64,000 nucleotides of DNA from Truepera sp. (lineage in GTDB: Bacteria; Deinococcota; Deinococci; Deinococcales; Trueperaceae), in NCBI GenBank assembly GCA_032027045.1, contig JAVSMU010000001.1:1872039-1936038 (forward strand), given 5' to 3'. The notes beneath the pieces were generated by a model. The model was not told where the DNA came from and ran no database searches. It saw nothing but the letters and a program-made list of their open reading frames with translations. The position numbers and the translations under genes are program-made. Positions within the stretch are counted from its first letter, which is position 1, and every line of letters starts with the position of its first letter. This document shows, in pieces, positions 1 through 64,000 of this stretch.

Positions 1-13
1 CGCTCGCTGGGGG

Positions 14-295
14 TCAGCGCTTCAACGCTCTGGACAAAAAATCGCGCTCCACCGTCAACTCCCCGATCTTCGCATGCAAATCCTTGATGACCGCCTCACC
101 ATCCAGCCGACTGTCAGCCGGGCTCTCGAACACGGCCACGGCGCCATCCAGCAACTGCCGCTTCCAGGCACTCACCTGATTAGCGTGCACGCCGTACTCG
201 CGGGCGATCTCAGCCGTGGTGCGCTCCTCACGCGCCGCCTCCAACGCCACCTTCGCCTTGAACGCAGGACTATGATTCCGACGCTTCCTCGACAC
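14..295 (-). CDS. IS3-family transposase OrfA (HTH subunit)
   Basis: A 93-residue protein that fits the first open frame of IS3-family elements. It has a charged N-terminus (SRKRRNHSPAFKAKVALEA), a helix-turn-helix (TTAEIAREYGVHANQVSAWK) and a coiled-coil-like C-terminus (IKDLHAKIGELTVERDFL) used for multimerisation. It starts at GTG (293-295) with a purine-rich GAGAGGTG upstream. In this family OrfA binds the IS ends, and the OrfAB fusion made by -1 frameshifting is the transposase. The -1 frame near the stop reads VEALTPSER, which resembles OrfB N-termini, so the element could be intact outside the window. Confidence 0.9.
   Translation of the reverse strand: MSRKRRNHSPAFKAKVALEAAREERTTAEIAREYGVHANQVSAWKRQLLDGAVAVFESPADSRLDGEAVIKDLHAKIGELTVERDFLSRALKR
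35..41 (-). promoter_or_regulatory. Candidate -1 frameshift heptamer in IS3 orfA
   Basis: On the minus strand the heptamer is T TTT TTG, in the correct register: zero-frame codons TTT-TTG re-pair as TTT-TTT after a -1 slip. It lies 18 nt before the orfA stop, and the shifted frame stays open to the window edge and reads OrfB-like residues. The family is known to make OrfAB this way; use of this exact heptamer is inferred. Confidence 0.55.
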
Positions 296-329
296 AACAA
301 CACCTCTCTCACGAGCCTACAGGCTCAAC

Positions 330-1268
330 CTAAGAAGGTGTCCAACTAATGGGGACCAGCGCTCCAATGGGGCTCGACTCCGCCAGCTCCTCAAGGGTCC
401 GCGTTCGAACTTGTATGTGCTCCAAGCTGGCGGTCGAGTCCACGACTATAGTAGTCAGCGCATCTGAGATCTCGGGAAGGGCTTCAGAAACTAACTTCGG
501 CTCCATCAGCTGACATAGTGTGCAGGTAGCATCAGTGAATACTAGCGTGGCTGGTAAGTTCGCTCCGATTCCTGTTTCGTCGAGAATCCACGCTGGCACC
601 ACGTCGCCAGCGAGTACAGCTGTTAACGCGGATGGGACGGAAGTGGACGTTGCACTAGATGTTTGCGAACACCCTGCTGCGATTTCAATTGCAGCTGATA
701 AGTCGTTACCGTGGCCTGGGTCAAATCCTAACCAGCCGCCTACAACCATATTAGAACTATCTACAGCTAGCACAGCAGGAGCCAAGCTGGTAGCTAGAGT
801 AGCTAGCCATTCTCCAAGTGTTTCCTCTGCAACGACGATGGACGTCTCTGGATCGCTATCCGCGAGGACAGTCGTTAGAGCCTGTGCAGATTCGAGTTGG
901 GTTTGGTTTGCTGGAATGACAATCAGGGAAACGTGCAGTCCATCCGTGCAGGCTTGTTGGACATCCGAGAGGGTCCTAGCAGCGATAGCAATAGGCACTA
1001 CACAGTAAGTACAATCTTCTCGATAAGCGACGGCTACAAATGGCCCTGAGAGTGGAGCCTCCACGACCTCTCCAAGAATTCTTCCTCGACCCGCACGATT
1101 AGTGTCGTCTCCTGCGCCACACGTTTCACAATCGCCTGAAGCCTGTACCTCACTACTTACTTCTTTAATAGGAGTAGAACCCTGGTCCCTGCCGAACGTG
1201 TAGATGATAAATGCAAAGCCGCCGATGAACATCAGGGCTAGAACTAAGAGCCACAATCTATTCACCAC
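330..1268 (-). CDS. Membrane-anchored tandem thioredoxin-like protein, C-terminus cut by IS3
   Basis: The product has one N-terminal membrane segment (LWLLVLALMFIGGFAFIIYTF) and then two thioredoxin-like halves, each with a CxxC: EDCTYCVVP in the first and DATCTLCQLM in the second. A third Cys pair (CETCG) sits in the linker after the membrane segment. The anchor suggests that the CxxC modules act outside the cytoplasm on disulfides; no substrate can be named. The last residues (SWTPS) are encoded by the IS3 end, so the natural C-terminus is lost. The start is uncertain: I chose a GTG (1266-1268) behind a G-rich stretch, but the frame is open to 1337. It lies 180 bp downstream of the permease gene on the same strand and may belong to the same transcript. 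Confidence 0.6.
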   Translation of the reverse strand: MVNRLWLLVLALMFIGGFAFIIYTFGRDQGSTPIKEVSSEVQASGDCETCGAGDDTNRAGRGRILGEVVEAPLSGPFVAVAYREDCTYCVVPIAIAARTLSDVQQACTDGLHVSLIVIPANQTQLESAQALTTVLADSDPETSIVVAEETLGEWLATLATSLAPAVLAVDSSNMVVGGWLGFDPGHGNDLSAAIEIAAGCSQTSSATSTSVPSALTAVLAGDVVPAWILDETGIGANLPATLVFTDATCTLCQLMEPKLVSEALPEISDALTTIVVDSTASLEHIQVRTRTLEELAESSPIGALVPISWTPS

Positions 1269-1449
1269 TACCCCCAATCGCCGGAGCAATCGGAGATCAC
1301 GACGAAGGGGGATGGCGCACCCAAAGCTCTCGGGCAATGCTTTGCTTAAGTCAAGACTCTAGCAAAATACTTCGGACAACACCATGCTTTTGTGACCTGA
1401 GCTGCCCTTCAGCATAACCTTCTATGCCTCGCAACAGTTTTCACGATTG

Positions 1450-3789
1450 TCACTCACTTCGCAACACGCTCCAAGGGCTAAAGCGACTCAGCGCCACAAT
1501 TGGAAAGATGACGGCGACTAGGCCGACGCCAAGCGCAACGAGAAACGCTAACAGCGTGGGCAAGATTGGAATCGTGAACTCCCAGGGCGCCAACGTCGCT
1601 ACCCAGTAACTCACTCCAAGCGCGACAACAACTCCTACAACAGCCGCTGCCGAGGAGATCCGTAGTGCAGCCACGATAGAGTCGGCAGCAATGCGTGCAA
1701 TAGGAGCTCCGAGCGCACGCTTAAGGGCATGCTCAGGCCTGCTCCGGAGCAACCGAACAGAAACGATTGTGGCTAGTCCTACGCCACCTATGACGAATGA
1801 AAGCCATGCGATTGCACGCCACGCTGTCGCCACATTCGCCATAGTTGAGCGAGCCATGCTAAGGTCGCCCGCCGGTTCGTGTACAACCGCAGGCGCGTAC
1901 GCAGCTCCGTGACGCTCGTCAATCACCTGGGCGATTGTCGCTATCACTTGGCTATGGTCCGTCCTCGCCTCAACGACCACATGGAAGTCGGTCACGAGTG
2001 AACCACCAATGGGCATTTCCTGATCGCGCAGCCTCACAATGACCGAGTCGTACAGGTCACCTATGGAGACAACCGGTTGACTCGCGTATATCCCTACCAC
2101 TTCGGCCTCGCCGCGGCTGGACGCTTCTCCGAAGCCCCCGGCACTTCCAAGCTGGAGATTCTGACCAACCACATCGGCGATAGCAACACCGGGAAACGCC
2201 AGTTCAGCTATATCAGGGCCGATGATCACCTCGGTTGGCTCCTCAGGCACTCGGCCAACGAGTAGCGGCCGTGGGAAGATATCGAAGAAGGCGCGATCCA
2301 CGTTGTAAGCCACCACAGGCGAAGTTCCTTCACCGCCGGCAAGTGGGGTGACCAAAGAGACACCTTCCGCGGTGGAAGCGGCGAACCCGGCTACCCCAGG
2401 CAGAGAAGCTATGGCCCTCGCGTCAATGGAATCCAAAGGGGGCGGGGGGTAGACGGACGTTCGTGCGCCGAGAATCGCGGTGCTGACTACAAGCCTGTCA
2501 CCACCAATCTCACTTAGGCGGTTCTGAAACCAGTCGAGAGTACCAACACCGATGGCTGAGGCCACTACGAGAGCAAGGGCTCCCGCAGCCATCCCCGTAA
2601 GCGCGATACCGTCCCAGACTGGCGGCGACAGCTGCTCACGCAACGCCTTGTAGATCGGCATCTTCAACGTCCACAATGCAGGAACTAAAGCGGCCACGAG
2701 AGAGATGAGCACCCCGCAACCTCCCGCGTATACTACCGCGGCGCCCGTGACTGTCACACCATCAACACCTGAGCCCACAAAACGTACCGCCAGAGGCAAC
2801 AGTGCCACGCCCACGGCAGTGCCGGCACCACCTACGATTAGACCGTCAATCACTACGCGCGCGGCCGCTCTGACGGCAGTAGCTCCGATCGCCCTGCTCA
2901 CGGCAAGTGACTTCGCTCTATCGACAGCTCTTAGACCTAGTGCGTTCGCCAAACTTCCGACTGTCGCGATTAGGGCGAGAATTACGATCCAGGCTGAACC
3001 ACGACCAAGCTCGTCAGCCACTTCGTTACGGAACACCGCCTGGCTACCGAGCCAAACGTCGGAGGCCACGACTTCGGTCGCCCGCGCTATGGGTAGACGC
3101 GCGACTGCCTCGCGTACGCTCCGAGCGGCTACGGCCTGCTGGCCTGGCTCGAAGCTGACGTAGGCCTGCGAATCGGCCGGCCTGAAGTCCTCACCGAACG
3201 TAGAGAGTGCCGAGGAGAATGGGTGCAATGCGGCCACGTCCAAGCGCTGGAACTCTCCTACCTGATCAGGGATCGGCTCGAGCACACCGACTATACGAAA
3301 CATCGATCCCCCGCCAGCGTCAACCAGTTCTCCTACTGCGTCCTTGGCACTACCGAAGAGTTCTGTAGCGATTACGGAACCGAGCACGGTGACGGGCAAG
3401 CCGATGACAGCGTCGCGTTCCTCGAGCGGCCGCCCCGCGGCAAGGTTTAGCCCCAACACCTCGAAGAGTTGCTCGGTTACCGGGACAAGCGTGACCCGAA
3501 CGTTGTTACCCAACTGCGTCGAGCTCCCACCTATATACGCCACACGCTCAACACCCGGCAAATCGGCGAGTGACATCGCCTCTTCGTAAGTAATGCCGTA
3601 ATCCTGGCCACGCTCCAAGACGAAACCTGGTTGAGGCGCAAAGCGAACGACCAAGACATTGGGCGCGAACTCGACAGCGAGGTCGTGGAGTTGCTGTTGC
3701 TGCCACTCCCTAACGCCAACAACAGCACCAAAAGCAGCTACGCCGATGGCGACCGACAGCACCGCTAACACGGTCTGCATCTTCTTCAC
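1450..3789 (-). CDS. Duplicated MacB/FtsX-type ABC transporter permease
   Basis: A 779-residue membrane protein built as two copies of the MacB-PCD plus FtsX arrangement. An N-terminal membrane helix (TVLAVLSVAIGVAAFGAVVG) is followed by a large extracytoplasmic domain, then helices (about residues 270-390). A second helix near 400 leads to a second extracytoplasmic domain, and the protein ends with a three-helix FtsX block. Such permeases pair with a separate ATPase to act on lipoproteins, peptides or drugs at the envelope; no ATPase gene is in view. It starts at GTG with a strong GGAGGTG six bases upstream. The 180-bp gap to the next minus-strand gene holds nothing recognisable. Confidence 0.8.
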   Translation of the reverse strand: MKKMQTVLAVLSVAIGVAAFGAVVGVREWQQQQLHDLAVEFAPNVLVVRFAPQPGFVLERGQDYGITYEEAMSLADLPGVERVAYIGGSSTQLGNNVRVTLVPVTEQLFEVLGLNLAAGRPLEERDAVIGLPVTVLGSVIATELFGSAKDAVGELVDAGGGSMFRIVGVLEPIPDQVGEFQRLDVAALHPFSSALSTFGEDFRPADSQAYVSFEPGQQAVAARSVREAVARLPIARATEVVASDVWLGSQAVFRNEVADELGRGSAWIVILALIATVGSLANALGLRAVDRAKSLAVSRAIGATAVRAAARVVIDGLIVGGAGTAVGVALLPLAVRFVGSGVDGVTVTGAAVVYAGGCGVLISLVAALVPALWTLKMPIYKALREQLSPPVWDGIALTGMAAGALALVVASAIGVGTLDWFQNRLSEIGGDRLVVSTAILGARTSVYPPPPLDSIDARAIASLPGVAGFAASTAEGVSLVTPLAGGEGTSPVVAYNVDRAFFDIFPRPLLVGRVPEEPTEVIIGPDIAELAFPGVAIADVVGQNLQLGSAGGFGEASSRGEAEVVGIYASQPVVSIGDLYDSVIVRLRDQEMPIGGSLVTDFHVVVEARTDHSQVIATIAQVIDERHGAAYAPAVVHEPAGDLSMARSTMANVATAWRAIAWLSFVIGGVGLATIVSVRLLRSRPEHALKRALGAPIARIAADSIVAALRISSAAAVVGVVVALGVSYWVATLAPWEFTIPILPTLLAFLVALGVGLVAVIFPIVALSRFSPWSVLRSE

Positions 3790-4311
3790 TCAGCACCTCC
3801 TATGTCGACAGGATATCGAAAATCTCAGGTTGACAAGGCAAACATCAAGGCTTCAATAGCAATCCGAGCCTCGAACTCCCGTCTTTCCGCAACGCGTTGC
3901 CGTTTCGTTAAGGCATCAGTAACTTGGCTATCAGGGGCAAAGCGACCGCGGACAAAATGCGACCTGTTGCGCGGATACTACAGGTACTAGAAATCGTCGC
4001 CTGTACTTAGAGCGTCCCAAGTCAATGAGGGGCGTCGCCACAATTCATGGTCCGAATCGAATCCGAGGCCAAAGATGGATAAGCAATCAACATGCACTGA
4101 GGAGTCCTGTTCCCCTGATCGTCCCGCCAAGTCCTATCGAATGCCTTAACCAATTCTGAGACAAAGCTCTCATCATTTTCTCACTTGAGGCAGTGAGGCG
4201 TCTTCAACTGCCAGCTTCAACTACGCCCACTCTCAAGTCGGCGCGAATCCTATTCTCAGTTCACTCTCAAATCAAACTACCCAACTCTCAGGTACAACTA
4301 CCCGCCTACAC

Positions 4312-4476
4312 ATGGTGCGGCGCGTGACGGCCGAGGGCCAAGCGTTCGTCGAGGCAGTAGAAGCAGATTCGGGCTGGAAGAAGTTCTTCAGTCGAGTTAC
4401 TCAGTTAGCCCAAGAGGGAGTCCGGGTCTCGATTCCAGTGCTCCTCGATTATGGCCTCCGCCAACTAAGTCGGTAG
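4312..4476 (+). pseudogene. DUF2513-like C-terminal relic (54 codons)
   Basis: The short frame begins MVRRVTAEGQAFVEAVEA and continues with GWKKFFSRV and IPVLLDYGLRQL. This resembles the C-terminal half of DUF2513 proteins, where an (I/L)T-x-x-GH-x-F-L-(E/D) segment is followed by a W-x-K helix. There is no clear ribosome-binding site. The frame stays open upstream into the TCTCA repeats without recognisable protein, so it is probably what remains of a longer gene. A strong terminator follows 35 bp after its stop, which supports a former transcription unit here. Confidence 0.4.
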
Positions 4477-4511
4477 CAGCCTCTTTAGCCACCGGTAGCA
4501 CCACCAACACT

Positions 4512-4550
4512 AGCCCGGCTGACACGTTAAGGGTCAGCCGGGCTTCTTCT
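4512..4550 (+). terminator. Rho-independent terminator
   Basis: A perfect 12-bp stem, AGCCCGGCTGAC (4512-4523) with GTCAGCCGGGCT (4533-4544), closes a 9-nt loop and is followed by TCTTCT. It lies just after the DUF2513-like relic on the same strand. Confidence 0.85.
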
Positions 4551-5157
4551 ATCAACTTTCTATCTAATCTCTTTCAGACTGCAAGATTCCGAGCCGCCTG
4601 CAGCCAATTGCACCGACTTGAGACAGACTGCAGGGACTTCTGAGAACCAACAGCTCCATCTCACGTTGTTCTCATTTCACCCTCTATGTTCTCAGTTATA
4701 ACTTCCCCTCTACAACAAACATACCTTGTTGGTTCCACTAATGGAAGACCGCGTACCGGCTATGCAACGCGCTGCTGTCGCACTTATGCTCTCAATTCTG
4801 AATACTCTGCACCAACGATTCTCATTACCTGTGCAGTTTTTGGGCGAGCCGGTTCAGCCTAAGATTCTCAGTGGCTGACTGTGAGACTGGTTCATTATCA
4901 GTAAAGTCCATCCAAACCCACGATTGCGGAAAAGGTAACCCTATCAAGAACAGGTCGGCTAATGCCCCACAACTGCATCAAAGCTAGTTGATCCCTCATC
5001 CACCAAAGGAGGGCGAGCCCCTCGCGACTAGCCGGCGCCAGTGTTAGGTGTAGCGCACCGCTACGGGTCTAGGGTCAAATCTTGCAGCCCTATCTGTTAC
5101 CAACTCGGGATCAGTCTCCTTTATCTCACATGAAACATCTTTCTGGGAGCTGGAGCC

Positions 5158-8100
5158 TCAATCATCTTCTTGCAAGGAGAATACGCTCATCGAAATTCTC
5201 TTCCCATCAAGTTCCCGTACAGTACGAGTTGTGAAAGAGTCGAACTCCCTAGTCAACTCAGCCACTCGCTCCTCATCAATACTAGAAATCTCCGATACAG
5301 CTACATTCCCCATCGAATGAATTGAAGTTCCGAAGCGGAGTCCTGCATCTTCGCTAAGAAGCCAGCGGTCATGAATTGGGGACTTTCCTTGCGGTCCATA
5401 CCCTGCCACACAGATGTCTATGTCAGGAATGGCCCCACCTGCCACATTGTTTCTCCAGTACGAACGATAGTAGCTCGCAATGTCACCAGAAACGCCCTTT
5501 TCCTTTTGATGGTACGCACTCGTAAGAACCTGAATATAGCAATCTGGGCGCTCTTCCAAGATGACGCTCAGCATGAAGAGCTCGTCGGGGCCAAAGTAGG
5601 GATCGGCAACTTTTAGGTAGGATCCGACCTTACTCCGGGCAAACTCGCGAACCTTTTCAATAACCTTTTCTCTCGAGCCAGGACCAGCAATCAATCCACC
5701 GCTCTTACCGATGACTCTCTTTGCCGCTTCTCTTGACCGTTCGCCACTTGCAATAGATACCCGGGCCACGCCTTGCACTAGGGTAGCTGCTACCTCGCAG
5801 CTACTAAGTGCACTTCTAAGTGGCTCGACCTTGCCAGATGGGCTCAGACTTTCATTCTGCACCGCCCACGCATAGACGCTTGCTACTCTATTCAATGCAG
5901 CCGAACCTGCCCTGCTTACATAAGGACTCGCCCTGTCAGAAGCGATTGGCCTCAGGATTCTCCCGTTGAGGTCAGCTAAGTGGCTATTAGCGATCTTCAC
6001 TACCTTCTTGATGGGTAGGTGGCCTGGATCAGCAGTCCTCCTCGAGTCGCTAAGATCATCCCGCGCCTTAGAAACTGCAATGTGCTCACCAAAACTGAAC
6101 GCTGTGCTTCTATTCCGTGCAGGGTCCCCATCCAATTGGGCCGCAAGGCGCTCAGCAAGACGTGGGCTAATCACGTGAGCTAAGTCAAGTATTGATCTTA
6201 GATGTGCGTCGACAGGTCCCGACACCCCGCGCTCAACCATTTCAATTGCGCTGGTTATGCAGGCCTGACTGATTTCAGAATCGGTTCGACGCGCCGCCTG
6301 TCCAACCGATTCGTAGCGGTCAAGCGCGTCCAAAACGCTACCAATTCTCGATGTCTCATCTCTGGCCTCTTTAAGTAACTCCTTCCGCAGCGCGGAGAGG
6401 CGATTGGGCATTACCTCTGCGAGCGAAGCCAGGACATAGGCACGGTCAGAGACGTTCGGAATGCTACGAGCACGGCTCGCGAGACTATCCCAGACGTGGC
6501 CTCCCGCCACCCTAAGGCCCGCTGCCATTCCGGCGATGAACACCGAGTAGCCCTCATGTTGGATTCCACCAGGGCTAGGAACCTTTTGCTCGGCAAGTAC
6601 TTCTATGCGTTCCGCCAGAGTGTGCCTCTGCTCTGCAGTAATAATCGGACCACCACGCAATTTCGTGGCAGACAGGCAGATTAGTCTTGCGTATCGCGCC
6701 ATTTGTTCGTCAGACGTGCTGTGTGAAAGCACAGACACAATCTGTAATGCGGTTGAGTAATCCAGGCGTATGAACTCTGGCGATCGCCAGGAAATTGGCT
6801 CACCTGGAGAAACTCGGTAGAAAAGGAATGAAGAGATGTCTTCAACGGCTTGGCCCCGTGCAAGCAGAGGCAATGACTCAAGTAGGTCAGTTGCTACTGC
6901 GTTGTGCGTAACGTAAAGAGCAGGGAGTATCGTGATAGTGCTAGCCACGTTCGCATATGGATCGTCACTCGGAAGCTTATGAAGATGGGGAATAATGTGC
7001 TCTTCGGCAATTGCGGATGCGAGGCCTTGGTCGTCTGCGCGGTAACAAGTAGTTACAAGCCTTGCCATAAGAGACAGTTTGTCCACCTGCGCAGAAACCA
7101 GTGAGACTAGTCCAATCACTTGCTCAAGGGCCTCTGCCGGGATTGCCTTTCTAGTTAAGAGCCCCTCGAAGGCACGGATGCTAATAGCGGCAAGCGTAAT
7201 AAGCGAGAACTGCGGAGCGGCCGCCGCCGTAGGATCCTCTCGCTGGAGTTCGTCAGACCCATCAAGAACCGCACGAGCGACATCTGGCGCGCACTTTGCT
7301 AAGGCTTTAGCTACAATGTAGCCAACTGCAATTCGTTCCGACGGAATAGCGATACTAGAAACTTTATCCGCAGCCCAATTCGCTACCTTTTGACTCGCGC
7401 CACTTCCGATTCTATGTAGTAACTGCGACGAGGCGGCTAGAGCTCTAGCGGCGAACCCCGGACGCTCCCAGCCCCGCATATCCTGAAATCGTCGAGGGAG
7501 TGCCAAATCAACGTCGCTAGGAAGTGGTCCGGGCCTGTCTGCCAGCTCTTCGAGTATGAGCATCGTTTCCCGTTGCCGCAATATGGCACTTGAAACTCGG
7601 TCCAAGACTCCCAGAATTTCTTCCAGGCTCAATCCCTTGTTGCTTCCCTCGAGAATCTGAGTTCCAATCTCCACAAAGCCAAGGTTGCGCCTATACTCAG
7701 TGTTGATTCTCTCAACGATTCCCACCGCCTTGGCAGAGTCGGCCCGAGCGAGGGCTTGCAGTGTGTTCCGCAGCAAATCAAAGTGATTCGCAGTTGAGTT
7801 GACGACTTCATCTACCGCCATCTCGAGGCGATGGGAGACCTCTCTTACGACAACCTGCAAGGGAATAGCCTCAAGGCGTCTACTCTCGAGCTGATCTAGG
7901 AGTGCTGCCAGAGTTAGGGCCAGACAGTGTGAGCGCGTCGGTACGTCATGCATACCGACTATGTCCCTCACTACCCTGCCAAGGCGGTCTACCGCATCGC
8001 GCGATAGGCCTGAGCCAGTCGGCACTTGATTCATTTCGACCTTGAATAGTGAAAGCTCTAGGCGCACTACGTCGGCAGTCTTGCTACGTTCCCTAGCGAT

Positions 8101-10122
8101 AGTACTGAGGCCAGCTATCCGTTTCAGGAGCGTTGAGACGCGCGCGCTTTGGGAAGACGCCTGCTCCGCTAGGGCCGCAGCCATCAAGTCGAAGTCCCTT
8201 AAGGTTGAAACGTAGTCGCTTGTCGAAGCTATCAACTCTAGAGCTTTCTCAACAACGTCTAGTGCATCCTCACGATCACTAGACCCTTCAAGCCAACGCA
8301 AAAGGAAAAACAGTTGCCTATCCGGCGCCAGGTCAGCTACAAGGTGGAAGACACCTTTGGCATCTCTACCGCTTGAGAATTGTGTAACCGTTCGAAGAAT
8401 TGCGCGAGTCGTCTCCTGACTGTCTGACGGTGTCAACCCGTCTTCTCCGGCTTCTGGGACAGTCTCACCCTCTAGTCTGCTTCCATCTTGCGAACCCTCC
8501 ATCGCTTGGGCCCGTGCCTCACCTACCTCTTGTCGCTCAACAAATCGGTAAGCATACTCAGGTGATACGTCAAGACTGCTAGCTACCAAATCGATAAGGC
8601 GCTGTCTGGATATCTCGGCGTCACTCTGAAGGAGCCGCTCAAACTGAGACTCCAGGTCAACTCGAAGTTCTTCGAATCTTGAGGGGTCCCGCTTCTTTAG
8701 TAGTGAGCATACGGCCGCAAGAGATGCCGCGCGGTCCTCGAGGATGGGCGCGCTTTGCGCCAACGCTATGGCTTCATCGATCTCGCCGAGGACTGCAAGG
8801 GCGTCTACGTGAGCCTTCAAACCTGCACTCGAATCAAGTCCTAGAAGCGTCGAGCACAACAGGGATAAGCGAAAGATGTCTGTGTAATCACCAATATGCA
8901 ATGCTGAGTCAAGTCCGTCTCGAGCATGTCGCAAGACTGGTAAGAATGACTCTGCTGCCTCAAGTCGATCCACCAAGAAATCACCAGAGGTAGCCGCAAC
9001 CACGTCTTCATTTCGGCCTTCTACGCGATAATAAGCAACAAGTTGCTCACGTCTCTTTGGGTCTGACGATTCCTGCAAATCCCCGATAATTAGGCCAAGT
9101 ATGTCGCTTCGCCGAGTGGACAGCAACTGCCTCGCGTGCTTGCGATGCTCTTCTGTGACATACTCCAGCGTTCCGGTGATCGGAGAAACTCTCAGTGTGG
9201 GGATTCTTTCGAGGAGAGAGTTGACACCCTCCACTTGCTCGCCCAATACGCGCGCTGCATCCGCAATTGTGTAGGGCCAAAGGGCGAAAGCTACCAGCCC
9301 CGCCAAAGCACCTAACTGCCCGTCAAGGTCTATGCTGGCCCATTCACGAGCTACGTATCCCTTAAGGTCTTTTGGGGCGTCCTTGAGTAGTTCCTCCGCC
9401 TTACGGCCGCTCCTGATCTCACGAACAAAACTCGCCATGAGGCCGGGCATTTGGCGCGACTCCCGATATATTGCTTCGATAACTGAACTTTCTAGATCTA
9501 AGTCCTCGAATAGTTCTCTTGCTTCTGGTAACGAAAACAACTGCACAGGGCAGTGTCGCACCTCTAGCTTACTGAGTAATTCATCCGGCAGAACGGATGC
9601 ATCGCCACTTACAACGAACTTGAACCCTTGCCTGCCGAAAGGCAACACTTTCCAAACGATGTCATCTCGAAGTGCGCTTTGGGCCTCGCTAAACTCCTCA
9701 AGCCCATCAACAACAATTACTATTCTTCCCCCGGGTCCCTGACGCCGGGCTTTCGTTTGGAGGGAACTGATTAGTGTTCGGAACTCCGCCTCGGGCACCT
9801 GAACTTCATGCCGCATTTCTCCGAAGAGTATGTAGCGGGCTTGATTCGCCAGGTCGGCCATTAGGTAGTGGGGATCTGTTGCTAGCGAGGAAAGTGGACG
9901 AATGAAGAGACTTAGACCGGCCTCAGCGGTTCGCATCGCAACCTGAGCAAGCAAGGTCGTCTTGCCTGAGCCATCGGCACCTTCGACAAGAACTACGTCT
10001 GCGCCTTGGTCATCAATGAGGTGCAACACGGTGTCGACGACGCTCTCCCGTCGCACACTTTCAGTTGCATCTTGCGGAAAGGTTAGAGAGATCTGGGTAC
10101 TGTCTACTAGAATTGCGTCCAC
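5158..10122 (-). CDS. Giant STAND-like P-loop NTPase with C-terminal PLD-like domain (candidate defence protein)
   Basis: A 1654-residue protein. The N-terminal NTPase has Walker A GADGSGKTT (residues 48-56) and Walker B IVIVVDG (134-140). A winged-helix-like stretch follows, then more than 1000 residues of helical repeats resembling TPR/SNaCT-type sensors. The C-terminus carries a phospholipase-D-like segment: VADPYFGPDEL, a strand IQVLTS, then HDRWLL at about 1584 and FGTSIHSMG. This is the architecture of STAND immune proteins, in which a repeat domain senses a trigger, the NTPase oligomerises and an effector acts. Here the effector would be a PLD-fold nuclease or lipase at the C-terminus. 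It starts at GTG after GGGGG. Its base composition is lower in GC than that of the transposon genes to the right. The defence role is inferred. Confidence 0.6.
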   Translation of the reverse strand: MDAILVDSTQISLTFPQDATESVRRESVVDTVLHLIDDQGADVVLVEGADGSGKTTLLAQVAMRTAEAGLSLFIRPLSSLATDPHYLMADLANQARYILFGEMRHEVQVPEAEFRTLISSLQTKARRQGPGGRIVIVVDGLEEFSEAQSALRDDIVWKVLPFGRQGFKFVVSGDASVLPDELLSKLEVRHCPVQLFSLPEARELFEDLDLESSVIEAIYRESRQMPGLMASFVREIRSGRKAEELLKDAPKDLKGYVAREWASIDLDGQLGALAGLVAFALWPYTIADAARVLGEQVEGVNSLLERIPTLRVSPITGTLEYVTEEHRKHARQLLSTRRSDILGLIIGDLQESSDPKRREQLVAYYRVEGRNEDVVAATSGDFLVDRLEAAESFLPVLRHARDGLDSALHIGDYTDIFRLSLLCSTLLGLDSSAGLKAHVDALAVLGEIDEAIALAQSAPILEDRAASLAAVCSLLKKRDPSRFEELRVDLESQFERLLQSDAEISRQRLIDLVASSLDVSPEYAYRFVERQEVGEARAQAMEGSQDGSRLEGETVPEAGEDGLTPSDSQETTRAILRTVTQFSSGRDAKGVFHLVADLAPDRQLFFLLRWLEGSSDREDALDVVEKALELIASTSDYVSTLRDFDLMAAALAEQASSQSARVSTLLKRIAGLSTIARERSKTADVVRLELSLFKVEMNQVPTGSGLSRDAVDRLGRVVRDIVGMHDVPTRSHCLALTLAALLDQLESRRLEAIPLQVVVREVSHRLEMAVDEVVNSTANHFDLLRNTLQALARADSAKAVGIVERINTEYRRNLGFVEIGTQILEGSNKGLSLEEILGVLDRVSSAILRQRETMLILEELADRPGPLPSDVDLALPRRFQDMRGWERPGFAARALAASSQLLHRIGSGASQKVANWAADKVSSIAIPSERIAVGYIVAKALAKCAPDVARAVLDGSDELQREDPTAAAAPQFSLITLAAISIRAFEGLLTRKAIPAEALEQVIGLVSLVSAQVDKLSLMARLVTTCYRADDQGLASAIAEEHIIPHLHKLPSDDPYANVASTITILPALYVTHNAVATDLLESLPLLARGQAVEDISSFLFYRVSPGEPISWRSPEFIRLDYSTALQIVSVLSHSTSDEQMARYARLICLSATKLRGGPIITAEQRHTLAERIEVLAEQKVPSPGGIQHEGYSVFIAGMAAGLRVAGGHVWDSLASRARSIPNVSDRAYVLASLAEVMPNRLSALRKELLKEARDETSRIGSVLDALDRYESVGQAARRTDSEISQACITSAIEMVERGVSGPVDAHLRSILDLAHVISPRLAERLAAQLDGDPARNRSTAFSFGEHIAVSKARDDLSDSRRTADPGHLPIKKVVKIANSHLADLNGRILRPIASDRASPYVSRAGSAALNRVASVYAWAVQNESLSPSGKVEPLRSALSSCEVAATLVQGVARVSIASGERSREAAKRVIGKSGGLIAGPGSREKVIEKVREFARSKVGSYLKVADPYFGPDELFMLSVILEERPDCYIQVLTSAYHQKEKGVSGDIASYYRSYWRNNVAGGAIPDIDICVAGYGPQGKSPIHDRWLLSEDAGLRFGTSIHSMGNVAVSEISSIDEERVAELTREFDSFTTRTVRELDGKRISMSVFSLQEDD

Positions 10123-10508
10123 ATTCCCCCATTAGGCGCCTATAGCCCTACACACGATTGACAAATCCAAGGTCAGTATCTCAAACTGCTCTAACATTTT
10201 ACCGCGCCGGGACAATAGACGGACAGCCAAGAAGGTCTCATCAAGGTTTCTCGCTGGAAAGCCCTTCGGCCGATTTCTACTCCGTGATGCCTTTCACGCC
10301 CCTGAATATTGGAAGGAAATCCCAATCGCTGACATGGCAACTGGGTGCGCTGAAGACTGACACTGGCCAGTAAGAGCCCAAGGCGTCCTCATTCACCAAC
10401 GCGATGTTGGCTACATGTGACTCTCGCCATTTACAAGCCGTGCCGACCCACCAAGAACTGTTATGACTAATGCTGATGGGCTGGGACGAGTCAACAAGGG
10501 GGGAAAGA
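10123..10508. other. Gene-free stretch between STAND gene and secreted-protein gene
   Basis: Divergent intergenic region of 386 bp. It must hold promoters for both flanking genes. A minus-strand TTGTCA and a TATAGG are visible near 10140-10170, but their spacing (14 bp) is poor. I see no convincing gene, hairpin or repeat. Confidence 0.4.
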
Positions 10509-11045
10509 GTGAAGAACGTACAAAAGCGATTGGCTTTCCTTTTGCCATTGGTCCTTATCACGGCTGCAATGGGGCAAGAGTTCGTGTTCGGCACACATGC
10601 AGGCATGAGCGTATCTGAAGTCCTCGCTACCATACCCGGAAGCGAGCAGCAGGTCCCAGCCGGACGCTCAGGGAACGTTCCGCCCAATGCAGAGTTTCAT
10701 GTCAGGTTCGAGACAACCGTTGCGGGTGTCCCATTCATAGCTTCCTTCGGTTTTGTCGATGGAAACCTTCGCCATGTCGAGGCTGTCTCCTTCTCCGAGG
10801 GACGCCAGGATCAAGAGGTGTTCGCCGTAAGACGCTTGCTGCAAGCGTTCATCGACCATTTCGGGCCACCCCTGACTCATGAGGACAAAGTAGCCCCCAA
10901 AATCCCCCCAATGTTCATGGATGACCTCAACACAATCACAGCAGAGTGGTACAAATCCGCTGTCTCGGTCAAGATGACCTACTCAATCCTAAATGGCAAA
11001 ACCATGGGCTCCGTCATAATCTCACACGTGCCCAGCGGGCTGTAA
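10509..11045 (+). CDS. Small secreted protein of unknown function
   Basis: A 178-residue product starting at GTG (10509) behind GGGGGG-AAAGA. A signal peptide is clear: KNVQKR, then the hydrophobic LAFLLPLVLITAA, with probable cleavage near AMGQ. The mature part is about 155 residues with alternating strands and no cysteines, and it includes GTHAGMSVSEVLATIPGSE and a long central helix (VFAVRRLLQAFIDHFG). The pattern of a GMS-x-x-E-V helix followed by strands is seen in small periplasmic proteins of the BamE/SmpA-like type, but I cannot assign a family. It stands alone, convergent with nothing, between the STAND gene and an unknown gene. Confidence 0.65.
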   Translation: MKNVQKRLAFLLPLVLITAAMGQEFVFGTHAGMSVSEVLATIPGSEQQVPAGRSGNVPPNAEFHVRFETTVAGVPFIASFGFVDGNLRHVEAVSFSEGRQDQEVFAVRRLLQAFIDHFGPPLTHEDKVAPKIPPMFMDDLNTITAEWYKSAVSVKMTYSILNGKTMGSVIISHVPSGL

Positions 11046-11305
11046 GGAAGCTGAACTTACCCCCGGTGTATGGGTTGTAAGCGGTCGCCCAATAGCTCTT
11101 TGCGAGAATTACTTGCATGAAATCGGCGCCCAGCCCATTGCGCAGCTACCGCCCTAATTGCCGCATAGAACGCGCTAGATGCCGTTACGGGCGTACTCTA
11201 TATGCTGCCCATGAAGAGGACCCTTTCGCGTGGCAGCGCCGCTACGGTGTCTCAGATACCGTTAGCGAGTGACAGCCCCTGCAAACTACGGCGCTACGCT
11301 GGGTC

Positions 11306-12142
11306 ATGCGCAAAGACGAGTTCATAGCAGGTGAAGAGTGGGCCTACCGGCGAGAACAGCAACTCGGCCTACCAGCCGCGCGCGTTCAACTAGTAGCGAT
11401 GCCCAACCGCAAGGGCGCCGTAAAGGTCAAAGTCCGCCACATGGACGGCGAACTCGAGGGCATGGAGGAGTTCGTGACCCCCACCCACCTGCGTTGCCGC
11501 TGGAAGGACTGGAAGCTCGTGGAGCGCGACGAGCAGAAGGAGATCGCCTTCCTCCAGCACATGGCTGACGAGCCACCTGTCGACCCCGTCGTCGCTCAGG
11601 CGGCAAGCGAGGTCCTCCTATCGACCGGGGAAGATCTTCTGATCCTCGAGAGACGGAGCAACTATACGAAGCTGTGGGACATCCAGATCCCGGGCCTCGA
11701 ACGAGTCGCGCAACGTTGCGGCCTGACAGAACAAGCCTGGACCAAGTGGCCCAGCTTCAAGGACCGCGAAGGGCACTACCTCGTACCCACACAGGTCCTT
11801 ATCGACATCGCCATCGCCTTCGCCCAAGCCGAACCGGAGACGGTTCACCTGCACCTGGACCATGAAGCCAGTCGACTCCTACAAGATCAGGACCAGTGGG
11901 GCCAGGACCGCCGCTCGAACATGATCCAAGCGATGCCGGCGCACACCTTGGCGCGCCACTGGGCCGGCGGGATGCGAGAGCACAGGTACCTTCGGGACCG
12001 GGTCCGCGAGCTCGAACTGCTGGTCGAGTACACGATCACCGCCCTCGAAGCCAGCGGGGAGACCCGCAAGGCGAACTACGCCAGGCGCCGCCTCGAAGCG
12101 GGTTACAACCGCTCGCTTGCCCTACAACTTGCCCTTGAGTAA
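11306..12142 (+). CDS. Protein of unknown function next to the Tn7-like module
   Basis: A soluble 278-residue protein. Its N-terminus (DEFIAGEEWAYRREQQLG) leads into a short beta-rich segment (VQLVAMPNRKGAVKVKVRHM) that reads like a small SH3-like barrel. The rest is helical, with conserved-looking Trp residues (RCRWKDWKL) and a C-terminal basic helix (ETRKANYARRRLEAGYN). I do not recognise the family. It has no membrane segment, signal peptide or catalytic motif that I can name. Good codon structure and GC-rich third positions argue that it is a real gene. It converges on tniQ with a 149-bp gap and may be cargo of the Tn7-like element. Confidence 0.6.
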   Translation: MRKDEFIAGEEWAYRREQQLGLPAARVQLVAMPNRKGAVKVKVRHMDGELEGMEEFVTPTHLRCRWKDWKLVERDEQKEIAFLQHMADEPPVDPVVAQAASEVLLSTGEDLLILERRSNYTKLWDIQIPGLERVAQRCGLTEQAWTKWPSFKDREGHYLVPTQVLIDIAIAFAQAEPETVHLHLDHEASRLLQDQDQWGQDRRSNMIQAMPAHTLARHWAGGMREHRYLRDRVRELELLVEYTITALEASGETRKANYARRRLEAGYNRSLALQLALE

Positions 12143-12291
12143 TTACCTCACATTTGGAGTATCTAGATGAGCAGGTTTCACAACTAATTGGGCGTTGTCC
12201 GCTTGCGCAAGAACCGCGCTTATGAAGGTCGCACCCAACCCTTCAGCACGTACATGTGAAGGTTCCCGCATGTCGAGAGGATTATCGAGCT

Positions 12292-13941
12292 TCAGATGCG
12301 TGATAACTGGCTCACTCGATGCTTTTCCTCCGCGTTCGCCTTCTTATGCCTGGGCCATCGGCCCGGACGATTGGCTGCCTCACGATACTTGCGTTCATCG
12401 TAGCGAGCTTCGGACTCCTGCCAACGGATGATGCTCCCCGCAACTTGCCCAGCCGCTGAGTAGGTAATGACGGGGTATTCGGGAGCCGAACAAGCGACCT
12501 CTACGACCAAACGCGCCAGCTTGCGCGAGATGCTAGCTTCTCCCGCCACGTTGATAAGGCGCAGGAGCCTTGAAGACGACGCCTCCGGATCATCCCTCCT
12601 GATCACGTCCGACCACACCGAAGCCGACTTGCTGCAGAAGAACCGCAGCATGATGAGTAACGGCTCCACGAGGTGGACGGGGTGGACGAGCCCGCATACC
12701 TCCGGGAGCCTCTCACGGATGAACCCAGGGGTGATGTGACCCTCGAAGTGACGGAAGTCGAGCCTCCGCCCCCTAGCCGGATGGTTCCGCAGGTACGCGA
12801 GCACCTGACCCTCTTCGACTGTCGATTCGACTAAGCCGAGCCTCAGGACGGGTGAAATACGGTTGTCTTGCCGAGCACGGATTGCGGCCTTCGGTTCTCT
12901 CCCCACCACATGCACTATTAGTGCTGCCAGCCGTTGGTTGAAATGCTCCTCGGTCTTGGCGGTGAGTATTGAGATACCGTGCGTGACCGCGACCGCGAGC
13001 AATGCCGGTGAGGGAACGCCGACCATGGCGTGGTCGTTCGACCCCTTCTCGCCGCGGCGCCCAGCCAAGTCGCTGTCTCGACCTTCACAGTACTTGCGCC
13101 AAACAGTTGCCAGTGGGTCGCAAAGGCCGTCCGCTAGGCCTGCTGGCGAAGCGAAGAACACCAACCGGCACAAAGCGCGCAGGTCATCGAAGAATTCTAG
13201 CGGCGACATGATGACTCCGGGCCGGAGCTCGAACGCGCCTCGACTACGCAGCAAGTCCAGCACATACTGCTGTGCGTTCACTACCTCAGGGTCAGTTATG
13301 GCCGGCATAGGAATCAATCGCAGGTCATGTCCACACGGGAGCCCCGAGCGGGCACGTTCACTTCCCACCTCAGCCGGATTCATGCAGGCCCGGACCGAAC
13401 CAACACGGCTCGATTGGATTGGTTTCACGCCACCATCGCGGCGCGGTAACCCATGTGGCAGATTGCAACCGGAACACACTTCGGAAAGCAGCCTTCCGTG
13501 CCTCAAGCACATGAACACGGAGCCCACTTTCCATTCCAGCCGGAAGTAGGCTGGATCTTCACTTAAGCAGTCAGGGCAAATGAGGGTACTACTCACTCGC
13601 ACCTGCTCCCGCAATCCGAGCTTTCGCGGTTCTTCCGAGCGAAGAAGTCGGAAGCTGTGCATGGCGAGACTACTCAAGAACGATGCGCCAATGGCGGCCT
13701 TTTGATTAGGGCAGTGGTTCTCCGTCGGCCTCAACATGTAGGTCCTCCGGACATCAACTGCTTGCGGGTTCTCAGAGACCTCCGCCAGCGCCAAGGTCTT
13801 TATCGCCATGCTTTGTCCAATGCTATTCGCGGCGGAAGCTCGCCAGGCAAGTGACTGGAACGCTTCCCCCTCCTCCAGGAGGGGGAAGCCCGGCAACTCG
13901 AACAGCCTGTCGCCGATGAAGTGCTCCGGTGAGCCGCCCAT
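12292..13941 (-). CDS. tniQ: TniQ-family target-selection protein (module 1)
   Basis: A 549-residue TniQ protein. The N-terminal domain carries the family's opening (LPGFPLLEEGEAFQSLAWRAS) and a zinc-finger set: CPDC near residue 121, then FMCLRHGRLLSEVCSGC, with a further Cys/His pair (LPCGHDLR). The C-terminal half is helical and probably binds DNA. In Tn7-type systems TniQ/TnsD proteins mark the target and recruit TnsC. It is the last gene of the operon: its ATG overlaps the tnsC stop as TGATG. At 549 residues it is longer than the small TniQ of Cas-linked elements and closer to TnsD-type targeters. The target site is unknown. Confidence 0.85.
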   Translation of the reverse strand: MGGSPEHFIGDRLFELPGFPLLEEGEAFQSLAWRASAANSIGQSMAIKTLALAEVSENPQAVDVRRTYMLRPTENHCPNQKAAIGASFLSSLAMHSFRLLRSEEPRKLGLREQVRVSSTLICPDCLSEDPAYFRLEWKVGSVFMCLRHGRLLSEVCSGCNLPHGLPRRDGGVKPIQSSRVGSVRACMNPAEVGSERARSGLPCGHDLRLIPMPAITDPEVVNAQQYVLDLLRSRGAFELRPGVIMSPLEFFDDLRALCRLVFFASPAGLADGLCDPLATVWRKYCEGRDSDLAGRRGEKGSNDHAMVGVPSPALLAVAVTHGISILTAKTEEHFNQRLAALIVHVVGREPKAAIRARQDNRISPVLRLGLVESTVEEGQVLAYLRNHPARGRRLDFRHFEGHITPGFIRERLPEVCGLVHPVHLVEPLLIMLRFFCSKSASVWSDVIRRDDPEASSSRLLRLINVAGEASISRKLARLVVEVACSAPEYPVITYSAAGQVAGSIIRWQESEARYDERKYREAANRPGRWPRHKKANAEEKHRVSQLSRI

Positions 13942-15158
13942 CAGCGCACATCTCCAGCGCTTCTTCCACCGCGCCCTGGCTTCTTACGCGGAGTCTTGCC
14001 TGTCCTGCTGGGCTTGTACTTCTGCTCAGCGGCGTAGCTGATCTGCACCTCTTCGAACACTCCCATGCTCAGGCGCTCGCCTCTGCCGATGGCGAGTAGC
14101 GCGGCGCCATGCATGAGGGCGACGACGTGTTGCAGTACGCCTCCGGTACGTCTGAAAACGTACTCCACCATTTGTGGCGTCAGCCACTCGGCCTTGGGGT
14201 CGTCCAGCAATACCGTCTTCCAGGCCATCAGTTGGAGCACCCGGCGCAAATCGTCACTCTTAACAGGGTCCGGCAGCTTACCGATTTCCTGCCGGGTGAA
14301 GCGCCGTGAGAGCTGTTCCTGGGCGCCGACCTTACGACCGTCCAAGAACTGCAGCGTCCTATCCTGCCTAACGCCTGCCATCAGGAACACCGCATTGGTG
14401 CGGTTGATCAGGTCCTTGAGGTAGTTGATGGTCTCGGTCCCGTTCCCGGTGTCGCGGATGAAGTGCACCTCGTCGATCACCACCAGGACGGTCCCGCAAT
14501 TGGCCATCAAGTTGGAGAGTTTGTCAGCGAGGTCGGCGCCGCGCACCGTCCCCATCAGCGGCTCCACCGGCACGCCTATGGAGTCGTAAGCCTTCAGCGC
14601 CAGCTCTAGGAAGATCTTGGGGCCGACACTGCCGTGCAGCGACACGACCAGGACCGGGACGAACTGCCCTTCGATAGTCTGCCCGTCGACGGTGCGGCGC
14701 CGCAAGCGCAGTCGAACTGGGGGCTCGCCGCGCCACGCGTCGCCATACGCCTCACCGAGCTCCTTCAGCAGCACCCGGTTGGCGATCTCGGTGATGGTGG
14801 TCGACTTACCGACCCCCGCCTCGCCCTCGACCATCACACCACCCTGCGTGGTGGTTCCTGAGAACCGTGCGCGGTCCAGGGCCGTGGCTACCAGACCGTT
14901 GACCGCTTCCAGGTGGGGTACGCCGGCCACCGCGGGCGCCAAGGCGAGACGGTGACGGCGCGCGTCGAACTCAGCGCGCTTCGTGGGCGTGAGCTTGTCG
15001 TAATCGCGGCGCGTCACGGCACGCGCCTCCTCGACATCGGCCTTGAGGGCGCGAATCGCCTCCTCACGCTGCAGCGCGTAGTCCCACAGGGCACGAACGC
15101 TCGACAGCGGATTCTGCGGCACATCCACCTCGTGCATCAGCGGCTTGTTCTTCGCCAT
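13941..15158 (-). CDS. tnsC: TnsC/TniB-like AAA+ ATPase (module 1)
   Basis: A 405-residue AAA+ regulator of transposition. Walker A is VEGEAGVGKST and Walker B is VLVVIDEVHF, followed by an Arg-rich sensor region (EQLSRRFTRQEIGKLPD). The C-terminal tail is strongly basic (SRTGKTPRKKPGRGGR), suited to contacting DNA or TnsB. TnsC-type ATPases form filaments on target DNA and pass the signal from TniQ to the transposase. The gene has its own Shine-Dalgarno (GGAGGTGAAGC before ATG) because a 47-bp gap with a hairpin separates it from the upstream transposase fragment. Confidence 0.88.
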   Translation of the reverse strand: MAKNKPLMHEVDVPQNPLSSVRALWDYALQREEAIRALKADVEEARAVTRRDYDKLTPTKRAEFDARRHRLALAPAVAGVPHLEAVNGLVATALDRARFSGTTTQGGVMVEGEAGVGKSTTITEIANRVLLKELGEAYGDAWRGEPPVRLRLRRRTVDGQTIEGQFVPVLVVSLHGSVGPKIFLELALKAYDSIGVPVEPLMGTVRGADLADKLSNLMANCGTVLVVIDEVHFIRDTGNGTETINYLKDLINRTNAVFLMAGVRQDRTLQFLDGRKVGAQEQLSRRFTRQEIGKLPDPVKSDDLRRVLQLMAWKTVLLDDPKAEWLTPQMVEYVFRRTGGVLQHVVALMHGAALLAIGRGERLSMGVFEEVQISYAAEQKYKPSRTGKTPRKKPGRGGRSAGDVR

Positions 15159-15176
15159 GCTTCACCTCCAAAAGGG

Positions 15177-15200
15177 AGAGCGCCGGGGGGCCGGCGCTCT
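15177..15200 (-). other. Intra-operon hairpin before tnsC
   Basis: A perfect 10-bp stem, AGAGCGCCGG with CCGGCGCTCT, closes a GGGG (plus strand) tetraloop between the transposase C-terminal gene and tnsC. It has no T-tract, so it is more likely a processing or stability element, or a partial attenuator, than a full terminator. Confidence 0.6.
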
Positions 15201-15205
15201 GAGAG

Positions 15206-15997
15206 TCAGTGGAACTGGGGGACGTCCTCCGGACCCCAGAGGGAATCCTCAGAGCCCTGAGGCACGGAGTCCTCGTCCTCAAAGTCGTCGAGGTAGTCGT
15301 AGTCGAAGTCGTCGGCGTCGTGGCGCGACTCCTCGAGGCTGGCGAGCGCGCGTGCGGTGGCAGCCCGTGCCTTCCTCTCGTGCCAGCGGACGGAACGGCG
15401 GGCCGAATCGATGATCAATGCCAGCATCTCGGCAGCGGGAGCGCCCCCTGGCGTAGCGCCCCTGTGCTCGAGGTAGCCACTGAGCCACTCAAGGTAGCGC
15501 GCCATGTTCTCACCGATGAGCTTAGAGACCTGATGCGGAGGGTCCCCACCATCGGCGACGTCGTCGCACTCGCTCCACTCGATATCGCCACCGGCGTCCT
15601 TGTTGCTGCCTTTGTGGGTGCGAAGGAAGGTGCGCATGCGCTCCGGCAGCGGGAAGGCCGTCTTGGGCGGCAGGTCCACCCACGGCACCGTCACCCACTC
15701 GGCGGGCTCGTTGGTGCCGGCCTTGACGTTCACGTAGATGAAGCGAACGTCGTTCCGGTCGATGCGGACCGGCCACTTGCGGGTGCCGGTAGCTGGGCAG
15801 ATGCGGTTCCGGATCACGTCGACCTGCGGAGCGTCGTAGCGCATGTTGAACAGGAAGAAGCCGGCGTTGGTGGCGGTGCGCTGCTCGGCGTCCATGAACA
15901 GGAACCGAACGTCGGAGTCGACCGGGATGATGCGCAGCCCGTGCTGTTGGATGCTCGCGTGATAACACTCGTAGGGCGTCAGGTTGATTACGCTCAC
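15206..15997 (-). CDS. Mu-C-type C-terminal part of split TnsB transposase
   Basis: A 263-residue protein that begins exactly where the Mu-type beta-barrel domain should begin. LTPYECYHASIQQHG is the usual linker to the barrel, followed by RTATNAGFFLFNMRY and the VRIDRNDVRFIYVN strand pair typical of the Mu-C domain. The C-terminus is a long acidic tail (DDFDYDYLDDFEDED), where TnsB/MuA proteins carry the contact for their ATPase. It starts at GTG overlapping the upstream stop as GTGA, with a strong GGAGGTGA in place, so separate translation is credible. The reading frame differs from that of the catalytic part, so an old frameshift is the alternative. Confidence 0.8.
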   Translation of the reverse strand: MSVINLTPYECYHASIQQHGLRIIPVDSDVRFLFMDAEQRTATNAGFFLFNMRYDAPQVDVIRNRICPATGTRKWPVRIDRNDVRFIYVNVKAGTNEPAEWVTVPWVDLPPKTAFPLPERMRTFLRTHKGSNKDAGGDIEWSECDDVADGGDPPHQVSKLIGENMARYLEWLSGYLEHRGATPGGAPAAEMLALIIDSARRSVRWHERKARAATARALASLEESRHDADDFDYDYLDDFEDEDSVPQGSEDSLWGPEDVPQFH

Positions 15998-17442
15998 GCC
16001 TTCACCTCCGATACGACCAGGCCCGAGTGCGGCGTGTGGTGGTACACGCGCGTCACCCAGGCCTTCAGGACCGTCTCCAGTTCGGCCAGTGTCAAGAGCT
16101 CATGGGGTTCGAACTGTAGGCCGCTGCCGCGGTCACGCACGTCGATGCCCGTGTAGCCCGGGAGCGTCTGTAGGACGCTCTCGAGGGTCCGGAAGAAGCG
16201 CTCGACGTGCGGCTTGTCCGTCGGGGTGTAGGGGCGCGCGAACTCGATGCCGAACCCCAAGTTGGCCGCCAGGCCCACCAGCCAGCGGTTGTCGAACTCC
16301 CGGCCGCGGTCGATGCAGATCACCCGCGGCACTATCATCAGGCCAGCCTCGCTGGCCCCCTCTGGCGCCTCGGGCACGAACTTCGCCAGGTGACTGGCGT
16401 CCACTCCGAGCTGGTTGTAGGCAGCGTCGGCCGAGAACGGCCGCGCGCTCGGCTTCGGGGTGAACATCTCCAGCAGCAACGAAGCCACCTCCGGCTGACC
16501 GATGCTCGGAGCCACCACAGGTCCAAAGGCAGCCCGTGTGACGCCGTCCAGGCCCCAGACGCTGTGGGCTCGGAACATCCGGGTGCCGTCGGTGACCATC
16601 ACGTTCAGGACCGTGGCGTCGATCTCCACACGCTCGCCGGGCATGGTGGCGTGCGCCTTGCGGAAGGTGCCCGCCGGACGGTTCGCCCGCGACTGCTGGT
16701 ACTTGCGGTGCGTGTTGTCAGCCCCCATCCACTTCAGGGTCCGCTTGACCACCTCGAAGCTGACGCTCTTAGACGGGATCCTGGTGCCCTTGAAGCGTTC
16801 GTTCGTCGCGATCAGCTCCGCGACTTTTGCGAGGATCATCGTCGCCTGGATGCGCGGGCCCGGTTTCGACAACTGACGGGCCAGGACGACCTCGACCGCC
16901 TCGTCGAACCTCGGATCCCGCTCCACCGGGCGCCCACCCGAACCTTTGCGGACCAGCCCTGCTACACCCCGCTCCCGGTAAGCGCGGATGAGCTTCTCCA
17001 GCGTTTCGCGCTTGTAGGAGAACTCGCTGTTCGCGAGCTCTTCGACCTTGGCGTCAAGACGCTCGTTGAAACCCTCGGACGGTTCCGGCGCAAGGTTGCT
17101 GCCTGGCGCCGTCGGTGACTCCCCCGGTAGCTCAGGAGTACCGAAGATCACCTGCCGGATGTGGGGCTCGAGGCGGAGCGCGCGATCCTGCTCCGCCCGG
17201 GGTGCGTCCTTGTACACCATGACCGCCGCCTCGTGCGTCAGCTCGTCGTAACCCTTGCCATCGGGCGTCAGGAAGCGGGGGCGGCGAGCCATGAAGGCGT
17301 TGAGCTCAACGGACTCCTCCAATCCCAAGCCGTCGCGCTCGTAATGCAACTCGCCGCCCTTAATGCCGGTGACCTTGCACACGACACCGTCGATCTCGAA
17401 GAGCTGCCCCTGGTTTAGGGTCGGTGAGAGGTTGTCTTTCAT
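15994..17442 (-). CDS. Catalytic part of split TnsB/TniA-like DDE transposase (module 1)
   Basis: A 482-residue protein. The order is an SH3-like N-terminal strand set (LFEIDGVVCKVTGI), helix-turn-helix segments (ETLEKLIRAYRERGVAGL), then an RNase-H-type core. The catalytic residues are Asp near 274 (VEIDATVLNV), Asp near 377 (CIDRGREFDN) and Glu near 413 (KPHVERFFRTLE), a DD-35-E layout. It makes the 3' cuts and strand transfer in Tn7-like elements. The frame ends right after HHTPHSGL, before the Mu-C domain, which is encoded by the next gene. I chose the ATG at 17440-17442 because it overlaps the tnsA stop as ATGA; an upstream start is possible. Confidence 0.85.
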   Translation of the reverse strand: MKDNLSPTLNQGQLFEIDGVVCKVTGIKGGELHYERDGLGLEESVELNAFMARRPRFLTPDGKGYDELTHEAAVMVYKDAPRAEQDRALRLEPHIRQVIFGTPELPGESPTAPGSNLAPEPSEGFNERLDAKVEELANSEFSYKRETLEKLIRAYRERGVAGLVRKGSGGRPVERDPRFDEAVEVVLARQLSKPGPRIQATMILAKVAELIATNERFKGTRIPSKSVSFEVVKRTLKWMGADNTHRKYQQSRANRPAGTFRKAHATMPGERVEIDATVLNVMVTDGTRMFRAHSVWGLDGVTRAAFGPVVAPSIGQPEVASLLLEMFTPKPSARPFSADAAYNQLGVDASHLAKFVPEAPEGASEAGLMIVPRVICIDRGREFDNRWLVGLAANLGFGIEFARPYTPTDKPHVERFFRTLESVLQTLPGYTGIDVRDRGSGLQFEPHELLTLAELETVLKAWVTRVYHHTPHSGLVVSEVKA

Positions 17443-18260
17443 GCGCTCACCGTCCGCAACGTGAGGAGGGCGCCAGGGTGGATCCCGTCCCGCAACGAGA
17501 AGGTCAGCTCCCGCCGCCACATCATCGCCATCAGCGAGGCATGCGCCACGGGATCGTCCTCAGCGCACGCCTCCAGGAGTTCAGCAAAGGGCCACACCCG
17601 CCTCTCGCGGAACGCCCGCTGCACCCGTTGACGCAGGTCACGTTGGACCGGGACCCGGGCGTAGCAGCTCAGGTACTCGATGGTCTCCCCGAACTCCTCC
17701 ACGCTCTCGCCCGACACAACGAACGTCCAGCCCACCTCCTTCGCGAACCGGCTCAGCCGCTCGCAGGAGCGCATGAAAGCCTCATCACGCTTCTCCACCG
17801 GCCGGACGTTCTCCAGCACCAGCTCGCCATCCACCGTCTCGTACAGCAGATCGGGCACCTCACCCGAACCGCTATCACCCAGGCGGTGGACGCGCATCGG
17901 CTGGGTGGCGATGTCCGTGACCTCCTGGCGGAACACCAGCTCCAGGATCCGCACGGCCTCGAAACGGCTCTCGCAGACGCGCGCCTCACCCGGCAGGTGA
18001 TGCAGCGGCATCAACGTCACCCGCCCGCGCTGGTGCGCCCACCCCCGATGCACGTTCCGCACAGGGAGCAACGACGAGACATCCACCCCCTGCGACAGCT
18101 CCGACGGCGTTAGCCGCACAAGCTCATCTTCGTCAGCCCGCTCTCTCGGCCGCACGAAGATCTCGAACTCCTCCTCGAATGGGGGCAAGCCGACCCCGGC
18201 GAAGGGGCGCCCGCCTCCTCCCCACAGCGAGGACGGCTCACGACAGACAACTTCAGCCAC
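17439..18260 (-). CDS. tnsA: TnsA-like endonuclease with altered active site (module 1)
   Basis: A 273-residue protein with a central TnsA nuclease fold. It shows Glu97 in CESRFEAVRI, Asp137 in EVPDLLY, and the strand ELVLENVRPVEKR where active TnsA proteins have V-D-V-K. Here the last two key positions read Asn151 and Arg153, so 5'-strand cleavage may be weak or lost. The C-terminal helical domain (CYARVPVQRDLRQRVQRAF) would contact TnsC. It starts at GTG (18258-18260) with GGAGGG six bases before. It is the first gene of the operon and overlaps the transposase gene. Confidence 0.75.
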   Translation of the reverse strand: MAEVVCREPSSLWGGGGRPFAGVGLPPFEEEFEIFVRPRERADEDELVRLTPSELSQGVDVSSLLPVRNVHRGWAHQRGRVTLMPLHHLPGEARVCESRFEAVRILELVFRQEVTDIATQPMRVHRLGDSGSGEVPDLLYETVDGELVLENVRPVEKRDEAFMRSCERLSRFAKEVGWTFVVSGESVEEFGETIEYLSCYARVPVQRDLRQRVQRAFRERRVWPFAELLEACAEDDPVAHASLMAMMWRRELTFSLRDGIHPGALLTLRTVSA

Positions 18261-18291
18261 TGGTTCCCTCCATCTGGACGAACCGGTACCG

Positions 18292-18340
18292 ATCCGCTAG
18301 AGTGGAAGCACTAGCAGCCTCCGTAGTTCACTCTGCGGAT
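18292..18340. other. Inverted repeat upstream of tnsA (module 1)
   Basis: ATCCGC-T-AGAGTG (18292-18304) pairs with CACTCTGCGGAT (18329-18340): 12 bp with one bulged base. An inner ACTA/TAGT pair tightens the loop. It lies in the leader or promoter zone of the transposition operon and could be an operator or a leader hairpin. Confidence 0.6.
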
Positions 18341-18346
18341 GGATCC

Positions 18347-18382
18347 AAGGCCCCGGACGCGCCAACGTTCGGGGTCTTTCTC
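18347..18382 (+). terminator. Terminator-like hairpin on the plus strand
   Basis: AAGGCCCCG (18347-18355) pairs with CGGGGTCTT (18370-18378) with one G-T wobble, followed by TCTC. No plus-strand gene lies before it; together with the preceding inverted repeat it could end a short RNA, or insulate the operon from outside transcription. Confidence 0.5.
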
Positions 18383-18452
18383 ATGCCCTCACACGAGGGC
18401 CCACACGGAAAACGCTAGATCAAGAACAACACCTCCTCAGAGAAGAATTGAC

Positions 18453-18572
18453 AATCACCATACACAACCACGCTCCGAATATCAATGGTACTATCACATT
18501 TCTCACACGCCTTGCGGTGGCAACTTGCATTATCACTTTCGTATCTTACGCCTGTTTCTCATATTTTGACGC
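18453..18572. repeat. Direct repeats beyond tnsA, candidate TnsB-binding sites / transposon end
   Basis: Related units lie at 18453-18473 (AATCACCAT..CCACGC), 18492-18511 (TATCACATTTCTCACACGCC), 18531-18552 (TATCACTTTC..TTACGCC) and, weaker, 18555-18572 (TTTCTCATATTTTGACGC). The first three starts are exactly 39 bp apart. The shared pattern is (A/T)ATCAC then ACGC about 15-18 bases later. Repeats of this size outside tnsA are the usual TnsB sites of Tn7-like ends. The outer boundary and the partner end are not identified. Confidence 0.5.
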
Positions 18573-18789
18573 GATTCTGTGAGCTATCATCGAGAGCATC
18601 AATGCATACCTTCGTTCCCCACGATAGTGCTCGCACACGGCTGTCACGGTACTAGGTGCAAAGGCTCTATCCCAAGGAGATGCGATCCGCGAACCCTATC
18701 GTCAATCAGCGCGCTAATAGCAAACAGAGAATCCGCAGAGTGCCGCGACCCAGTAAGCGAACGGTCAGGACGCTGTTCGGAGCACTGAT

Positions 18790-21700
18790 ATGCTGAAGCC
18801 AACTACTGACATCGGGGGGCAACACGTGCTTTCTGCTAATACCTCACCAACACATGCCGACCAGACACCGAGCGGCGGCATCCACGGCCTGCTAAACCAA
18901 CTCGCGGGAGCCGCCCTGGATGGCCGCGACAAAGGCGACAAACTCGAGCGCCTAATGAAGTCCTACCTCCAGACGGACCCCATGTACGCCGCCAAATACA
19001 GCAACGTGTGGCTCTGGAAGGACTGGCCCGGCCGCGGTAACCAACCCGACACCGGCATCGACCTAGTGGCCGAAGAGCGCGACACCGGCGACCTAGTGGC
19101 CATCCAATGCAAGTTCTACCAGCCCGGTCATTACCTGATGAAGAGCGACATCGACTCGTTCTTCACGGCCAGCGGCAAGCATCCGTTCAAGAGCCGCATC
19201 ATCATCAGCACCACCGACAAGTGGAGCAAGCACGCCGAGCAAGCCCTCGACGAGCAGCAGATCCCCGTCACGCGCCTGCGCGTCCAGGATCTAGCCAACA
19301 GCCCTGTCGACTGGAGCCAGTTCACCCTCGAGAAACCTGAAGACATCAACCTCAAGGCCAAGAAGAGCCTGCGCCCCCACCAGGTAATCGCTCACGAGAA
19401 GGTGACCACTGGCCTGGCTGAGGCCGAGCGCGGCAAGCTCATCATGGCTTGCGGCACCGGCAAGACCTTCACCAGCCTCAAGATCGCCGAGAGCATGGCC
19501 GGCGCCGGCAAGCGCGTGCTGTTCCTAGTGCCTTCCTTGTCGCTCCTCTCGCAGACGCTGCGCGAGTGGACGGGCGACGCCGAAGTGCCGCTCAGGTGCT
19601 TCGCCGTGTGCAGCGACAGCAAGATCGGCCGCGGTCGCGAGGACGAGGACCTGCGCGTGCATGACCTCGCCTTCCCCAGCACCACCGACCCCCAGAAGCT
19701 CCACGAGCAGGCCAGCACGCTCGCGCCCGAACGCATGACGGTGGTGTTCAGCACCTACCAGAGCATCCAGGTGGTTAGTGACGCGCAGGCGCTCGGCATG
19801 CCCGAGTTCGACCTGATCATCAGCGACGAAGCGCACCGCACCACCGGCGCCACCCTGCAAGGCGAGGAACGCTCCCACTTCACCAAGGTGCACGACAACG
19901 ACATCGTGCGCGGCAGGAAGCGCCTCTACATGACCGCCACCCCCCGCCTCTATAGCGACGATCAGGTGACCAGGGCCGCCGAGAAGGAGGCGCTGCTGTG
20001 GAGCATGGACGACCCCGAGCACTACGGCGAGGAGCTGCACCGCCTCAACTTCGGGGAGGCCGTCGCTCAGGGGCTCCTGAGCGACTACAAGGTCATGATC
20101 CTGGCAGTCGACGAGAAGCACGTCACCAAGACCTTCCAGGCTCAGCTGGCGGACGCCAACAACGAACTCAGCCTCGACGACGCCGTCAAGATCGTGGGCT
20201 GCTGGAACGGCCTCGCCAAGCGCACCCCCGACAGCGTGGAGGACGACGGCCTCGCCGGCGACACCGCCGCCATGAAGCGCGCCGTGGCTTTCGCCGGCAA
20301 CATCAAGACCTCCAAGCGCATCGCCGGCATGTTCACCGACATCGTTGAGGAGTACCTCGAGCACGCCGGCGACGACGACGACCTGCTCTACTGCGAGGCG
20401 GCGCACGTCGACGGCACCTTCAACGTGCTCGAGCGCAACAACCGCCTCGACTGGCTCAAGGCACCCACGCCCGACAACACCTGCCGCATCCTCACCAACG
20501 CCCGCTGCCTCAGCGAGGGCGTCGACGTCCCCAGCCTGGACGCGGTGATGTTCCTGCAGCCGCGCGACAGCGAGATCGACATCGTGCAGGCCGTGGGCCG
20601 CGTCATGCGCAAGGCGCCCGGCAAGAAGTACGGCTACGTCATCCTGCCCATCGGCATCCCCGCCGGCATGAGCGCTAGTGAGGCGCTGGCCGACAACCAG
20701 AAGTACAAGGTCGTGTGGCAGGTGCTCCAGGCGCTGCGCGCGCACGACGAGCGCTTCGACAGCACCGTCAACAAGATCGAGCTCAACAAGAAGAAGCCCA
20801 AGCAGATCGATGTCATCGGCGTCGGTGGCGGCAGCGAGGAACGTGAGGGCGACACCTCCGTGCAGGACGGCTTCGCCTTCGAGCTCGACAACATCGGCGA
20901 GTGGCGCGACGCCATCTACGCCAAGATCGTCGAGAAGGTCGGGAACCGCCGCTACTGGGAGAGCTGGGCCAAGGACGTTGCGCAGATAGCCCAGCGCCAC
21001 ATCGACCGCATCCAGACCCTGCTCGAGCACGAGGAGTCGGAGCACGCTAAGGCGTTCGAGGACTTCCTGGCCGGCCTGCGCCGCAACCTCAACCCCGCCG
21101 TCAGCCGCGACGAGGCCGTCGAGATGCTCTCGCAGCACCTCATCACTAGACCCGTGTTCGAGGCGTTGTTCGAGGACTACAGCTTCTCGCAGCACAACCC
21201 CGTCAGCGCCGCCATGCAGAGAATGGTCGACCTGTTGGAAGAACAGGCACTGGAGAAGGAGACCGAGTCCCTCGAGGGCTTCTACGAGAGCGTGCGCGAG
21301 AACGCCAAGGGCATAGACAACGCCGAAGGCAAGCAGCGCATCATCGTCGAGCTCTACGACAAGTTCTTCCGTACCGCTTTCCCCCGCATGGCCGACCGCC
21401 TCGGTATCGTCTACACCCCCATCGAGGTCGTCGACTTCATCATCCACAGCGCCGAGCACGCGCTCCGCGAGGAGTTCGGCGCCAGCATCAGCGACGAAGG
21501 CGTACACGTCCTCGACCCCTTCACCGGCACCGGCACCTTCATGGTCAGGCTCCTCCAGAGTGGCCTCATCAAGCCCGAGGACCTCGCCCACAAGTACCGC
21601 CACGAGTTGCACGCCAACGAGATCGTGCTGCTCGCCTACTACATCGCTGCCATCAACATCGAGGAGACCTACCACAGCCTAGCTGGCGGCGAGTACCAGC

Positions 21701-22035
21701 CCTTCGAGGGCATCGTCCTGACCGACACTTTCCAGATGACGGAAGACCCAGCCAACGGCCAGGCGGGCGCGATCTTCCCGGTTCTGCCCGAGAATAGTGA
21801 GCGCGCTGAGAAACAGAAGGCACACGACATTCGGGTGGTCATCGCCAACCCTCCCTACAGCGCCGGTCAAGACAGCGCTAACGATGACAACCAGAACCTG
21901 AAGTACCCGAGGCTCGACGAAGCCATCGCCAACACGTACGCGGCCCACTCCACCGCCGGCTACAAGAACAGCCTTTACGACTCGACATCCGCGCCTTCCG
22001 CTGGGCTAGCGACCGGATCAAGGACAAAGGCGTGA
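18790..22035 (+). CDS. Type ISP restriction-modification enzyme, N-terminal part (frameshifted)
   Basis: This frame encodes nuclease, helicase and the start of the methyltransferase of a LlaGI/LlaBIII-like single-chain enzyme. Mrr-like nuclease residues are Asp91 (GIDLVAEE) and Q106-x-K108 (AIQCKFY). SF2 helicase motifs include GTGKT near 221 and DEAH near 346, with VQAVGRVMRKAPGK as motif VI. The adenine methyltransferase has DPFTGTGTF near 909 and NPPY near 1020. After NSLYDS the frame goes wrong and stops at 22035. Inserting one T between 21984 and 21985 restores NSLYDSYIRAFRWAS and joins the next frame. GGAG seven bases before the ATG supports the start. Confidence 0.85.
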   Translation: MLKPTTDIGGQHVLSANTSPTHADQTPSGGIHGLLNQLAGAALDGRDKGDKLERLMKSYLQTDPMYAAKYSNVWLWKDWPGRGNQPDTGIDLVAEERDTGDLVAIQCKFYQPGHYLMKSDIDSFFTASGKHPFKSRIIISTTDKWSKHAEQALDEQQIPVTRLRVQDLANSPVDWSQFTLEKPEDINLKAKKSLRPHQVIAHEKVTTGLAEAERGKLIMACGTGKTFTSLKIAESMAGAGKRVLFLVPSLSLLSQTLREWTGDAEVPLRCFAVCSDSKIGRGREDEDLRVHDLAFPSTTDPQKLHEQASTLAPERMTVVFSTYQSIQVVSDAQALGMPEFDLIISDEAHRTTGATLQGEERSHFTKVHDNDIVRGRKRLYMTATPRLYSDDQVTRAAEKEALLWSMDDPEHYGEELHRLNFGEAVAQGLLSDYKVMILAVDEKHVTKTFQAQLADANNELSLDDAVKIVGCWNGLAKRTPDSVEDDGLAGDTAAMKRAVAFAGNIKTSKRIAGMFTDIVEEYLEHAGDDDDLLYCEAAHVDGTFNVLERNNRLDWLKAPTPDNTCRILTNARCLSEGVDVPSLDAVMFLQPRDSEIDIVQAVGRVMRKAPGKKYGYVILPIGIPAGMSASEALADNQKYKVVWQVLQALRAHDERFDSTVNKIELNKKKPKQIDVIGVGGGSEEREGDTSVQDGFAFELDNIGEWRDAIYAKIVEKVGNRRYWESWAKDVAQIAQRHIDRIQTLLEHEESEHAKAFEDFLAGLRRNLNPAVSRDEAVEMLSQHLITRPVFEALFEDYSFSQHNPVSAAMQRMVDLLEEQALEKETESLEGFYESVRENAKGIDNAEGKQRIIVELYDKFFRTAFPRMADRLGIVYTPIEVVDFIIHSAEHALREEFGASISDEGVHVLDPFTGTGTFMVRLLQSGLIKPEDLAHKYRHELHANEIVLLAYYIAAINIEETYHSLAGGEYQPFEGIVLTDTFQMTEDPANGQAGAIFPVLPENSERAEKQKAHDIRVVIANPPYSAGQDSANDDNQNLKYPRLDEAIANTYAAHSTAGYKNSLYDSTSAPSAGLATGSRTKA

Positions 22036-23681
22036 TCTGCTTCGTCACCAACGGCTCCTTCATCGACGGCAACGCTGCCGACGGAATGCGTAAGACGTTA
22101 GTAGACGAGTTCAGCAGCATCTATGTGTTCAACCTGCGTGGCAATCAGCGGACATCCGGTGAAACGTCACGTCGCGAAGGCGGCAAAATCTTCGACTCGG
22201 GAAGCCGAGCAACCATCGCCATTACCCTCCTCGTGAAGAACCCTGCGAAGCAAACGCCGGGGAACCTTCACTACTACGACATCGGGGATTACCTGAGCCG
22301 TGACCAGAAGCTCGCCGCCATCGAGGAGTTCGGAAGCGTGGCTGGTATCCCCTGGCGCCAGGTGACGCCCAACGCTAGGCACGACTGGATCAACCAGCGG
22401 GGCGAGGACTTCCAGGCCTTCCAGGTGCTCGGCGACAAGAGAGGGAAGGATGAGAGCCCGATCTTCGCTACCTACTCCCTAGGCTTGTCAACGAATCGGG
22501 ACGCCTGGGTCTACAACTTCTCTCAAGACGAGCTCGCACGCAACGTGGACCGGATGATCGACTTCTACAACACGCAGGTGGACCTCTACGAAGACGCCAT
22601 CCACGCAGGCGCTGAGCCATCAGAGGCGCTCGAGGTCGTCAGCAACGACGCTGCAAGAATCAGTTGGTCCGTGAATCTCAAGAAGGATCTCATGGCGGGC
22701 AGAAGGCTCTCGTTCAAGAGGTCCCGGGTATTCCGAGGCTCTTACAGGCCATTCACGAAGCAGCATGTCTACTTCGATAAGGACTTGAACGAGCGTCCCG
22801 GGCTGACACCTCGGCTGTTCCCGACACCTGATGCCGAGAACCGCCTAATCAGCGTCACGGGAGTGAGCGCCAGCAAGCCGTTCTCAGCCTTGATGACGGA
22901 CTCCCTACCAAACCTTGATCGCCTAGAGAAAGGTCAGAACTTCCCGCTCTACTACTACGATGAGGCAGACGGCGATCAATCAGGCCTCTTCTCTGAAAAG
23001 CCAGGGGTTGCTGGTCGCTACGTCCGGCGCAGCGCGATCACGGACGACACACTGGTGTCCTACCGCGATAGATACGGCGACTCGAGCATCACGAAGGAAG
23101 ACATCTTCTATTACGTGTATGGAGTTCTCCATAGCCCTGAGTACCGTGAGCGTTTCGATGCGGAACTTAGAAAGGAACTCCCGCGCATCCCGTTCACAGA
23201 GGACTTCTGGGCTTTCTCGCGCGCGGGCCGCGAGCTCGGTGAGATCCACGTCAACTACGAGAGCCAGACAAAGCACCCCGTAACAGTTACGAACACGCAC
23301 TCCTCACCGGACAGCGCTGAAGCCCTGCGGGTCGATAAGATGCGCTTCCCACGCAAGGACAAGCAGCCGGACAAGAGCGCGATCATCTACAACAAGCACG
23401 TCACCATCAGCGACATCCCGCTCGAGGCGTACGAGTACGAGGTGAACGGCAAGAGCGCCGTCGAGTGGATCATGGACCGCTACCAGGTCAAGGTCGACAA
23501 GAAGAGCGGCATTAAGAACGACCCGAACGAGTGGAGCGATAATCCCAGCTACATCTTGGACCTGCTCCAGCGCATCATCCACGTGAGCCTGGAGACGGTA
23601 CGGATTGTCAACGCGCTTCCGCCGCTAGACGAAAAGAACCTGGATTATGACAGTGACCCAGCATCCGCGATCGAGGCCTAG
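22032..23681 (+). CDS. Type ISP restriction-modification enzyme, C-terminal part (frameshifted)
   Basis: Continuation of the broken gene in another frame. The homologous frame is open from about 21985 (IRAFRWASDRIKDKGVICFV), so the first ATG here is internal and not a natural start. The first ~100 residues finish the methyltransferase (FVTNGSFIDGNAADG, FNLRGNQRT). The rest should be the target-recognition domain (YRPFTKQHVYFDKDLNERP). Together the parts give about 1630 residues, close to the 1570-1580 of known Type ISP enzymes. Unless the deletion is a sequencing error or a phase-variable state, the enzyme is inactive for modification and target recognition. Confidence 0.85.
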   Translation: MICFVTNGSFIDGNAADGMRKTLVDEFSSIYVFNLRGNQRTSGETSRREGGKIFDSGSRATIAITLLVKNPAKQTPGNLHYYDIGDYLSRDQKLAAIEEFGSVAGIPWRQVTPNARHDWINQRGEDFQAFQVLGDKRGKDESPIFATYSLGLSTNRDAWVYNFSQDELARNVDRMIDFYNTQVDLYEDAIHAGAEPSEALEVVSNDAARISWSVNLKKDLMAGRRLSFKRSRVFRGSYRPFTKQHVYFDKDLNERPGLTPRLFPTPDAENRLISVTGVSASKPFSALMTDSLPNLDRLEKGQNFPLYYYDEADGDQSGLFSEKPGVAGRYVRRSAITDDTLVSYRDRYGDSSITKEDIFYYVYGVLHSPEYRERFDAELRKELPRIPFTEDFWAFSRAGRELGEIHVNYESQTKHPVTVTNTHSSPDSAEALRVDKMRFPRKDKQPDKSAIIYNKHVTISDIPLEAYEYEVNGKSAVEWIMDRYQVKVDKKSGIKNDPNEWSDNPSYILDLLQRIIHVSLETVRIVNALPPLDEKNLDYDSDPASAIEA

Positions 23682-23713
23682 TCGGTTCTCCCGGGCGTCA
23701 GGCGTCAGGCCTT

Positions 23714-24868
23714 CTAAAGTCCTGTTTCGGGTTGCCTGGGCTTATTGACATGCGTCCCTGGCTCCTTTGTCTCGTCGCGTTGCAAGCCGAAGCGGACCTT
23801 CAGGCGTTCAACCGTGTGGGGCCACTTGCTCGTGCGGGGGCGCGCCACGGTGTTCTGGTTACCGAAGAAGCCCTTCTCACGTACGGCATGACCAAGCGGA
23901 ACAGTATGAAGCCACTGGACACGGACATAGTGCTCTAGCTCGTCCTCCGACTCGCTGGGGTCCGGCGCCGTTGAAACCACTTCGGTGACGGGCCGCGACA
24001 CGCCTTCGGCGTCTGGCAGCGTGAACTCAGTGATGGACGTAGCCGTCTCGGTGACCTTCCCAACGCCGACGTAGCCGCGGCCGGGGACGTTCACCCATAT
24101 GCGGTCACCGGGCGCGAGCTGCCGCAAGGTGTTGGTGTACCAGGCGCCACCGCCGGCGGAGATGAAGCCGTGCCTCATCGCGTCCTGCCAACTGCGACGC
24201 GGGCCCTCACCGAAGGACACGTAGTACTCACCGTTCCAAGGTCCCTCACCGCGGGTCTCACGTGCGACCTGACTGGTTTCGCTCGGGTCAAGGAGCCAGG
24301 CTCGACTAAGGTACTCAGCATCTCCGTCGCGGAAGAAGCGGAAGAACACAGCGTTGATCGCGACCCCGTGTTCCTCGTTGAGGTAGGTGACGATGCGCTC
24401 GCTGGCCGCGTCGAGCTCGCCTGCCACGAGGACCAGCCGGTGGCTCTCGTTGAGTTCCTCCGGCAGGTCGGGAACGTTGAAGCGCGCCTTGAAGGCGTCG
24501 TCGAGCGAGAGCTCCTCGCGCCCAGGGCTGTAGCGGCGCTGGTGGTCGGCGAAGATGCGTGCAATGTCGTCGTCTTCTAGAGTGCGCACCCAGGAGCCGT
24601 AGTCGAGGAGTTGGGCGATGACCTCGCGCGGTGTCTTGGCGCGCTTGAGCTCTATCACCACCAGATTCCCGTCGGCATCGAGCGCGAGAAGGTCAATCAG
24701 GGTGCCGAACGCAGTGCTGACCTGCCGGCCGATAAGCAACAAGTTTGGGTCGACGACGTCGAGGTCTCTCGTGATGATGTCCTCCAGCCGCCGCTCGTCT
24801 GGCATGGGAGTGAAGTGAATCTTTCGTTGGTCGCCGTCGACCCGCCAGAAGCCAACTTCTACCGACAC
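23714..24868 (-). CDS. DUF91 (NucS-like) nuclease with EVE/PUA-like C-terminal half
   Basis: A 384-residue protein. The N-terminal half has a PD-(D/E)XK core: Asp59 in FGTLIDLLALD, then Glu73 and Lys75 in VVIELKR. This arrangement belongs to DUF91/NucS-type nucleases. The second half contains WQDAMRHGFISAGGG and GDRIWVNVPGRGYVGVG, which read as an EVE/PUA-like fold of the kind that binds modified bases. Nuclease plus base reader suggests modification-dependent restriction, but the substrate is inferred. It converges on the Type ISP gene with a 32-bp gap. The ATG has GGGGG four bases upstream. Confidence 0.7.
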   Translation of the reverse strand: MSVEVGFWRVDGDQRKIHFTPMPDERRLEDIITRDLDVVDPNLLLIGRQVSTAFGTLIDLLALDADGNLVVIELKRAKTPREVIAQLLDYGSWVRTLEDDDIARIFADHQRRYSPGREELSLDDAFKARFNVPDLPEELNESHRLVLVAGELDAASERIVTYLNEEHGVAINAVFFRFFRDGDAEYLSRAWLLDPSETSQVARETRGEGPWNGEYYVSFGEGPRRSWQDAMRHGFISAGGGAWYTNTLRQLAPGDRIWVNVPGRGYVGVGKVTETATSITEFTLPDAEGVSRPVTEVVSTAPDPSESEDELEHYVRVQWLHTVPLGHAVREKGFFGNQNTVARPRTSKWPHTVERLKVRFGLQRDETKEPGTHVNKPRQPETGL

Positions 24869-25119
24869 ATTGTCCCCCTCTCGACATATCTACTCGCAAG
24901 TAGTCCAAACGCGTGATTACAGCCAGGGTACAGGTTTGCGTCTCACGGGCCGGTTTGCGGTTTGGACACGCGGGGCGCCAAACTAGCACCGCAGCAATTC
25001 CAATCCTTGCTCTTGGCAACCTACGAGCAACTAAATGCCACCTCGGCCAGACCGATACCAGTGAAGAGCCTGAGGCTCAACTATGTCCTACGCCTTTTGA
25101 GGCGCCAAATCGCGGCGGA
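24869..25119. other. Gene-free stretch upstream of the DUF91 gene
   Basis: 251 bp that must contain the DUF91 promoter. A plus-strand open frame (24962-25423) crosses it, but its second half is antisense to toxin-antitoxin remains and it matches nothing I know. Nothing else is visible. Confidence 0.4.
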
Positions 25120-25362
25120 TTACATCTGTAGATTGAGCGACTTCAACCCCGGCATTACCTTGGGGCCTCGGATACAGCAGGCGCCTAGAGCTTCACGTTT
25201 CCGAGTCTTCCAAACCCGCGTCAACGAGCGGTACGCGACGCTCCCGAGCTGGGCCGTCACCTTCCCCAGTGTGGTGCGCCGTGCCGCTTCACGCTCCCCG
25301 CGCAGCACAGAACCGGCCTCCGCCACGCTCTCGAGAAGATCCTCGAACAACTCCTCCTCCAT
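25120..25362 (-). pseudogene. NadS/HigA-like antitoxin remnant
   Basis: The first 30 residues (MEEELFEDLLESVAEAGSVL, then RGEREAARRT) match the opening of antitoxins encoded behind RelE/HigB toxins. Such proteins normally continue into a helix-turn-helix with RxxxGLSQ; here the reading becomes unrelated after about residue 31, so the DNA-binding part is lost by deletion or frameshift. The start ATG follows GGAGGAATACC. The toxin remnant overlaps its start, keeping the normal toxin-first order. Confidence 0.5.
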
Positions 25363-25480
25363 GGTATTCCTCCGCTTTTTCAGAGTATCGCTTCAGCGCC
25401 AGAAGAGTAACGGACCGGCCTGAGCGCTCTCGGACTCTGGCCGAGTTCAGAAAGACAAACTTAGCGGGTTTACGAGACAT
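25289..25480 (-). pseudogene. RelE/HigB-like toxin C-terminal remnant
   Basis: The segment KFVFLNSARVRERSG followed by LLALKRYSEKAEEY aligns in spacing with the end of RelE/HigB toxins (FLFAFAKNERxN, then a helix ALK-x-LA-x-x-Y). The N-terminal half and the natural stop are missing; the frame runs on into the antitoxin. An IS1182-type end lies 86 bp away, so insertion may have removed the rest. Confidence 0.45.
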
Positions 25481-25565
25481 AGATTATGGGACGGCTTTTG
25501 CAACACTCCGACGCCCCGGAAAACCCGTGGCAGCGCACCCCCGCGCGAGTGTCTCGAATACGACC

Positions 25566-25585
25566 GGATACTGTTGGCGAAGTCG
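25566..25585 (-). repeat. 20-bp terminal sequence, left copy
   Basis: GGATACTGTTGGCGAAGTCG. The exact reverse complement occurs at 28244-28263 and at 62055-62074, and a decayed form follows the transposase gene. It overlaps the extended N-terminal frame of the transposase, which supports the later ATG as the true start. Confidence 0.8.
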
Positions 25586-25612
25586 GCTCATGAGCTGGCA
25601 GCATACTGGGGC

Positions 25613-27262
25613 ATGTTGAGACTCAGTGATGCCCAGGCTGTTCCGCCCGAAACTGCCCGCGTCGCGCGCGCCGCCTTCCCTAAGGGCAACCCCTACTTGA
25701 CGCTGCGAGACGAGCTCGGCGGCGTCTTCCGGGACGAGGACTTCGCGGACCTCTACCCGCGGTTGGGCCAGCCCGCCTTGCCGCCGTGGCGCTTGGCGTT
25801 GGTGACGTTGGTGCAGTACCGCGAGAACCTCTCCGACCGGCAGGCGGCGGAGGCGGTGAGGGCGCGCATCGACGTTAAGTACCTGCTGGGTTTGCCGTTG
25901 GCGGACGCCGGCTTCGACTTCTCGGTGCTGTGCGAGTTCCGCGCCCGCCTGCGTGAAGGGGGCAGCGAGGCGACGCTCCTCGATCGCTTGCTGGAGCGTT
26001 GCCGTGAGCTGGGCCTGGTGCGGGCCGGCGAGCGAGCCCGCACCGACGCCACGCGCGTGCTGGCCGCCGTGCGCGTCATGAACCGCCTGGAGCTGGTGGC
26101 GGAGACGCTGCGCGCCGCCCTCAACGAGCTGGCGCGCGCCGCACCCGCCTGGCTCACCGCGGTGGCGCCGGCCGCCTGGTACGAGCGCTACGCCCGCCGC
26201 ATCGAGGACAGCCGCCTGCCGGCCAGCCAAGCGGCGCGCGCGGCGTACGCCACTAGCGTCGGGGAGGACGGCTTCCACCTGCTCGACCTGCTCGAGACTG
26301 CGCCGCCGGGGCTGGCCGACCTACCAGCGGTGGCGGTCCTTAAGCGCGTATGGGAGCGGCACTTCAGCCGTGATAACGACCACGGCGAGGGCGGTCGGGT
26401 GCACCTCAGACCCGAGCGGGAGCTGGCCAAGGCTGCCGAGGCGACCGAGTCGCCTTACGATCCCGACGCGCGCTACCGCAGCCGCTTCAAAGTGGAGTGG
26501 ACCGGTTACCTGGCGCACCTGACCGAGACGTGCGAGGAGAACGAGCCGCACCTGATCACGCACGTGGACACCACCGCCGCCACCGTGCACGAGGTCAGGC
26601 GCGTGGAAGCCGTCCACGACGCGCTGGCTGCCAAGGACTTGCTGCCCGGCGAGCACCTGGCGGACGCGGCCTACATCGACGCGAAACTACTGGTTAAGGT
26701 GCGCGAGGAGCACGGCGTGAGCATGATCGGCCCGCCGCGCCGTGATGCGAGTTGGCAGGCGCGCACCGCCGGGGGCTTCACCAACGAGGCGTTCGCCATC
26801 GACTGGGACAAGAAGCGAGCGTGCTGCCCGCAAGGGCACGAGAGCAACTCCTGGCGGGAGTACGAGGACGACGCGCGCGGCGCGTACGTGGTGGCGCGCT
26901 TCGCAACTGCCACCTGCAGAGCGTGCCCGTTGCGATCGCATTGCACCCGCTCAGGTAAGCAAGGGCGCAGCCTCCATCTACATCCCCGCGACGCGCACGA
27001 GGCCATCGGCGCCATGCGCGAACGCCTCGCCAGCAACGCCGGGCGGGAACTCTACGCGCTGCGGGCAGGCGTGGAGGGCACCATTAGTCAGGGCGTACGC
27101 GCCCTGGGCCTGCGGCGCGCTAGGTACCGCGGCCTTGCAAGAGTGCATCTGCAGCACGTCGCCACGGCAGCAGCCATGAACATCGACCGGGTTACCAACT
27201 TCCTGGCGGGCCGCCCGGTGGAGCGCACCCGAAGATCACGCTTCGCGGCGCTCAGAGCATGA
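25613..27262 (+). CDS. IS1182-family transposase
   Basis: A 549-residue DDE transposase from the ATG at 25613 (MLRLSDAQAVPPET); the frame is also open from a TTG at 25574, but that lies inside the terminal repeat. The N-terminal DUF772 part (YRENLSDRQAAEAVRARIDV, FDFSVLCEFRARL) is followed by the RNase-H core, with Asp in HLITHVDTTAATVHE and the region GEHLADAAYID. A cysteine cluster (CCPQGHES, CRACPLRSHCTR) and a final ISQGVRALGLRRARYRG complete the family pattern. It is intact, so the copy could be active. Confidence 0.9.
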   Translation: MLRLSDAQAVPPETARVARAAFPKGNPYLTLRDELGGVFRDEDFADLYPRLGQPALPPWRLALVTLVQYRENLSDRQAAEAVRARIDVKYLLGLPLADAGFDFSVLCEFRARLREGGSEATLLDRLLERCRELGLVRAGERARTDATRVLAAVRVMNRLELVAETLRAALNELARAAPAWLTAVAPAAWYERYARRIEDSRLPASQAARAAYATSVGEDGFHLLDLLETAPPGLADLPAVAVLKRVWERHFSRDNDHGEGGRVHLRPERELAKAAEATESPYDPDARYRSRFKVEWTGYLAHLTETCEENEPHLITHVDTTAATVHEVRRVEAVHDALAAKDLLPGEHLADAAYIDAKLLVKVREEHGVSMIGPPRRDASWQARTAGGFTNEAFAIDWDKKRACCPQGHESNSWREYEDDARGAYVVARFATATCRACPLRSHCTRSGKQGRSLHLHPRDAHEAIGAMRERLASNAGRELYALRAGVEGTISQGVRALGLRRARYRGLARVHLQHVATAAAMNIDRVTNFLAGRPVERTRRSRFAALRA

Positions 27263-27311
27263 CGGTCCGACTTCGTTAACCTACCCGTGCCGTTCTTGAA
27301 TACACCGCTAG

Positions 27312-28046
27312 TTGTGTTCCTGGGTTTGGTATGGTCATTTCACCGTGATTACCGAAGGCCATGTCGAGCGCGAATCAGTACGCCTTCATTACTTGATGCA
27401 ACGTGGCGATGAGGTCCTTACGCCATTGGTGTATGTCCCTGGTTCGTTGGGCGGCGCTGACGACTTCCGGGCCGAGATGAGCCGGCTCGCACCTAGGACC
27501 ACGGTGGCAATCAGCCCTCGCGGTGTAGGCGCCTCGAGCGCTCCGGAGTCTGGCTACGCTCTGCAGGATCGAGTTAGAGACTTGGAGGCGGTGTTAGACC
27601 AACTCCAACTGGCGCCTGCGTGTGTGATGGCCTTCTCGGCGGGCGTGCCCATCGCCCTTTCGTACGCGTTGCAGCGACCTAATCGAGTAACGGCCCTGAT
27701 TCTTCTGGACTACCCTGCGGTTAGTAGGCAACTCACCGATAGATGGGCTGAGCAGGCCAAGCCGTTCGCGGCGAGTCGTGGCATTCCAGAGCACGTGATT
27801 CGTGCGATGATCTCAGAGTCGACAACCGTTGAGCTCTGGGAAGACATCGAGCGCATCACTTGCCCGATACTTCTCATCGTTGGTGGGCAGAGCCCCTCCG
27901 TAACTGCAGAGGACCTGACGCGCTATCGGACTGCGTGGCCTCGACTCCAGCTCGAGGTCTTCGAAGACTCTGGTCACGAGGTCTTTCGACCGGACTACGA
28001 GCGCTTCATGCGAGTCATTGAGCGGTTCCTGCGGGAGGTCGGCTGA
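27312..28046 (+). CDS. Alpha/beta hydrolase
   Basis: A protein of up to 244 residues with the alpha/beta-hydrolase fold. It shows an oxyanion segment (LVYVPGSLGGADD), a nucleophile elbow VMAFSAGVP with the serine after Phe (Ala replaces the first Gly of GxSxG), and a late strand PILLIVGGQSP. The catalytic His is in EDSGHEVFRPDYERF. The substrate cannot be told. An internal GTG at 27345 is another possible start. It lies between the IS1182 transposase and an exact copy of the element's terminal repeat, so it may be a passenger of a longer transposon. Confidence 0.7.
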   Translation: MCSWVWYGHFTVITEGHVERESVRLHYLMQRGDEVLTPLVYVPGSLGGADDFRAEMSRLAPRTTVAISPRGVGASSAPESGYALQDRVRDLEAVLDQLQLAPACVMAFSAGVPIALSYALQRPNRVTALILLDYPAVSRQLTDRWAEQAKPFAASRGIPEHVIRAMISESTTVELWEDIERITCPILLIVGGQSPSVTAEDLTRYRTAWPRLQLEVFEDSGHEVFRPDYERFMRVIERFLREVG

Positions 28047-28243
28047 TCCGGCTGGCGAGGCAGATTTCAGGGTTCGGAGCCGCTGGCCCCTCAGGTTGCC
28101 CAGTTACGCGCTTGTGTCTTGTCGCATGAACGATGGAACCTGGCTGACGAGGGCCCATCTTGTGTGTAGGCGACGTCAGGAAGGGCCCCTACCCTTCGAT
28201 GCAATCTGGTGTAGCGATGGGCTACGCTCTTGTGCCATGTTCT

Positions 28244-28263
28244 CGACTTCGCCAACAGTATCC
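28244..28263 (+). repeat. 20-bp terminal sequence, right copy
   Basis: CGACTTCGCCAACAGTATCC, exact inverse of 25566-25585. It continues with GACCGTTTAT, which matches the copy at 62055 (CTCCGTTTAT), so at least 28 of 30 bases agree between those two sites. Confidence 0.75.
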
Positions 28264-28537
28264 GACCGTTTATGGAGCGGGGAGCAAAAGCGCGGGGGCC
28301 ATCCCGGCCGGTCCGAGCTTCATCTCCCTGAGGCTGTTCACTGTCGGGAGCCATGGGGTCCAGGCACATGCCCGATGTCCCAGGAAGGCTGAAGCCGCAA
28401 TATACCTAGCACCACAAGGCGTGCTAGGTTGGAGTCAGCCCACGAACGAAGATCCCTGGCCGCCCCGAGACCTTTGGCGTGCTGGGGCATGCCCCGCCAG
28501 CGGTCAGGGCCGACTTCGTGCGCGCAAGGAGGCAGTC

Positions 28538-29200
28538 TTGAAGGCTTTTGGAATCGCCGCTCTCATACTCCTCGCTGCTGGGGCGCACGCCCAGGGCGTG
28601 GCGGAAGTCCCCGTCGACGGGGTACATCTCGCGGGCTGGCTCGCACGTGGCGCTGCCATCGAGGTCGCGATCCCCCCTGACGCGACCGTGCTCGCGCTTG
28701 ACTTCGGGGACGGGACCACGCCCATGGGCTGGTCGACCTTCCTGCGCGAACCCTTCGGTAACGACGTGAACCTGCTGCGGGTCGTGGTCGTGCCGCCCGA
28801 GGAGCCCGGCGGCAGCGGCGTGTGCGGCGCCAACACGGGCCTAGCCATGGTCTTCGCCAGCCAGGTGACCGGCATGGGTGACGAACCGCTCGCTCACACG
28901 CCGTTCTGCGTGCCCTACCCCGCAACCCCCGACCTGACGGACGGCATCTACCAGGTGATCCGGGAGCAGCCGGTAGCGCTGGGGGCCTGGACGCCCGTCT
29001 ACCTCCACGCCTGGCTGCTCGACGTCGGAGCGGGCGAGCTGGCGCTGCCCGTCGATCAGGCGTTCGCGGTCCAGGTGGCGTTCCTGACCGGCAACAGCAC
29101 CACCTTCCCGGACGGGCCGCCGCCCAGCCTCAGCGAGATCCTCGACCTGAGCTCCGTACAAGACCTCGTCGCCCCTTACCGGCTCGTCGGCACTCCCTAG
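28538..29200 (+). CDS. Secreted protein of unknown function
   Basis: A 220-residue product. I placed the start at TTG (28538) because a full AAGGAGG lies seven bases before it and the next residues form a signal peptide (LKAFGIAALILLAAGAHAQG). The mature protein begins with a strand-rich part (GWLARGAAIEVAIPPDATVL). It has two cysteines in GGSGVCGANTG and HTPFCVPYP that could form a disulfide, and ends with SSVQDLVAPYRLVGTP. No family recognised. It stands alone, converging on a minus-strand membrane-protein gene. Confidence 0.65.
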   Translation: MKAFGIAALILLAAGAHAQGVAEVPVDGVHLAGWLARGAAIEVAIPPDATVLALDFGDGTTPMGWSTFLREPFGNDVNLLRVVVVPPEEPGGSGVCGANTGLAMVFASQVTGMGDEPLAHTPFCVPYPATPDLTDGIYQVIREQPVALGAWTPVYLHAWLLDVGAGELALPVDQAFAVQVAFLTGNSTTFPDGPPPSLSEILDLSSVQDLVAPYRLVGTP

Positions 29201-29266
29201 GAGGAGGCCTCGGCCGGCGGGCCGCCCGGGCCCACCGCGGACCGGCGGGTTCCCTCGAGGCGCTAC

Positions 29267-30001
29267 TCAGGCCTCGGTGTCGCTGGCGCGCTCAAGGCGC
29301 CGCCGCAACCAGACGACCAGCACCAAGGCCAACGCCGGGAGGGCGTAGCTGACTATCGGAAAGAGCGAGTACCACAGCTCCGACTGTAGCGGCGCGATCT
29401 GGCCGGGACTATACAGCAACCCGCGAGCCCGAGAAAGGAGCTCCGAGCCCACGAAGGTGACGCCGACCTGCCATCCGATGACCCCAAGAGCGGCGAGCGG
29501 GAGCACGGGCCGCGCGTTGGCCGCGAGGAAGCCCACCGCCGCCTCGATGCTGGCGGGCGAGGCGCCGAATCGCCGCACGACCAAGGCGGCCCCCAGGAGC
29601 GTGAGCACCAGACCGAGCGGGGAGGCGTAGAGCACCAGCGCGGCCGCCACCCCGCTCAACGGCGCCACCCCCGCCAGCACGACCGCCAGCAGATGCAGCG
29701 CCGTCCGCATCAGCGGCACCACCAGCCAGTAAGCGAGGAGGCCCAACAGCGCCCACTGCGCCCGCAGCTCCCAACCCAGGTTCGGCCGCACGAGGCCGAA
29801 CTCGCGTGTCAACGCCTCGGGCGTGCCCAAGCGGTGCGCCGCCAGCCAGAACGCCTCCTCGGGCCGCACGCGTTCCCGCAACCCACTCTCGACGTGCTCC
29901 AAGTGATCCTCGAGCTCGTCGACCTCGCTGACGGTGAGCCCGCCCCGGCTCAGGATGGCGAGGCGCCACTGGCGCACGGCGGCCTCGCGCTCGAAGCTCA
30001 C
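29267..30001 (-). CDS. PadR-linked membrane protein with HAAS-like N-terminus
   Basis: A 244-residue protein. The first ~80 residues are soluble and resemble the HAAS/permease-prefix region (LTVSEVDELEDHLEHVESGL, EEAFWLAAHRLGTPEALTREF), which is found on membrane proteins encoded behind PadR regulators. Five or so hydrophobic segments follow (AQWALLGLLAYWLVVPLM; LLAVVLAGVAPLSGVAAALV; LGLVLTLLGAALVV; LPLAALGVIGWQVGVTF; ALPALALVLVVWL). It overlaps the padR stop by four bases (ATGA), so the two are co-translated. The role is unknown; such pairs often respond to envelope stress. Confidence 0.75.
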   Translation of the reverse strand: MSFEREAAVRQWRLAILSRGGLTVSEVDELEDHLEHVESGLRERVRPEEAFWLAAHRLGTPEALTREFGLVRPNLGWELRAQWALLGLLAYWLVVPLMRTALHLLAVVLAGVAPLSGVAAALVLYASPLGLVLTLLGAALVVRRFGASPASIEAAVGFLAANARPVLPLAALGVIGWQVGVTFVGSELLSRARGLLYSPGQIAPLQSELWYSLFPIVSYALPALALVLVVWLRRRLERASDTEA

Positions 30002-30336
30002 GCGGGCCCCCAGGCGCTACGGAGGGCGGCGTTGACCGCCTCCCACGACGCGCGCTCGGCCGCCAGCGCCGCCTCGCCCCGCTCGGTGATGGCGTAGTAC
30101 TTGCGGCGTCGCCCCGACTCCGCCACGCGCCACGCCGCCTCGATCAACCCCTCGCGCTCCAGGCGGTGCAGCACCGGGTAGAGCATGCCCTCCTGCCAGG
30201 TGAGTGCCCCGCCCGAGAGGCGCTCCACCTCCCGCAACAGGGCGTAGCCGTAGTTCTCGCCGCGCGCCAGCACGGCCAGCACCAGCGGCCGCGAGGAAGC
30301 AGCAACCAGCTCCTTGGAGGGCGTTGCGTTCGCCAT
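29998..30336 (-). CDS. PadR-family transcriptional regulator
   Basis: A 112-residue winged-helix regulator with the PadR signature LAVLARGENYGYALLREVER, the wing GMLYPVLHRLEREGLIEAAW, and RKYYAITERG before the dimer helix. I start it at the ATG 30334-30336 (MANATPSKEL) because a good promoter ends seven bases before it. It probably represses itself and the membrane protein gene that overlaps its end. The effector is not evident. Confidence 0.85.
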   Translation of the reverse strand: MANATPSKELVAASSRPLVLAVLARGENYGYALLREVERLSGGALTWQEGMLYPVLHRLEREGLIEAAWRVAESGRRRKYYAITERGEAALAAERASWEAVNAALRSAWGPA

Positions 30337-30343
30337 TGACCGG

Positions 30344-30373
30344 AACATACGTAGACGCGCTAGGCATGGTCAA
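30344..30373 (-). promoter_or_regulatory. Leaderless promoter of padR
   Basis: Minus strand: -35 TTGACC (30368-30373), 18-bp spacer, -10 TATGTT (30344-30349), then seven bases to the ATG. This leaves no room for a leader or ribosome-binding site, the pattern of leaderless genes common in Deinococcus. Confidence 0.7.
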
Positions 30374-30643
30374 GGGATGGAGCACGGAGACGGGCCGGCG
30401 CGAAGCCAAAACACGGACCGCCTGGACGCAACATGCCATCTTGCGGACGCGCCGAAGCACACAGCGTTGGGGAGGCGGTCATAATGCCGGTCAGCCATGC
30501 TTACGGACTAGCTAAGCCCACCATAAGACGACCGTTATTGGCACGGATGGAGGTTGGAACGGGAACCCAGTCACGCCCGGTAGGCCCTCGTTGCCTCATC
30601 GGTCCGCGCACCCGCCCGGCGAAGGCGCCGGCGGTGCGGTAGC
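30349..30643. other. Intergenic stretch between padR and the abiEi-like gene
   Basis: About 270 bp beyond the padR promoter hold no recognisable gene. If an AbiEii toxin gene once followed abiEi on the minus strand it should lie here, and I find no trace of its nucleotidyltransferase motifs. Confidence 0.4.
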
Positions 30644-31243
30644 TCACGACAGCTCGATGCTGGCGAACCGCGCCTTGACGTCAACTGGGGCTTCGGCAAT
30701 CGCTTCCTCCAGCAGCCGCTTGCGCACCAGCCCTTGCTCCAGCGCGTCCTGCACCGCGGCCTCCAGCTGCTCGGCGCTCAGGCTGGACGCGGCGGCGTCG
30801 AGCAGGGTGCGCAGGGGCGTGGTGATTCGGTAGCCGTCGCGCTCGGTCACGTCGGACGCTGGCAAGTCCTGGCGGTGCAGCCGGACGCCGGCAGGCGGCT
30901 CCTTCCGGAAGCCCTTGGGGACGCTCAGGTGAATGCTGGCGGGCATGACGTCGCTCAGCTCGTAGGCCTGCAGGGCGGTCTCGTGGGACAGGGCGGCCTG
31001 GATCTTGCCCCCGCGGTCGCGGCTCCACAGCATGAGCCGCACGTAGGGCTCCTCGGGCGTGCGGGGGAAGCGCTCGAGGCGGTAGACGCCGTGGCCCTCG
31101 CGCCGCCAGTTGCCGACCTTCTGGTGGTAGTGCTGCGAGGCGCGGCTGTAGCCGGCCTCCAGCGCCTGGGCGGCGGTGAAGTAGCCCGCTTGCCGTTCTG
31201 CGACGGCGTAGAGCTTGCTTCGAGGGTCGGCCCGAGCGATCAT
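30644..31243 (-). CDS. AbiEi-type antitoxin / transcriptional regulator, orphan
   Basis: A 199-residue protein with the AbiEi layout. The N-terminal winged helix (LYAVAERQAGYFTAAQALEA) ends with YRLERFPRT, and the C-terminal domain contains ALSHETALQAYELSDVMPA, IHLSVPKGFR and a final helix with TTPLRTLLDAAAS. AbiEi normally neutralises and represses AbiEii, a nucleotidyltransferase toxin encoded right after it; none is present. I use the ATG at 31241-31243, which lies seven bases after TAGATT, a possible leaderless -10; upstream TTG codons are alternatives. Confidence 0.8.
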   Translation of the reverse strand: MIARADPRSKLYAVAERQAGYFTAAQALEAGYSRASQHYHQKVGNWRREGHGVYRLERFPRTPEEPYVRLMLWSRDRGGKIQAALSHETALQAYELSDVMPASIHLSVPKGFRKEPPAGVRLHRQDLPASDVTERDGYRITTPLRTLLDAAASSLSAEQLEAAVQDALEQGLVRKRLLEEAIAEAPVDVKARFASIELS

Positions 31244-31433
31244 CAACGCCAATCTACCCAAATGTCAAAATCTCTTTGATCATTGCGCGGCAGGCTCGCG
31301 GTCTAAGATGAGTCGACAGCGACCAAACCCGGCCAGGCTCCACCAGCGACCAGCCGCTCTGCCGGCGAAACGGGTCCCGCAGCTCTAGGACGCACGGCAA
31401 GGGCGCGAACACGGAAGCAGATCGGGGGCAGAC

Positions 31434-31847
31434 GTGCTGATATTCATCAACTACATCGCGATCGCTGTCATCGGCGGCACCTACTACCTGCTCGCCGAAC
31501 GCTTCGCGTCCGAGACACCTTTCGCTGTTGGCTTGATCGTGGCCCTCCTGGCCGGCCTGCTGATGGTGGTGGTGAACCACCTGGCGCTGAAGCGCCAGTT
31601 CGGCGCGCGCGAAGACAGCATGACGTTCCATGACTGGAACCACCGGGTCCTAGTGTTCGTCGTGACGGTGTCCGTCATGCTCAGCCTCGGCCAACTCGTG
31701 CTCACTAGGCAACTGCCCGAGCCGCGACCGGGACCCCACCTCTTCATGCTGGCCCTGTTCCTGCTGATGATCGGCCTGACGGCCTACACGCGAGGCCCAC
31801 GATCTCGCCCTGAACAGAACGAGCCATCACGCGATACGACGATCTAG
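31434..31847 (+). CDS. Small four-helix membrane protein
   Basis: A 137-residue protein with four hydrophobic segments: FINYIAIAVIGGTYYLLA, VGLIVALLAGLLMVVVNHLAL, VLVFVVTVSVMLSLGQLVL and LFMLALFLLMIGLTAY. It ends in a polar tail. No catalytic motif or family recognised. It starts at GTG with GGGGG six bases upstream. It stands alone, divergent from the abiEi-like gene. Confidence 0.65.
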   Translation: MLIFINYIAIAVIGGTYYLLAERFASETPFAVGLIVALLAGLLMVVVNHLALKRQFGAREDSMTFHDWNHRVLVFVVTVSVMLSLGQLVLTRQLPEPRPGPHLFMLALFLLMIGLTAYTRGPRSRPEQNEPSRDTTI

Positions 31848-32087
31848 GGGAACCGGGACCGCCCTGAGGGTCTTGAGTAGGCGTAACAGCAACCACCGTT
31901 TACCGGACACCCTATTCCGCTAGCGAGACTCCCCACGCCGGCGGAACACATCGCCAGGCCGAGTTTTCCTAGGCCCCGAATTTATTCGGCGTTAGGGCAG
32001 TCCAGCAGCTCTTCTACCGACAAACGGTGACAAGTGGTTTAGCTTGTAGCGCCTGAGTGGCAGGTAGGTACGATCTACAATTGGTGC
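31848..32087. other. Intergenic stretch before the zinc-ribbon gene
   Basis: 240 bp of lower GC. Near its end TACAAT stands six bases before the next ATG, a possible leaderless -10; no good -35 accompanies it. Otherwise nothing seen. Confidence 0.4.
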
Positions 32088-32540
32088 ATGTCGAATCCAG
32101 AGAAGCTTGTTCCGCTGCCGACGGACTCGGACGGCTATATTCGCTTCCAGTGCCCGAGTTGTACAGCCAACTTCAAACTATCCAGTAACGAGCTGTACGC
32201 CCTCGAGGAGAAAGTCTTCTTCTGTGTTGCTTGCGGCCACCGTGGCACTCCCGTGAACTTCATGACTCCCGACACGACGCAGTATCTGAACGAGGCCCTC
32301 AGGAATATGGCGCGCGAGGCCATTGAGCGAAGCGTCAAGAGCTTGCGCCCGGCCAGCGGCACGGGTTTCACGCTCAAGCCGAACAGGAACTTCAAGCTGC
32401 AGCGCGAGCCCGAGTTAGAGCCGATCGCTGATGAGGAGCTAGACCTGCACGAGTTCGCATGCTGCGGTAGAAGCGCCAAGGTCAACACCCTCGACGAGTC
32501 TCTAGGTCTCTATTGCCCCTATTGCGGAGAGCAAGCGTGA
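32088..32540 (+). CDS. Double zinc-ribbon protein
   Basis: A 150-residue protein with two Cys-pair sets: FQCPSCTANF with FFCVACGHRG near the N-terminus, and FACCGRSAKV with LYCPYCGEQA at the end. Each set can bind one zinc. The middle is helical and basic (EALRNMAREAIERSVKSLRP). Zinc ribbons of this kind bind nucleic acid or act as assembly modules; no known family fits. Its last codon overlaps the next gene's GTG start as GTGA, so the pair is translated together and probably works together. Confidence 0.65.
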   Translation: MSNPEKLVPLPTDSDGYIRFQCPSCTANFKLSSNELYALEEKVFFCVACGHRGTPVNFMTPDTTQYLNEALRNMAREAIERSVKSLRPASGTGFTLKPNRNFKLQREPELEPIADEELDLHEFACCGRSAKVNTLDESLGLYCPYCGEQA

Positions 32541-33403
32541 ACCTGGAGCAACTTACGAAGGAGCGCGCCGCGCTGTCAAAGCAGGTCAGGCAACTGCGGA
32601 TGCTGGCAGCAAACGTTACAAGCAACACCGACGTAGACCACGCCAGCAACGAGATAAAGGCCTTCCTCAATGCGCTGAACGCATGCGAACCCGCAGTGTC
32701 ATGGCTGGCTGAGCTGCTTGAGGACCACCCAGAGGCCGACCCTCAGATTGTGGATGGCCGCCCGCAGCGACGGGCTCCCACCGAAAGCCTGGACGCGGCA
32801 ACGGCCTACCACTACCGCCTCATAACTGCGGCAGTAGGAGGGAGCGATTCACTCATCAAGATTATGTACTTTGCTAACAACTGGAGTCCGAATCTCCGGG
32901 AACTGGTAAGCGACTTCAACAGGTTGCATTTCTCACGCTTCTGGCGTGCCCTAGGCGACGTGCTGAGCGACCATCTCAATGCGCTGCAGGGCAGGATCGA
33001 AGCAGCTACCCCCCGCCAACCCGTCGCGGTTCAGCAGCATGTCCACGGCTCGTTCCACGGGATAATGGCGGGTGGTGACGTCAATTACTCCACCGTAACG
33101 ATCAACAATACCTTCGACCTTGCTGACGAACTGGCTGCACTGAAGCAGGGCTTGAGTGACCTGCCCGAGGCAGATGCGGCAGCGACCGGTGCTGCTATCG
33201 ATGCCTTGGTTGAGGTCGCCAACGGCAAGCAAGAGGCATCGAACCTTGAGGTTGCGCAGCATCTGGATACCGTTATCAATGCGGGCTCCGGTTTCTCTGA
33301 AGGCCTGCGCCAGATAATGCTTGGCGCCGCAGGAAGCCTCGCTGCACATGGCATCGTGCAGGCTTACTACTTCCTGGTCCGGGCCGGAGGTCTTGGCATG
33401 TAA
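32537..33403 (+). CDS. Partner of zinc-ribbon protein, hydrophobic C-terminus
   Basis: A 288-residue protein from the overlapping GTG. It opens with a coiled coil (LTKERAALSKQVRQLRMLAAN), followed by a helical domain and then a Gly/Asn-rich segment HGSFHGIMAGGDVNYSTVTI. Segments like this occur in AbiTii- and EAD-type immune proteins. The final 40 residues are hydrophobic (IMLGAAGSLAAHGIVQAYYF) and could enter a membrane. No catalytic residues are visible. Overlap with the zinc-ribbon gene and the accessory setting make a two-gene defence unit a fair guess, no more. A terminator follows. Confidence 0.6.
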   Translation: MNLEQLTKERAALSKQVRQLRMLAANVTSNTDVDHASNEIKAFLNALNACEPAVSWLAELLEDHPEADPQIVDGRPQRRAPTESLDAATAYHYRLITAAVGGSDSLIKIMYFANNWSPNLRELVSDFNRLHFSRFWRALGDVLSDHLNALQGRIEAATPRQPVAVQQHVHGSFHGIMAGGDVNYSTVTINNTFDLADELAALKQGLSDLPEADAAATGAAIDALVEVANGKQEASNLEVAQHLDTVINAGSGFSEGLRQIMLGAAGSLAAHGIVQAYYFLVRAGGLGM

Positions 33404-33480
33404 GGGGTACCATCGTCGTGTAGCCCCGATTGCCTCCCCTCCCGGACAAGCGCCGGTGCATGAGCCTCGGGTAAGCCACT

Positions 33481-33517
33481 GGCGCGGCCCGCATCACACG
33501 GGCCGCGCCCCCTTTAC
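33481..33517 (+). terminator. Terminator after the zinc-ribbon operon
   Basis: A perfect 11-bp stem, GGCGCGGCCCG (33481-33491) with CGGGCCGCGCC (33499-33509), has a 7-nt loop and is followed by CCCCTTTA. Confidence 0.75.
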
Positions 33518-33528
33518 TATGGGGGATC

Positions 33529-34236
33529 ATGAACCCAAAAGAGGGACCGCCCGAGAAGCTCACCCTTCACCAGGCCGCGGACGCGCTCAACGCCTCCACT
33601 ACTCACGTGAAGGGACTCCTCGAGCAAGGGCTCATCGCCAACCACGGCGAGGGCGCCCGCCTGCGCGTCGACCGCGACTCCCTGCTCGCCTACAAGGCGC
33701 GCGACGACCAAGAGCGCCAGGCGGTCCTCGACGAACTCACGCGCGAAGCCCAGGAGCAGGGTCATGGCTACTTGCGGGACGGTGCCGGCCAGCCCGGCCA
33801 GGAGCCCAACGCCGCCCCTGAAGCCGAGGCCTACGCCACCGAGCGCGTGCAGGAGTTCTTGTCAGAAGACGCCATGACCCCAGAGCTGCGCGCCCGCGCG
33901 GACGCGCGCTTGAAGCAGAAAGCCGCAGGCAACGAGCCTCGCCTGGCGCCCGTGCACCCCGGCGAGATCCTAGGCAGCGAGTTCCTCAAGCCACTGGCCC
34001 TCAGCCCGAGCGAGCTGGCCCGGCACCTGCGCCTGCGCGCCGAGGACCTGGAGCAGCTGCTCCGCGGCGAGCGCGGCGTCACCGCCGACGACGCCCTGCG
34101 CCTGGCGCGCTACTTCAGCACCACCCCCGAGTTCTGGCTGAACCTGCAAGCGCAGCACGACCTCGAGGTCGAGCGCGAACGCTTGCGCCACGAGCTCGAG
34201 GCGATCACGCCGCGCTCCGGCCCTGACGATGCCTAA
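33529..34236 (+). CDS. Fused double antitoxin (excisionase-type HTH plus HigA)
   Basis: A 235-residue protein with two DNA-binding modules. Residues 10-80 are a MerR/excisionase-type helix-turn-helix of the kind used by antitoxins of PIN toxins (LTLHQAADALNASTTHVKG, then LRVDRDSLLAYKARDD). Residues 140-225 are a complete HigA-family antitoxin: HPGEILGSEFLKPLALSPSE, GERGVTADDALRLARYFST and EFWLNLQAQHDLE. A Gly/Pro/Glu-rich linker joins them. HigA normally follows a HigB toxin; none is adjacent. The fusion may repress two promoters at once or preserve antitoxin activity after toxin loss. Confidence 0.75.
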   Translation: MNPKEGPPEKLTLHQAADALNASTTHVKGLLEQGLIANHGEGARLRVDRDSLLAYKARDDQERQAVLDELTREAQEQGHGYLRDGAGQPGQEPNAAPEAEAYATERVQEFLSEDAMTPELRARADARLKQKAAGNEPRLAPVHPGEILGSEFLKPLALSPSELARHLRLRAEDLEQLLRGERGVTADDALRLARYFSTTPEFWLNLQAQHDLEVERERLRHELEAITPRSGPDDA

Positions 34237-34260
34237 GCGCCCTGGGCGCTTCCTGTTATC
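34235..34260 (+). terminator. Possible terminator after the fused antitoxin gene
   Basis: AAGCGCCC (34235-34242) and GGGCGCTT (34244-34251) form a tight hairpin overlapping the stop codon, followed by CCTGTTAT. The T-tract is weak. Confidence 0.45.
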
Positions 34261-34514
34261 CTTCCTAGGAGTCCCGGGGCCTTCCTCTCCTGGCCGGGCC
34301 TAGCGCCGGTGATGAATCTCGGGTATGCCTCGCAAGAGGAATGTGGCCCGCGAGCCAAGCGCTCGCGGGCCACGGTCACTTCCGACGATCCGCGCCCGAG
34401 TAGCGATCAAGACCCTGAGAGCACCGCACCCGGAACAACAGGTCACGGTGGAAGCCATGACCCGCACCGGCGCGGCCGGACCCATCCCCTATCCTTTGAG
34501 GCCGGTCTAGAGTG

Positions 34515-34697
34515 ATGGGGATGCCGCACCAGAAGCAAAGCAAGCAGAAGGCCAGGACCTGGCGTGAAGTGCGCGCCAAGGCCATCAAGGAAGGGCGCCT
34601 GAACGAGGAGGCGATCGAGGCGTACAAGCGCCGCCTGCTCGCCGAGGAACGCGCTCACGACGAACGCCAGCAAGGCGACGAAGACGACGACGCCTAG
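34515..34697 (+). CDS. Short antitoxin-like protein (HTH part missing)
   Basis: About 60 residues. The core RTWREVRAKAIKEGRLNEEA and AYKRRLLAEERA match the N-terminal helical part of XRE-type antitoxins, which normally continue into a helix-turn-helix. Here a charged tail (ERQQGDEDDDA) and a stop replace it. It may be a truncated relic or a free-standing toxin-binding segment. Two in-frame ATGs (34515, 34521) are possible starts; TAGAGT lies seven bases before the second. Its stop overlaps the stop of the convergent gene. Confidence 0.5.
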   Translation: MGMPHQKQSKQKARTWREVRAKAIKEGRLNEEAIEAYKRRLLAEERAHDERQQGDEDDDA

Positions 34698-34945
34698 GCG
34701 CCCCGCTCCACCAGCGCCAGGAGCCCCGTCAGGTCCGCGACGCTGAAGGTCTTGAGCCTGCCGGCCACGAGCCTTGCGGCCTCCACCTCGCTCGAAGACA
34801 GCGCCTCCACCGCCTGGCCGGGGGCCCAGCCGCGCGCCTCCAGCCCGTCCAGGGTCCGGCTCGCCAGGCGCGCCTCCTCGAGGCGCTCCTCGAGATCCTT
34901 AAGCCCCAGGTCGGCGAACACGTTGGCGCTGCCTGGGGTGATCAC
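34694..34945 (-). CDS. HigA-like XRE antitoxin, reduced
   Basis: An 83-residue protein opening with ITPGSANVFADLGLKDLEE, the signature of XRE antitoxins of RelE-type toxins. Family members continue with a helix-turn-helix; here ARGWAPGQAVEALSSSEVEA stands at that place with little HTH likeness, while the end (GRLKTFSVADLTGLLALV) matches the family's dimer helix. So the frame is intact but DNA binding may be lost. It starts at GTG behind GGGGGGAAC. No toxin gene lies next to it. Confidence 0.6.
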   Translation of the reverse strand: MITPGSANVFADLGLKDLEERLEEARLASRTLDGLEARGWAPGQAVEALSSSEVEAARLVAGRLKTFSVADLTGLLALVERGA

Positions 34946-35005
34946 GTTCCCCCCCTCGCTTGCGCCCAGGACCCCTCCCGCGCCCGCACGAGCGGACGCG
35001 GCCCC

Positions 35006-35239
35006 TCAGTAGCGCTCGTCGTCGCGTAGCTTAGCAATGGACTCGCCGGCGCTATCGCGCATGGGCGGCACGCCGGCGCGCAGGGCAGCGCGGTCCAAGA
35101 AACGCGCCGCGCCCCCGGGCGGCGCCAGGCGCGCCACCGGCCTGCCGTGACGCGTGATGATGACCGACTCGCCCGCCTCTACTGCCGCCAGCAGCCGCGA
35201 CCAGTTCCTCCGCGCCTCGGTAACACTCACCTGCCGCAC
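35006..35239 (-). CDS. Phd/YefM-type antitoxin
   Basis: A 77-residue protein. VRQVSVTEARRNWSRLLAAV, AGESVIITRHGRPVARLAPP and a C-terminal toxin-binding tail (AGVPPMRDSAGESIAKLRDD) are classic Phd/YefM features. It should neutralise a Doc, YoeB or PIN toxin, and the tail form with R-D-S is common for VapC/PIN partners. No toxin gene lies directly downstream; 34946-35005 is too short to hold one. The start is a GTG after an AAGGGGG; an earlier start up to 35272 is possible. Confidence 0.8.
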   Translation of the reverse strand: MRQVSVTEARRNWSRLLAAVEAGESVIITRHGRPVARLAPPGGAARFLDRAALRAGVPPMRDSAGESIAKLRDDERY

Positions 35240-35302
35240 CAGCACCCCCTTCGGAAACAGCCCACCTGTCACGGCCGCGGCCGGGCTGCCGCAACGGAAA
35301 AC

Positions 35303-35328
35303 GGCCCGCCGTGGGGGGTCGGCGGGCC
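35303..35328 (-). terminator. Terminator of the small gene 35332-35541
   Basis: GGCCCGCCG (35303-35311) pairs with CGGCGGGCC (35320-35328). Read on the minus strand it is followed by GTTTTCCG, the expected T-rich tail. Confidence 0.7.
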
Positions 35329-35331
35329 GCC

Positions 35332-35541
35332 CTAGAGTATGAGCGCTTCCAGCTGCCTAACGGCGTGGCACTCCTCCCCGAACTCCGCCGCCACCAGGCG
35401 CCTGAACTCCGCGAGGCGCACGCTGCAATAAGCCGGCGCCGGCAGCGGCGGGCGCTCCAGCAGGTCCTCGAGCGCTGCGAGCTCGTCGGGCGGCAACCAG
35501 CTCACGACCTGGTGAGCGATTATAAGGTCCTCAAGCGACAT
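35332..35541 (-). CDS. Small protein of unknown function
   Basis: A 69-residue acidic protein from the ATG at 35539-35541 (MSLEDLIIAHQVVSWLPPDE). It is helical with one Cys pair far apart (PAYCSVRL, FGEECHAV). Size and setting suggest a toxin or antitoxin component, but I recognise no family. A terminator follows its stop, which supports a real transcript. Confidence 0.5.
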   Translation of the reverse strand: MSLEDLIIAHQVVSWLPPDELAALEDLLERPPLPAPAYCSVRLAEFRRLVAAEFGEECHAVRQLEALIL

Positions 35542-36205
35542 GCCCCACACTAGCCGAGCGTCTCCGCCTTGACTCCAATAGCTCGGCTCAAGCCCACAGT
35601 GACTAGGCAAGAACCAATTCGGCCCATTCCCAGGGCGAAAAACCCCAACACGGTGTCACGAGGCAGGCACGCAAATAGCGCTCGGTATTCTCGTCATTCG
35701 ATCTGAGTCTCTGAGCAATCACCCCGCCGGTGTGTTCGCACCGCCAACAGAGTCATCCCGCGACCCGAACCCCATCATCAAGTGCCTACCCCTGAAGGCA
35801 ACGATTGCACAATCAAACCAGGCCATTCTCAACTATCCATGCTACGGCTGTGTGCTTCCACCTCCGCAGACGTTTCAAGTCTGACAGAAGAGGTTTCCGG
35901 ACAAGCTGGACAGAAAGCCCGTCATTAATGGACCTAACAACTGTAGACATGACGCTAGAACTTAGAACAGACAAGCGATGAATCACGAAGTTTCAGGCAA
36001 GCCCCGAAGATGATCTGAGAGCACAACCCGGAACTTGAAGTGAGGATTTCCTACTCTCGAAGGCACCCGACCAATCAACGCCCGCGAAGGCAAGCGGTTC
36101 CAGGGCGAGAGAAACACCAGGTGTTTCTCTGCTTCGCCGTGAAACACAGCGAAGCAGCGATCGGCGTGGCCTTGCGACCGTCGTCATCCAGACATCATCC
36201 ACGAC
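35542..36205. other. 664-bp gene-free, lower-GC stretch beside Tn7-like module 2
   Basis: No gene found. Five GACA words lie within 90 bp (35883, 35900, 35909, 35946, 35970), for example GGACAAGCTGGACAGAAAG. They may be TnsB-type binding repeats of a transposon end, as TnsB sites in Tn7 also contain GACA. The right part (36084-36155) holds strong palindromes described separately. Confidence 0.4.
36084..36155. other. Nested palindromes with competing stems
   Basis: AGAGAAACACC (36108-36118) and GGTGTTTCTCT (36120-36130) form a perfect 11-bp palindrome around a single A. Immediately after it, GCTTCGC (36131-36137) pairs with GCGAAGC (36149-36155). GCGAAG at 36084-36089 can also pair with CTTCGC at 36132-36137, so two folds exclude each other. 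It lies 50 bp beyond the tniQ stop and may end that operon or form part of the transposon end. Confidence 0.65.
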
Positions 36206-38749
36206 CTAAGGGTGGAGAAGGGATTCGCCGTACTCCAGGAGCGTGCCTTTCATGATCGGGGCCTGCTCGCGAACGAACTTCTGATGGATGCCGTAGTCCT
36301 GGTGAGTGTTTCGCACCAGCGCCTTGAACGCTGGTGAGTCACGTACGTCCTGTTGCATAAGTTCTGCCCAGATCCAGGCGGCCGCGTGTGCGCTACGTAC
36401 GTTCCTTCGGCCGACATGCACGCCGGCGCACTTGCAGATGTCCCGCCACTCGGCTTCCGGAATGTTCGTGAAGCCGGCAAGGCGAGCACCGCGCTCCCTA
36501 AAGTCCACTCTCGCTTCGTTGCGCCCCAATGCCGCAGCAGAGGCTGTGAGGCGCTCCTCGAAGGCGGCCGCATGCTCACCGGCCCGTATCCGTTGTAATG
36601 CCGCCGAAACGCCGCCTCTGATGTTTCGTTCGTCGATGCCGATCAGCGCGCCGATCTGAGCCCTCGGCATGCTCAGAACTAGTTCGAGTAGCGCCACGGA
36701 GACCGCGGCGCGTCCGGTGGGCGCAGAGACGCCAAGCGCCTGGAAGAACCGTTCGAAGTGCGCGTCGTACTGGTCCCGCCAGAAGAGTTGAGGCACGTGT
36801 ACTGGCCCGAACCCGTACCCTCCTTCCATGCCGTGGCGCTCCAGGATCTCCGGGCTGGCCCAGTACACGAACCCGTCCAGTTCACCGCCGTCGGCGAGGT
36901 ACTGCACGTAAAGCGCCATCATGGCCGCGAACTCTGCCGTGGCGGAGTTCGCGAAGCGGAGGTAAGTCTCGCGCGAGGCCCCTTCGTTCCCTGTACGGAA
37001 GCGCAACGCAGGAGCGCCGCGCCAATCGCTGCCCGTCAACTGCTCCCACGCCATCGTTGCGGCGAACTCGTCTCGACCGCCCGCTAGACCGGGGTTCATG
37101 GTCGCCCGCTTGGCGATGAAGGCCCAGTCCACCGGCGGGACGCACGTGAAGGTGGCGAAGCGCGTCCGGCGCTGGGCATAGTCCACTAGCCGCTCGCTCG
37201 TCGACAGCGCTTCAGCCACGGCGTGCAGTTCAGCGAACGCCTCAAGGGCCGCGCCCCGTTCTCGTAACAGGAAGATGGCCTTATCGACACCGCCGCGAAC
37301 GGCGCTTCTTTCTACTCCGAGCGCTTTGAGCGCTTCCGCGCGCGAACCGCCGACCACTAGCTCCGCGAGAAGGGCTGACAGGGTTAGCCGTACGGTCTCC
37401 TCCCTGAGGGCCAGGCCATCGAAGAACTTCCGGAACCGGGAGGCGTACTCGCCGCGCCAGAAGAGCTGGGGGATGTGGCGCGGTTCGAACGCGTAGCTGC
37501 CCTTGGAGGCCGTCTGGGCGGGACGGCGTGGATCGAACAGGTACTCGCGCTTCGTGTCGAACGTGAGCGAATACAGTTGCATGAAGAACGGCGGCAATCC
37601 CAGCCGGGTGATGAAGCTCGAGGTCCCGCCGCCACGTGCGCTACCCATCTCGAGCAAGGGCGCCATTCTGTGAGCGGCCTCCATGACCGATCCAGCATCG
37701 AGGTACGCGGTGGCTGCGCTCAGCAGCCCGCCCATCAAGGCGGGGTCGGCTGGTGCGAAGGCAGTCATCTTCTGCGGCGCGATGCGTCGCTTCTCGCCGG
37801 CCTGGGCGGCGACCTCCTTGCTTCGCTGCAGCCTAGCGAGAGTCGCATCCCGCGTGTCGAACCAGCGCTCCAGGCTCTCTTTCACCTCGCGTGGCGCTGT
37901 CTCTCCGACCAGGCTCGACACATCCTTGGCCGATGCCGCGTACATGATCAACGCCACCGTTCCGCGCAGCACGCGGAAGAACTCTGGCGCCGCCACCGTG
38001 GTACCCGCCAGCGTCGCCGAGCCCGCCTCCAAGACCTCGTCAATCCGAGCCTGCACCCGCGATAGCTCCGACCCGGGTTGTACTGGTACGACGTCGACCG
38101 TCCTGAGGTCGTGCCTACACTGGCCCGCTCTTACGCCGCGCTTGCCGCTCGAGGGGCCCGTGTTCGTGCACAATCCAGGCTTGGGAACTTGGCTTCCGAA
38201 CATGGGCCGCAGTTGACCGTCGCGCCGCCAGGCGGCGAAGCGCAGCTCGCATTGCGGGCACTCTGCCGCCAGGAGGTTCGAGTGCTTCACGCACATGAAC
38301 GACCACGGCAGCTTCCACGCCACCCGCCACGCGCCGCCGTCCTCCTCCATGCAAGCAGGACAGAGGTGCGAGCCGGAGGCGTACACCCACTCGCTAAGCC
38401 CGAGGGCCCCGAGTTGCGTCACCTCGCCCCGGTAGAGCGCGCTGAAGTCGAGGCAGACATCGTGGTACCGCTCCAACAGCAGCGCCCTCGCTTGGGCGGT
38501 GGTGAGATGCGTGGCGCGCGCGAAGGCCGCCAGGGCTTCGGGAGCGAGGTACGCCCCGTAGCCGGATGGCACGTCGCTCATCCGCTCGGTGCTCGTGATG
38601 CCGACGCGCTGGAGGAGGGTGATGAGTGGAACGTCGAGGTGGTGAGCCAAGCGGTCGATATAACTGGCGAACCATTCCCCCGCCACTGGCCTAAGGGAAC
38701 GCGGTAACGGCATGGGGTGCCGCGAAGGCGCGGGTGGCAGTGGGTTCAT
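36206..38749 (-). CDS. tniQ: Large TniQ/TnsD-like targeting protein with tandem module (module 2)
   Basis: An 847-residue protein. The N-terminus is a TniQ domain: PRSLRPVAGEWFASYIDRLA, zinc ligands CPACMEEDGG and FMCVKHSNLLAAECPQC. The C-terminal half contains two copies of a ~168-residue unit at about 417-583 and 643-811. Each opens with a phrase like HIPQLFWRGEYASRF / HVPQLFWRDQYDAHF and then has a V-RGGV-A helix pair (RSAVRGGVDKAIF / ERNIRGGVSAALQ). Such repeats probably read a long target site, as TnsD does at its attachment site. The target gene is unknown. It is last in the operon and overlaps tnsC by ATGA. Confidence 0.82.
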   Translation of the reverse strand: MNPLPPAPSRHPMPLPRSLRPVAGEWFASYIDRLAHHLDVPLITLLQRVGITSTERMSDVPSGYGAYLAPEALAAFARATHLTTAQARALLLERYHDVCLDFSALYRGEVTQLGALGLSEWVYASGSHLCPACMEEDGGAWRVAWKLPWSFMCVKHSNLLAAECPQCELRFAAWRRDGQLRPMFGSQVPKPGLCTNTGPSSGKRGVRAGQCRHDLRTVDVVPVQPGSELSRVQARIDEVLEAGSATLAGTTVAAPEFFRVLRGTVALIMYAASAKDVSSLVGETAPREVKESLERWFDTRDATLARLQRSKEVAAQAGEKRRIAPQKMTAFAPADPALMGGLLSAATAYLDAGSVMEAAHRMAPLLEMGSARGGGTSSFITRLGLPPFFMQLYSLTFDTKREYLFDPRRPAQTASKGSYAFEPRHIPQLFWRGEYASRFRKFFDGLALREETVRLTLSALLAELVVGGSRAEALKALGVERSAVRGGVDKAIFLLRERGAALEAFAELHAVAEALSTSERLVDYAQRRTRFATFTCVPPVDWAFIAKRATMNPGLAGGRDEFAATMAWEQLTGSDWRGAPALRFRTGNEGASRETYLRFANSATAEFAAMMALYVQYLADGGELDGFVYWASPEILERHGMEGGYGFGPVHVPQLFWRDQYDAHFERFFQALGVSAPTGRAAVSVALLELVLSMPRAQIGALIGIDERNIRGGVSAALQRIRAGEHAAAFEERLTASAAALGRNEARVDFRERGARLAGFTNIPEAEWRDICKCAGVHVGRRNVRSAHAAAWIWAELMQQDVRDSPAFKALVRNTHQDYGIHQKFVREQAPIMKGTLLEYGESLLHP

Positions 38750-39915
38750 GAGGAATTGAGGAGGCGCGCGACCGCTTCCGGGGAGTCCTTGATGGCCGCG
38801 AGGGCCGCCTTCTTCTCGGCGTAGTAGCGTTCGGCGCCCTCCGCGAGCCGGATGTTTTCAAGGCCAGCCCGGGACAGGGTCTCACTGCCGTCCCGGATCG
38901 CCGCGTTGGCGGCGGCGCGCACCAGCCGGATCAGGCTGCCGATGCCGCCTTCGGTACGGAGGTAGAGGTAGCGCTCCTGCTGCACCAGCCAGCCGGGCCT
39001 GTACTCGATCAGGCACAGGTGCTCTTCGACGCTCGCGAGGAACTCCAGCCACGCCGACTTGCCCGCCAGATGGACGTCGTACGGGAACGGGTCGACCTTG
39101 TGCAGAGCGAAGCGGTACTGGGTCTGGGTGAAGCGGCCCTTCCCCCCGGTGCGGCTGTCCATCAGCAGCACCGAGTCCTCGCAGTTGATGCCGGCGTAAA
39201 CGAACGTCGCGGGGATCAGGTTCGCGAGTTCCTTGATGAGGTCGTTGACGCTGTCGGCGCTCTTGTTGCCGCGGTGCAGGTTGTGGATGTCATCGAGGAT
39301 GAACAGGCTGGTGCCGCACTGCACGGCGATGTCGTGTAGCCGGCTCTTCAGCTTCGCTTCGGAGTCGCGCTCCGCGAAGGGATTGCCGTAGAACTTGTTC
39401 AATGCCTGCAGCAGCTTCTTGGGCGTGGTGCTCGAGGGAACGCTGCTGTAGACCACCGGGATGAACTCGACGTGGGTTCCGTGCAGGCCCTTGCCCTCGT
39501 AGGCGCGCTGCGCCAGCCCCTCGTAGATGCGGCCCATGTGCAGCACGATGGTGGTCTTGCCGAGCGTGGCTTGCCCGTCCACGATCGCGCCCTGACGGGC
39601 CCCGGGAGCGGTGCGGAGGTTGTCCCACGCGAGGCGGATCACCTGGTCGTGAACCTTCTTCATGGTGCGGGAGGTGAGCGGCCCGAAGGTGTTGTGGTAC
39701 ATCTTCCGCGCCAGGTCGAACGAGGCCTTCTCCGCGTCGCTCATCGCCTGGTACTGCGCCATGGAAGGCAAGAGCGGCTTCTTCGGATCGGGCCTGGCAA
39801 CGAACTCGCGCCACGCCACGTAGTTCTCGGGGTTCTCCCGCGCGAACGGAACGTCCTCGGCCAACAGGTCGGAGAAGTTGGCAAGCATGTTGTCCACCAC
39901 GTCGGCTATGGTCAT
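38746..39915 (-). CDS. tnsC: TnsC-like AAA+ ATPase (module 2)
   Basis: A 389-residue ATPase. Walker A is VDGQATLGKTT and Walker B is LFILDDIHNL, followed by a sensor segment (ATFVYAGINCEDSVLL) and an Arg-rich stretch before the lid (TQTQYRFALHKVDPFPYD). The N-terminal ~85 residues (LPSMAQYQAMSDAEKASFD) are helical and likely contact TniQ or DNA. It shows little likeness to the module 1 ATPase outside the motifs. The ATG at 39913-39915 follows GGGAGG closely; a TTG one codon earlier is possible. Confidence 0.87.
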   Translation of the reverse strand: MTIADVVDNMLANFSDLLAEDVPFARENPENYVAWREFVARPDPKKPLLPSMAQYQAMSDAEKASFDLARKMYHNTFGPLTSRTMKKVHDQVIRLAWDNLRTAPGARQGAIVDGQATLGKTTIVLHMGRIYEGLAQRAYEGKGLHGTHVEFIPVVYSSVPSSTTPKKLLQALNKFYGNPFAERDSEAKLKSRLHDIAVQCGTSLFILDDIHNLHRGNKSADSVNDLIKELANLIPATFVYAGINCEDSVLLMDSRTGGKGRFTQTQYRFALHKVDPFPYDVHLAGKSAWLEFLASVEEHLCLIEYRPGWLVQQERYLYLRTEGGIGSLIRLVRAAANAAIRDGSETLSRAGLENIRLAEGAERYYAEKKAALAAIKDSPEAVARLLNSS

Positions 39916-39951
39916 CAACCTCCCAGTGCCGCTCTCAGGCGGCGCCCCCCG

Positions 39952-42162
39952 CTAGACGCTGAAGTCATCGGGGTCCAGCACGGCGAGGCGCTTACGGGGC
40001 TCGCTCCCGGGCTCCTCAGGCTCAGGGTCGAGCTCGCCTGCGGCCGGGAAGCCCTGAACGGTCGCGCCTTCGGGCCCGAGTGAGCCCGCATTCTGCAGGG
40101 GCTCGTCGGGGCCGAAGAGGTCATCGAGGTCGGCTTCCGCGTCGGGCTCCATCACGCTGTCAACCTGCCGCTGGGGCGCGGCGCGCCGCCGCTCCTCATG
40201 CGCCTCGATGGTGCGCATGGCGTGCACGGCGGCAAGGCGGCGCTCCTTGCGACCCTCGACCTCCAGCGCCGCGATCCTATCCAGCAGGTCGTCGAGCGCC
40301 TGGTTCAGCTCCCTGCGGCGGTCCGCCGCCGTGGCGCCACCGCGCGCGATGACCAAGGACTTCGCGTAGCTGAGGGTGGCGTCGTTGAAGGGGCGATTGA
40401 CGGGGGAAGCGCCATGCCGGGGGATGGCATGCCACTCGCCCAGCGTAGGATCGTGGAAGAACACCTCGGACAGGTCGCGGGGGTCGTAGCGGATCGGCCA
40501 AGCGCCGTCGCGGATGTTTGGGTAGGGCGAGGGCGCGTCGCGCCACTCGTCAAGGACCTCGCTGTTGTAACGCAGGCCGCGCAGGTCGATGCCGTAATGC
40601 TGGATCTTGCGCCACTCCGTCGGCAGCAGTTCGAAGTACAGGTTGGGATCTGGCAGCACGTACGTGAAGCCCGCCCGCATTAGCCCTTCCTCGTACATCC
40701 GATTGGGGCTCAGGTCCATCTTGGGAAGGTCGGGGATCTCGAGACCGTCGTGGGTGCGGTTCTGCCAGTAGGTGGCGACCCAGCCGGCGAACTCGGCTTC
40801 GATCTCGTCGATGAAGAAGAACGCTTCGCTTTCGACGTCCTTGCCGCGGGAGTACACGTCCGGGCCCTTGTAACCCTTGAGGTTCACCACGAAGTTATCG
40901 CGGATGGTGCGGAACAGCCGCTCCACCTGCGCCTTGTCCGTCGGGGTGTAGGGGCGGGCGAGCTGCAGGTCTATCCCAAGCCGCACGCACGCGTCCCGGA
41001 ACGCCCGCGAGATGAACACGCGCCCCCGGTCCACCCACACGGCTTCCGGGTTGAGGAACGGAACCCCAGCCAGACCGCCTAGCGCTTGCCCGTCGAGGTT
41101 CTGATCCGCATCGCCCAATAGCTCGACCACGATGGCTTCCGGCAGGCCCACGTATGACCAGCGGGCGTTCTCTGGCCACCCGTTACGCATGAACTTGGGC
41201 CTCACCACGTCGTAGAGCAACAGCGCGGCGTCCACGCCCTTGGTGGAGACGGGCGTGAACCGCCACGCCACAAGCGAGTTGGTGTACAAGTCCATGGCGA
41301 TGGTCAACTGCACCTGCACCCACTTGAAGGTCAACGGATCAAGAGCGAACGCGTCCAAGGAGGTCGAGTCGATCAGCACGACTTCGCCCGGACGCACCAC
41401 CTGGAAGTAGCGGTAGAGGTTGCTAGGGCGGTTGGCGATGCTGCGGCGCGCCTTGGCCGCCCCGAAGGTGCCGCGCCCGGCCGCCATCCGGTCGACAAGC
41501 TTGTTGAACGTCTTCTCGGACGGCAACTCGACGGCTTCGTCCGGGAAGAAGTCCTTGAGCTTCCGCCTCGTGCGCCGCCGCAACTGCGTCTTGGGGATGT
41601 TCGACTCGTCCGTCAACTCGTCCAGCACCGCCCCGAGAGCCAACTTGACGCGGTCGTCCACCCGCGCGAAGTCCTTCAGCGGACTCAGTTTGCGCTCGTC
41701 CACGAGGCCCACTAGGCCGCGCTCCTCGTACTTCTGCTTGTAGCGCCAGAGCGTGCTGAAACCGATCCCCAACTCGCGAGCCTTGGCGGTAGTCCGCTGC
41801 CGCACGGTAGTGAACTCAGGATCGTATTGCGGACTCGGCTCATGTTCGAGCGCCAGCACCCTGGAGCCGTGCTGGAACCCGGTTAGGGCCTCCATGAGGT
41901 GCCGCTCCAGCTCCTCGGCTGCCCGCAGCAGTTCCGGCGGCACCGTATCCAGGTAGACGGGGCTCGACTCCCCCTCCCCGGGCTCAACGTCCGACAGGAC
42001 CTTGAAGTCGGGCGCCTCGGTGAGGACGCCCATTAGGATCCGCGCCCGCTTGCCGCGCGGGTCCTGCACCTCGACCTCGCCGGCGTAGAAGCCCGTGATG
42101 GTCCAGGATTTTCCATCCCACCAGATCCTGGCGCCGACCTCGAGCTTCGCTCGGTACCTCAT
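39952..42162 (-). CDS. tnsB: TnsB-like DDE transposase (module 2)
   Basis: A complete 736-residue transposase. The N-terminal SH3-like strands (ARIWWDGKSWTITGF) lead to helix-turn-helix segments (KARELGIGFSTLWRYKQKY). The RNase-H core has Asp near 264 (VVLIDSTSLDAF), Asp near 377 (VWVDRGRVFIS) and Glu near 413 (AQVERLFRTI). The Mu-C barrel follows (DLSPNRMYEEGLMRAG, YGIDLRGLRYNSEVL, IRYDPRDLSEVFFHD), then a long charged C-terminal tail. Compared with module 1 it keeps catalytic and barrel domains in one chain. It overlaps the tnsA stop as ATGA. Confidence 0.9.
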   Translation of the reverse strand: MRYRAKLEVGARIWWDGKSWTITGFYAGEVEVQDPRGKRARILMGVLTEAPDFKVLSDVEPGEGESSPVYLDTVPPELLRAAEELERHLMEALTGFQHGSRVLALEHEPSPQYDPEFTTVRQRTTAKARELGIGFSTLWRYKQKYEERGLVGLVDERKLSPLKDFARVDDRVKLALGAVLDELTDESNIPKTQLRRRTRRKLKDFFPDEAVELPSEKTFNKLVDRMAAGRGTFGAAKARRSIANRPSNLYRYFQVVRPGEVVLIDSTSLDAFALDPLTFKWVQVQLTIAMDLYTNSLVAWRFTPVSTKGVDAALLLYDVVRPKFMRNGWPENARWSYVGLPEAIVVELLGDADQNLDGQALGGLAGVPFLNPEAVWVDRGRVFISRAFRDACVRLGIDLQLARPYTPTDKAQVERLFRTIRDNFVVNLKGYKGPDVYSRGKDVESEAFFFIDEIEAEFAGWVATYWQNRTHDGLEIPDLPKMDLSPNRMYEEGLMRAGFTYVLPDPNLYFELLPTEWRKIQHYGIDLRGLRYNSEVLDEWRDAPSPYPNIRDGAWPIRYDPRDLSEVFFHDPTLGEWHAIPRHGASPVNRPFNDATLSYAKSLVIARGGATAADRRRELNQALDDLLDRIAALEVEGRKERRLAAVHAMRTIEAHEERRRAAPQRQVDSVMEPDAEADLDDLFGPDEPLQNAGSLGPEGATVQGFPAAGELDPEPEEPGSEPRKRLAVLDPDDFSV

Positions 42163-42884
42163 GCCATCAACTCGCTCGTAGACAGGTAGACCAGCGAACC
42201 TTCTTCAAGGATCGCCGTCATGTCGAACTTCAGGACCCGTTTCCAAAGGAGGTGGAATAACGCTGGGCGCGCCAGGAGCGGTTGCTCCATCTGGGCGAGC
42301 AGTTGGCGTACGGACACCGCTCCATCGGCACAGCCGCCGACCAACTCTCTCGCCGTCGCCTCGAACCGCGGTGGGCGGCGCCGGTACCCGGCCAGCCACT
42401 TCACGTTGGCGAGGTAAGTGTCATCGGGTTCGGTGCGCACCTCGAAACCCCACCCCAGGTGCTGGCACGCGACTTCCGTGCTCTCGAAAGCTCGCCGGTT
42501 CCGGCTCGCGCCTGCCTGCTCTGACCGCTTCACGTCCACCACCGTGACACCACCACCCTCTCGCCAAACCAGGAAGTCGGGCACGTGCCTAAACGTCTCC
42601 CCACTTCGCTCGAAATGAAGCATGAGAGGTTGGGCGAGTACGCCGATCACTTCGCCATCGAAATCGAAACCCATCAGGGTGAACATCTCGAGACGACTTT
42701 CGTAGGGCACGAGCTGGTTGAGGCCACTGAACCAGTAAAAGCCGGGAAGGTGGCCCTGCCCCTTGTAGGCGGGAATCTTGCGAATGGAGTGATACCCGAT
42801 AAAGTCGCGGCCAGCAGCGTCGTTTATAGGGACCGTTTCGTGAAGCACGAGTCGGTTGTCAAGGAACGAAACTGAGATCTTCAT
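42159..42884 (-). CDS. tnsA: TnsA-like endonuclease (module 2)
   Basis: A 241-residue protein from the ATG at 42882-42884, with GGGGG upstream. The restriction-enzyme-like fold is clear: Glu62 in PYESRLEMFTL, Asp103 in HVPDFLVWRE, and VVDVKRSEQ with Lys119. Unlike the module 1 protein, all catalytic positions are present. The C-terminal part (VRQLLAQMEQPLLARPALFH) is helical and should bind TnsC. In Tn7 TnsA cuts the 5' strands so that the element moves by cut-and-paste. First gene of the operon. Confidence 0.85.
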   Translation of the reverse strand: MKISVSFLDNRLVLHETVPINDAAGRDFIGYHSIRKIPAYKGQGHLPGFYWFSGLNQLVPYESRLEMFTLMGFDFDGEVIGVLAQPLMLHFERSGETFRHVPDFLVWREGGGVTVVDVKRSEQAGASRNRRAFESTEVACQHLGWGFEVRTEPDDTYLANVKWLAGYRRRPPRFEATARELVGGCADGAVSVRQLLAQMEQPLLARPALFHLLWKRVLKFDMTAILEEGSLVYLSTSELMA

Positions 42885-42907
42885 GTGCGCCCCCAAGCCG
42901 CGTAATG

Positions 42908-42950
42908 TAAGGATACCTTAGATTATAAGGTACCGGCGCAGGGCGCAACT
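42908..42950 (-). promoter_or_regulatory. Promoter/operator of Tn7-like module 2
   Basis: Minus strand: -10 TATAAT at 42922-42927 and, 17 bp before it, a weak -35 AGTTGC (42945-42950). The -10 sits inside the dyad TACCTTA-GATTA-TAAGGTA (42914-42932 on the plus strand), and a third half-site TAAGG lies at 42908. A protein bound here would block the promoter, which fits self-control of the transposition operon. Confidence 0.6.
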
Positions 42951-42974
42951 CGGCTGGTAGAGCCGAACCAAGCC

Positions 42975-43448
42975 TTACCCATGTCGGACGGCGAGGAAGC
43001 AGGCGTCGTCCCTGCCTGCTCGTTTGCGTTTGCCTTTGAGCCCGCCGTTACTGGGCACTCGCTTCAACGGTGAGAGAGCGAGGTGGCGTACGATCACCAG
43101 GTTCGCTTGCGCGTTCTCCTTCCGCGCACGGCTCCGGTCCTCACCGAACACGATGCTCAGCACGCAATGCAGGCCGTTGTCGATGCCCCGATGCCGCCGC
43201 ACCGCGTACGCCACCTTCTCCGCATTAGTGTGGTTCGTGAGGAAGTAACGCTACTGCACGCTCACCTGCCCATCAGTAGTGCGCGTGCCGCGCACTTGGG
43301 CCACGCTGCGCAAGTCGCGCCAGGCGGCGCGCTCGCGGGCCTCCAGGCACTCCGGGTCGGTGCGCAACCAAGTTTCGCGCAGCTCGACTCGTCCGTGCCC
43401 TGCTGAAGCCGGACAAGGCGATTTCCGCCCCCCACACTCGTACCCCAC
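42975..43448 (-). pseudogene. ISAs1-family transposase, C-terminal relic
   Basis: The minus strand encodes the end of an ISAs1 (H-repeat) transposase: GHGRVELRETWLRTD, LEARERAAW, RYFLTNH, YAVRRHRGIDNGLHCVLSIV, FGEDRSRARKENAQANL and GLKGKRKRAGRDD. An in-frame TAG (43251-43253) replaces a codon just before RYFL, and the N-terminal two-thirds are missing. It separates module 2 from the copper region. Confidence 0.85.
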
Positions 43449-43489
43449 TCCAATGTTTGCACCGCTAGTGTTTGTTCGGGAGGTAACCC

Positions 43490-43897
43490 ATGATGCAAGC
43501 AGCCGACATGTTTCGAACCCACCCGCGCCAATCCCAGGTCGAAATCTCCGTGCTGGCGAAGTGCGTCGACGAATGCTACGCCTGCGCTCAGACCTGCACC
43601 GCCTGCGCCGACGCCTGCCTAGGGGAAGCGAACGTGGCTGAGCTGGTGCGCTGCATCCGCCTCAACGAGGACTGCAAGGCGGCGTGCCTCGCAACGGGCG
43701 AGATGCTCTCGCGCGTGACGGAGGCCGACTGGAGCGTCCTGCGCGCGCAGGTGCGGGCGTGCCTCACGGCCTGCCAGGTGTGCGGCGCCGAGTGCGAGAA
43801 GCACGCCGGGCACATGGAGCACTTCCGCGTATGCGCCGAGGCCTGCCGCGCGTGCGAGCAGGCGTGCCAGGCCCTGCTGGACGCCATCCCGGCCTGA
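43490..43897 (+). CDS. Csp-type four-helix copper-storage protein
   Basis: A 135-residue four-helix bundle whose helices carry Cys in CxxxC steps: CVDECYACAQTCTACADAC, CIRLNEDCKAACLATGE, CLTACQVCGAECEKHAGHME and CRVC-like repeats to the end (CAEACRACEQACQALL). This is the pattern of Csp (DUF326) proteins, which bind many Cu(I) ions inside the bundle. No signal peptide is visible, so it acts in the cytosol (Csp3-like). The start follows GGGAGGTAACCC; a second ATG comes next. It fits the copper region to the right. Confidence 0.88.
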   Translation: MMQAADMFRTHPRQSQVEISVLAKCVDECYACAQTCTACADACLGEANVAELVRCIRLNEDCKAACLATGEMLSRVTEADWSVLRAQVRACLTACQVCGAECEKHAGHMEHFRVCAEACRACEQACQALLDAIPA

Positions 43898-43964
43898 GCC
43901 ATGGACGCGAGGGTGTGCTGCGAGCCGTGCGCCCATAAGTCAATGCTGAAGATGCTTTGGCTCG

Positions 43965-45323
43965 TCAGGCGCTGACCTGCCCGAGCGACTCGAGGTGACC
44001 CGTCAGGCGGCGCGCTTCGGCCGCGCGGAGGGCCAACGCCGTCTCGATGGCCTCCTGCCAGCGCTGGCGTTCCGCGAGCACCCTCCGCGCCCGCTGCAAG
44101 ATGGCGCTAACGTCAGCGGCCGTGGGCTGCTCGGCGAACACGTGGATGTCGGGGTAGCCGAGCATCTGCTGCACGCTGGCGGTCTTGTGCGAGTCGGCGC
44201 CCAGCAGCACGCCCGGCACGCCGCCCAAGCCCGCCAGGATGGCGGGGTGGTAACGGCCCGTCACTACCAGTTCGGCGTGCGCCAGGATTTCGGTGGCCAC
44301 CATGACGTTGGTGTCCGCCGGCACCAGCGGCAGGCCCAGCTCGTGCGCCAGCTCCTCCAGGAAGGCGTCGCCCGTCGAGCTCACCGTCACCACCAGCGGG
44401 TACCCCAGCTCCGGCAGCGCCTGAAGCAGGCGCCGGTACGAGGCGGCCGCCCGCTTAGGGTCCTTGGCGGCCTCCGAGCTGCCGCCCACGCAGATGTACG
44501 GCCGTTGGAAGTCCCAGGTCCCCAGCCGATCGGGGCGTTCGTGGAAGGGAGTCAGGTACTCGGGGCGCGCCAGGAGGTCGCGCCCGCGCCCTACGCGCCC
44601 CTTCCAGGCGAAGACGCTGTCGGGTACGTAAACCGAGGCCACCTCGGGCGCCACCTCGCGGAGGAACGCCTGCGACCAGGGGTCGCGCGTCGTCACCAGG
44701 CGCGCCTGGGGCAGCAGCCGCCGGGTCGCCGCCACGGTGGCGGCGTTGCGGGGCCCGTTGGCCGGGTCGGCGACCAGCGCGTTGACGTAGGCGAAGGGCA
44801 CGTCCGCCTCGTGCGCGAGCTGCATCACGGCCAGGTGGAAGCGCTGCTCCAGGCGCGAGGGGGTGGTGAAGATCATGCTCCCCTCGCCGTTGACGACCAC
44901 CGCGTCCGCGCGCTCCACGCGCGCGATCCACTCCGCCAGCGGCTCGCGCCCTGAGCGGCGCCAGCGGCGCACCGTCTCGGCGGGGTCGTCGCTGACGGCG
45001 TCGCGGACGCCCAGGCGCTCCAGTGACAGGCGCGTGCGGCCGCCGCGCGCCAGGCCGGCCACGGCGAGCCGGGCGAGGGCCGGTTGCCGCAGGAGGCGGC
45101 CCGCCACCGGCCCGTCGGCCAGCGCCACGCGCGAGCGCACCTCGGCGTCCAGCACGCGGTCGGAAGGCGAGAGGCCGGCGGCGGCCATGAGTTCGAGCAG
45201 CGCCATGGTGGTGGCGCGGCTGCCCCAGTTGGCGTTGTCGCGGTTGTCCGACACCAGCAGCACGCGCGGCCCGGCGCCGGCCGCGGCCTGCTCGATCTGG
45301 GCGTCAGCGGCCGCCTGGATCAC
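43965..45323 (-). CDS. Polysaccharide pyruvyl transferase family protein
   Basis: A 452-residue protein with the pyruvyl-transferase fold. RVLLVSDNRDNANWGSRATT is the N-terminal nucleotide-type loop, AVVVNGEGSMIFTTP and VTTRDPWSQAFL are mid-domain strands, and the C-terminal half has VVTVSSTGDAFL, NVMVATEILAHAELVVTGRYH and GVLLGADSHKTASVQQML. The family transfers pyruvate from PEP to sugars of cell-surface polymers (CsaB, WcaK). The exact acceptor is unknown. It starts at GTG. It stands alone in the window without glycosyltransferases. Confidence 0.8.
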   Translation of the reverse strand: MIQAAADAQIEQAAAGAGPRVLLVSDNRDNANWGSRATTMALLELMAAAGLSPSDRVLDAEVRSRVALADGPVAGRLLRQPALARLAVAGLARGGRTRLSLERLGVRDAVSDDPAETVRRWRRSGREPLAEWIARVERADAVVVNGEGSMIFTTPSRLEQRFHLAVMQLAHEADVPFAYVNALVADPANGPRNAATVAATRRLLPQARLVTTRDPWSQAFLREVAPEVASVYVPDSVFAWKGRVGRGRDLLARPEYLTPFHERPDRLGTWDFQRPYICVGGSSEAAKDPKRAAASYRRLLQALPELGYPLVVTVSSTGDAFLEELAHELGLPLVPADTNVMVATEILAHAELVVTGRYHPAILAGLGGVPGVLLGADSHKTASVQQMLGYPDIHVFAEQPTAADVSAILQRARRVLAERQRWQEAIETALALRAAEARRLTGHLESLGQVSA

Positions 45324-45714
45324 GACGCCCTCTCACGCTCTCGTTAGCGCGAGCGACGAGGGGCGCGCAACCAGGCAAGTGGGTGGCCGCAGGCCTGTGG
45401 GTGGGGCGAACCTTCCTATCGGTGGCATGTTGTCGTCCTGGTCGAGGCTACCACTAGCGGCCGCGCGGGCGCTGTGCGCTGGCGTCGGGGGCTCCCGCCG
45501 TGCGGGGCGCGAGTTGAGGTGAGCGCTCGCTGCGAAACGGTGCGCCTGATAGCCGCCGCCTCACCGCGACCAACGGCGCTCAATACCTGCTTGCCCTTCC
45601 TCCCAGGGGTGCCGTAAGGCCGCGCCCAATAGCGCGCGGGCCGACGCCTGGCGGGGGCGGTGAGCAGACGGCCGGGCACCGTCCGCGTTCATAGTCCAGC
45701 GGGCGGGAGTGCAT
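45324..45714. other. Gene-free stretch
   Basis: 391 bp between a pyruvyl-transferase gene reading away and the end of the next minus-strand gene. GC-rich with several unsupported open frames. No hairpin with a T-tract and no known motif seen. Confidence 0.4.
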
Positions 45715-46407
45715 CTAATGGACCTCGGCCCCGCTGGTAGTTGCGCTCGCCACCATGTCCTGCACGAACTGGGCGACGAACTCGTCCTCGCCGGCCTCGA
45801 GCAGCTCCTGCGGCGAGGTGCCCCCCAACTGCGGATGCGGCGACGTCAGCCACAGCTCCAGGCCCTCCTCGTCGGCGCCAACGAACCGCGCCAGGCTCTC
45901 GCGTATTACCTCCAGGGGTGACGCGCCCGGCAACTGTTCGACCGGCGCGAGGCGTTCGATCCGCACGCTGATCTGCGCCCCGAAAGCGTCGAGGATGCGC
46001 TGCGCCCTCTGGGTGCTGATGTTCCGGTAACCGTTGCGCTCGTCCCGGCAGACCAGCGGGGCGCTCGTGCCCAGCGCGGCGGCGAGGCGCTGCTGCGTCC
46101 ACCCCCGCTGAGAGCGCAGTTCGGTCAGCCAGCGGCCGATGTCGGTTAGGCGGCTGAGCGGTTCGAGCTCCACTGGGCGCTCGCGTTCGTACGCCTCGAC
46201 CTCCCTGCGGAGCTCCGAGTGATAGTCAAGGGCCGGCCGCATGAGGCGCTCGACCTCTTCGGCCGCCAGGTCGGCGCGGCTCAAGGCCTCCCGCAGTCGA
46301 TCCAGGTGCTCGCTCTCGTCCCGCAAGCGTCGCGTGGCGCGGGCGTACTCCGCCGCCGTGGTGATCACCGCGTTCCTCCTAATCCGTTCCAGCCCTCCCA
46401 GAGCCAT
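45715..46407 (-). CDS. XRE/MbcA-like antitoxin with helical N-terminus
   Basis: A 230-residue protein. The first ~90 residues are a coiled, helical part (EYARATRRLRDESEHLDRLR) seen in front of XRE regulators. A helix-turn-helix follows (RWLTELRSQRGWTQQRLAAAL, then SAPLVCRDERNGYRNI). The C-terminal region (ESLARFVGADEEGLELWLTS, GTSPQELLEAGEDEFVAQFV) resembles the toxin-binding DUF2384 part of Xre/MbcA antitoxins. Those pair with RES toxins; none is near. It could also be a plain regulator of its own operon. Confidence 0.65.
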   Translation of the reverse strand: MALGGLERIRRNAVITTAAEYARATRRLRDESEHLDRLREALSRADLAAEEVERLMRPALDYHSELRREVEAYERERPVELEPLSRLTDIGRWLTELRSQRGWTQQRLAAALGTSAPLVCRDERNGYRNISTQRAQRILDAFGAQISVRIERLAPVEQLPGASPLEVIRESLARFVGADEEGLELWLTSPHPQLGGTSPQELLEAGEDEFVAQFVQDMVASATTSGAEVH

Positions 46408-46423
46408 AGCCAGCGCGCTCCCG

Positions 46424-46870
46424 CTAGGGCGTCCCGCTCAGGCGCGCCTGCGCGGCGCGTTGCTGCGGCTTCCACCACTCCTTGATGTAGGCGATCACGT
46501 CCGTGACCTGCTCGTCGCTCCAGTCGGGGCCGACGGCTGGCATCATGAAGCCGCCCTGCCGGATCATGGCGGCGATCTGCGAGTCGGGGTGGTGCCAGGC
46601 GTGCATGGTGCCGTCCAGGGCTGGGATGCCGGCGCGCGAGTTGCCGGCGCCCGTGACGCCGTGGCAGGTGGCGCAGTTCGCCTGGTACGCCTGCTCGCCG
46701 CGGGCGATCTGCTCGGCCGGATAGGTGGGGTAGGTGAGCGGCCCGGAACCGCCGCTGCCGATGCGGGCGTAAACGGCGAGCATCACGATGATGACGACGC
46801 CCGATGCGAGGGCGATGGTGGATGGGCGCGGGCGGCGGCGTTGCTTGGGCTTTCGGGACAATGTCTTCAA
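46424..46870 (-). CDS. Membrane-anchored c-type cytochrome
   Basis: A 148-residue protein. A basic N-terminus and one membrane helix (STIALASGVVIIVMLAVYA) precede a single class I haem domain: YQANCATCHGVTGAGN binds haem, and FMMPAVGPDWSDEQVTDVI supplies the axial Met. A cytochrome of the same design lies at 51169-51627, sharing the phrases ALDGTMHAWHH and PDWSDEQVT. Both sit beside DUF305 genes, so they may work in periplasmic electron flow linked to copper. The start appears to be a TTG. Confidence 0.82.
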   Translation of the reverse strand: MKTLSRKPKQRRRPRPSTIALASGVVIIVMLAVYARIGSGGSGPLTYPTYPAEQIARGEQAYQANCATCHGVTGAGNSRAGIPALDGTMHAWHHPDSQIAAMIRQGGFMMPAVGPDWSDEQVTDVIAYIKEWWKPQQRAAQARLSGTP

Positions 46871-46978
46871 CCTCGTTCGGTGGGATGGCGGCCGCAGCGG
46901 CCGTACGGGCAGCGGGCGGGCTAGAGGAGTGGGGGCGGGTCGGCCGCTAGCGCGCCGCGACCGGACACGCCCCTGGCT

Positions 46979-47734
46979 TCAGTCGGCGGAGTCGGCCAGC
47001 CACGCCTGGTATTGGTGCACCTCGCCGGCTTGCGTGACGATGACGTCGCGCGCCAGGTCGCGCAGCTCCGCGTGCGTGGCGCGCTCGAGCGCGAGCTGGG
47101 CCATGTCGATGGCGCCCTGGTGGTGCGCGATCATCTCCGTCAGGAAGGCGGCATCCGGGTCTGGGCCTTCGGCCATGGCCGTCATCATGCCGCTCATCTC
47201 GGCGTCCATCGTCGCCGCCGAGGCGCCGTCGACCTCGGCGTCGTACCACGCGCGCAGCCAGGTGGTCATCTGCTCGATCTCGGGCGCCTGGGCGGCCTTG
47301 ACAGCGCGCGCGGCGGCCAGCACCTCGGGGTCGTCGCCGCGCTCGAGCACCCAGTCGGCCATGGCGATGGCGCCCTGGTGGTGGGCGATCATCATCGACA
47401 TGAAGGCCACCTCGAACTCCTCGCCAGCCAAGCCTCCCAGCTCTGTCGTGCCGGCGGCGCCGTGCATCATGCCCGGCGTCTGACCGGCGGGCATCCCGTG
47501 CATCTGGGCCATCATCTCGTGCATCTGGCGCATCATGCCGCTTGGCATGTGGCCCATCATGGGCCCGTGCATGCCGCCCATCGCGTCGGCGCCCATCATC
47601 GCGCCACCCATCCCCATGGGGGCGGCGCCGGGGGGCGTGGTCGTGCCGGGCGGGTGGTGGTCGGGGTTGGCGAGGGCGGTGGTGGTCAGCGCGGCGGCGA
47701 GCAGCGCGGCGAAGAGTGTCTTGCGGTGCGTCAT
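46979..47734 (-). CDS. Secreted DUF305 protein with duplicated His-rich domain
   Basis: A 251-residue protein. A signal peptide (KTLFAALLAAALTTTALA) leads to a Met/His-rich stretch (GMGGAMMGADAMGGMHGPMM) suited to copper binding. Two DUF305 helical repeats follow, each with HHQGAI (SMMIAHHQGAIAMADWVLER and EMIAHHQGAIDMAQLALER). The start ATG at 47732-47734 has GGAGGAG just upstream. Members of this family bind copper or silver in the periplasm. An 11-bp triple repeat before the gene matches the one beside the two-component system, so it is probably regulated by it. Confidence 0.85.
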   Translation of the reverse strand: MTHRKTLFAALLAAALTTTALANPDHHPPGTTTPPGAAPMGMGGAMMGADAMGGMHGPMMGHMPSGMMRQMHEMMAQMHGMPAGQTPGMMHGAAGTTELGGLAGEEFEVAFMSMMIAHHQGAIAMADWVLERGDDPEVLAAARAVKAAQAPEIEQMTTWLRAWYDAEVDGASAATMDAEMSGMMTAMAEGPDPDAAFLTEMIAHHQGAIDMAQLALERATHAELRDLARDVIVTQAGEVHQYQAWLADSAD

Positions 47735-47778
47735 GGCGCTCCTCCTGTCGAGGAGCATGTTCGGGCGCGCGCGTGAAC

Positions 47779-47811
47779 CGGCGATAACGCCCGTGTAAGG
47801 TTTCGGTAAAG
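47779..47811 (-). promoter_or_regulatory. Triple 11-bp direct repeat before the DUF305 gene
   Basis: Minus strand in order: CTTTACCGAAA, CCTTACACGGG, CGTTATCGCCG, exactly 11 bp apart. The first two nearly equal the repeats at 49701-49722. OmpR-family regulators bind direct repeats with this period. Confidence 0.7.
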
Positions 47812-47834
47812 CCGCCCAGGACGCGGAGCGGCGC

Positions 47835-48977
47835 TCAGCCCGCGTCCGGCGCCCGCGGCAGCGTGAACCAGAAGGTGCTGCCCTGCCCCAGGCGGCTGCT
47901 GACGCCGATGTCGCCGCCTTGGCGCTCCACTAACTGCTTGGCGAGCGTGAGCCCGATGCCGCTGCCGCCGCCCTCCTGCTGGGCGCGCGCCTGGTCGCCG
48001 CGGTAGAAGCGGTTGAACACCAGGCTGAGCTGCCCCTGTGGGATGCCGCCGCCCGTGTCGCTGACCTCGAAGCGCACCCACCCCTCGCCAACCGCGTAAA
48101 CCGCAAGCTTGACCCGGCCCCCGGCAGGCGTGAAGCGCAGGGCGTTGGCCACCAGGTTGGTGAGCACCTGGCCGCTGCGCTCGGCGTCGGCCCATACGCG
48201 AACGTCGGGCGCGGCCGCCACCTCCAGCGTCACGTCCTTGGCCTCGAAGCGCGGCCGGAACGCCTCCGCCACGGCATCGAGCAGGGTGACGGCCGCCACC
48301 TCCGCCGGGTGCAGGTCGACCTGGCCGGTCTCCACGCGCGACAGCAGGCTCAAGTCGTCCGCCAGGCGCTCCAGCCGCTGCAACTGCCTCCGGGCCGGCG
48401 CCGCCAGCTCCTCGGGCGCGAACACCCCGTCCTCGAGGCCCTCCAGGTAGCCACGCAGGTTCGACAGGGGCGTGCGGAACTCGTGCGCCACGTCGGCCAT
48501 GAGCTGCACGCGCCGCTCCTCGCTCTTCTCCAGCGTCGCCGCCATGGTGTTGAACGCCGCCGCCAGCTCCCCGATCTCGCCCGGCGCCCGCTGCGTCAGA
48601 CGCTGGCTGTAGCGCCCGCCGGCGATGCGGCCGCTGGCGCGCGTCAGCGCCCGCAGCGGCCGCACCACCCGCCGCGTGACGTAAAGGCCAACCATAGTGG
48701 CGGCAGCCCCGGACGCCACCAGCGCCCACAAGAGCGACTGCGTCAGGGCGCGCCGGAAGCCGGCCGTCAGGTCGTCGGCCATGGCGTCGAGCGTCTGGTC
48801 GCCGTGGGCGTGCAGCGACTCCATCATGGCGTCCACGTGGCGCTGCAAGAAGTAGGGCGCCAGCGCTTCGCCCGCCAGGAACATCGTGCCCAGCGCCACC
48901 ACCACCACCACCAGGTAGGAGGGCAGCAGGCGCCAGTAGAGGCTCGAGCGGGGCGGCCGGGTCATCGGGCTAGTCAT
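47835..48977 (-). CDS. Sensor histidine kinase of a metal two-component system
   Basis: A 380-residue kinase. Helix one (YLVVVVVALGTMFLAGEAL) is followed by a short extracytoplasmic sensor with several His (FLQRHVDAMMESLHAHGDQ), helix two (LLWALVASGAAATMVGLYV) and HAMP. The phosphoacceptor is in MADVAHEFRTPLSNLRGYLE, and the ATPase lid has VANALRFTPAGG, VSDTGGGIPQ and GSGIGLTLAKQLVE. The small His-rich sensor would suit metal sensing. It overlaps the response-regulator stop as ATGA. Confidence 0.92.
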   Translation of the reverse strand: MTSPMTRPPRSSLYWRLLPSYLVVVVVALGTMFLAGEALAPYFLQRHVDAMMESLHAHGDQTLDAMADDLTAGFRRALTQSLLWALVASGAAATMVGLYVTRRVVRPLRALTRASGRIAGGRYSQRLTQRAPGEIGELAAAFNTMAATLEKSEERRVQLMADVAHEFRTPLSNLRGYLEGLEDGVFAPEELAAPARRQLQRLERLADDLSLLSRVETGQVDLHPAEVAAVTLLDAVAEAFRPRFEAKDVTLEVAAAPDVRVWADAERSGQVLTNLVANALRFTPAGGRVKLAVYAVGEGWVRFEVSDTGGGIPQGQLSLVFNRFYRGDQARAQQEGGGSGIGLTLAKQLVERQGGDIGVSSRLGQGSTFWFTLPRAPDAG

Positions 48978-49651
48978 GCCACCTTGTAGCCGACGCCGCG
49001 CACGGTCACCAGCAGGGCGTCCGCGCCCACGCTGGCGAGCTTCTGGCGCAGGTTTGAAACGTGCACGTCAACCACGCGGTCGACGCCGGTGAAGTCGGGG
49101 CCCCACACGCGCTCGATGAGGTCGTTGCGGCTGAACACCCGCCCCGGCGCGCGCGCCAGCGCGAACAGCAGGTCGAACTCCAGCGTGGTCAGCTCCACCT
49201 CGCGCCCCGCGAAGCTCGCCTGGCGCTGCAGCGGATCGACGCGCAGGCCGCGATGCTCCACCGCCTCGTCCGCCTCCGCCACCTCGCGCGCCTGGCTGCG
49301 CCTCAGCACCGCGCGCACGCGCGCCACCAGCTCGCGCGGGCTGAACGGCTTCACCACGTAGTCGTCCGCGCCCAGCTCCAGCCCCACGATGCGGTCGCTC
49401 TCCTCGCTCCTGGCCGTCAGCATGATGACGGGCGTGCGCTGTGCGCGCCTGAGCGCGGTGAGGAACTCGGGGCCGGCCACGCCCGGCAGCATCCAGTCGA
49501 GCACCACCAGGGCCGGCGGCGCCGTAAGCGCCGCTTGCAGGCCGGCGGCGCCGTCGTGCGCCACCTCGACGGCGTAACCCTCGCGCGTCAGGTAGGCGCT
49601 CACCACCTGCGCGGCGTCAGCGTCGTCCTCCACCACCAGGATGCGGCTCAT
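48974..49651 (-). CDS. OmpR/PhoB-type response regulator
   Basis: A 225-residue regulator. The receiver has acidic residues in ILVVEDDADAA, the phosphorylated Asp in LVVLDWMLPGVAG, and the Thr/Lys pair in VIMLTAR and YVVKPFSPREL. The C-terminal winged helix is of the OmpR type (VELTTLEFDLLFALARAPGR, LIERVWGPDFTG). Start ATG 49649-49651; GGTGG precedes it. It shares a divergent region with a small membrane-protein gene, and the triple repeat in that region is its likely binding site. Confidence 0.92.
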   Translation of the reverse strand: MSRILVVEDDADAAQVVSAYLTREGYAVEVAHDGAAGLQAALTAPPALVVLDWMLPGVAGPEFLTALRRAQRTPVIMLTARSEESDRIVGLELGADDYVVKPFSPRELVARVRAVLRRSQAREVAEADEAVEHRGLRVDPLQRQASFAGREVELTTLEFDLLFALARAPGRVFSRNDLIERVWGPDFTGVDRVVDVHVSNLRQKLASVGADALLVTVRGVGYKVA

Positions 49652-49700
49652 GACCACCAAACTAACACCCGTTTCCGGGACACCAATCCGCCCAACGCGA

Positions 49701-49733
49701 CTTTACGCGGACCTTACACGACGCTTAAGCGAC
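49701..49733 (+). promoter_or_regulatory. Triple 11-bp direct repeat in the response-regulator promoter region
   Basis: CTTTACGCGGA, CCTTACACGAC, GCTTAAGCGAC stand head to tail with an 11-bp period between the response-regulator gene and the divergent small gene. The same pattern occurs before the DUF305 gene. Confidence 0.75.
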
Positions 49734-49762
49734 CGAAACAACCGGCCGCTACCGTGGACGAC

Positions 49763-49990
49763 ATGAGCGCGCCGCTGACGCACATGGCACCCCACGGACT
49801 ATGGATGCTTCTTGGCACCGTCGCCCTGGTGCTGCTGGCGCTTGGCCTCCTGCGCGCGCTCTTCCCCGACTTCTCCCGCCACGACATCAGCACCGCCCCC
49901 GGCGCCCAGCCCGACCGGCAGGCGCCAAGCGCGGTGGAGTCGGCGGCCGGCGTTACCGCCGCGGAGCCGCCGCCCGGACGGCGGGGCTGA
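49763..49990 (+). CDS. Small single-pass membrane protein
   Basis: A 75-residue protein with one strong membrane helix (LWMLLGTVALVLLALGLLRAL) and a Pro/Gly-rich tail. No family recognised. It starts 30 bp after the triple repeat, divergent from the response regulator, so it is likely a target of that system. A start one Met later (MAPHGLW) is possible. Confidence 0.6.
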   Translation: MSAPLTHMAPHGLWMLLGTVALVLLALGLLRALFPDFSRHDISTAPGAQPDRQAPSAVESAAGVTAAEPPPGRRG

Positions 49991-50080
49991 GATGCCGCGC
50001 GCAGAAGAGGTTGCTTCTCGGTTGCTAACGCGCGGGAGCGGCGCAGGCCGCCCGCGACGAGGAAGGCTAGGTGCACCAAC

Positions 50081-50548
50081 GTGAAGAGATGGCTACTGAC
50101 ACTGACCCCGCTGCTAGCGCTGGCGGTGACCGCCACCGCGCTGCTGGGCGGCCAACCCGCCCACGCCGCGGTCCCGCTGGCGGGCCTGCAGGTGACCGTC
50201 ACCAAGTCCCCCTGGTGCGGCTGCTGCGGCGACTACATCGAGATCCTGCGCGAGCGCGGGATGGAGGTGACGGTGATCGACACCGAGGACACCGCCGGCG
50301 CCAAGCTGGCCCTCGGCGTGCCGCCCACCACCTGGAGCTGCCACACCACCGAGGTCGACGGCTACGCCGTGGAAGGCCACGTGCCCCTGGAGGCCATCGA
50401 GCGGCTGCTGAGCGAACGCCCCGCCGTGACCGGCATCGCGCTGCCCGGCATGCCCGCCGGCTCGCCCGGGATGAACGGCGTCAAGAGCGCGCCGTTCCAG
50501 GTCGTCGCCTTCGACGCCGGCGGCGTGCGCCTCTTCGGAAACTACTAG
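50081..50548 (+). CDS. DUF411 periplasmic metal-binding protein
   Basis: A 155-residue protein with a signal peptide (LLTLTPLLALAVTATALLGG, cleavage near AHA). The mature domain has the DUF411 motif SPWCGCCGDYIEILRERG, then TWSCHTTEVDGYAVEGHVPL and LPGMPAGSPGMNG. The fold resembles thioredoxin, and the Cys/His/Met set suits copper. The start is GTG after GAGGAAGGCTAGGTG. DUF411 genes are frequent in copper-resistance regions. Confidence 0.88.
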   Translation: MKRWLLTLTPLLALAVTATALLGGQPAHAAVPLAGLQVTVTKSPWCGCCGDYIEILRERGMEVTVIDTEDTAGAKLALGVPPTTWSCHTTEVDGYAVEGHVPLEAIERLLSERPAVTGIALPGMPAGSPGMNGVKSAPFQVVAFDAGGVRLFGNY

Positions 50549-50647
50549 CAGTGCGATAAGCAGCAGAGAGAGCGGTCGCTTGCTATTGCCGGATCAGGTT
50601 GCTGTTCTCAACCGTCGGCGCCAGATGGAGGGCAGTCGTTCAGCGCG

Positions 50648-51100
50648 CTAGCGAGATAGCCGCTCCAGGATGCCCTCCATCTGGGCGATCTCCTCACGTT
50701 GCGCGCGGATGATCTCCTCGCAAAGCTGAACGGTCTCCGGGTCTCGCAGCGTGGCCTGCTCGCAGTTCTTGATGGCTATGGAGTGGTGCGGGATCATCGA
50801 CAGGGAGAGCTGCGCGTCGCCCACGAACGCCTGCGTTCGGATAGCGGTGAACGCACCCAGGAACACCAACGTGCTAACGGTATAAAGCACCGCGTTGAGG
50901 CGCTTGTTCTTGAACATGTGCCGCATCGCGACGAGCATGACGACGATCATGGGCGCCACCATCACCACGGCCATGTAGAAGCGGTTCAAGTTGAGGTGAA
51001 TGTGCTCGAACGCGGCCACGCCCACGTAAGTAAGGGTCCACATGATCAGGAAGTGAATAGCGACGGCGAGCCCTAGGGTCGCGTACGGCCGGTCCTTCAC
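50648..51100 (-). CDS. DUF305-like membrane protein
   Basis: A 150-residue protein with three hydrophobic segments (LGLAVAIHFLIMWTLTYVGV; FYMAVVMVAPMIVVMLVAM; LYTVSTLVFLGAFTAI). A DUF305-type tail follows: LSMIPHHSIAIKNCEQATL and IIRAQREEIAQMEGILERL. His, Met and Cys in the tail suggest metal contact at the outer face. The start GTG (51098-51100) has GGAGGT upstream. The cytochrome gene ending at 51169 lies just upstream on the same strand and is probably co-transcribed. Confidence 0.82.
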   Translation of the reverse strand: MKDRPYATLGLAVAIHFLIMWTLTYVGVAAFEHIHLNLNRFYMAVVMVAPMIVVMLVAMRHMFKNKRLNAVLYTVSTLVFLGAFTAIRTQAFVGDAQLSLSMIPHHSIAIKNCEQATLRDPETVQLCEEIIRAQREEIAQMEGILERLSR

Positions 51101-51168
51101 GGGGCACCTCCGATGTCCGCTCCTGGAGGTTAGGCGCAATGCCGAGACCGAGTCAGTGACCCTAGAAC

Positions 51169-51627
51169 TCAAGGAGTGGCTGGGTTCGCTTCCGACACCT
51201 CGTGCTGATAGGCGCGCTGGCGCGGTTCCCACCACTGCTTGACGTAGGCCAGTACCGCCGTCACCTGCTCGTCGCTCCACTCGGGCGCCACCGCCGGCAT
51301 GTACACGCCGCCCTCGCGGATGTAGCGCGCGAACAAGCTGTCGGCATGGTGCCACGCGTGCATGCTCCCGTCCAAAGCCGGCACCTCCGCCGCCGCGTCG
51401 CCCTCGCCGGCTGGGCCATGGCACGCGCTGCAGGTGACGCGGTATAGCGCCTCTCCCGCCGCCACTTGCGCCGCTGAGTAGGTCGGGTACTCGTAGCGCA
51501 CGCGCGCCGGCGGCCAGCCGAACGGCCTGAACCACACGATGACGTTGGCCACCACTCCCGCCGCGACCAGGAGGCCGATGAGCCACCACCGACCAGCGCG
51601 TTTACGTCGTGAACCTTGCGTTCGCAT
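51169..51627 (-). CDS. Membrane-anchored c-type cytochrome, second copy
   Basis: A 152-residue protein. One membrane helix (WWLIGLLVAAGVVANVIVWF) precedes a haem domain with VTCSACHGPAGEGD and the axial Met in VYMPAVAPEWSDEQVTAVL. It is a paralogue of the cytochrome at 46424-46870 with the same anchor-domain layout and the phrase ALDGSMHAWHH. It is divergent from the copper operon and shares the region that holds the CsoR-like operator. Confidence 0.85.
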   Translation of the reverse strand: MRTQGSRRKRAGRWWLIGLLVAAGVVANVIVWFRPFGWPPARVRYEYPTYSAAQVAAGEALYRVTCSACHGPAGEGDAAAEVPALDGSMHAWHHADSLFARYIREGGVYMPAVAPEWSDEQVTAVLAYVKQWWEPRQRAYQHEVSEANPATP

Positions 51628-51661
51628 GCTCGACTACATCCTTCCATGACATTCGCTCTGC

Positions 51662-51697
51662 TATACTAACCACATGCCACCCCCCCTGGGGTGGGGT
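51662..51697 (+). promoter_or_regulatory. Copper-operon promoter with CsoR-like operator
   Basis: -10 TATACT (51662-51667) is followed at once by the G/C-rich inverted repeat CCACCCC (51677-51683) and GGGGTGG (51688-51694), flanked by GTAAA. CsoR operators have this C-tract/G-tract form. A repressor here would block clearance by RNA polymerase. A clear -35 is not visible. Confidence 0.75.
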
Positions 51698-51715
51698 AAA
51701 GCCTAGGAGGCGAAG

Positions 51716-51916
51716 ATGAACAAGCTCATCATCGAAGGCATGACCTGCGCGCACTGCCAGGCGTCCGTCAAGAACGCACTCGAGGGCGTCCCCGGCGTCA
51801 CCAGCGCCGCCGTCGACCTGAGCGCCGGCTCGGCGCGGGTCGAGGGCGACGCCGACGTCCAGGCGCTCATCCGCGCGGTCGAGGAGGAAGGCTACAGCGC
51901 GCGGCCCGCCACGTGA
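51716..51916 (+). CDS. copZ: CopZ-like copper chaperone
   Basis: A 66-residue HMA-domain protein. GMTCAHCQASVKNALEGVPG carries the Cu(I)-binding CxxC, and the fold ends with LIRAVEEEGYSAR. It should carry Cu(I) to the P-type ATPase encoded in the same operon. The start is after TAGGAGGCGAAG. Its stop overlaps the csoR start as GTGA. Confidence 0.92.
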   Translation: MNKLIIEGMTCAHCQASVKNALEGVPGVTSAAVDLSAGSARVEGDADVQALIRAVEEEGYSARPAT

Positions 51917-52236
51917 GCTCGGCAGCCGCGGGCGGCGCCGAGGCGACCACCACCGCGGAGCACCTGCACCTCGACCCCGCCACGCGCGAAGATGTTCAGC
52001 TCCGCCTGAAGAGCGCCCGCGGCCACCTGGACGGCATCCTGCGCATGCTCGCGGACCCGGACGTCTACTGCGTCGACATCCTCAAGCAGGTCAAGGCCGT
52101 GCAGGGGGCGCTGGCGCGCGTCAGCGACGCCGTGCTCAGGTCGCACATCCGCGACCACGTCGCCACCGCCAGCCAGCGCGGCGACACCGAGCACATCGTC
52201 ACGGAACTGATGGAAGCCCTCAAGTACCGCACCTGA
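51913..52236 (+). CDS. csoR: CsoR copper-sensing repressor with Cys-His-His site
   Basis: A 107-residue helical repressor. The ligands stand at Cys53 (DPDVYCVDILKQV), His78 (LRSHIRDHV) and His82, with the usual spacing of 25 and 4; most CsoR proteins have Cys at the third place. The Cys-His-His form is known from Thermus thermophilus. The N-terminal helix has RLKSARGHLDGILRML. It overlaps copZ and probably represses the whole operon by way of the inverted repeat before copZ, letting go when Cu(I) binds. Confidence 0.92.
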   Translation: MSSAAAGGAEATTTAEHLHLDPATREDVQLRLKSARGHLDGILRMLADPDVYCVDILKQVKAVQGALARVSDAVLRSHIRDHVATASQRGDTEHIVTELMEALKYRT

Positions 52237-52289
52237 GCGCCGGGCGACGTGAAAGCGTCGCCCGCCTCGCATAGTGAACAGGAGAAGTC

Positions 52290-54794
<2,505 letters not shown>

Positions 54795-54828
54795 CGCCGT
54801 GACGGACCCAAGCCCCGAAGGAGACACC

Positions 54829-55236
54829 ATGCAAACCGCACCGCAGACGCTCGGCCAGCTCGTGGGCAGCTTCAAGGGCTCCCGCGAGCTCGTGCGCGAC
54901 CGCCACGCCTTCCTGCAGCGCAGCGCCGGCAAGCACGACGTCCCGCAGCTCGCCGGCCTGCCCATGCTGGGCCTGGGCGGGAGCTGCGGCAAGCCCGGCT
55001 TCCAGCTCCCCTACGTGGTGCGCTTCGACGACGCGAAGCTCGAGCGGCTCGAGCGCACCGCCGCGCGCTTCGGCATGTTCGTCGAGTACGGCGCCTACCC
55101 CCACCTCAAGCTCGAGGACGGCGGGCAGGAGATCGCCGCCGTGCAGGACTGGACCACGCTGACGCTCGTGTTCCTACGCCCCTCCTACGAGCGCAAGGAG
55201 GAGTTGCTGACGGCGATCAGCCAGGCGCTCGCCTGA
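54829..55236 (+). CDS. Protein of unknown function in the copper operon
   Basis: A 135-residue soluble protein from the ATG at 54829, with AAGGAG upstream. It contains AGLPMLGLGGSCGKPGFQLP with a lone cysteine in a Gly-rich loop, then a ferredoxin-like pattern (LERLERTAARFGMFVEYGAY). No family recognised. Its place between copA and the GAPDH gene suggests a role in copper tolerance, perhaps as a chaperone or in thiol chemistry, but nothing in the sequence proves it. Confidence 0.65.
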   Translation: MQTAPQTLGQLVGSFKGSRELVRDRHAFLQRSAGKHDVPQLAGLPMLGLGGSCGKPGFQLPYVVRFDDAKLERLERTAARFGMFVEYGAYPHLKLEDGGQEIAAVQDWTTLTLVFLRPSYERKEELLTAISQALA

Positions 55237-55273
55237 CTCCCGGCCAGGGCGCGAGCCCGGAAAGGACGACAAC

Positions 55274-56373
55274 ATGACGACCCAGACAAGAACGCGCGTG
55301 GCGGTGAACGGCTACGGCGTGATCGGCAAGCGCATCGCCGACGCGGTGCGCCTGCAGCCCGACATGGAGCTCGTGGGAGTCGCCGACGTGGTCGCCGACT
55401 ACCGCCTCCAGACCGCCGCCCTCCAGGACGTCCCCGTCTACGCCTCCACGCCTGAAGGCGCGAAGGCCATGCGCGCCGCCGGCATCCCCGTGGCGGGCGA
55501 GCTGGGCGCGCTCCTGGAGCGCGTGGACGTGGTCGCCGACTGCACCCCCAAGGGCGTCGGCGCCAGCAACCTCAAACTCTACCGGCGCGCGGGCGTGAAG
55601 GCAGCGCTGCAGGGCGGCGAGAAGCACGACGTGACGGGCCACTCGTTCGTGGCGCAAGCCAACTACGCCAGCGCCGTCGGCCGCGACTTCACCCGCGTCG
55701 TCTCCTGCAACACCACCAGCACCGTCCGCACCCTGGGCGCCCTGCACGCCGCCGGCCTGCTCAAGAAGGCGCGCGGGGTGCTGGTGCGCCGCGCCACCGA
55801 CCCGTGGGAGTCGGACCACTCCGGCATCATGAACACCGTCGTGCCCGAACGCGTCATCCCCAGCCACCAGGGGCCCGACGCGCGCACCGTCATGCCCGCG
55901 CTCGACGTGGTCACCATCGCCGCCAAGGCGGCGCACACCCAGGGCCACGGCCACTTCTGGATCGCCGAACTCACCCGCGAAGCGAGCAGGGACGAGGTGC
56001 TGGACGCCTTCAGGGCCGCGCCGCGCATCGCGCTCATGCGCATGGGCGACGGCATCGTCGCGCTCAACAGCACCATCGAGCTGATGCGCGACCTCCACCG
56101 CCCGCGCGGCGACATGTGGGAGGTCGCCCTCTGGGAGGACGTCCTCACCGTCGAGGGCGACGAGCTCTACTACGCCTACCAGGTCGACAACCAGGCCATC
56201 GTGGTGCCCGAGACCATCGACGCCCTGCGCGCCCTCACCGCCACCGCTGACGCCGACGAGTCGATGCGCCTAACCGACGAGACCCTCGGCCTCACCGACG
56301 ACTTCCTCAGGCCGCAAGCGCGCCCGCTCGCGCCCGCCGCCCTCACGCCAGACATCGCCCGCGAGGAGGCCAA

Positions 56374-56377
<4 letters not shown>
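55274..56377 (+). CDS. Type II (archaeal-type) glyceraldehyde-3-phosphate dehydrogenase
   Basis: A 367-residue enzyme. The nucleotide-binding start is VAVNGYGVIGKRIADAV, the catalytic Cys145 lies in VVSCNTTSTVRTLGAL, and the region GKHDV-like ALQGGEKHDVTGHSF with TDPWESDHSGIMNTVVP matches archaeal GAPDH and not the bacterial GapA family. It oxidises glyceraldehyde-3-phosphate in glycolysis or the reverse. It overlaps the next P-type ATPase gene by ATGA, so it is a true operon member. Copper is known to poison ordinary GAPDH in bacteria, so a copper-tolerant replacement enzyme is an attractive but unproven idea. Confidence 0.88.
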
Positions 56378-58536
<2,159 letters not shown>

Positions 58537-58590
58537 GCCCCCGCTCCGCGCGCACCAGCGGACGCTAGCCGCCCGCCCCACAAGCGCCCA

Positions 58591-58631
58591 GGCGCCCTGG
58601 AAGCTAGCCCGGTCACGGCTTCCAGGGCGCC
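58591..58631. terminator. Strong terminator hairpin after copB
   Basis: GGCGCCCTGGAAGC (58591-58604) and GCTTCCAGGGCGCC (58618-58631) form a perfect 14-bp stem with a 13-nt loop. GTTCTGC follows on the plus strand. It lies between convergent operons and could serve both directions. Confidence 0.75.
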
Positions 58632-58943
58632 GTTCTGCAGCAGCGCGCTGCTCAAGTTCGCGCGTGCCCCTATTCGACGCGCGCCCGGGCCTGAAGGCGG
58701 AGCCGAGCTCCCGCAGCGCCCGAGCGACCCCGCGAGCGGCCGGGGTGGCTCGGGCCAGCGAGTGCTCCCCGGTCACCCCCGGCGGCGCCGTTCGACGCCC
58801 CGGCACGGGCGTGGCCCCGCCCACGCCACGCCGTCGAGCCTTACCGCGCGGGGCGGAGTGGGCGTTGGTGGTGCGCCGAGGGTCACGACGAGTCTCGCGC
58901 TCGCTCAGCCGGGGTAACTCGCGGGCGCCACCGACCGCCGGGT
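58632..58943. other. Gene-free GC-rich stretch
   Basis: 312 bp between the copB terminator and the end of the YHS gene. Only unsupported open frames; no gene, repeat or site recognised. Confidence 0.4.
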
Positions 58944-59192
58944 CTACCAGTGGGGGACGTTACCGCGGTCCCCGGTGAAGGCGCCGGGCTCGGCGTCGAA
59001 GCGCGCCCGGCAGCCTGGGCCGCAGAAGTGATAGGTCGCACCGCCGCGCGCCCGGGAGTACGGGGCGTAGCCGGCGTTCACGACCTGACCGCACACGGGG
59101 TCGATCCTCAGGTCAGTGTCGTCGGGAAGCCCATAACCCCTTGGTAGGGCGGGCGCGCCCCGGGTCTCGTCCAAGGCGGTCGGCGCGGTCAT
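58944..59192 (-). CDS. YHS-domain protein
   Basis: An 82-residue protein. DPVCGQVVNAGYAPYSRARG and TYHFCGPGCRARFDAEPGAF form the YHS metal-binding fold, with Cys residues in the two halves. Free-standing YHS proteins occur in copper- and mercury-resistance regions, where they handle soft metals. The ATG overlaps the HMA gene's stop by four bases, so the two are co-translated. Confidence 0.8.
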   Translation of the reverse strand: MTAPTALDETRGAPALPRGYGLPDDTDLRIDPVCGQVVNAGYAPYSRARGGATYHFCGPGCRARFDAEPGAFTGDRGNVPHW

Positions 59193-59548
59193 GGGCTCGC
59201 CAGCAAACGCACGCCGGTGACCGTCGCCCGGTAGGCGTGGCGGCTACGCCGGCCCTCATGTTCGATGGCTTCGAGCAGCCGTAGCGGATAGGCGCGCCGT
59301 GGATCGTAGACGACGCTCCCGCGCCCGCTTTCGAGCCGCACCTCGGCGCCGATCACACCTCGCACGGCGACGAGCGCGTTGCGAACGCGCGCCGCGCACG
59401 CGGGGCACCCCATGCCGGTGACGTCGAGAGAGAGGAGCGCCGGCGTGCCTCCAACTTGCGGGGCCGCTTCGGCCGCGACGGGCGCCAGGTGGCAGTCGTC
59501 GGGCCCCTGGCTGCGCTGGGTGCAGGGGGTTGTATGCTCGTGCTTCAT
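59189..59548 (-). CDS. HMA-domain protein with Cys/His-rich N-terminus
   Basis: A 119-residue protein from the ATG at 59546-59548 with AAAGGA upstream. The N-terminal 30 residues hold Cys and His (KHEHTTPCTQ, DDCHLAPV). The HMA part has LDVTGMGCPACAARVRNALV, with a CPAC ligand pair, and ends LRLLEAIEHEGRRSRHAY. It resembles CopZ/MerP chaperones, but the CPAC motif and the extra tail set it apart. The preferred metal is not certain (Cu or Hg). Confidence 0.75.
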   Translation of the reverse strand: MKHEHTTPCTQRSQGPDDCHLAPVAAEAAPQVGGTPALLSLDVTGMGCPACAARVRNALVAVRGVIGAEVRLESGRGSVVYDPRRAYPLRLLEAIEHEGRRSRHAYRATVTGVRLLASP

Positions 59549-59593
59549 GCACTGATCCTTTCCGGCGCCCGCGGGCGCCAAGCACTAACTTGC

Positions 59594-59971
59594 TCAGTCG
59601 ACGACGATCACATGGCCGCGGAGCCTGCCCCTGTGGCAGCCGAAGGCGATGCGGCCGGCGCGCTGAGGGGTGAACTCCACGCTGACGGTCTAGTTCTCGG
59701 GTAGTTCGGCGCGCCGGTTGACGCCGTCGAAGATGACCAGCTCGCTGCAGGGGTTCGCCTCGCGGCGGGTGAAGTCGAGGCGCACCGGCCTGCCCTTCGC
59801 GACGAAGACCGCATCGGGGCCGTAGCCGCCTTGCACGGTGATGCGCGCCGCCTGAACGCCAGCCGCTTCGGGCACGATGGCGCCTTCGCGGTGGGCGAGC
59901 CACATTTCGCGGACGAGCCAAAGGACGACGGCTGCGCCCGCCAGGTTGCCGAGCCAGGCCGCAATTCTCAT
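59594..59971 (-). pseudogene. Cupredoxin-like gene with in-frame TAG
   Basis: The minus strand reads a membrane anchor or signal (MRIAAWLGNLAGAAVVLWLV), then a cupredoxin domain: VQGGYGPDAVFVAKGRPVRL, ANPCSELVIFDG, AELPEN. A TAG at 59690-59692 follows, and the same frame then continues TVSVEFTPQRAGRIAFGCHR and GRLRGHVIVVD to a TGA at 59594. Both halves fit one domain (VEFTP and FxC), so a single CAG-to-TAG-like change explains the break. The AAAGGAG and start ATG remain. Without read-through the product lacks two copper ligands. Confidence 0.75.
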
Positions 59972-60100
59972 GAGCGCAACTCCTTTCGCGTGGGCTCGGG
60001 TCGGGCGGCGGTCGCGGCCCCGAAACGTTTCGGGCCCCAAGAATGCGCGTGCTGGCCGCCGCCCCAATTCGCCGCGCCCGGTCGGTCGTGGCGAAGGCGC

Positions 60101-60355
60101 CTAGGGCGGGCCAAGCCGTCGCCGCGAGGTGTCATCGGCGCCTTCCCCCACCTGGGCCTCGGCCGGCCGCCGCTCGGGCAGCCGCTCGTCGAGAGCACGC
60201 GCCTCTCGCATCATGAGCAGCACGGCGAACGGGCAGAGGGCCAGCAGGGCGAGCGGCACCCAGATCGGCAGCGACTCGCGCGTGAAGAGGACGGCCACCA
60301 GCGCGACCGTCGCGATGGCCCAAGCGAGGTGCCGGTGCATGTGGCGCACGTTCAT
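60101..60355 (-). CDS. DUF2933-like small membrane protein
   Basis: An 84-residue protein with two hydrophobic segments (LAWAIATVALVAVLFT and WVPLALLALCPFAVLLMM) and a polar tail. The phrase LLALCPFAVLLMM resembles the CPLMHLFM core of DUF2933 proteins, which are common in copper regions. It is the first gene of the minus-strand set that continues with the cupredoxin, HMA and YHS genes. It starts after AAAAGGAGCTGAACTTCT. Confidence 0.65.
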   Translation of the reverse strand: MNVRHMHRHLAWAIATVALVAVLFTRESLPIWVPLALLALCPFAVLLMMREARALDERLPERRPAEAQVGEGADDTSRRRLGPP

Positions 60356-60690
60356 AGAAGTTCAGCTCCTTTTCTACTCTCGTCGACCTGAAGGGCCGGC
60401 GGCGAGCCCGGGGTTCGGCGCCACGTGGGAGCGCCGCCCGCGCGGCGCCTAGTGGCGCCGGGACCCGTTCGCTCCCAGCGCGATGGCGAGCCCTGCTGGC
60501 GTCGGACTACGGGCGTCCACCCGGGCCGAGCCAGCGCCCACCGCCGATACCCCATGTTCCCGCACGGATGTTCAGGGCGTTCAAAGCTGATGCAAAGCTG
60601 GTGTTGCCTCGCCCGCGCGCCAACCGCCGCCGCCCCGGCGCGGCCGCGGGCGGCCAGGGCGTAGCATGAGAGCGAGAAGGGCAGGTAAGC

Positions 60691-61641
60691 ATGCACCAGG
60701 AAAACCGGGCGGGGAGCGCGACGCGCGCCACCGCCAGCACGCCCACGAGCAAAGCGGGATCTCCTGAAACGTTCAAGGGCGGCGTCATCATGGACGTCGT
60801 CACCCCCGACCAGGCGCGCATCGCCGAGCAGGCGGGCGCCGTGGCGGTGATGGCGCTCGAGCGCGTGCCCGCCGACATCCGCTCCCAAGGCGGCGTGGCG
60901 CGCATGTCCGACCCCGGCCTCATCGAAGAGATCATCGAGGCCGTGTCGATCCCGGTGATGGCCAAGGTGCGCATCGGCCACTTCGTCGAGGCCCAGATCC
61001 TGCAGGCCATCGGCGTCGACTTCATCGACGAGTCCGAGGTCCTCACCCCCGCCGACGACGCCTACCACATCGACAAGCGCGCCTTCAGCGTGCCGTTCGT
61101 GTGCGGCGCCACCAACATCGGCGAGGCGCTCAGGCGCATCGGCGAGGGCGCCGCCATGATCCGCACCAAGGGCGAGGCCGGCACCGGCAACGTGGTCGAG
61201 GCCGTGCGCCACGCCCGCAGCGTCATAGGCGAGATCCGCGCCCTAAAGGGCATGGCCAGCGAGCAACTCATGACCTACGCCAAGGAGCATGGCGCCCCCT
61301 ACGAGCTGGTGCGCTACGTCCACGAGCACGGCAAGCTGCCGGTAGCCAACTTCGCGGCCGGCGGCGTGGCCACCCCGGCCGATGCGGCCCTCATGATGCA
61401 GCTCGGTGTCGACGGGGTGTTCGTCGGCTCCGGCATCTTCAAGGCCGCCGCCAGCGAGACCGACGAGGGCCGCCGCCATCAAGCCTGGGAGCGCCGCGCC
61501 GCGGCCATCGTTAAGGCCGTGACGCACCACGACGACCCCGCCACCCTCGCGGAGGTCTCCAAGAACCTGGGCGAGGCCATGGTCGGCATCGGCATGGAGG
61601 CGCTCGCGGAGGACCAGCTTCTGGCGCGCCGGGGCTGGTGA
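60691..61641 (+). CDS. pdxS: Pyridoxal 5'-phosphate synthase subunit PdxS
   Basis: A 316-residue TIM-barrel enzyme that makes PLP from ribose 5-phosphate, glyceraldehyde 3-phosphate and ammonia. Hallmarks are [45 protein letters not shown] and [12 protein letters not shown], then FVGSGIFKA near the end. The first ~20 residues are a longer than usual tail. Its partner glutaminase gene, pdxT, often follows; it is not in the window. It is a housekeeping gene and marks a return to core genome. 105 bp before the start, TCAAAGCTGATG and CAAAGCTGGTG stand in tandem. Confidence 0.95.
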
Positions 61642-61789
61642 GCGCCCGGAGCCGCGCGCTGACGCCCAGAACACGGCAGCCACGCCCTCGGACCCCTTGA
61701 AAACGCCACCGCCCTCACCTGGGCGAAGGCGCGCCGTGGCTCCTCACATAGCCTGTGGCCGCTGCTGAGCCTCAGCCACGGTGGGGCTT

Positions 61790-61965
61790 CGGAGCGCTCA
61801 GCGCCAAGGGCGGCCGCCACCTGCACCTCCGTCCAGCCGCGCGCTTTGCTCCCCTCGTAGTTCCGGCTCGCCACGCGCGCCTTGAGGCGGCGCTCCCGGG
61901 GTTAGGGAGGCCGAAGCCGGCGAAGACGTTGCCGCTGCCAGCCACGATGGCGTCGTCATCGACTT
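61790..61965 (-). pseudogene. XRE antitoxin relic
   Basis: One minus-strand frame reads DDAIVAGSGNVFAGFGLPNP, the opening of XRE antitoxins (compare 34694-34945). After a frame change it continues RLKARVASRNYEGSKARGW and TEVQVAAALGA, where the helix-turn-helix should be. The remainder is gone. It lies in a 553-bp gap between pdxS and merR that otherwise holds only an IS-end copy. Confidence 0.5.
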
Positions 61966-62054
61966 GCCCTGTTGCATCTTGAAGCGCACCTAGCAGCAGG
62001 AGCGGCGAGACGGATGAGCCGCCAACCCGGCTGGGACGCGGCCTACTCGCCAGT

Positions 62055-62074
62055 CGACTTCGCCAACAGTATCC
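62055..62074 (+). repeat. 20-bp IS1182-type terminal sequence, solitary copy
   Basis: CGACTTCGCCAACAGTATCC, identical to 28244-28263 and inverse to 25566-25585, with CCGTTTAT also shared two bases further on. No partner end or transposase is near, so it is a leftover end or a miniature element. Confidence 0.7.
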
Positions 62075-62194
62075 CTCCGTTTATCGCACGACCCCGGCCC
62101 GCGCCTAGCGGGGAAACCCAGACTGATGACGGCGGCGAGGAAGGCCGCTCAAGCCGGCGACGTGCGGGCGGAAGCGTCACCGCTACCATGGGGC

Positions 62195-62617
62195 ATGACG
62201 ACGATCGGGCAGTTGGCGCGGCGCACGCGCGAGTCGGTGAAGACCCTCAGGTACTGGACGGACCTGGGCCTGCTGGCGGCCGAGCGCGGCGCCAACGGCT
62301 ACCGCTACTACGGCGCCGGGGCCGCCGAGCGCGCGCAGTTCATCCGCGCCGCGCAGGCGCTCGGCCTCACGCTGCGCGAGATCGGGGACGTCCTCGCCGC
62401 GCGCGAGCACGCGCACCCGCCCTGCCAGGCGGCGCGCGACGTCCTGGCGCGCCACCTGCGCGACGTGCGCGAGCGCCTGGCGCAGTGGACGCGCCTGGAG
62501 GCGGAGCTCGCCGAGCGGCTGGCGTGGGCGGAGGCGCACCCGCGCCCCGCCTGCGAGGGCGAAGGCTGCGTCTACCTCGCCGACACGCCCGCCGCGCGCC
62601 CGGGCGCGGCCGCTTGA
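62195..62617 (+). CDS. merR: MerR-family metal regulator
   Basis: A 140-residue protein from the ATG at 62195. The MerR DNA-binding part is clear (TIGQLARRTRESVKTLRYWT, then RYYGAGAAERAQFIRAAQAL), followed by the dimer helix and three cysteines at 77 (HPPCQAA), 120 and 125 (PACEGEGCVYL). MerR senses Hg(II) with three Cys at similar places. The adjacent merA supports mercury, though Cu or Zn sensing cannot be excluded. Its stop codon overlaps the promoter of merA, so it likely sits on that promoter and activates it. Confidence 0.85.
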   Translation: MTTIGQLARRTRESVKTLRYWTDLGLLAAERGANGYRYYGAGAAERAQFIRAAQALGLTLREIGDVLAAREHAHPPCQAARDVLARHLRDVRERLAQWTRLEAELAERLAWAEAHPRPACEGEGCVYLADTPAARPGAAA

Positions 62618-62645
62618 CCCTTCCCCGCACTGGAGGGTCTAGCCT
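62614..62645 (+). promoter_or_regulatory. MerR-type promoter of merA
   Basis: -35 TTGACC (62614-62619) and -10 TAGCCT (62640-62645) are 20 bp apart, the overlong spacing that MerR proteins correct. Between them lies the dyad ACCCT (62617-62621) and AGGGT (62634-62638). The ATG of merA is six bases after the -10, so the mRNA would be leaderless. Confidence 0.75.
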
Positions 62646-62651
62646 GCGCAC

Positions 62652-64000
62652 ATGGCCAGGGCAGAGAACTCCGATTACGACCTGTTGATCATCGGCACGG
62701 GCGGGGCGGGCACCGCCGCCGCCATCCGCGGCGCCGAGCTGGGCGCGCGCGTCGCCATCGCCGAGGGCGCGGTGGTGGGCGGCACCTGCGTCAACGTCGG
62801 CTGCATCCCCTCCAAGCTCCTGCTCGAGGCGGCCGCTCAGTTCCACGCCGCCCGCACCAGCTTCCCGAGTCTCGCCGGCGAGGCGCAAGCCGCCTGGCAG
62901 CGAGCGCAGGCGCGCAAGCGCGATGTGATCGCGCGCCTCCGGCAGAAGAAGTACCTCGACGTGCTCGCCGGCTACGAGGGCGTGACACTCCTGCGCGGGG
63001 AGGCCGCGCTCCTGGGGGCGGGCCGCGTGCGCGTGGGCGAGGCGGTGGTGGGCGCGCGCAGGGTGGTGCTCGCCACGGGCGCGGCGCCCGCCCTGCCGCC
63101 CGTCCCCGGCCTGGCGGAAGCGGGCGCCCTCACCAGCACCAGCGCCATGGAGCTTAAGGCGCTGCCGGCGTCGCTGATCGTGCTCGGCGCCGGCGCCGTC
63201 GGCCTGGAGCTGGGGCAGGCGTTCGCGCGCTTCGGCGTCAGGGTCAGCGTGCTCGAGGTCGCCCCGCGTATCCTGCCCGGCGAGGACCCCGAACTCTCGA
63301 ACGCACTGGCGGACGCCCTTTCCGCCGAAGGGCTGGAGCTGCGCCCGGGCGCGCGCGTGACGCGCGTGGAGCGCGACGCGGCCGGCTACCGCCTGGAGGT
63401 CGAGCAGGGCGGCGCGGAAGAGACGCTGCACGCCGAGCAGCTCCTGGTGGCCACCGGCCGCCGCCCCAACACCGCCGGCCTCGGCCTGGGGGGCGCGGGG
63501 GTGGAGGTCGACGCGCGCGGCTTCGTGCGCGTCGACGAGTTCATGCGCACCTCGAACCCGCGCGTGTTCGCCGCCGGCGACGTCACCGGCGCGCCGCAGT
63601 TCGTCTACCTCGCCGCCGCGGCGGGCCGGGTGGCGGCGCAGGCCGCCCTCGCCGACCTCACGGGCGCGCCGGCCGCGCCGCTCGACGCGAGCACCGTGCC
63701 GCGCGTCACCTTCACCGACCCGCAGCTCGCCGCCGTGGGCTTGACGGAGGCGCAGGCGCGGGCGGCGGGACACGCCGTGCAAGTGGCGACGCTGCCGGCG
63801 GCGGCCATCCCGCGCGCGGCCGTCACCGGCTCCGACCGTGGCCTCATCAAGCTGGTGGCGGAGGCGCCCGGCGGCCGCCTGCTCGGCGCGCACCTCCTGA
63901 CCGCCAACGCCGGCGACGTCATCGGCGAGGCCACGCTGGCAGTGCGCTTCGGCCTCACCAGCGCCGACCTCGCCACCACCCTCCACCCCTACCTGACGTG
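62652..64000 (+). CDS. merA: Mercuric reductase MerA (partial, runs off the right edge)
   Basis: The first 449 codons of a flavoprotein disulfide reductase, open to the window edge. FAD-binding LLIIGTGGAGTAAAIRGAEL leads to the redox pair GTCVNVGCIPSK (Cys46, Cys51). The NADPH domain has VLGAGAVGLELGQAFARFG, the second FAD site is VFAAGDVTGAPQ, and the dimer domain ends LTSADLATTLHPYLT. This last phrase is typical of MerA, which reduces Hg(II) to Hg(0) in the cytosol. It lacks the N-terminal HMA domain found in some MerA. The C-terminal Cys pair lies outside the window. Confidence 0.92.
   Translation, partial: MARAENSDYDLLIIGTGGAGTAAAIRGAELGARVAIAEGAVVGGTCVNVGCIPSKLLLEAAAQFHAARTSFPSLAGEAQAAWQRAQARKRDVIARLRQKKYLDVLAGYEGVTLLRGEAALLGAGRVRVGEAVVGARRVVLATGAAPALPPVPGLAEAGALTSTSAMELKALPASLIVLGAGAVGLELGQAFARFGVRVSVLEVAPRILPGEDPELSNALADALSAEGLELRPGARVTRVERDAAGYRLEVEQGGAEETLHAEQLLVATGRRPNTAGLGLGGAGVEVDARGFVRVDEFMRTSNPRVFAAGDVTGAPQFVYLAAAAGRVAAQAALADLTGAPAAPLDASTVPRVTFTDPQLAAVGLTEAQARAAGHAVQVATLPAAAIPRAAVTGSDRGLIKLVAEAPGGRLLGAHLLTANAGDVIGEATLAVRFGLTSADLATTLHPYLT

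Follow-up and report, generated by a model that had tools for sequence, protein, structure and literature searches.

A tnsB gene divided at its inter-domain linker in a Tn7-like operon of Truepera sp.: a probable case of gene fission

When the transposase of a Tn7-like operon is encoded in two overlapping reading frames, is the gene simply broken, or has it become a transposase of two subunits? This question is raised by a locus on the chromosome of Truepera sp. (a single contig of 2.92 Mb), within which a stretch of 64,000 nucleotides, hereafter the window, was analysed. The catalytic protein is encoded by tnsB1 (15994–17442, minus strand; 482 aa, ATG start), with a DNA-binding N-terminus, an HTH and an RNase H-fold DDE domain (D275, D378, E414), and the Mu-C protein by tnsB2 (15206–15997, minus strand; 263 aa, GTG start), with a β-barrel (II-beta), helices and an acidic C-terminal tail. 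A single polypeptide, by which the TnsB family is defined, is thus not what this locus encodes, as the catalytic and Mu-C domains lie in two frames. The explanation that we consider probable, judging from the sequence, is a real gene fission, in which two coupled polypeptides would reassemble as one transposase. This reading starts from what is observed, namely two frames, their domain content, the joint, its ribosome site and the single-chain relatives, and extends to the translation of both halves, their assembly and their activity, which we infer.

Both genes belong to an intact operon of five genes on the minus strand, tnsA-tnsB1-tnsB2-tnsC-tniQ, which can be classed as Tn7-like from its predicted products: a DDE transposase of the TnsB/MuA kind, an adjacent TnsC/TniB AAA+ regulator and a TniQ/TnsD selector. 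The tnsA-like gene (17439–18260, minus strand; 273 aa), which overlaps tnsB1 by ATGA, encodes an endonuclease subunit matching NF033179 with an E-value of 4.6e-19, under the curated cut-off. In the alignment this protein retains the ESR-E and PD motifs and has N-x-R at the D-x-K position; a damaged active site was suspected for this reason and then dropped, because the N and R changes each occur singly in relatives. The AAA+ ATPase gene tnsC/tniB (13941–15158, minus strand; 405 aa; PF13401, PF05621) has intact Walker A and B motifs in the alignment, and tniQ (12292–13941, minus strand; 549 aa; PF06527, E 4e-9) encodes the target-selection protein; tnsA, tnsC and tniQ are all full length. A gap of 47 nt (15159–15205) separates tnsB2 from tnsC and holds a 10-bp GC hairpin (15177–15200, minus strand; fold −24.5 kcal/mol, z −3.1), which lies 18 nt ahead of the tnsC start and may tune tnsC expression.

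Other features of the region deserve mention in their own right. Module 2 is a complete second Tn7-like operon (36206–42896, minus strand) with tnsA, tnsB, tnsC and a TniQ that is large (847 aa) and whose C-terminal part appears duplicated by eye; a near-identical module 2 TnsB is present in two same-genus genomes. A protein of 1654 aa (5158–10122, minus strand) with a STAND/NACHT-like NTPase start lies in a low-GC stretch (~53%) and is possible defence cargo. Finally, a TnsA-like gene fragment (IPYESRLEML...; L090:18706-19116) is found ~0.9–1.3 kb left of the window and is likely the remnant of a third Tn7-like element.

Do the two frames together make up a whole TnsB? On the catalytic side, an alignment of eight sequences shows no variation at D275, D378 or E414, the tnsB1 profile matches the solved TnsB of ShCAST (7svw) over residues 67–375 (E 1.3e-36), and a Foldseek search with the tnsB1 model, whose confidence is modest (pLDDT 63), returns TnsB structures as top matches. 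On the Mu-C side, tnsB2 matches PF09299 with an E-value of 0.0019, slightly under the curated cut-off, and a profile built from the Mu-C alignment matches the C-terminal half of Tn6677 TnsB (409–597, E 5.5e-11) as well as 7svw (394–559, E 2.9e-5); the AlphaFold model of tnsB2 was too poor for use (pLDDT 52) and the fold search uninformative. When aligned pairwise with module 2 TnsB, tnsB1 stops at residue 479 and tnsB2 picks up at 482, and on PHROG 310 (phrog_310) the halves meet at profile positions 451 and 455; the cut thus parts the catalytic domain II-alpha from the Mu-C barrel II-beta, and in the tnsB1 model (pLDDT 63) it appears to fall past the last catalytic helix, in a linker that makes up ~1.7% of the chain. 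Both halves are complete and jointly span a single-chain TnsB with nothing missing. The preliminary description had called them otherwise intact, and this is borne out by the invariant catalytic triad and by the Mu-C domain and acidic tail, both of which are kept.

The joint is a 4-nt overlap, GTGA (15994–15997, minus strand), in which the tnsB2 start codon and the tnsB1 stop codon interlock and the frames stand in a −1 relation: tnsB1 ends in HHTPHSGLVVSEVKA followed by the stop, and tnsB2 opens with MSVINLTPYECYH. The two frames, this overlap, the GGAGGTGA ahead of the tnsB2 start codon and the undivided TnsB of module 2 had all been described beforehand and are present in the sequence, and the split does lie at the domain boundary. 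Its exact residues had been misplaced, however, since tnsB1 stops seven codons past HHTPHSGL (VVSEVKA, then TGA) and tnsB2 starts five codons ahead of LTPYECYH (MSVIN), so that the codons for HSGL and TPYECYH are separated by a split inter-domain linker of 38 nt (15980–16017, minus strand). The predicted ribosome-binding site of tnsB2, GGAGGTGA (16002–16009, minus strand), sits inside the last tnsB1 codons, its GGAGG ending 7 nt before the GTG. Its pairing with the anti-Shine–Dalgarno (anti-SD) sequence, at −15.4 kcal/mol, is the strongest among the five operon genes (tnsC, −14.4; the remaining genes, −6.9 to −11.6 kcal/mol) and among 61 gene-pair start codons. The tnsB1–tnsB2 joint is of the same type as that between tnsA and tnsB1, and, judged by codon-position GC, the tnsB1 frame is coding as far as its TGA and that of Mu-C only from the GTG onward.

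The −1 relation, together with a Mu-C frame that stays open for 34 codons upstream of the GTG, could also point to programmed −1 frameshifting, by which a full-length TnsB would be made besides the short catalytic protein; in some known cases an SD sequence can stimulate such shifting. The overlap, however, contains no slippery heptamer, canonical or relaxed, its RNA structure is unremarkable (z −0.27), and codon-position GC gives no sign of coding in the Mu-C frame ahead of the GTG. Programmed frameshifting is therefore very improbable here, and stop-and-restart translation is favoured over it, because neither such a heptamer nor an unusual structure is found in the overlap.

A more serious competitor, although still an unlikely one, is that tnsB was inactivated by a linker indel, that the overlap and the ribosome site are accidental and that the operon is dead or dying. 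The GTGA overlap by itself is weak evidence to the contrary, because 21% of 36,296 one-base frameshifts simulated in long frames of the same genome yield a 4-nt start overlap, and because a frameshifted restriction gene nearby has one too. The overlap combined with a GGAGG at 4–9 nt is another matter: it arose in only 59 of the 36,296 simulated frameshifts (0.16%) and thus exceeds chance. The restriction gene, of the type ISP restriction-modification kind (18790–23681, plus strand), shows that a neighbour has indeed been frameshifted, the break near 21985 splitting it into two frames, with ~16 out-of-frame codons and then a chance GTGA overlap (22032–22035) devoid of a ribosome site; the break is probably a recent lesion. 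The tnsB joint, in contrast, has no out-of-frame stretch, has a strong ribosome site and falls in a linker. Consistent with a dead operon are also the long branch of tnsB1 in a tree where its placement is poor, and the transposon ends: ends with TnsB sites and a 5-bp target duplication would be expected of a Tn7-like element, and no convincing pair of ends, terminal repeats or target duplication was found from the tnsA side to ~72 kb leftward. Yet the remaining genes of the operon are all intact. Part of the ribosome site may nevertheless predate the split: the linker residues P-E-V can be spelled CCGGAGGTG, codons that may by accident have supplied much of the SD sequence, and Streptomyces clavuligerus carries GGAGGT at the equivalent linker place, without a start codon.

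The nearest relatives, single-chain TnsBs of actinobacterial Tn7-like elements with identities of at most ~35%, allow the joint to be compared residue by residue. All 32 aligned relatives cross it in one frame, and in 28 of them, three of which are module 2 or near-identical copies, the linker from H-x-G-L to [ST]P is exactly 10 residues (30 nt) long and usually of the form xxPxxPxxxL. In the present operon VVSEVKA fits the first seven linker positions in frame (compare TVPEVPG in S. clavuligerus) and INL the last three (compare INLSPND in the relative L040), with eight additional nucleotides between the two matches. Both conserved prolines are lost, as they are in a few unsplit relatives, and such a loss is as expected for a free tail. 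Since the joint measures 38 nt against 30 nt, a single-base change in a 10-residue linker is insufficient to produce it, which also argues against an accidental break. Loss of one base from a 13-residue linker could yield 38 nt, and it is on such a linker, in an otherwise ordinary tnsB, that a one-base sequencing or assembly error would depend. Adding one base does open the frame; however, none of the 28 relatives has a linker of 13 residues and no homopolymer of at least four is present at the joint. Moreover, the assembly is not frameshift-prone, because a comparison with a genome of the same genus, covering ~87 orthologous frames and 32.5 thousand residues, revealed no true frameshift, the three flagged cases being antisense or between-gene artefacts. 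An error of this kind is thus scarcely credible.

Does the same split recur in homologous elements, where the preliminary description had proposed to look for it? Each relative found turned out to be single-chain or broken elsewhere. A second linker split was detected in none of 111 Deinococcota, 396 Actinomycetota and 398 Pseudomonadota genomes, nor among 72,556 plasmids, 50,697 phage records and viral contigs, although the Mu-C alignment proved too diverse for scanning viral sequences; the genomes, plasmids and phage records searched held no homologue above ~35% identity, and the literature searched no description of a split TnsB. The fission could be unique to the present strain. Twelve loci with Mu-C matches in short frames proved to be contig edges, remnants or within-domain frameshifts and not linker splits. 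The tnsB of a Rhodococcus sp. PD04 plasmid (L021), annotated as two proteins, has an in-frame stop inside Mu-C (6569–6573); that of L037, which also looked split, has a frameshift inside Mu-C; and those of L092, L093 and L100 are frameshifted within domains. Within the same subfamily, 2 of ~28 tnsB genes carry a break inside Mu-C, and other relatives are frameshifted, which speaks to some extent for decay of the present gene as well, but the relatives' breaks lie within domains, whereas the present one lies in the linker and costs no residue.

In the fission that we favour, the tnsB of a Tn7-like operon would have been split at the II-alpha/II-beta linker. Ribosomes would complete TnsB1 and halt at the TGA, whereupon either they or newly recruited ones would begin TnsB2 at the GTG, aided by the strong ribosome site within the final tnsB1 codons, and coupled amounts of the two polypeptides would result. 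TnsB1 would be in charge of transposon-end binding and DDE chemistry, and TnsB2 would supply the target-DNA-contacting barrel and an acidic tail expected to bind TnsC; the two are expected to rejoin non-covalently, via the II-alpha/II-beta contact and on DNA, as a TnsB tetramer. In ShCAST TnsB, II-beta touches target DNA, and recruitment of TnsC falls to the far C-terminus (PMC9371665). The functional two-subunit transposase proposed earlier is accordingly best supported as far as two cistrons and two subunits are concerned, given a cut in the linker, nothing lost and the strongest ribosome site, while its complex and its function would be expectations drawn from that arrangement.

The C-terminus of the ShCAST transposase contacts TnsC on its own (PMC9371665), and a second complete tns operon lies within the window, so it could also be argued that the halves have separate roles: TnsB2 would be a free TnsC-binding regulator, acting for example in immunity or filament disassembly, and TnsB1 would work with another partner, such as the module 2 machinery. 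An exchange with module 2 is unlikely, however, because its TnsB is only 28% identical to tnsB1 (372 columns). Furthermore, in TnsB and MuA structures the II-beta barrel usually packs close to the catalytic core, and separate roles are altogether very doubtful. Returning to the fission, the idea that the product is an obligate heteromeric, naturally split TnsB, with a catalytic subunit and a TnsC-contacting Mu-C subunit as separate proteins, strikes us as evenly poised between true and false; if true, the proportion of the subunits and their exchange on the TnsC filament could vary in a way that is impossible for a single-chain transposase. Should the halves cooperate, they would provide natural evidence of where a TnsB/MuA-type transposase tolerates cutting and still assembles, test the need for a covalent II-alpha/II-beta linker, separate catalysis from TnsC recruitment and offer a natural template for split transposases in CAST engineering; if the gene is a wreck, the element is an ordinary broken transposon.

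When compared with known systems, the operon stands closest to the actinobacterial Tn7-like elements, represented by those of Rhodococcus jostii RHA1 pRHL3 and of Mycolicibacterium and Streptomyces plasmids, with NF033179-type TnsA neighbours. It shares with them the order tnsA-tnsB-tnsC-tniQ, 4-nt overlaps, the DDE motif, the linker position and the Mu-C domain, at ~30–34% identity. Actinobacterial TnsB, however, is one chain of ~680–720 aa with a 10-residue linker, in contrast to the two chains and 38-nt joint described here, and actinobacterial tnsB and tnsC overlap by 4 nt, where the present operon has the 47-nt gap with its hairpin; translational coupling may have shifted from tnsB–tnsC to tnsB1–tnsB2. 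Module 2 TnsB (39952–42162; 736 aa), in the same window, shares domain order and operon layout but is a single chain, and its identity to tnsB2 is 23%. Two overlapping, −1-related frames encoding a DDE transposase are also typical of IS3-type orfA/orfB, whose transposases arise by −1 frameshifting; here, in contrast, there is no slippery site, tnsB2 comes with a strong ribosome site of its own, and the cut comes after the catalytic domain and not before it. Finally, the TnsA-TnsB fusions of type I-B2, I-D and some I-F3 CASTs (PMC11406308) illustrate that Tn7-like transposase subunits can be joined or separated, although in those fusions two proteins have become one, whereas here one has become two, with the cut within TnsB itself.
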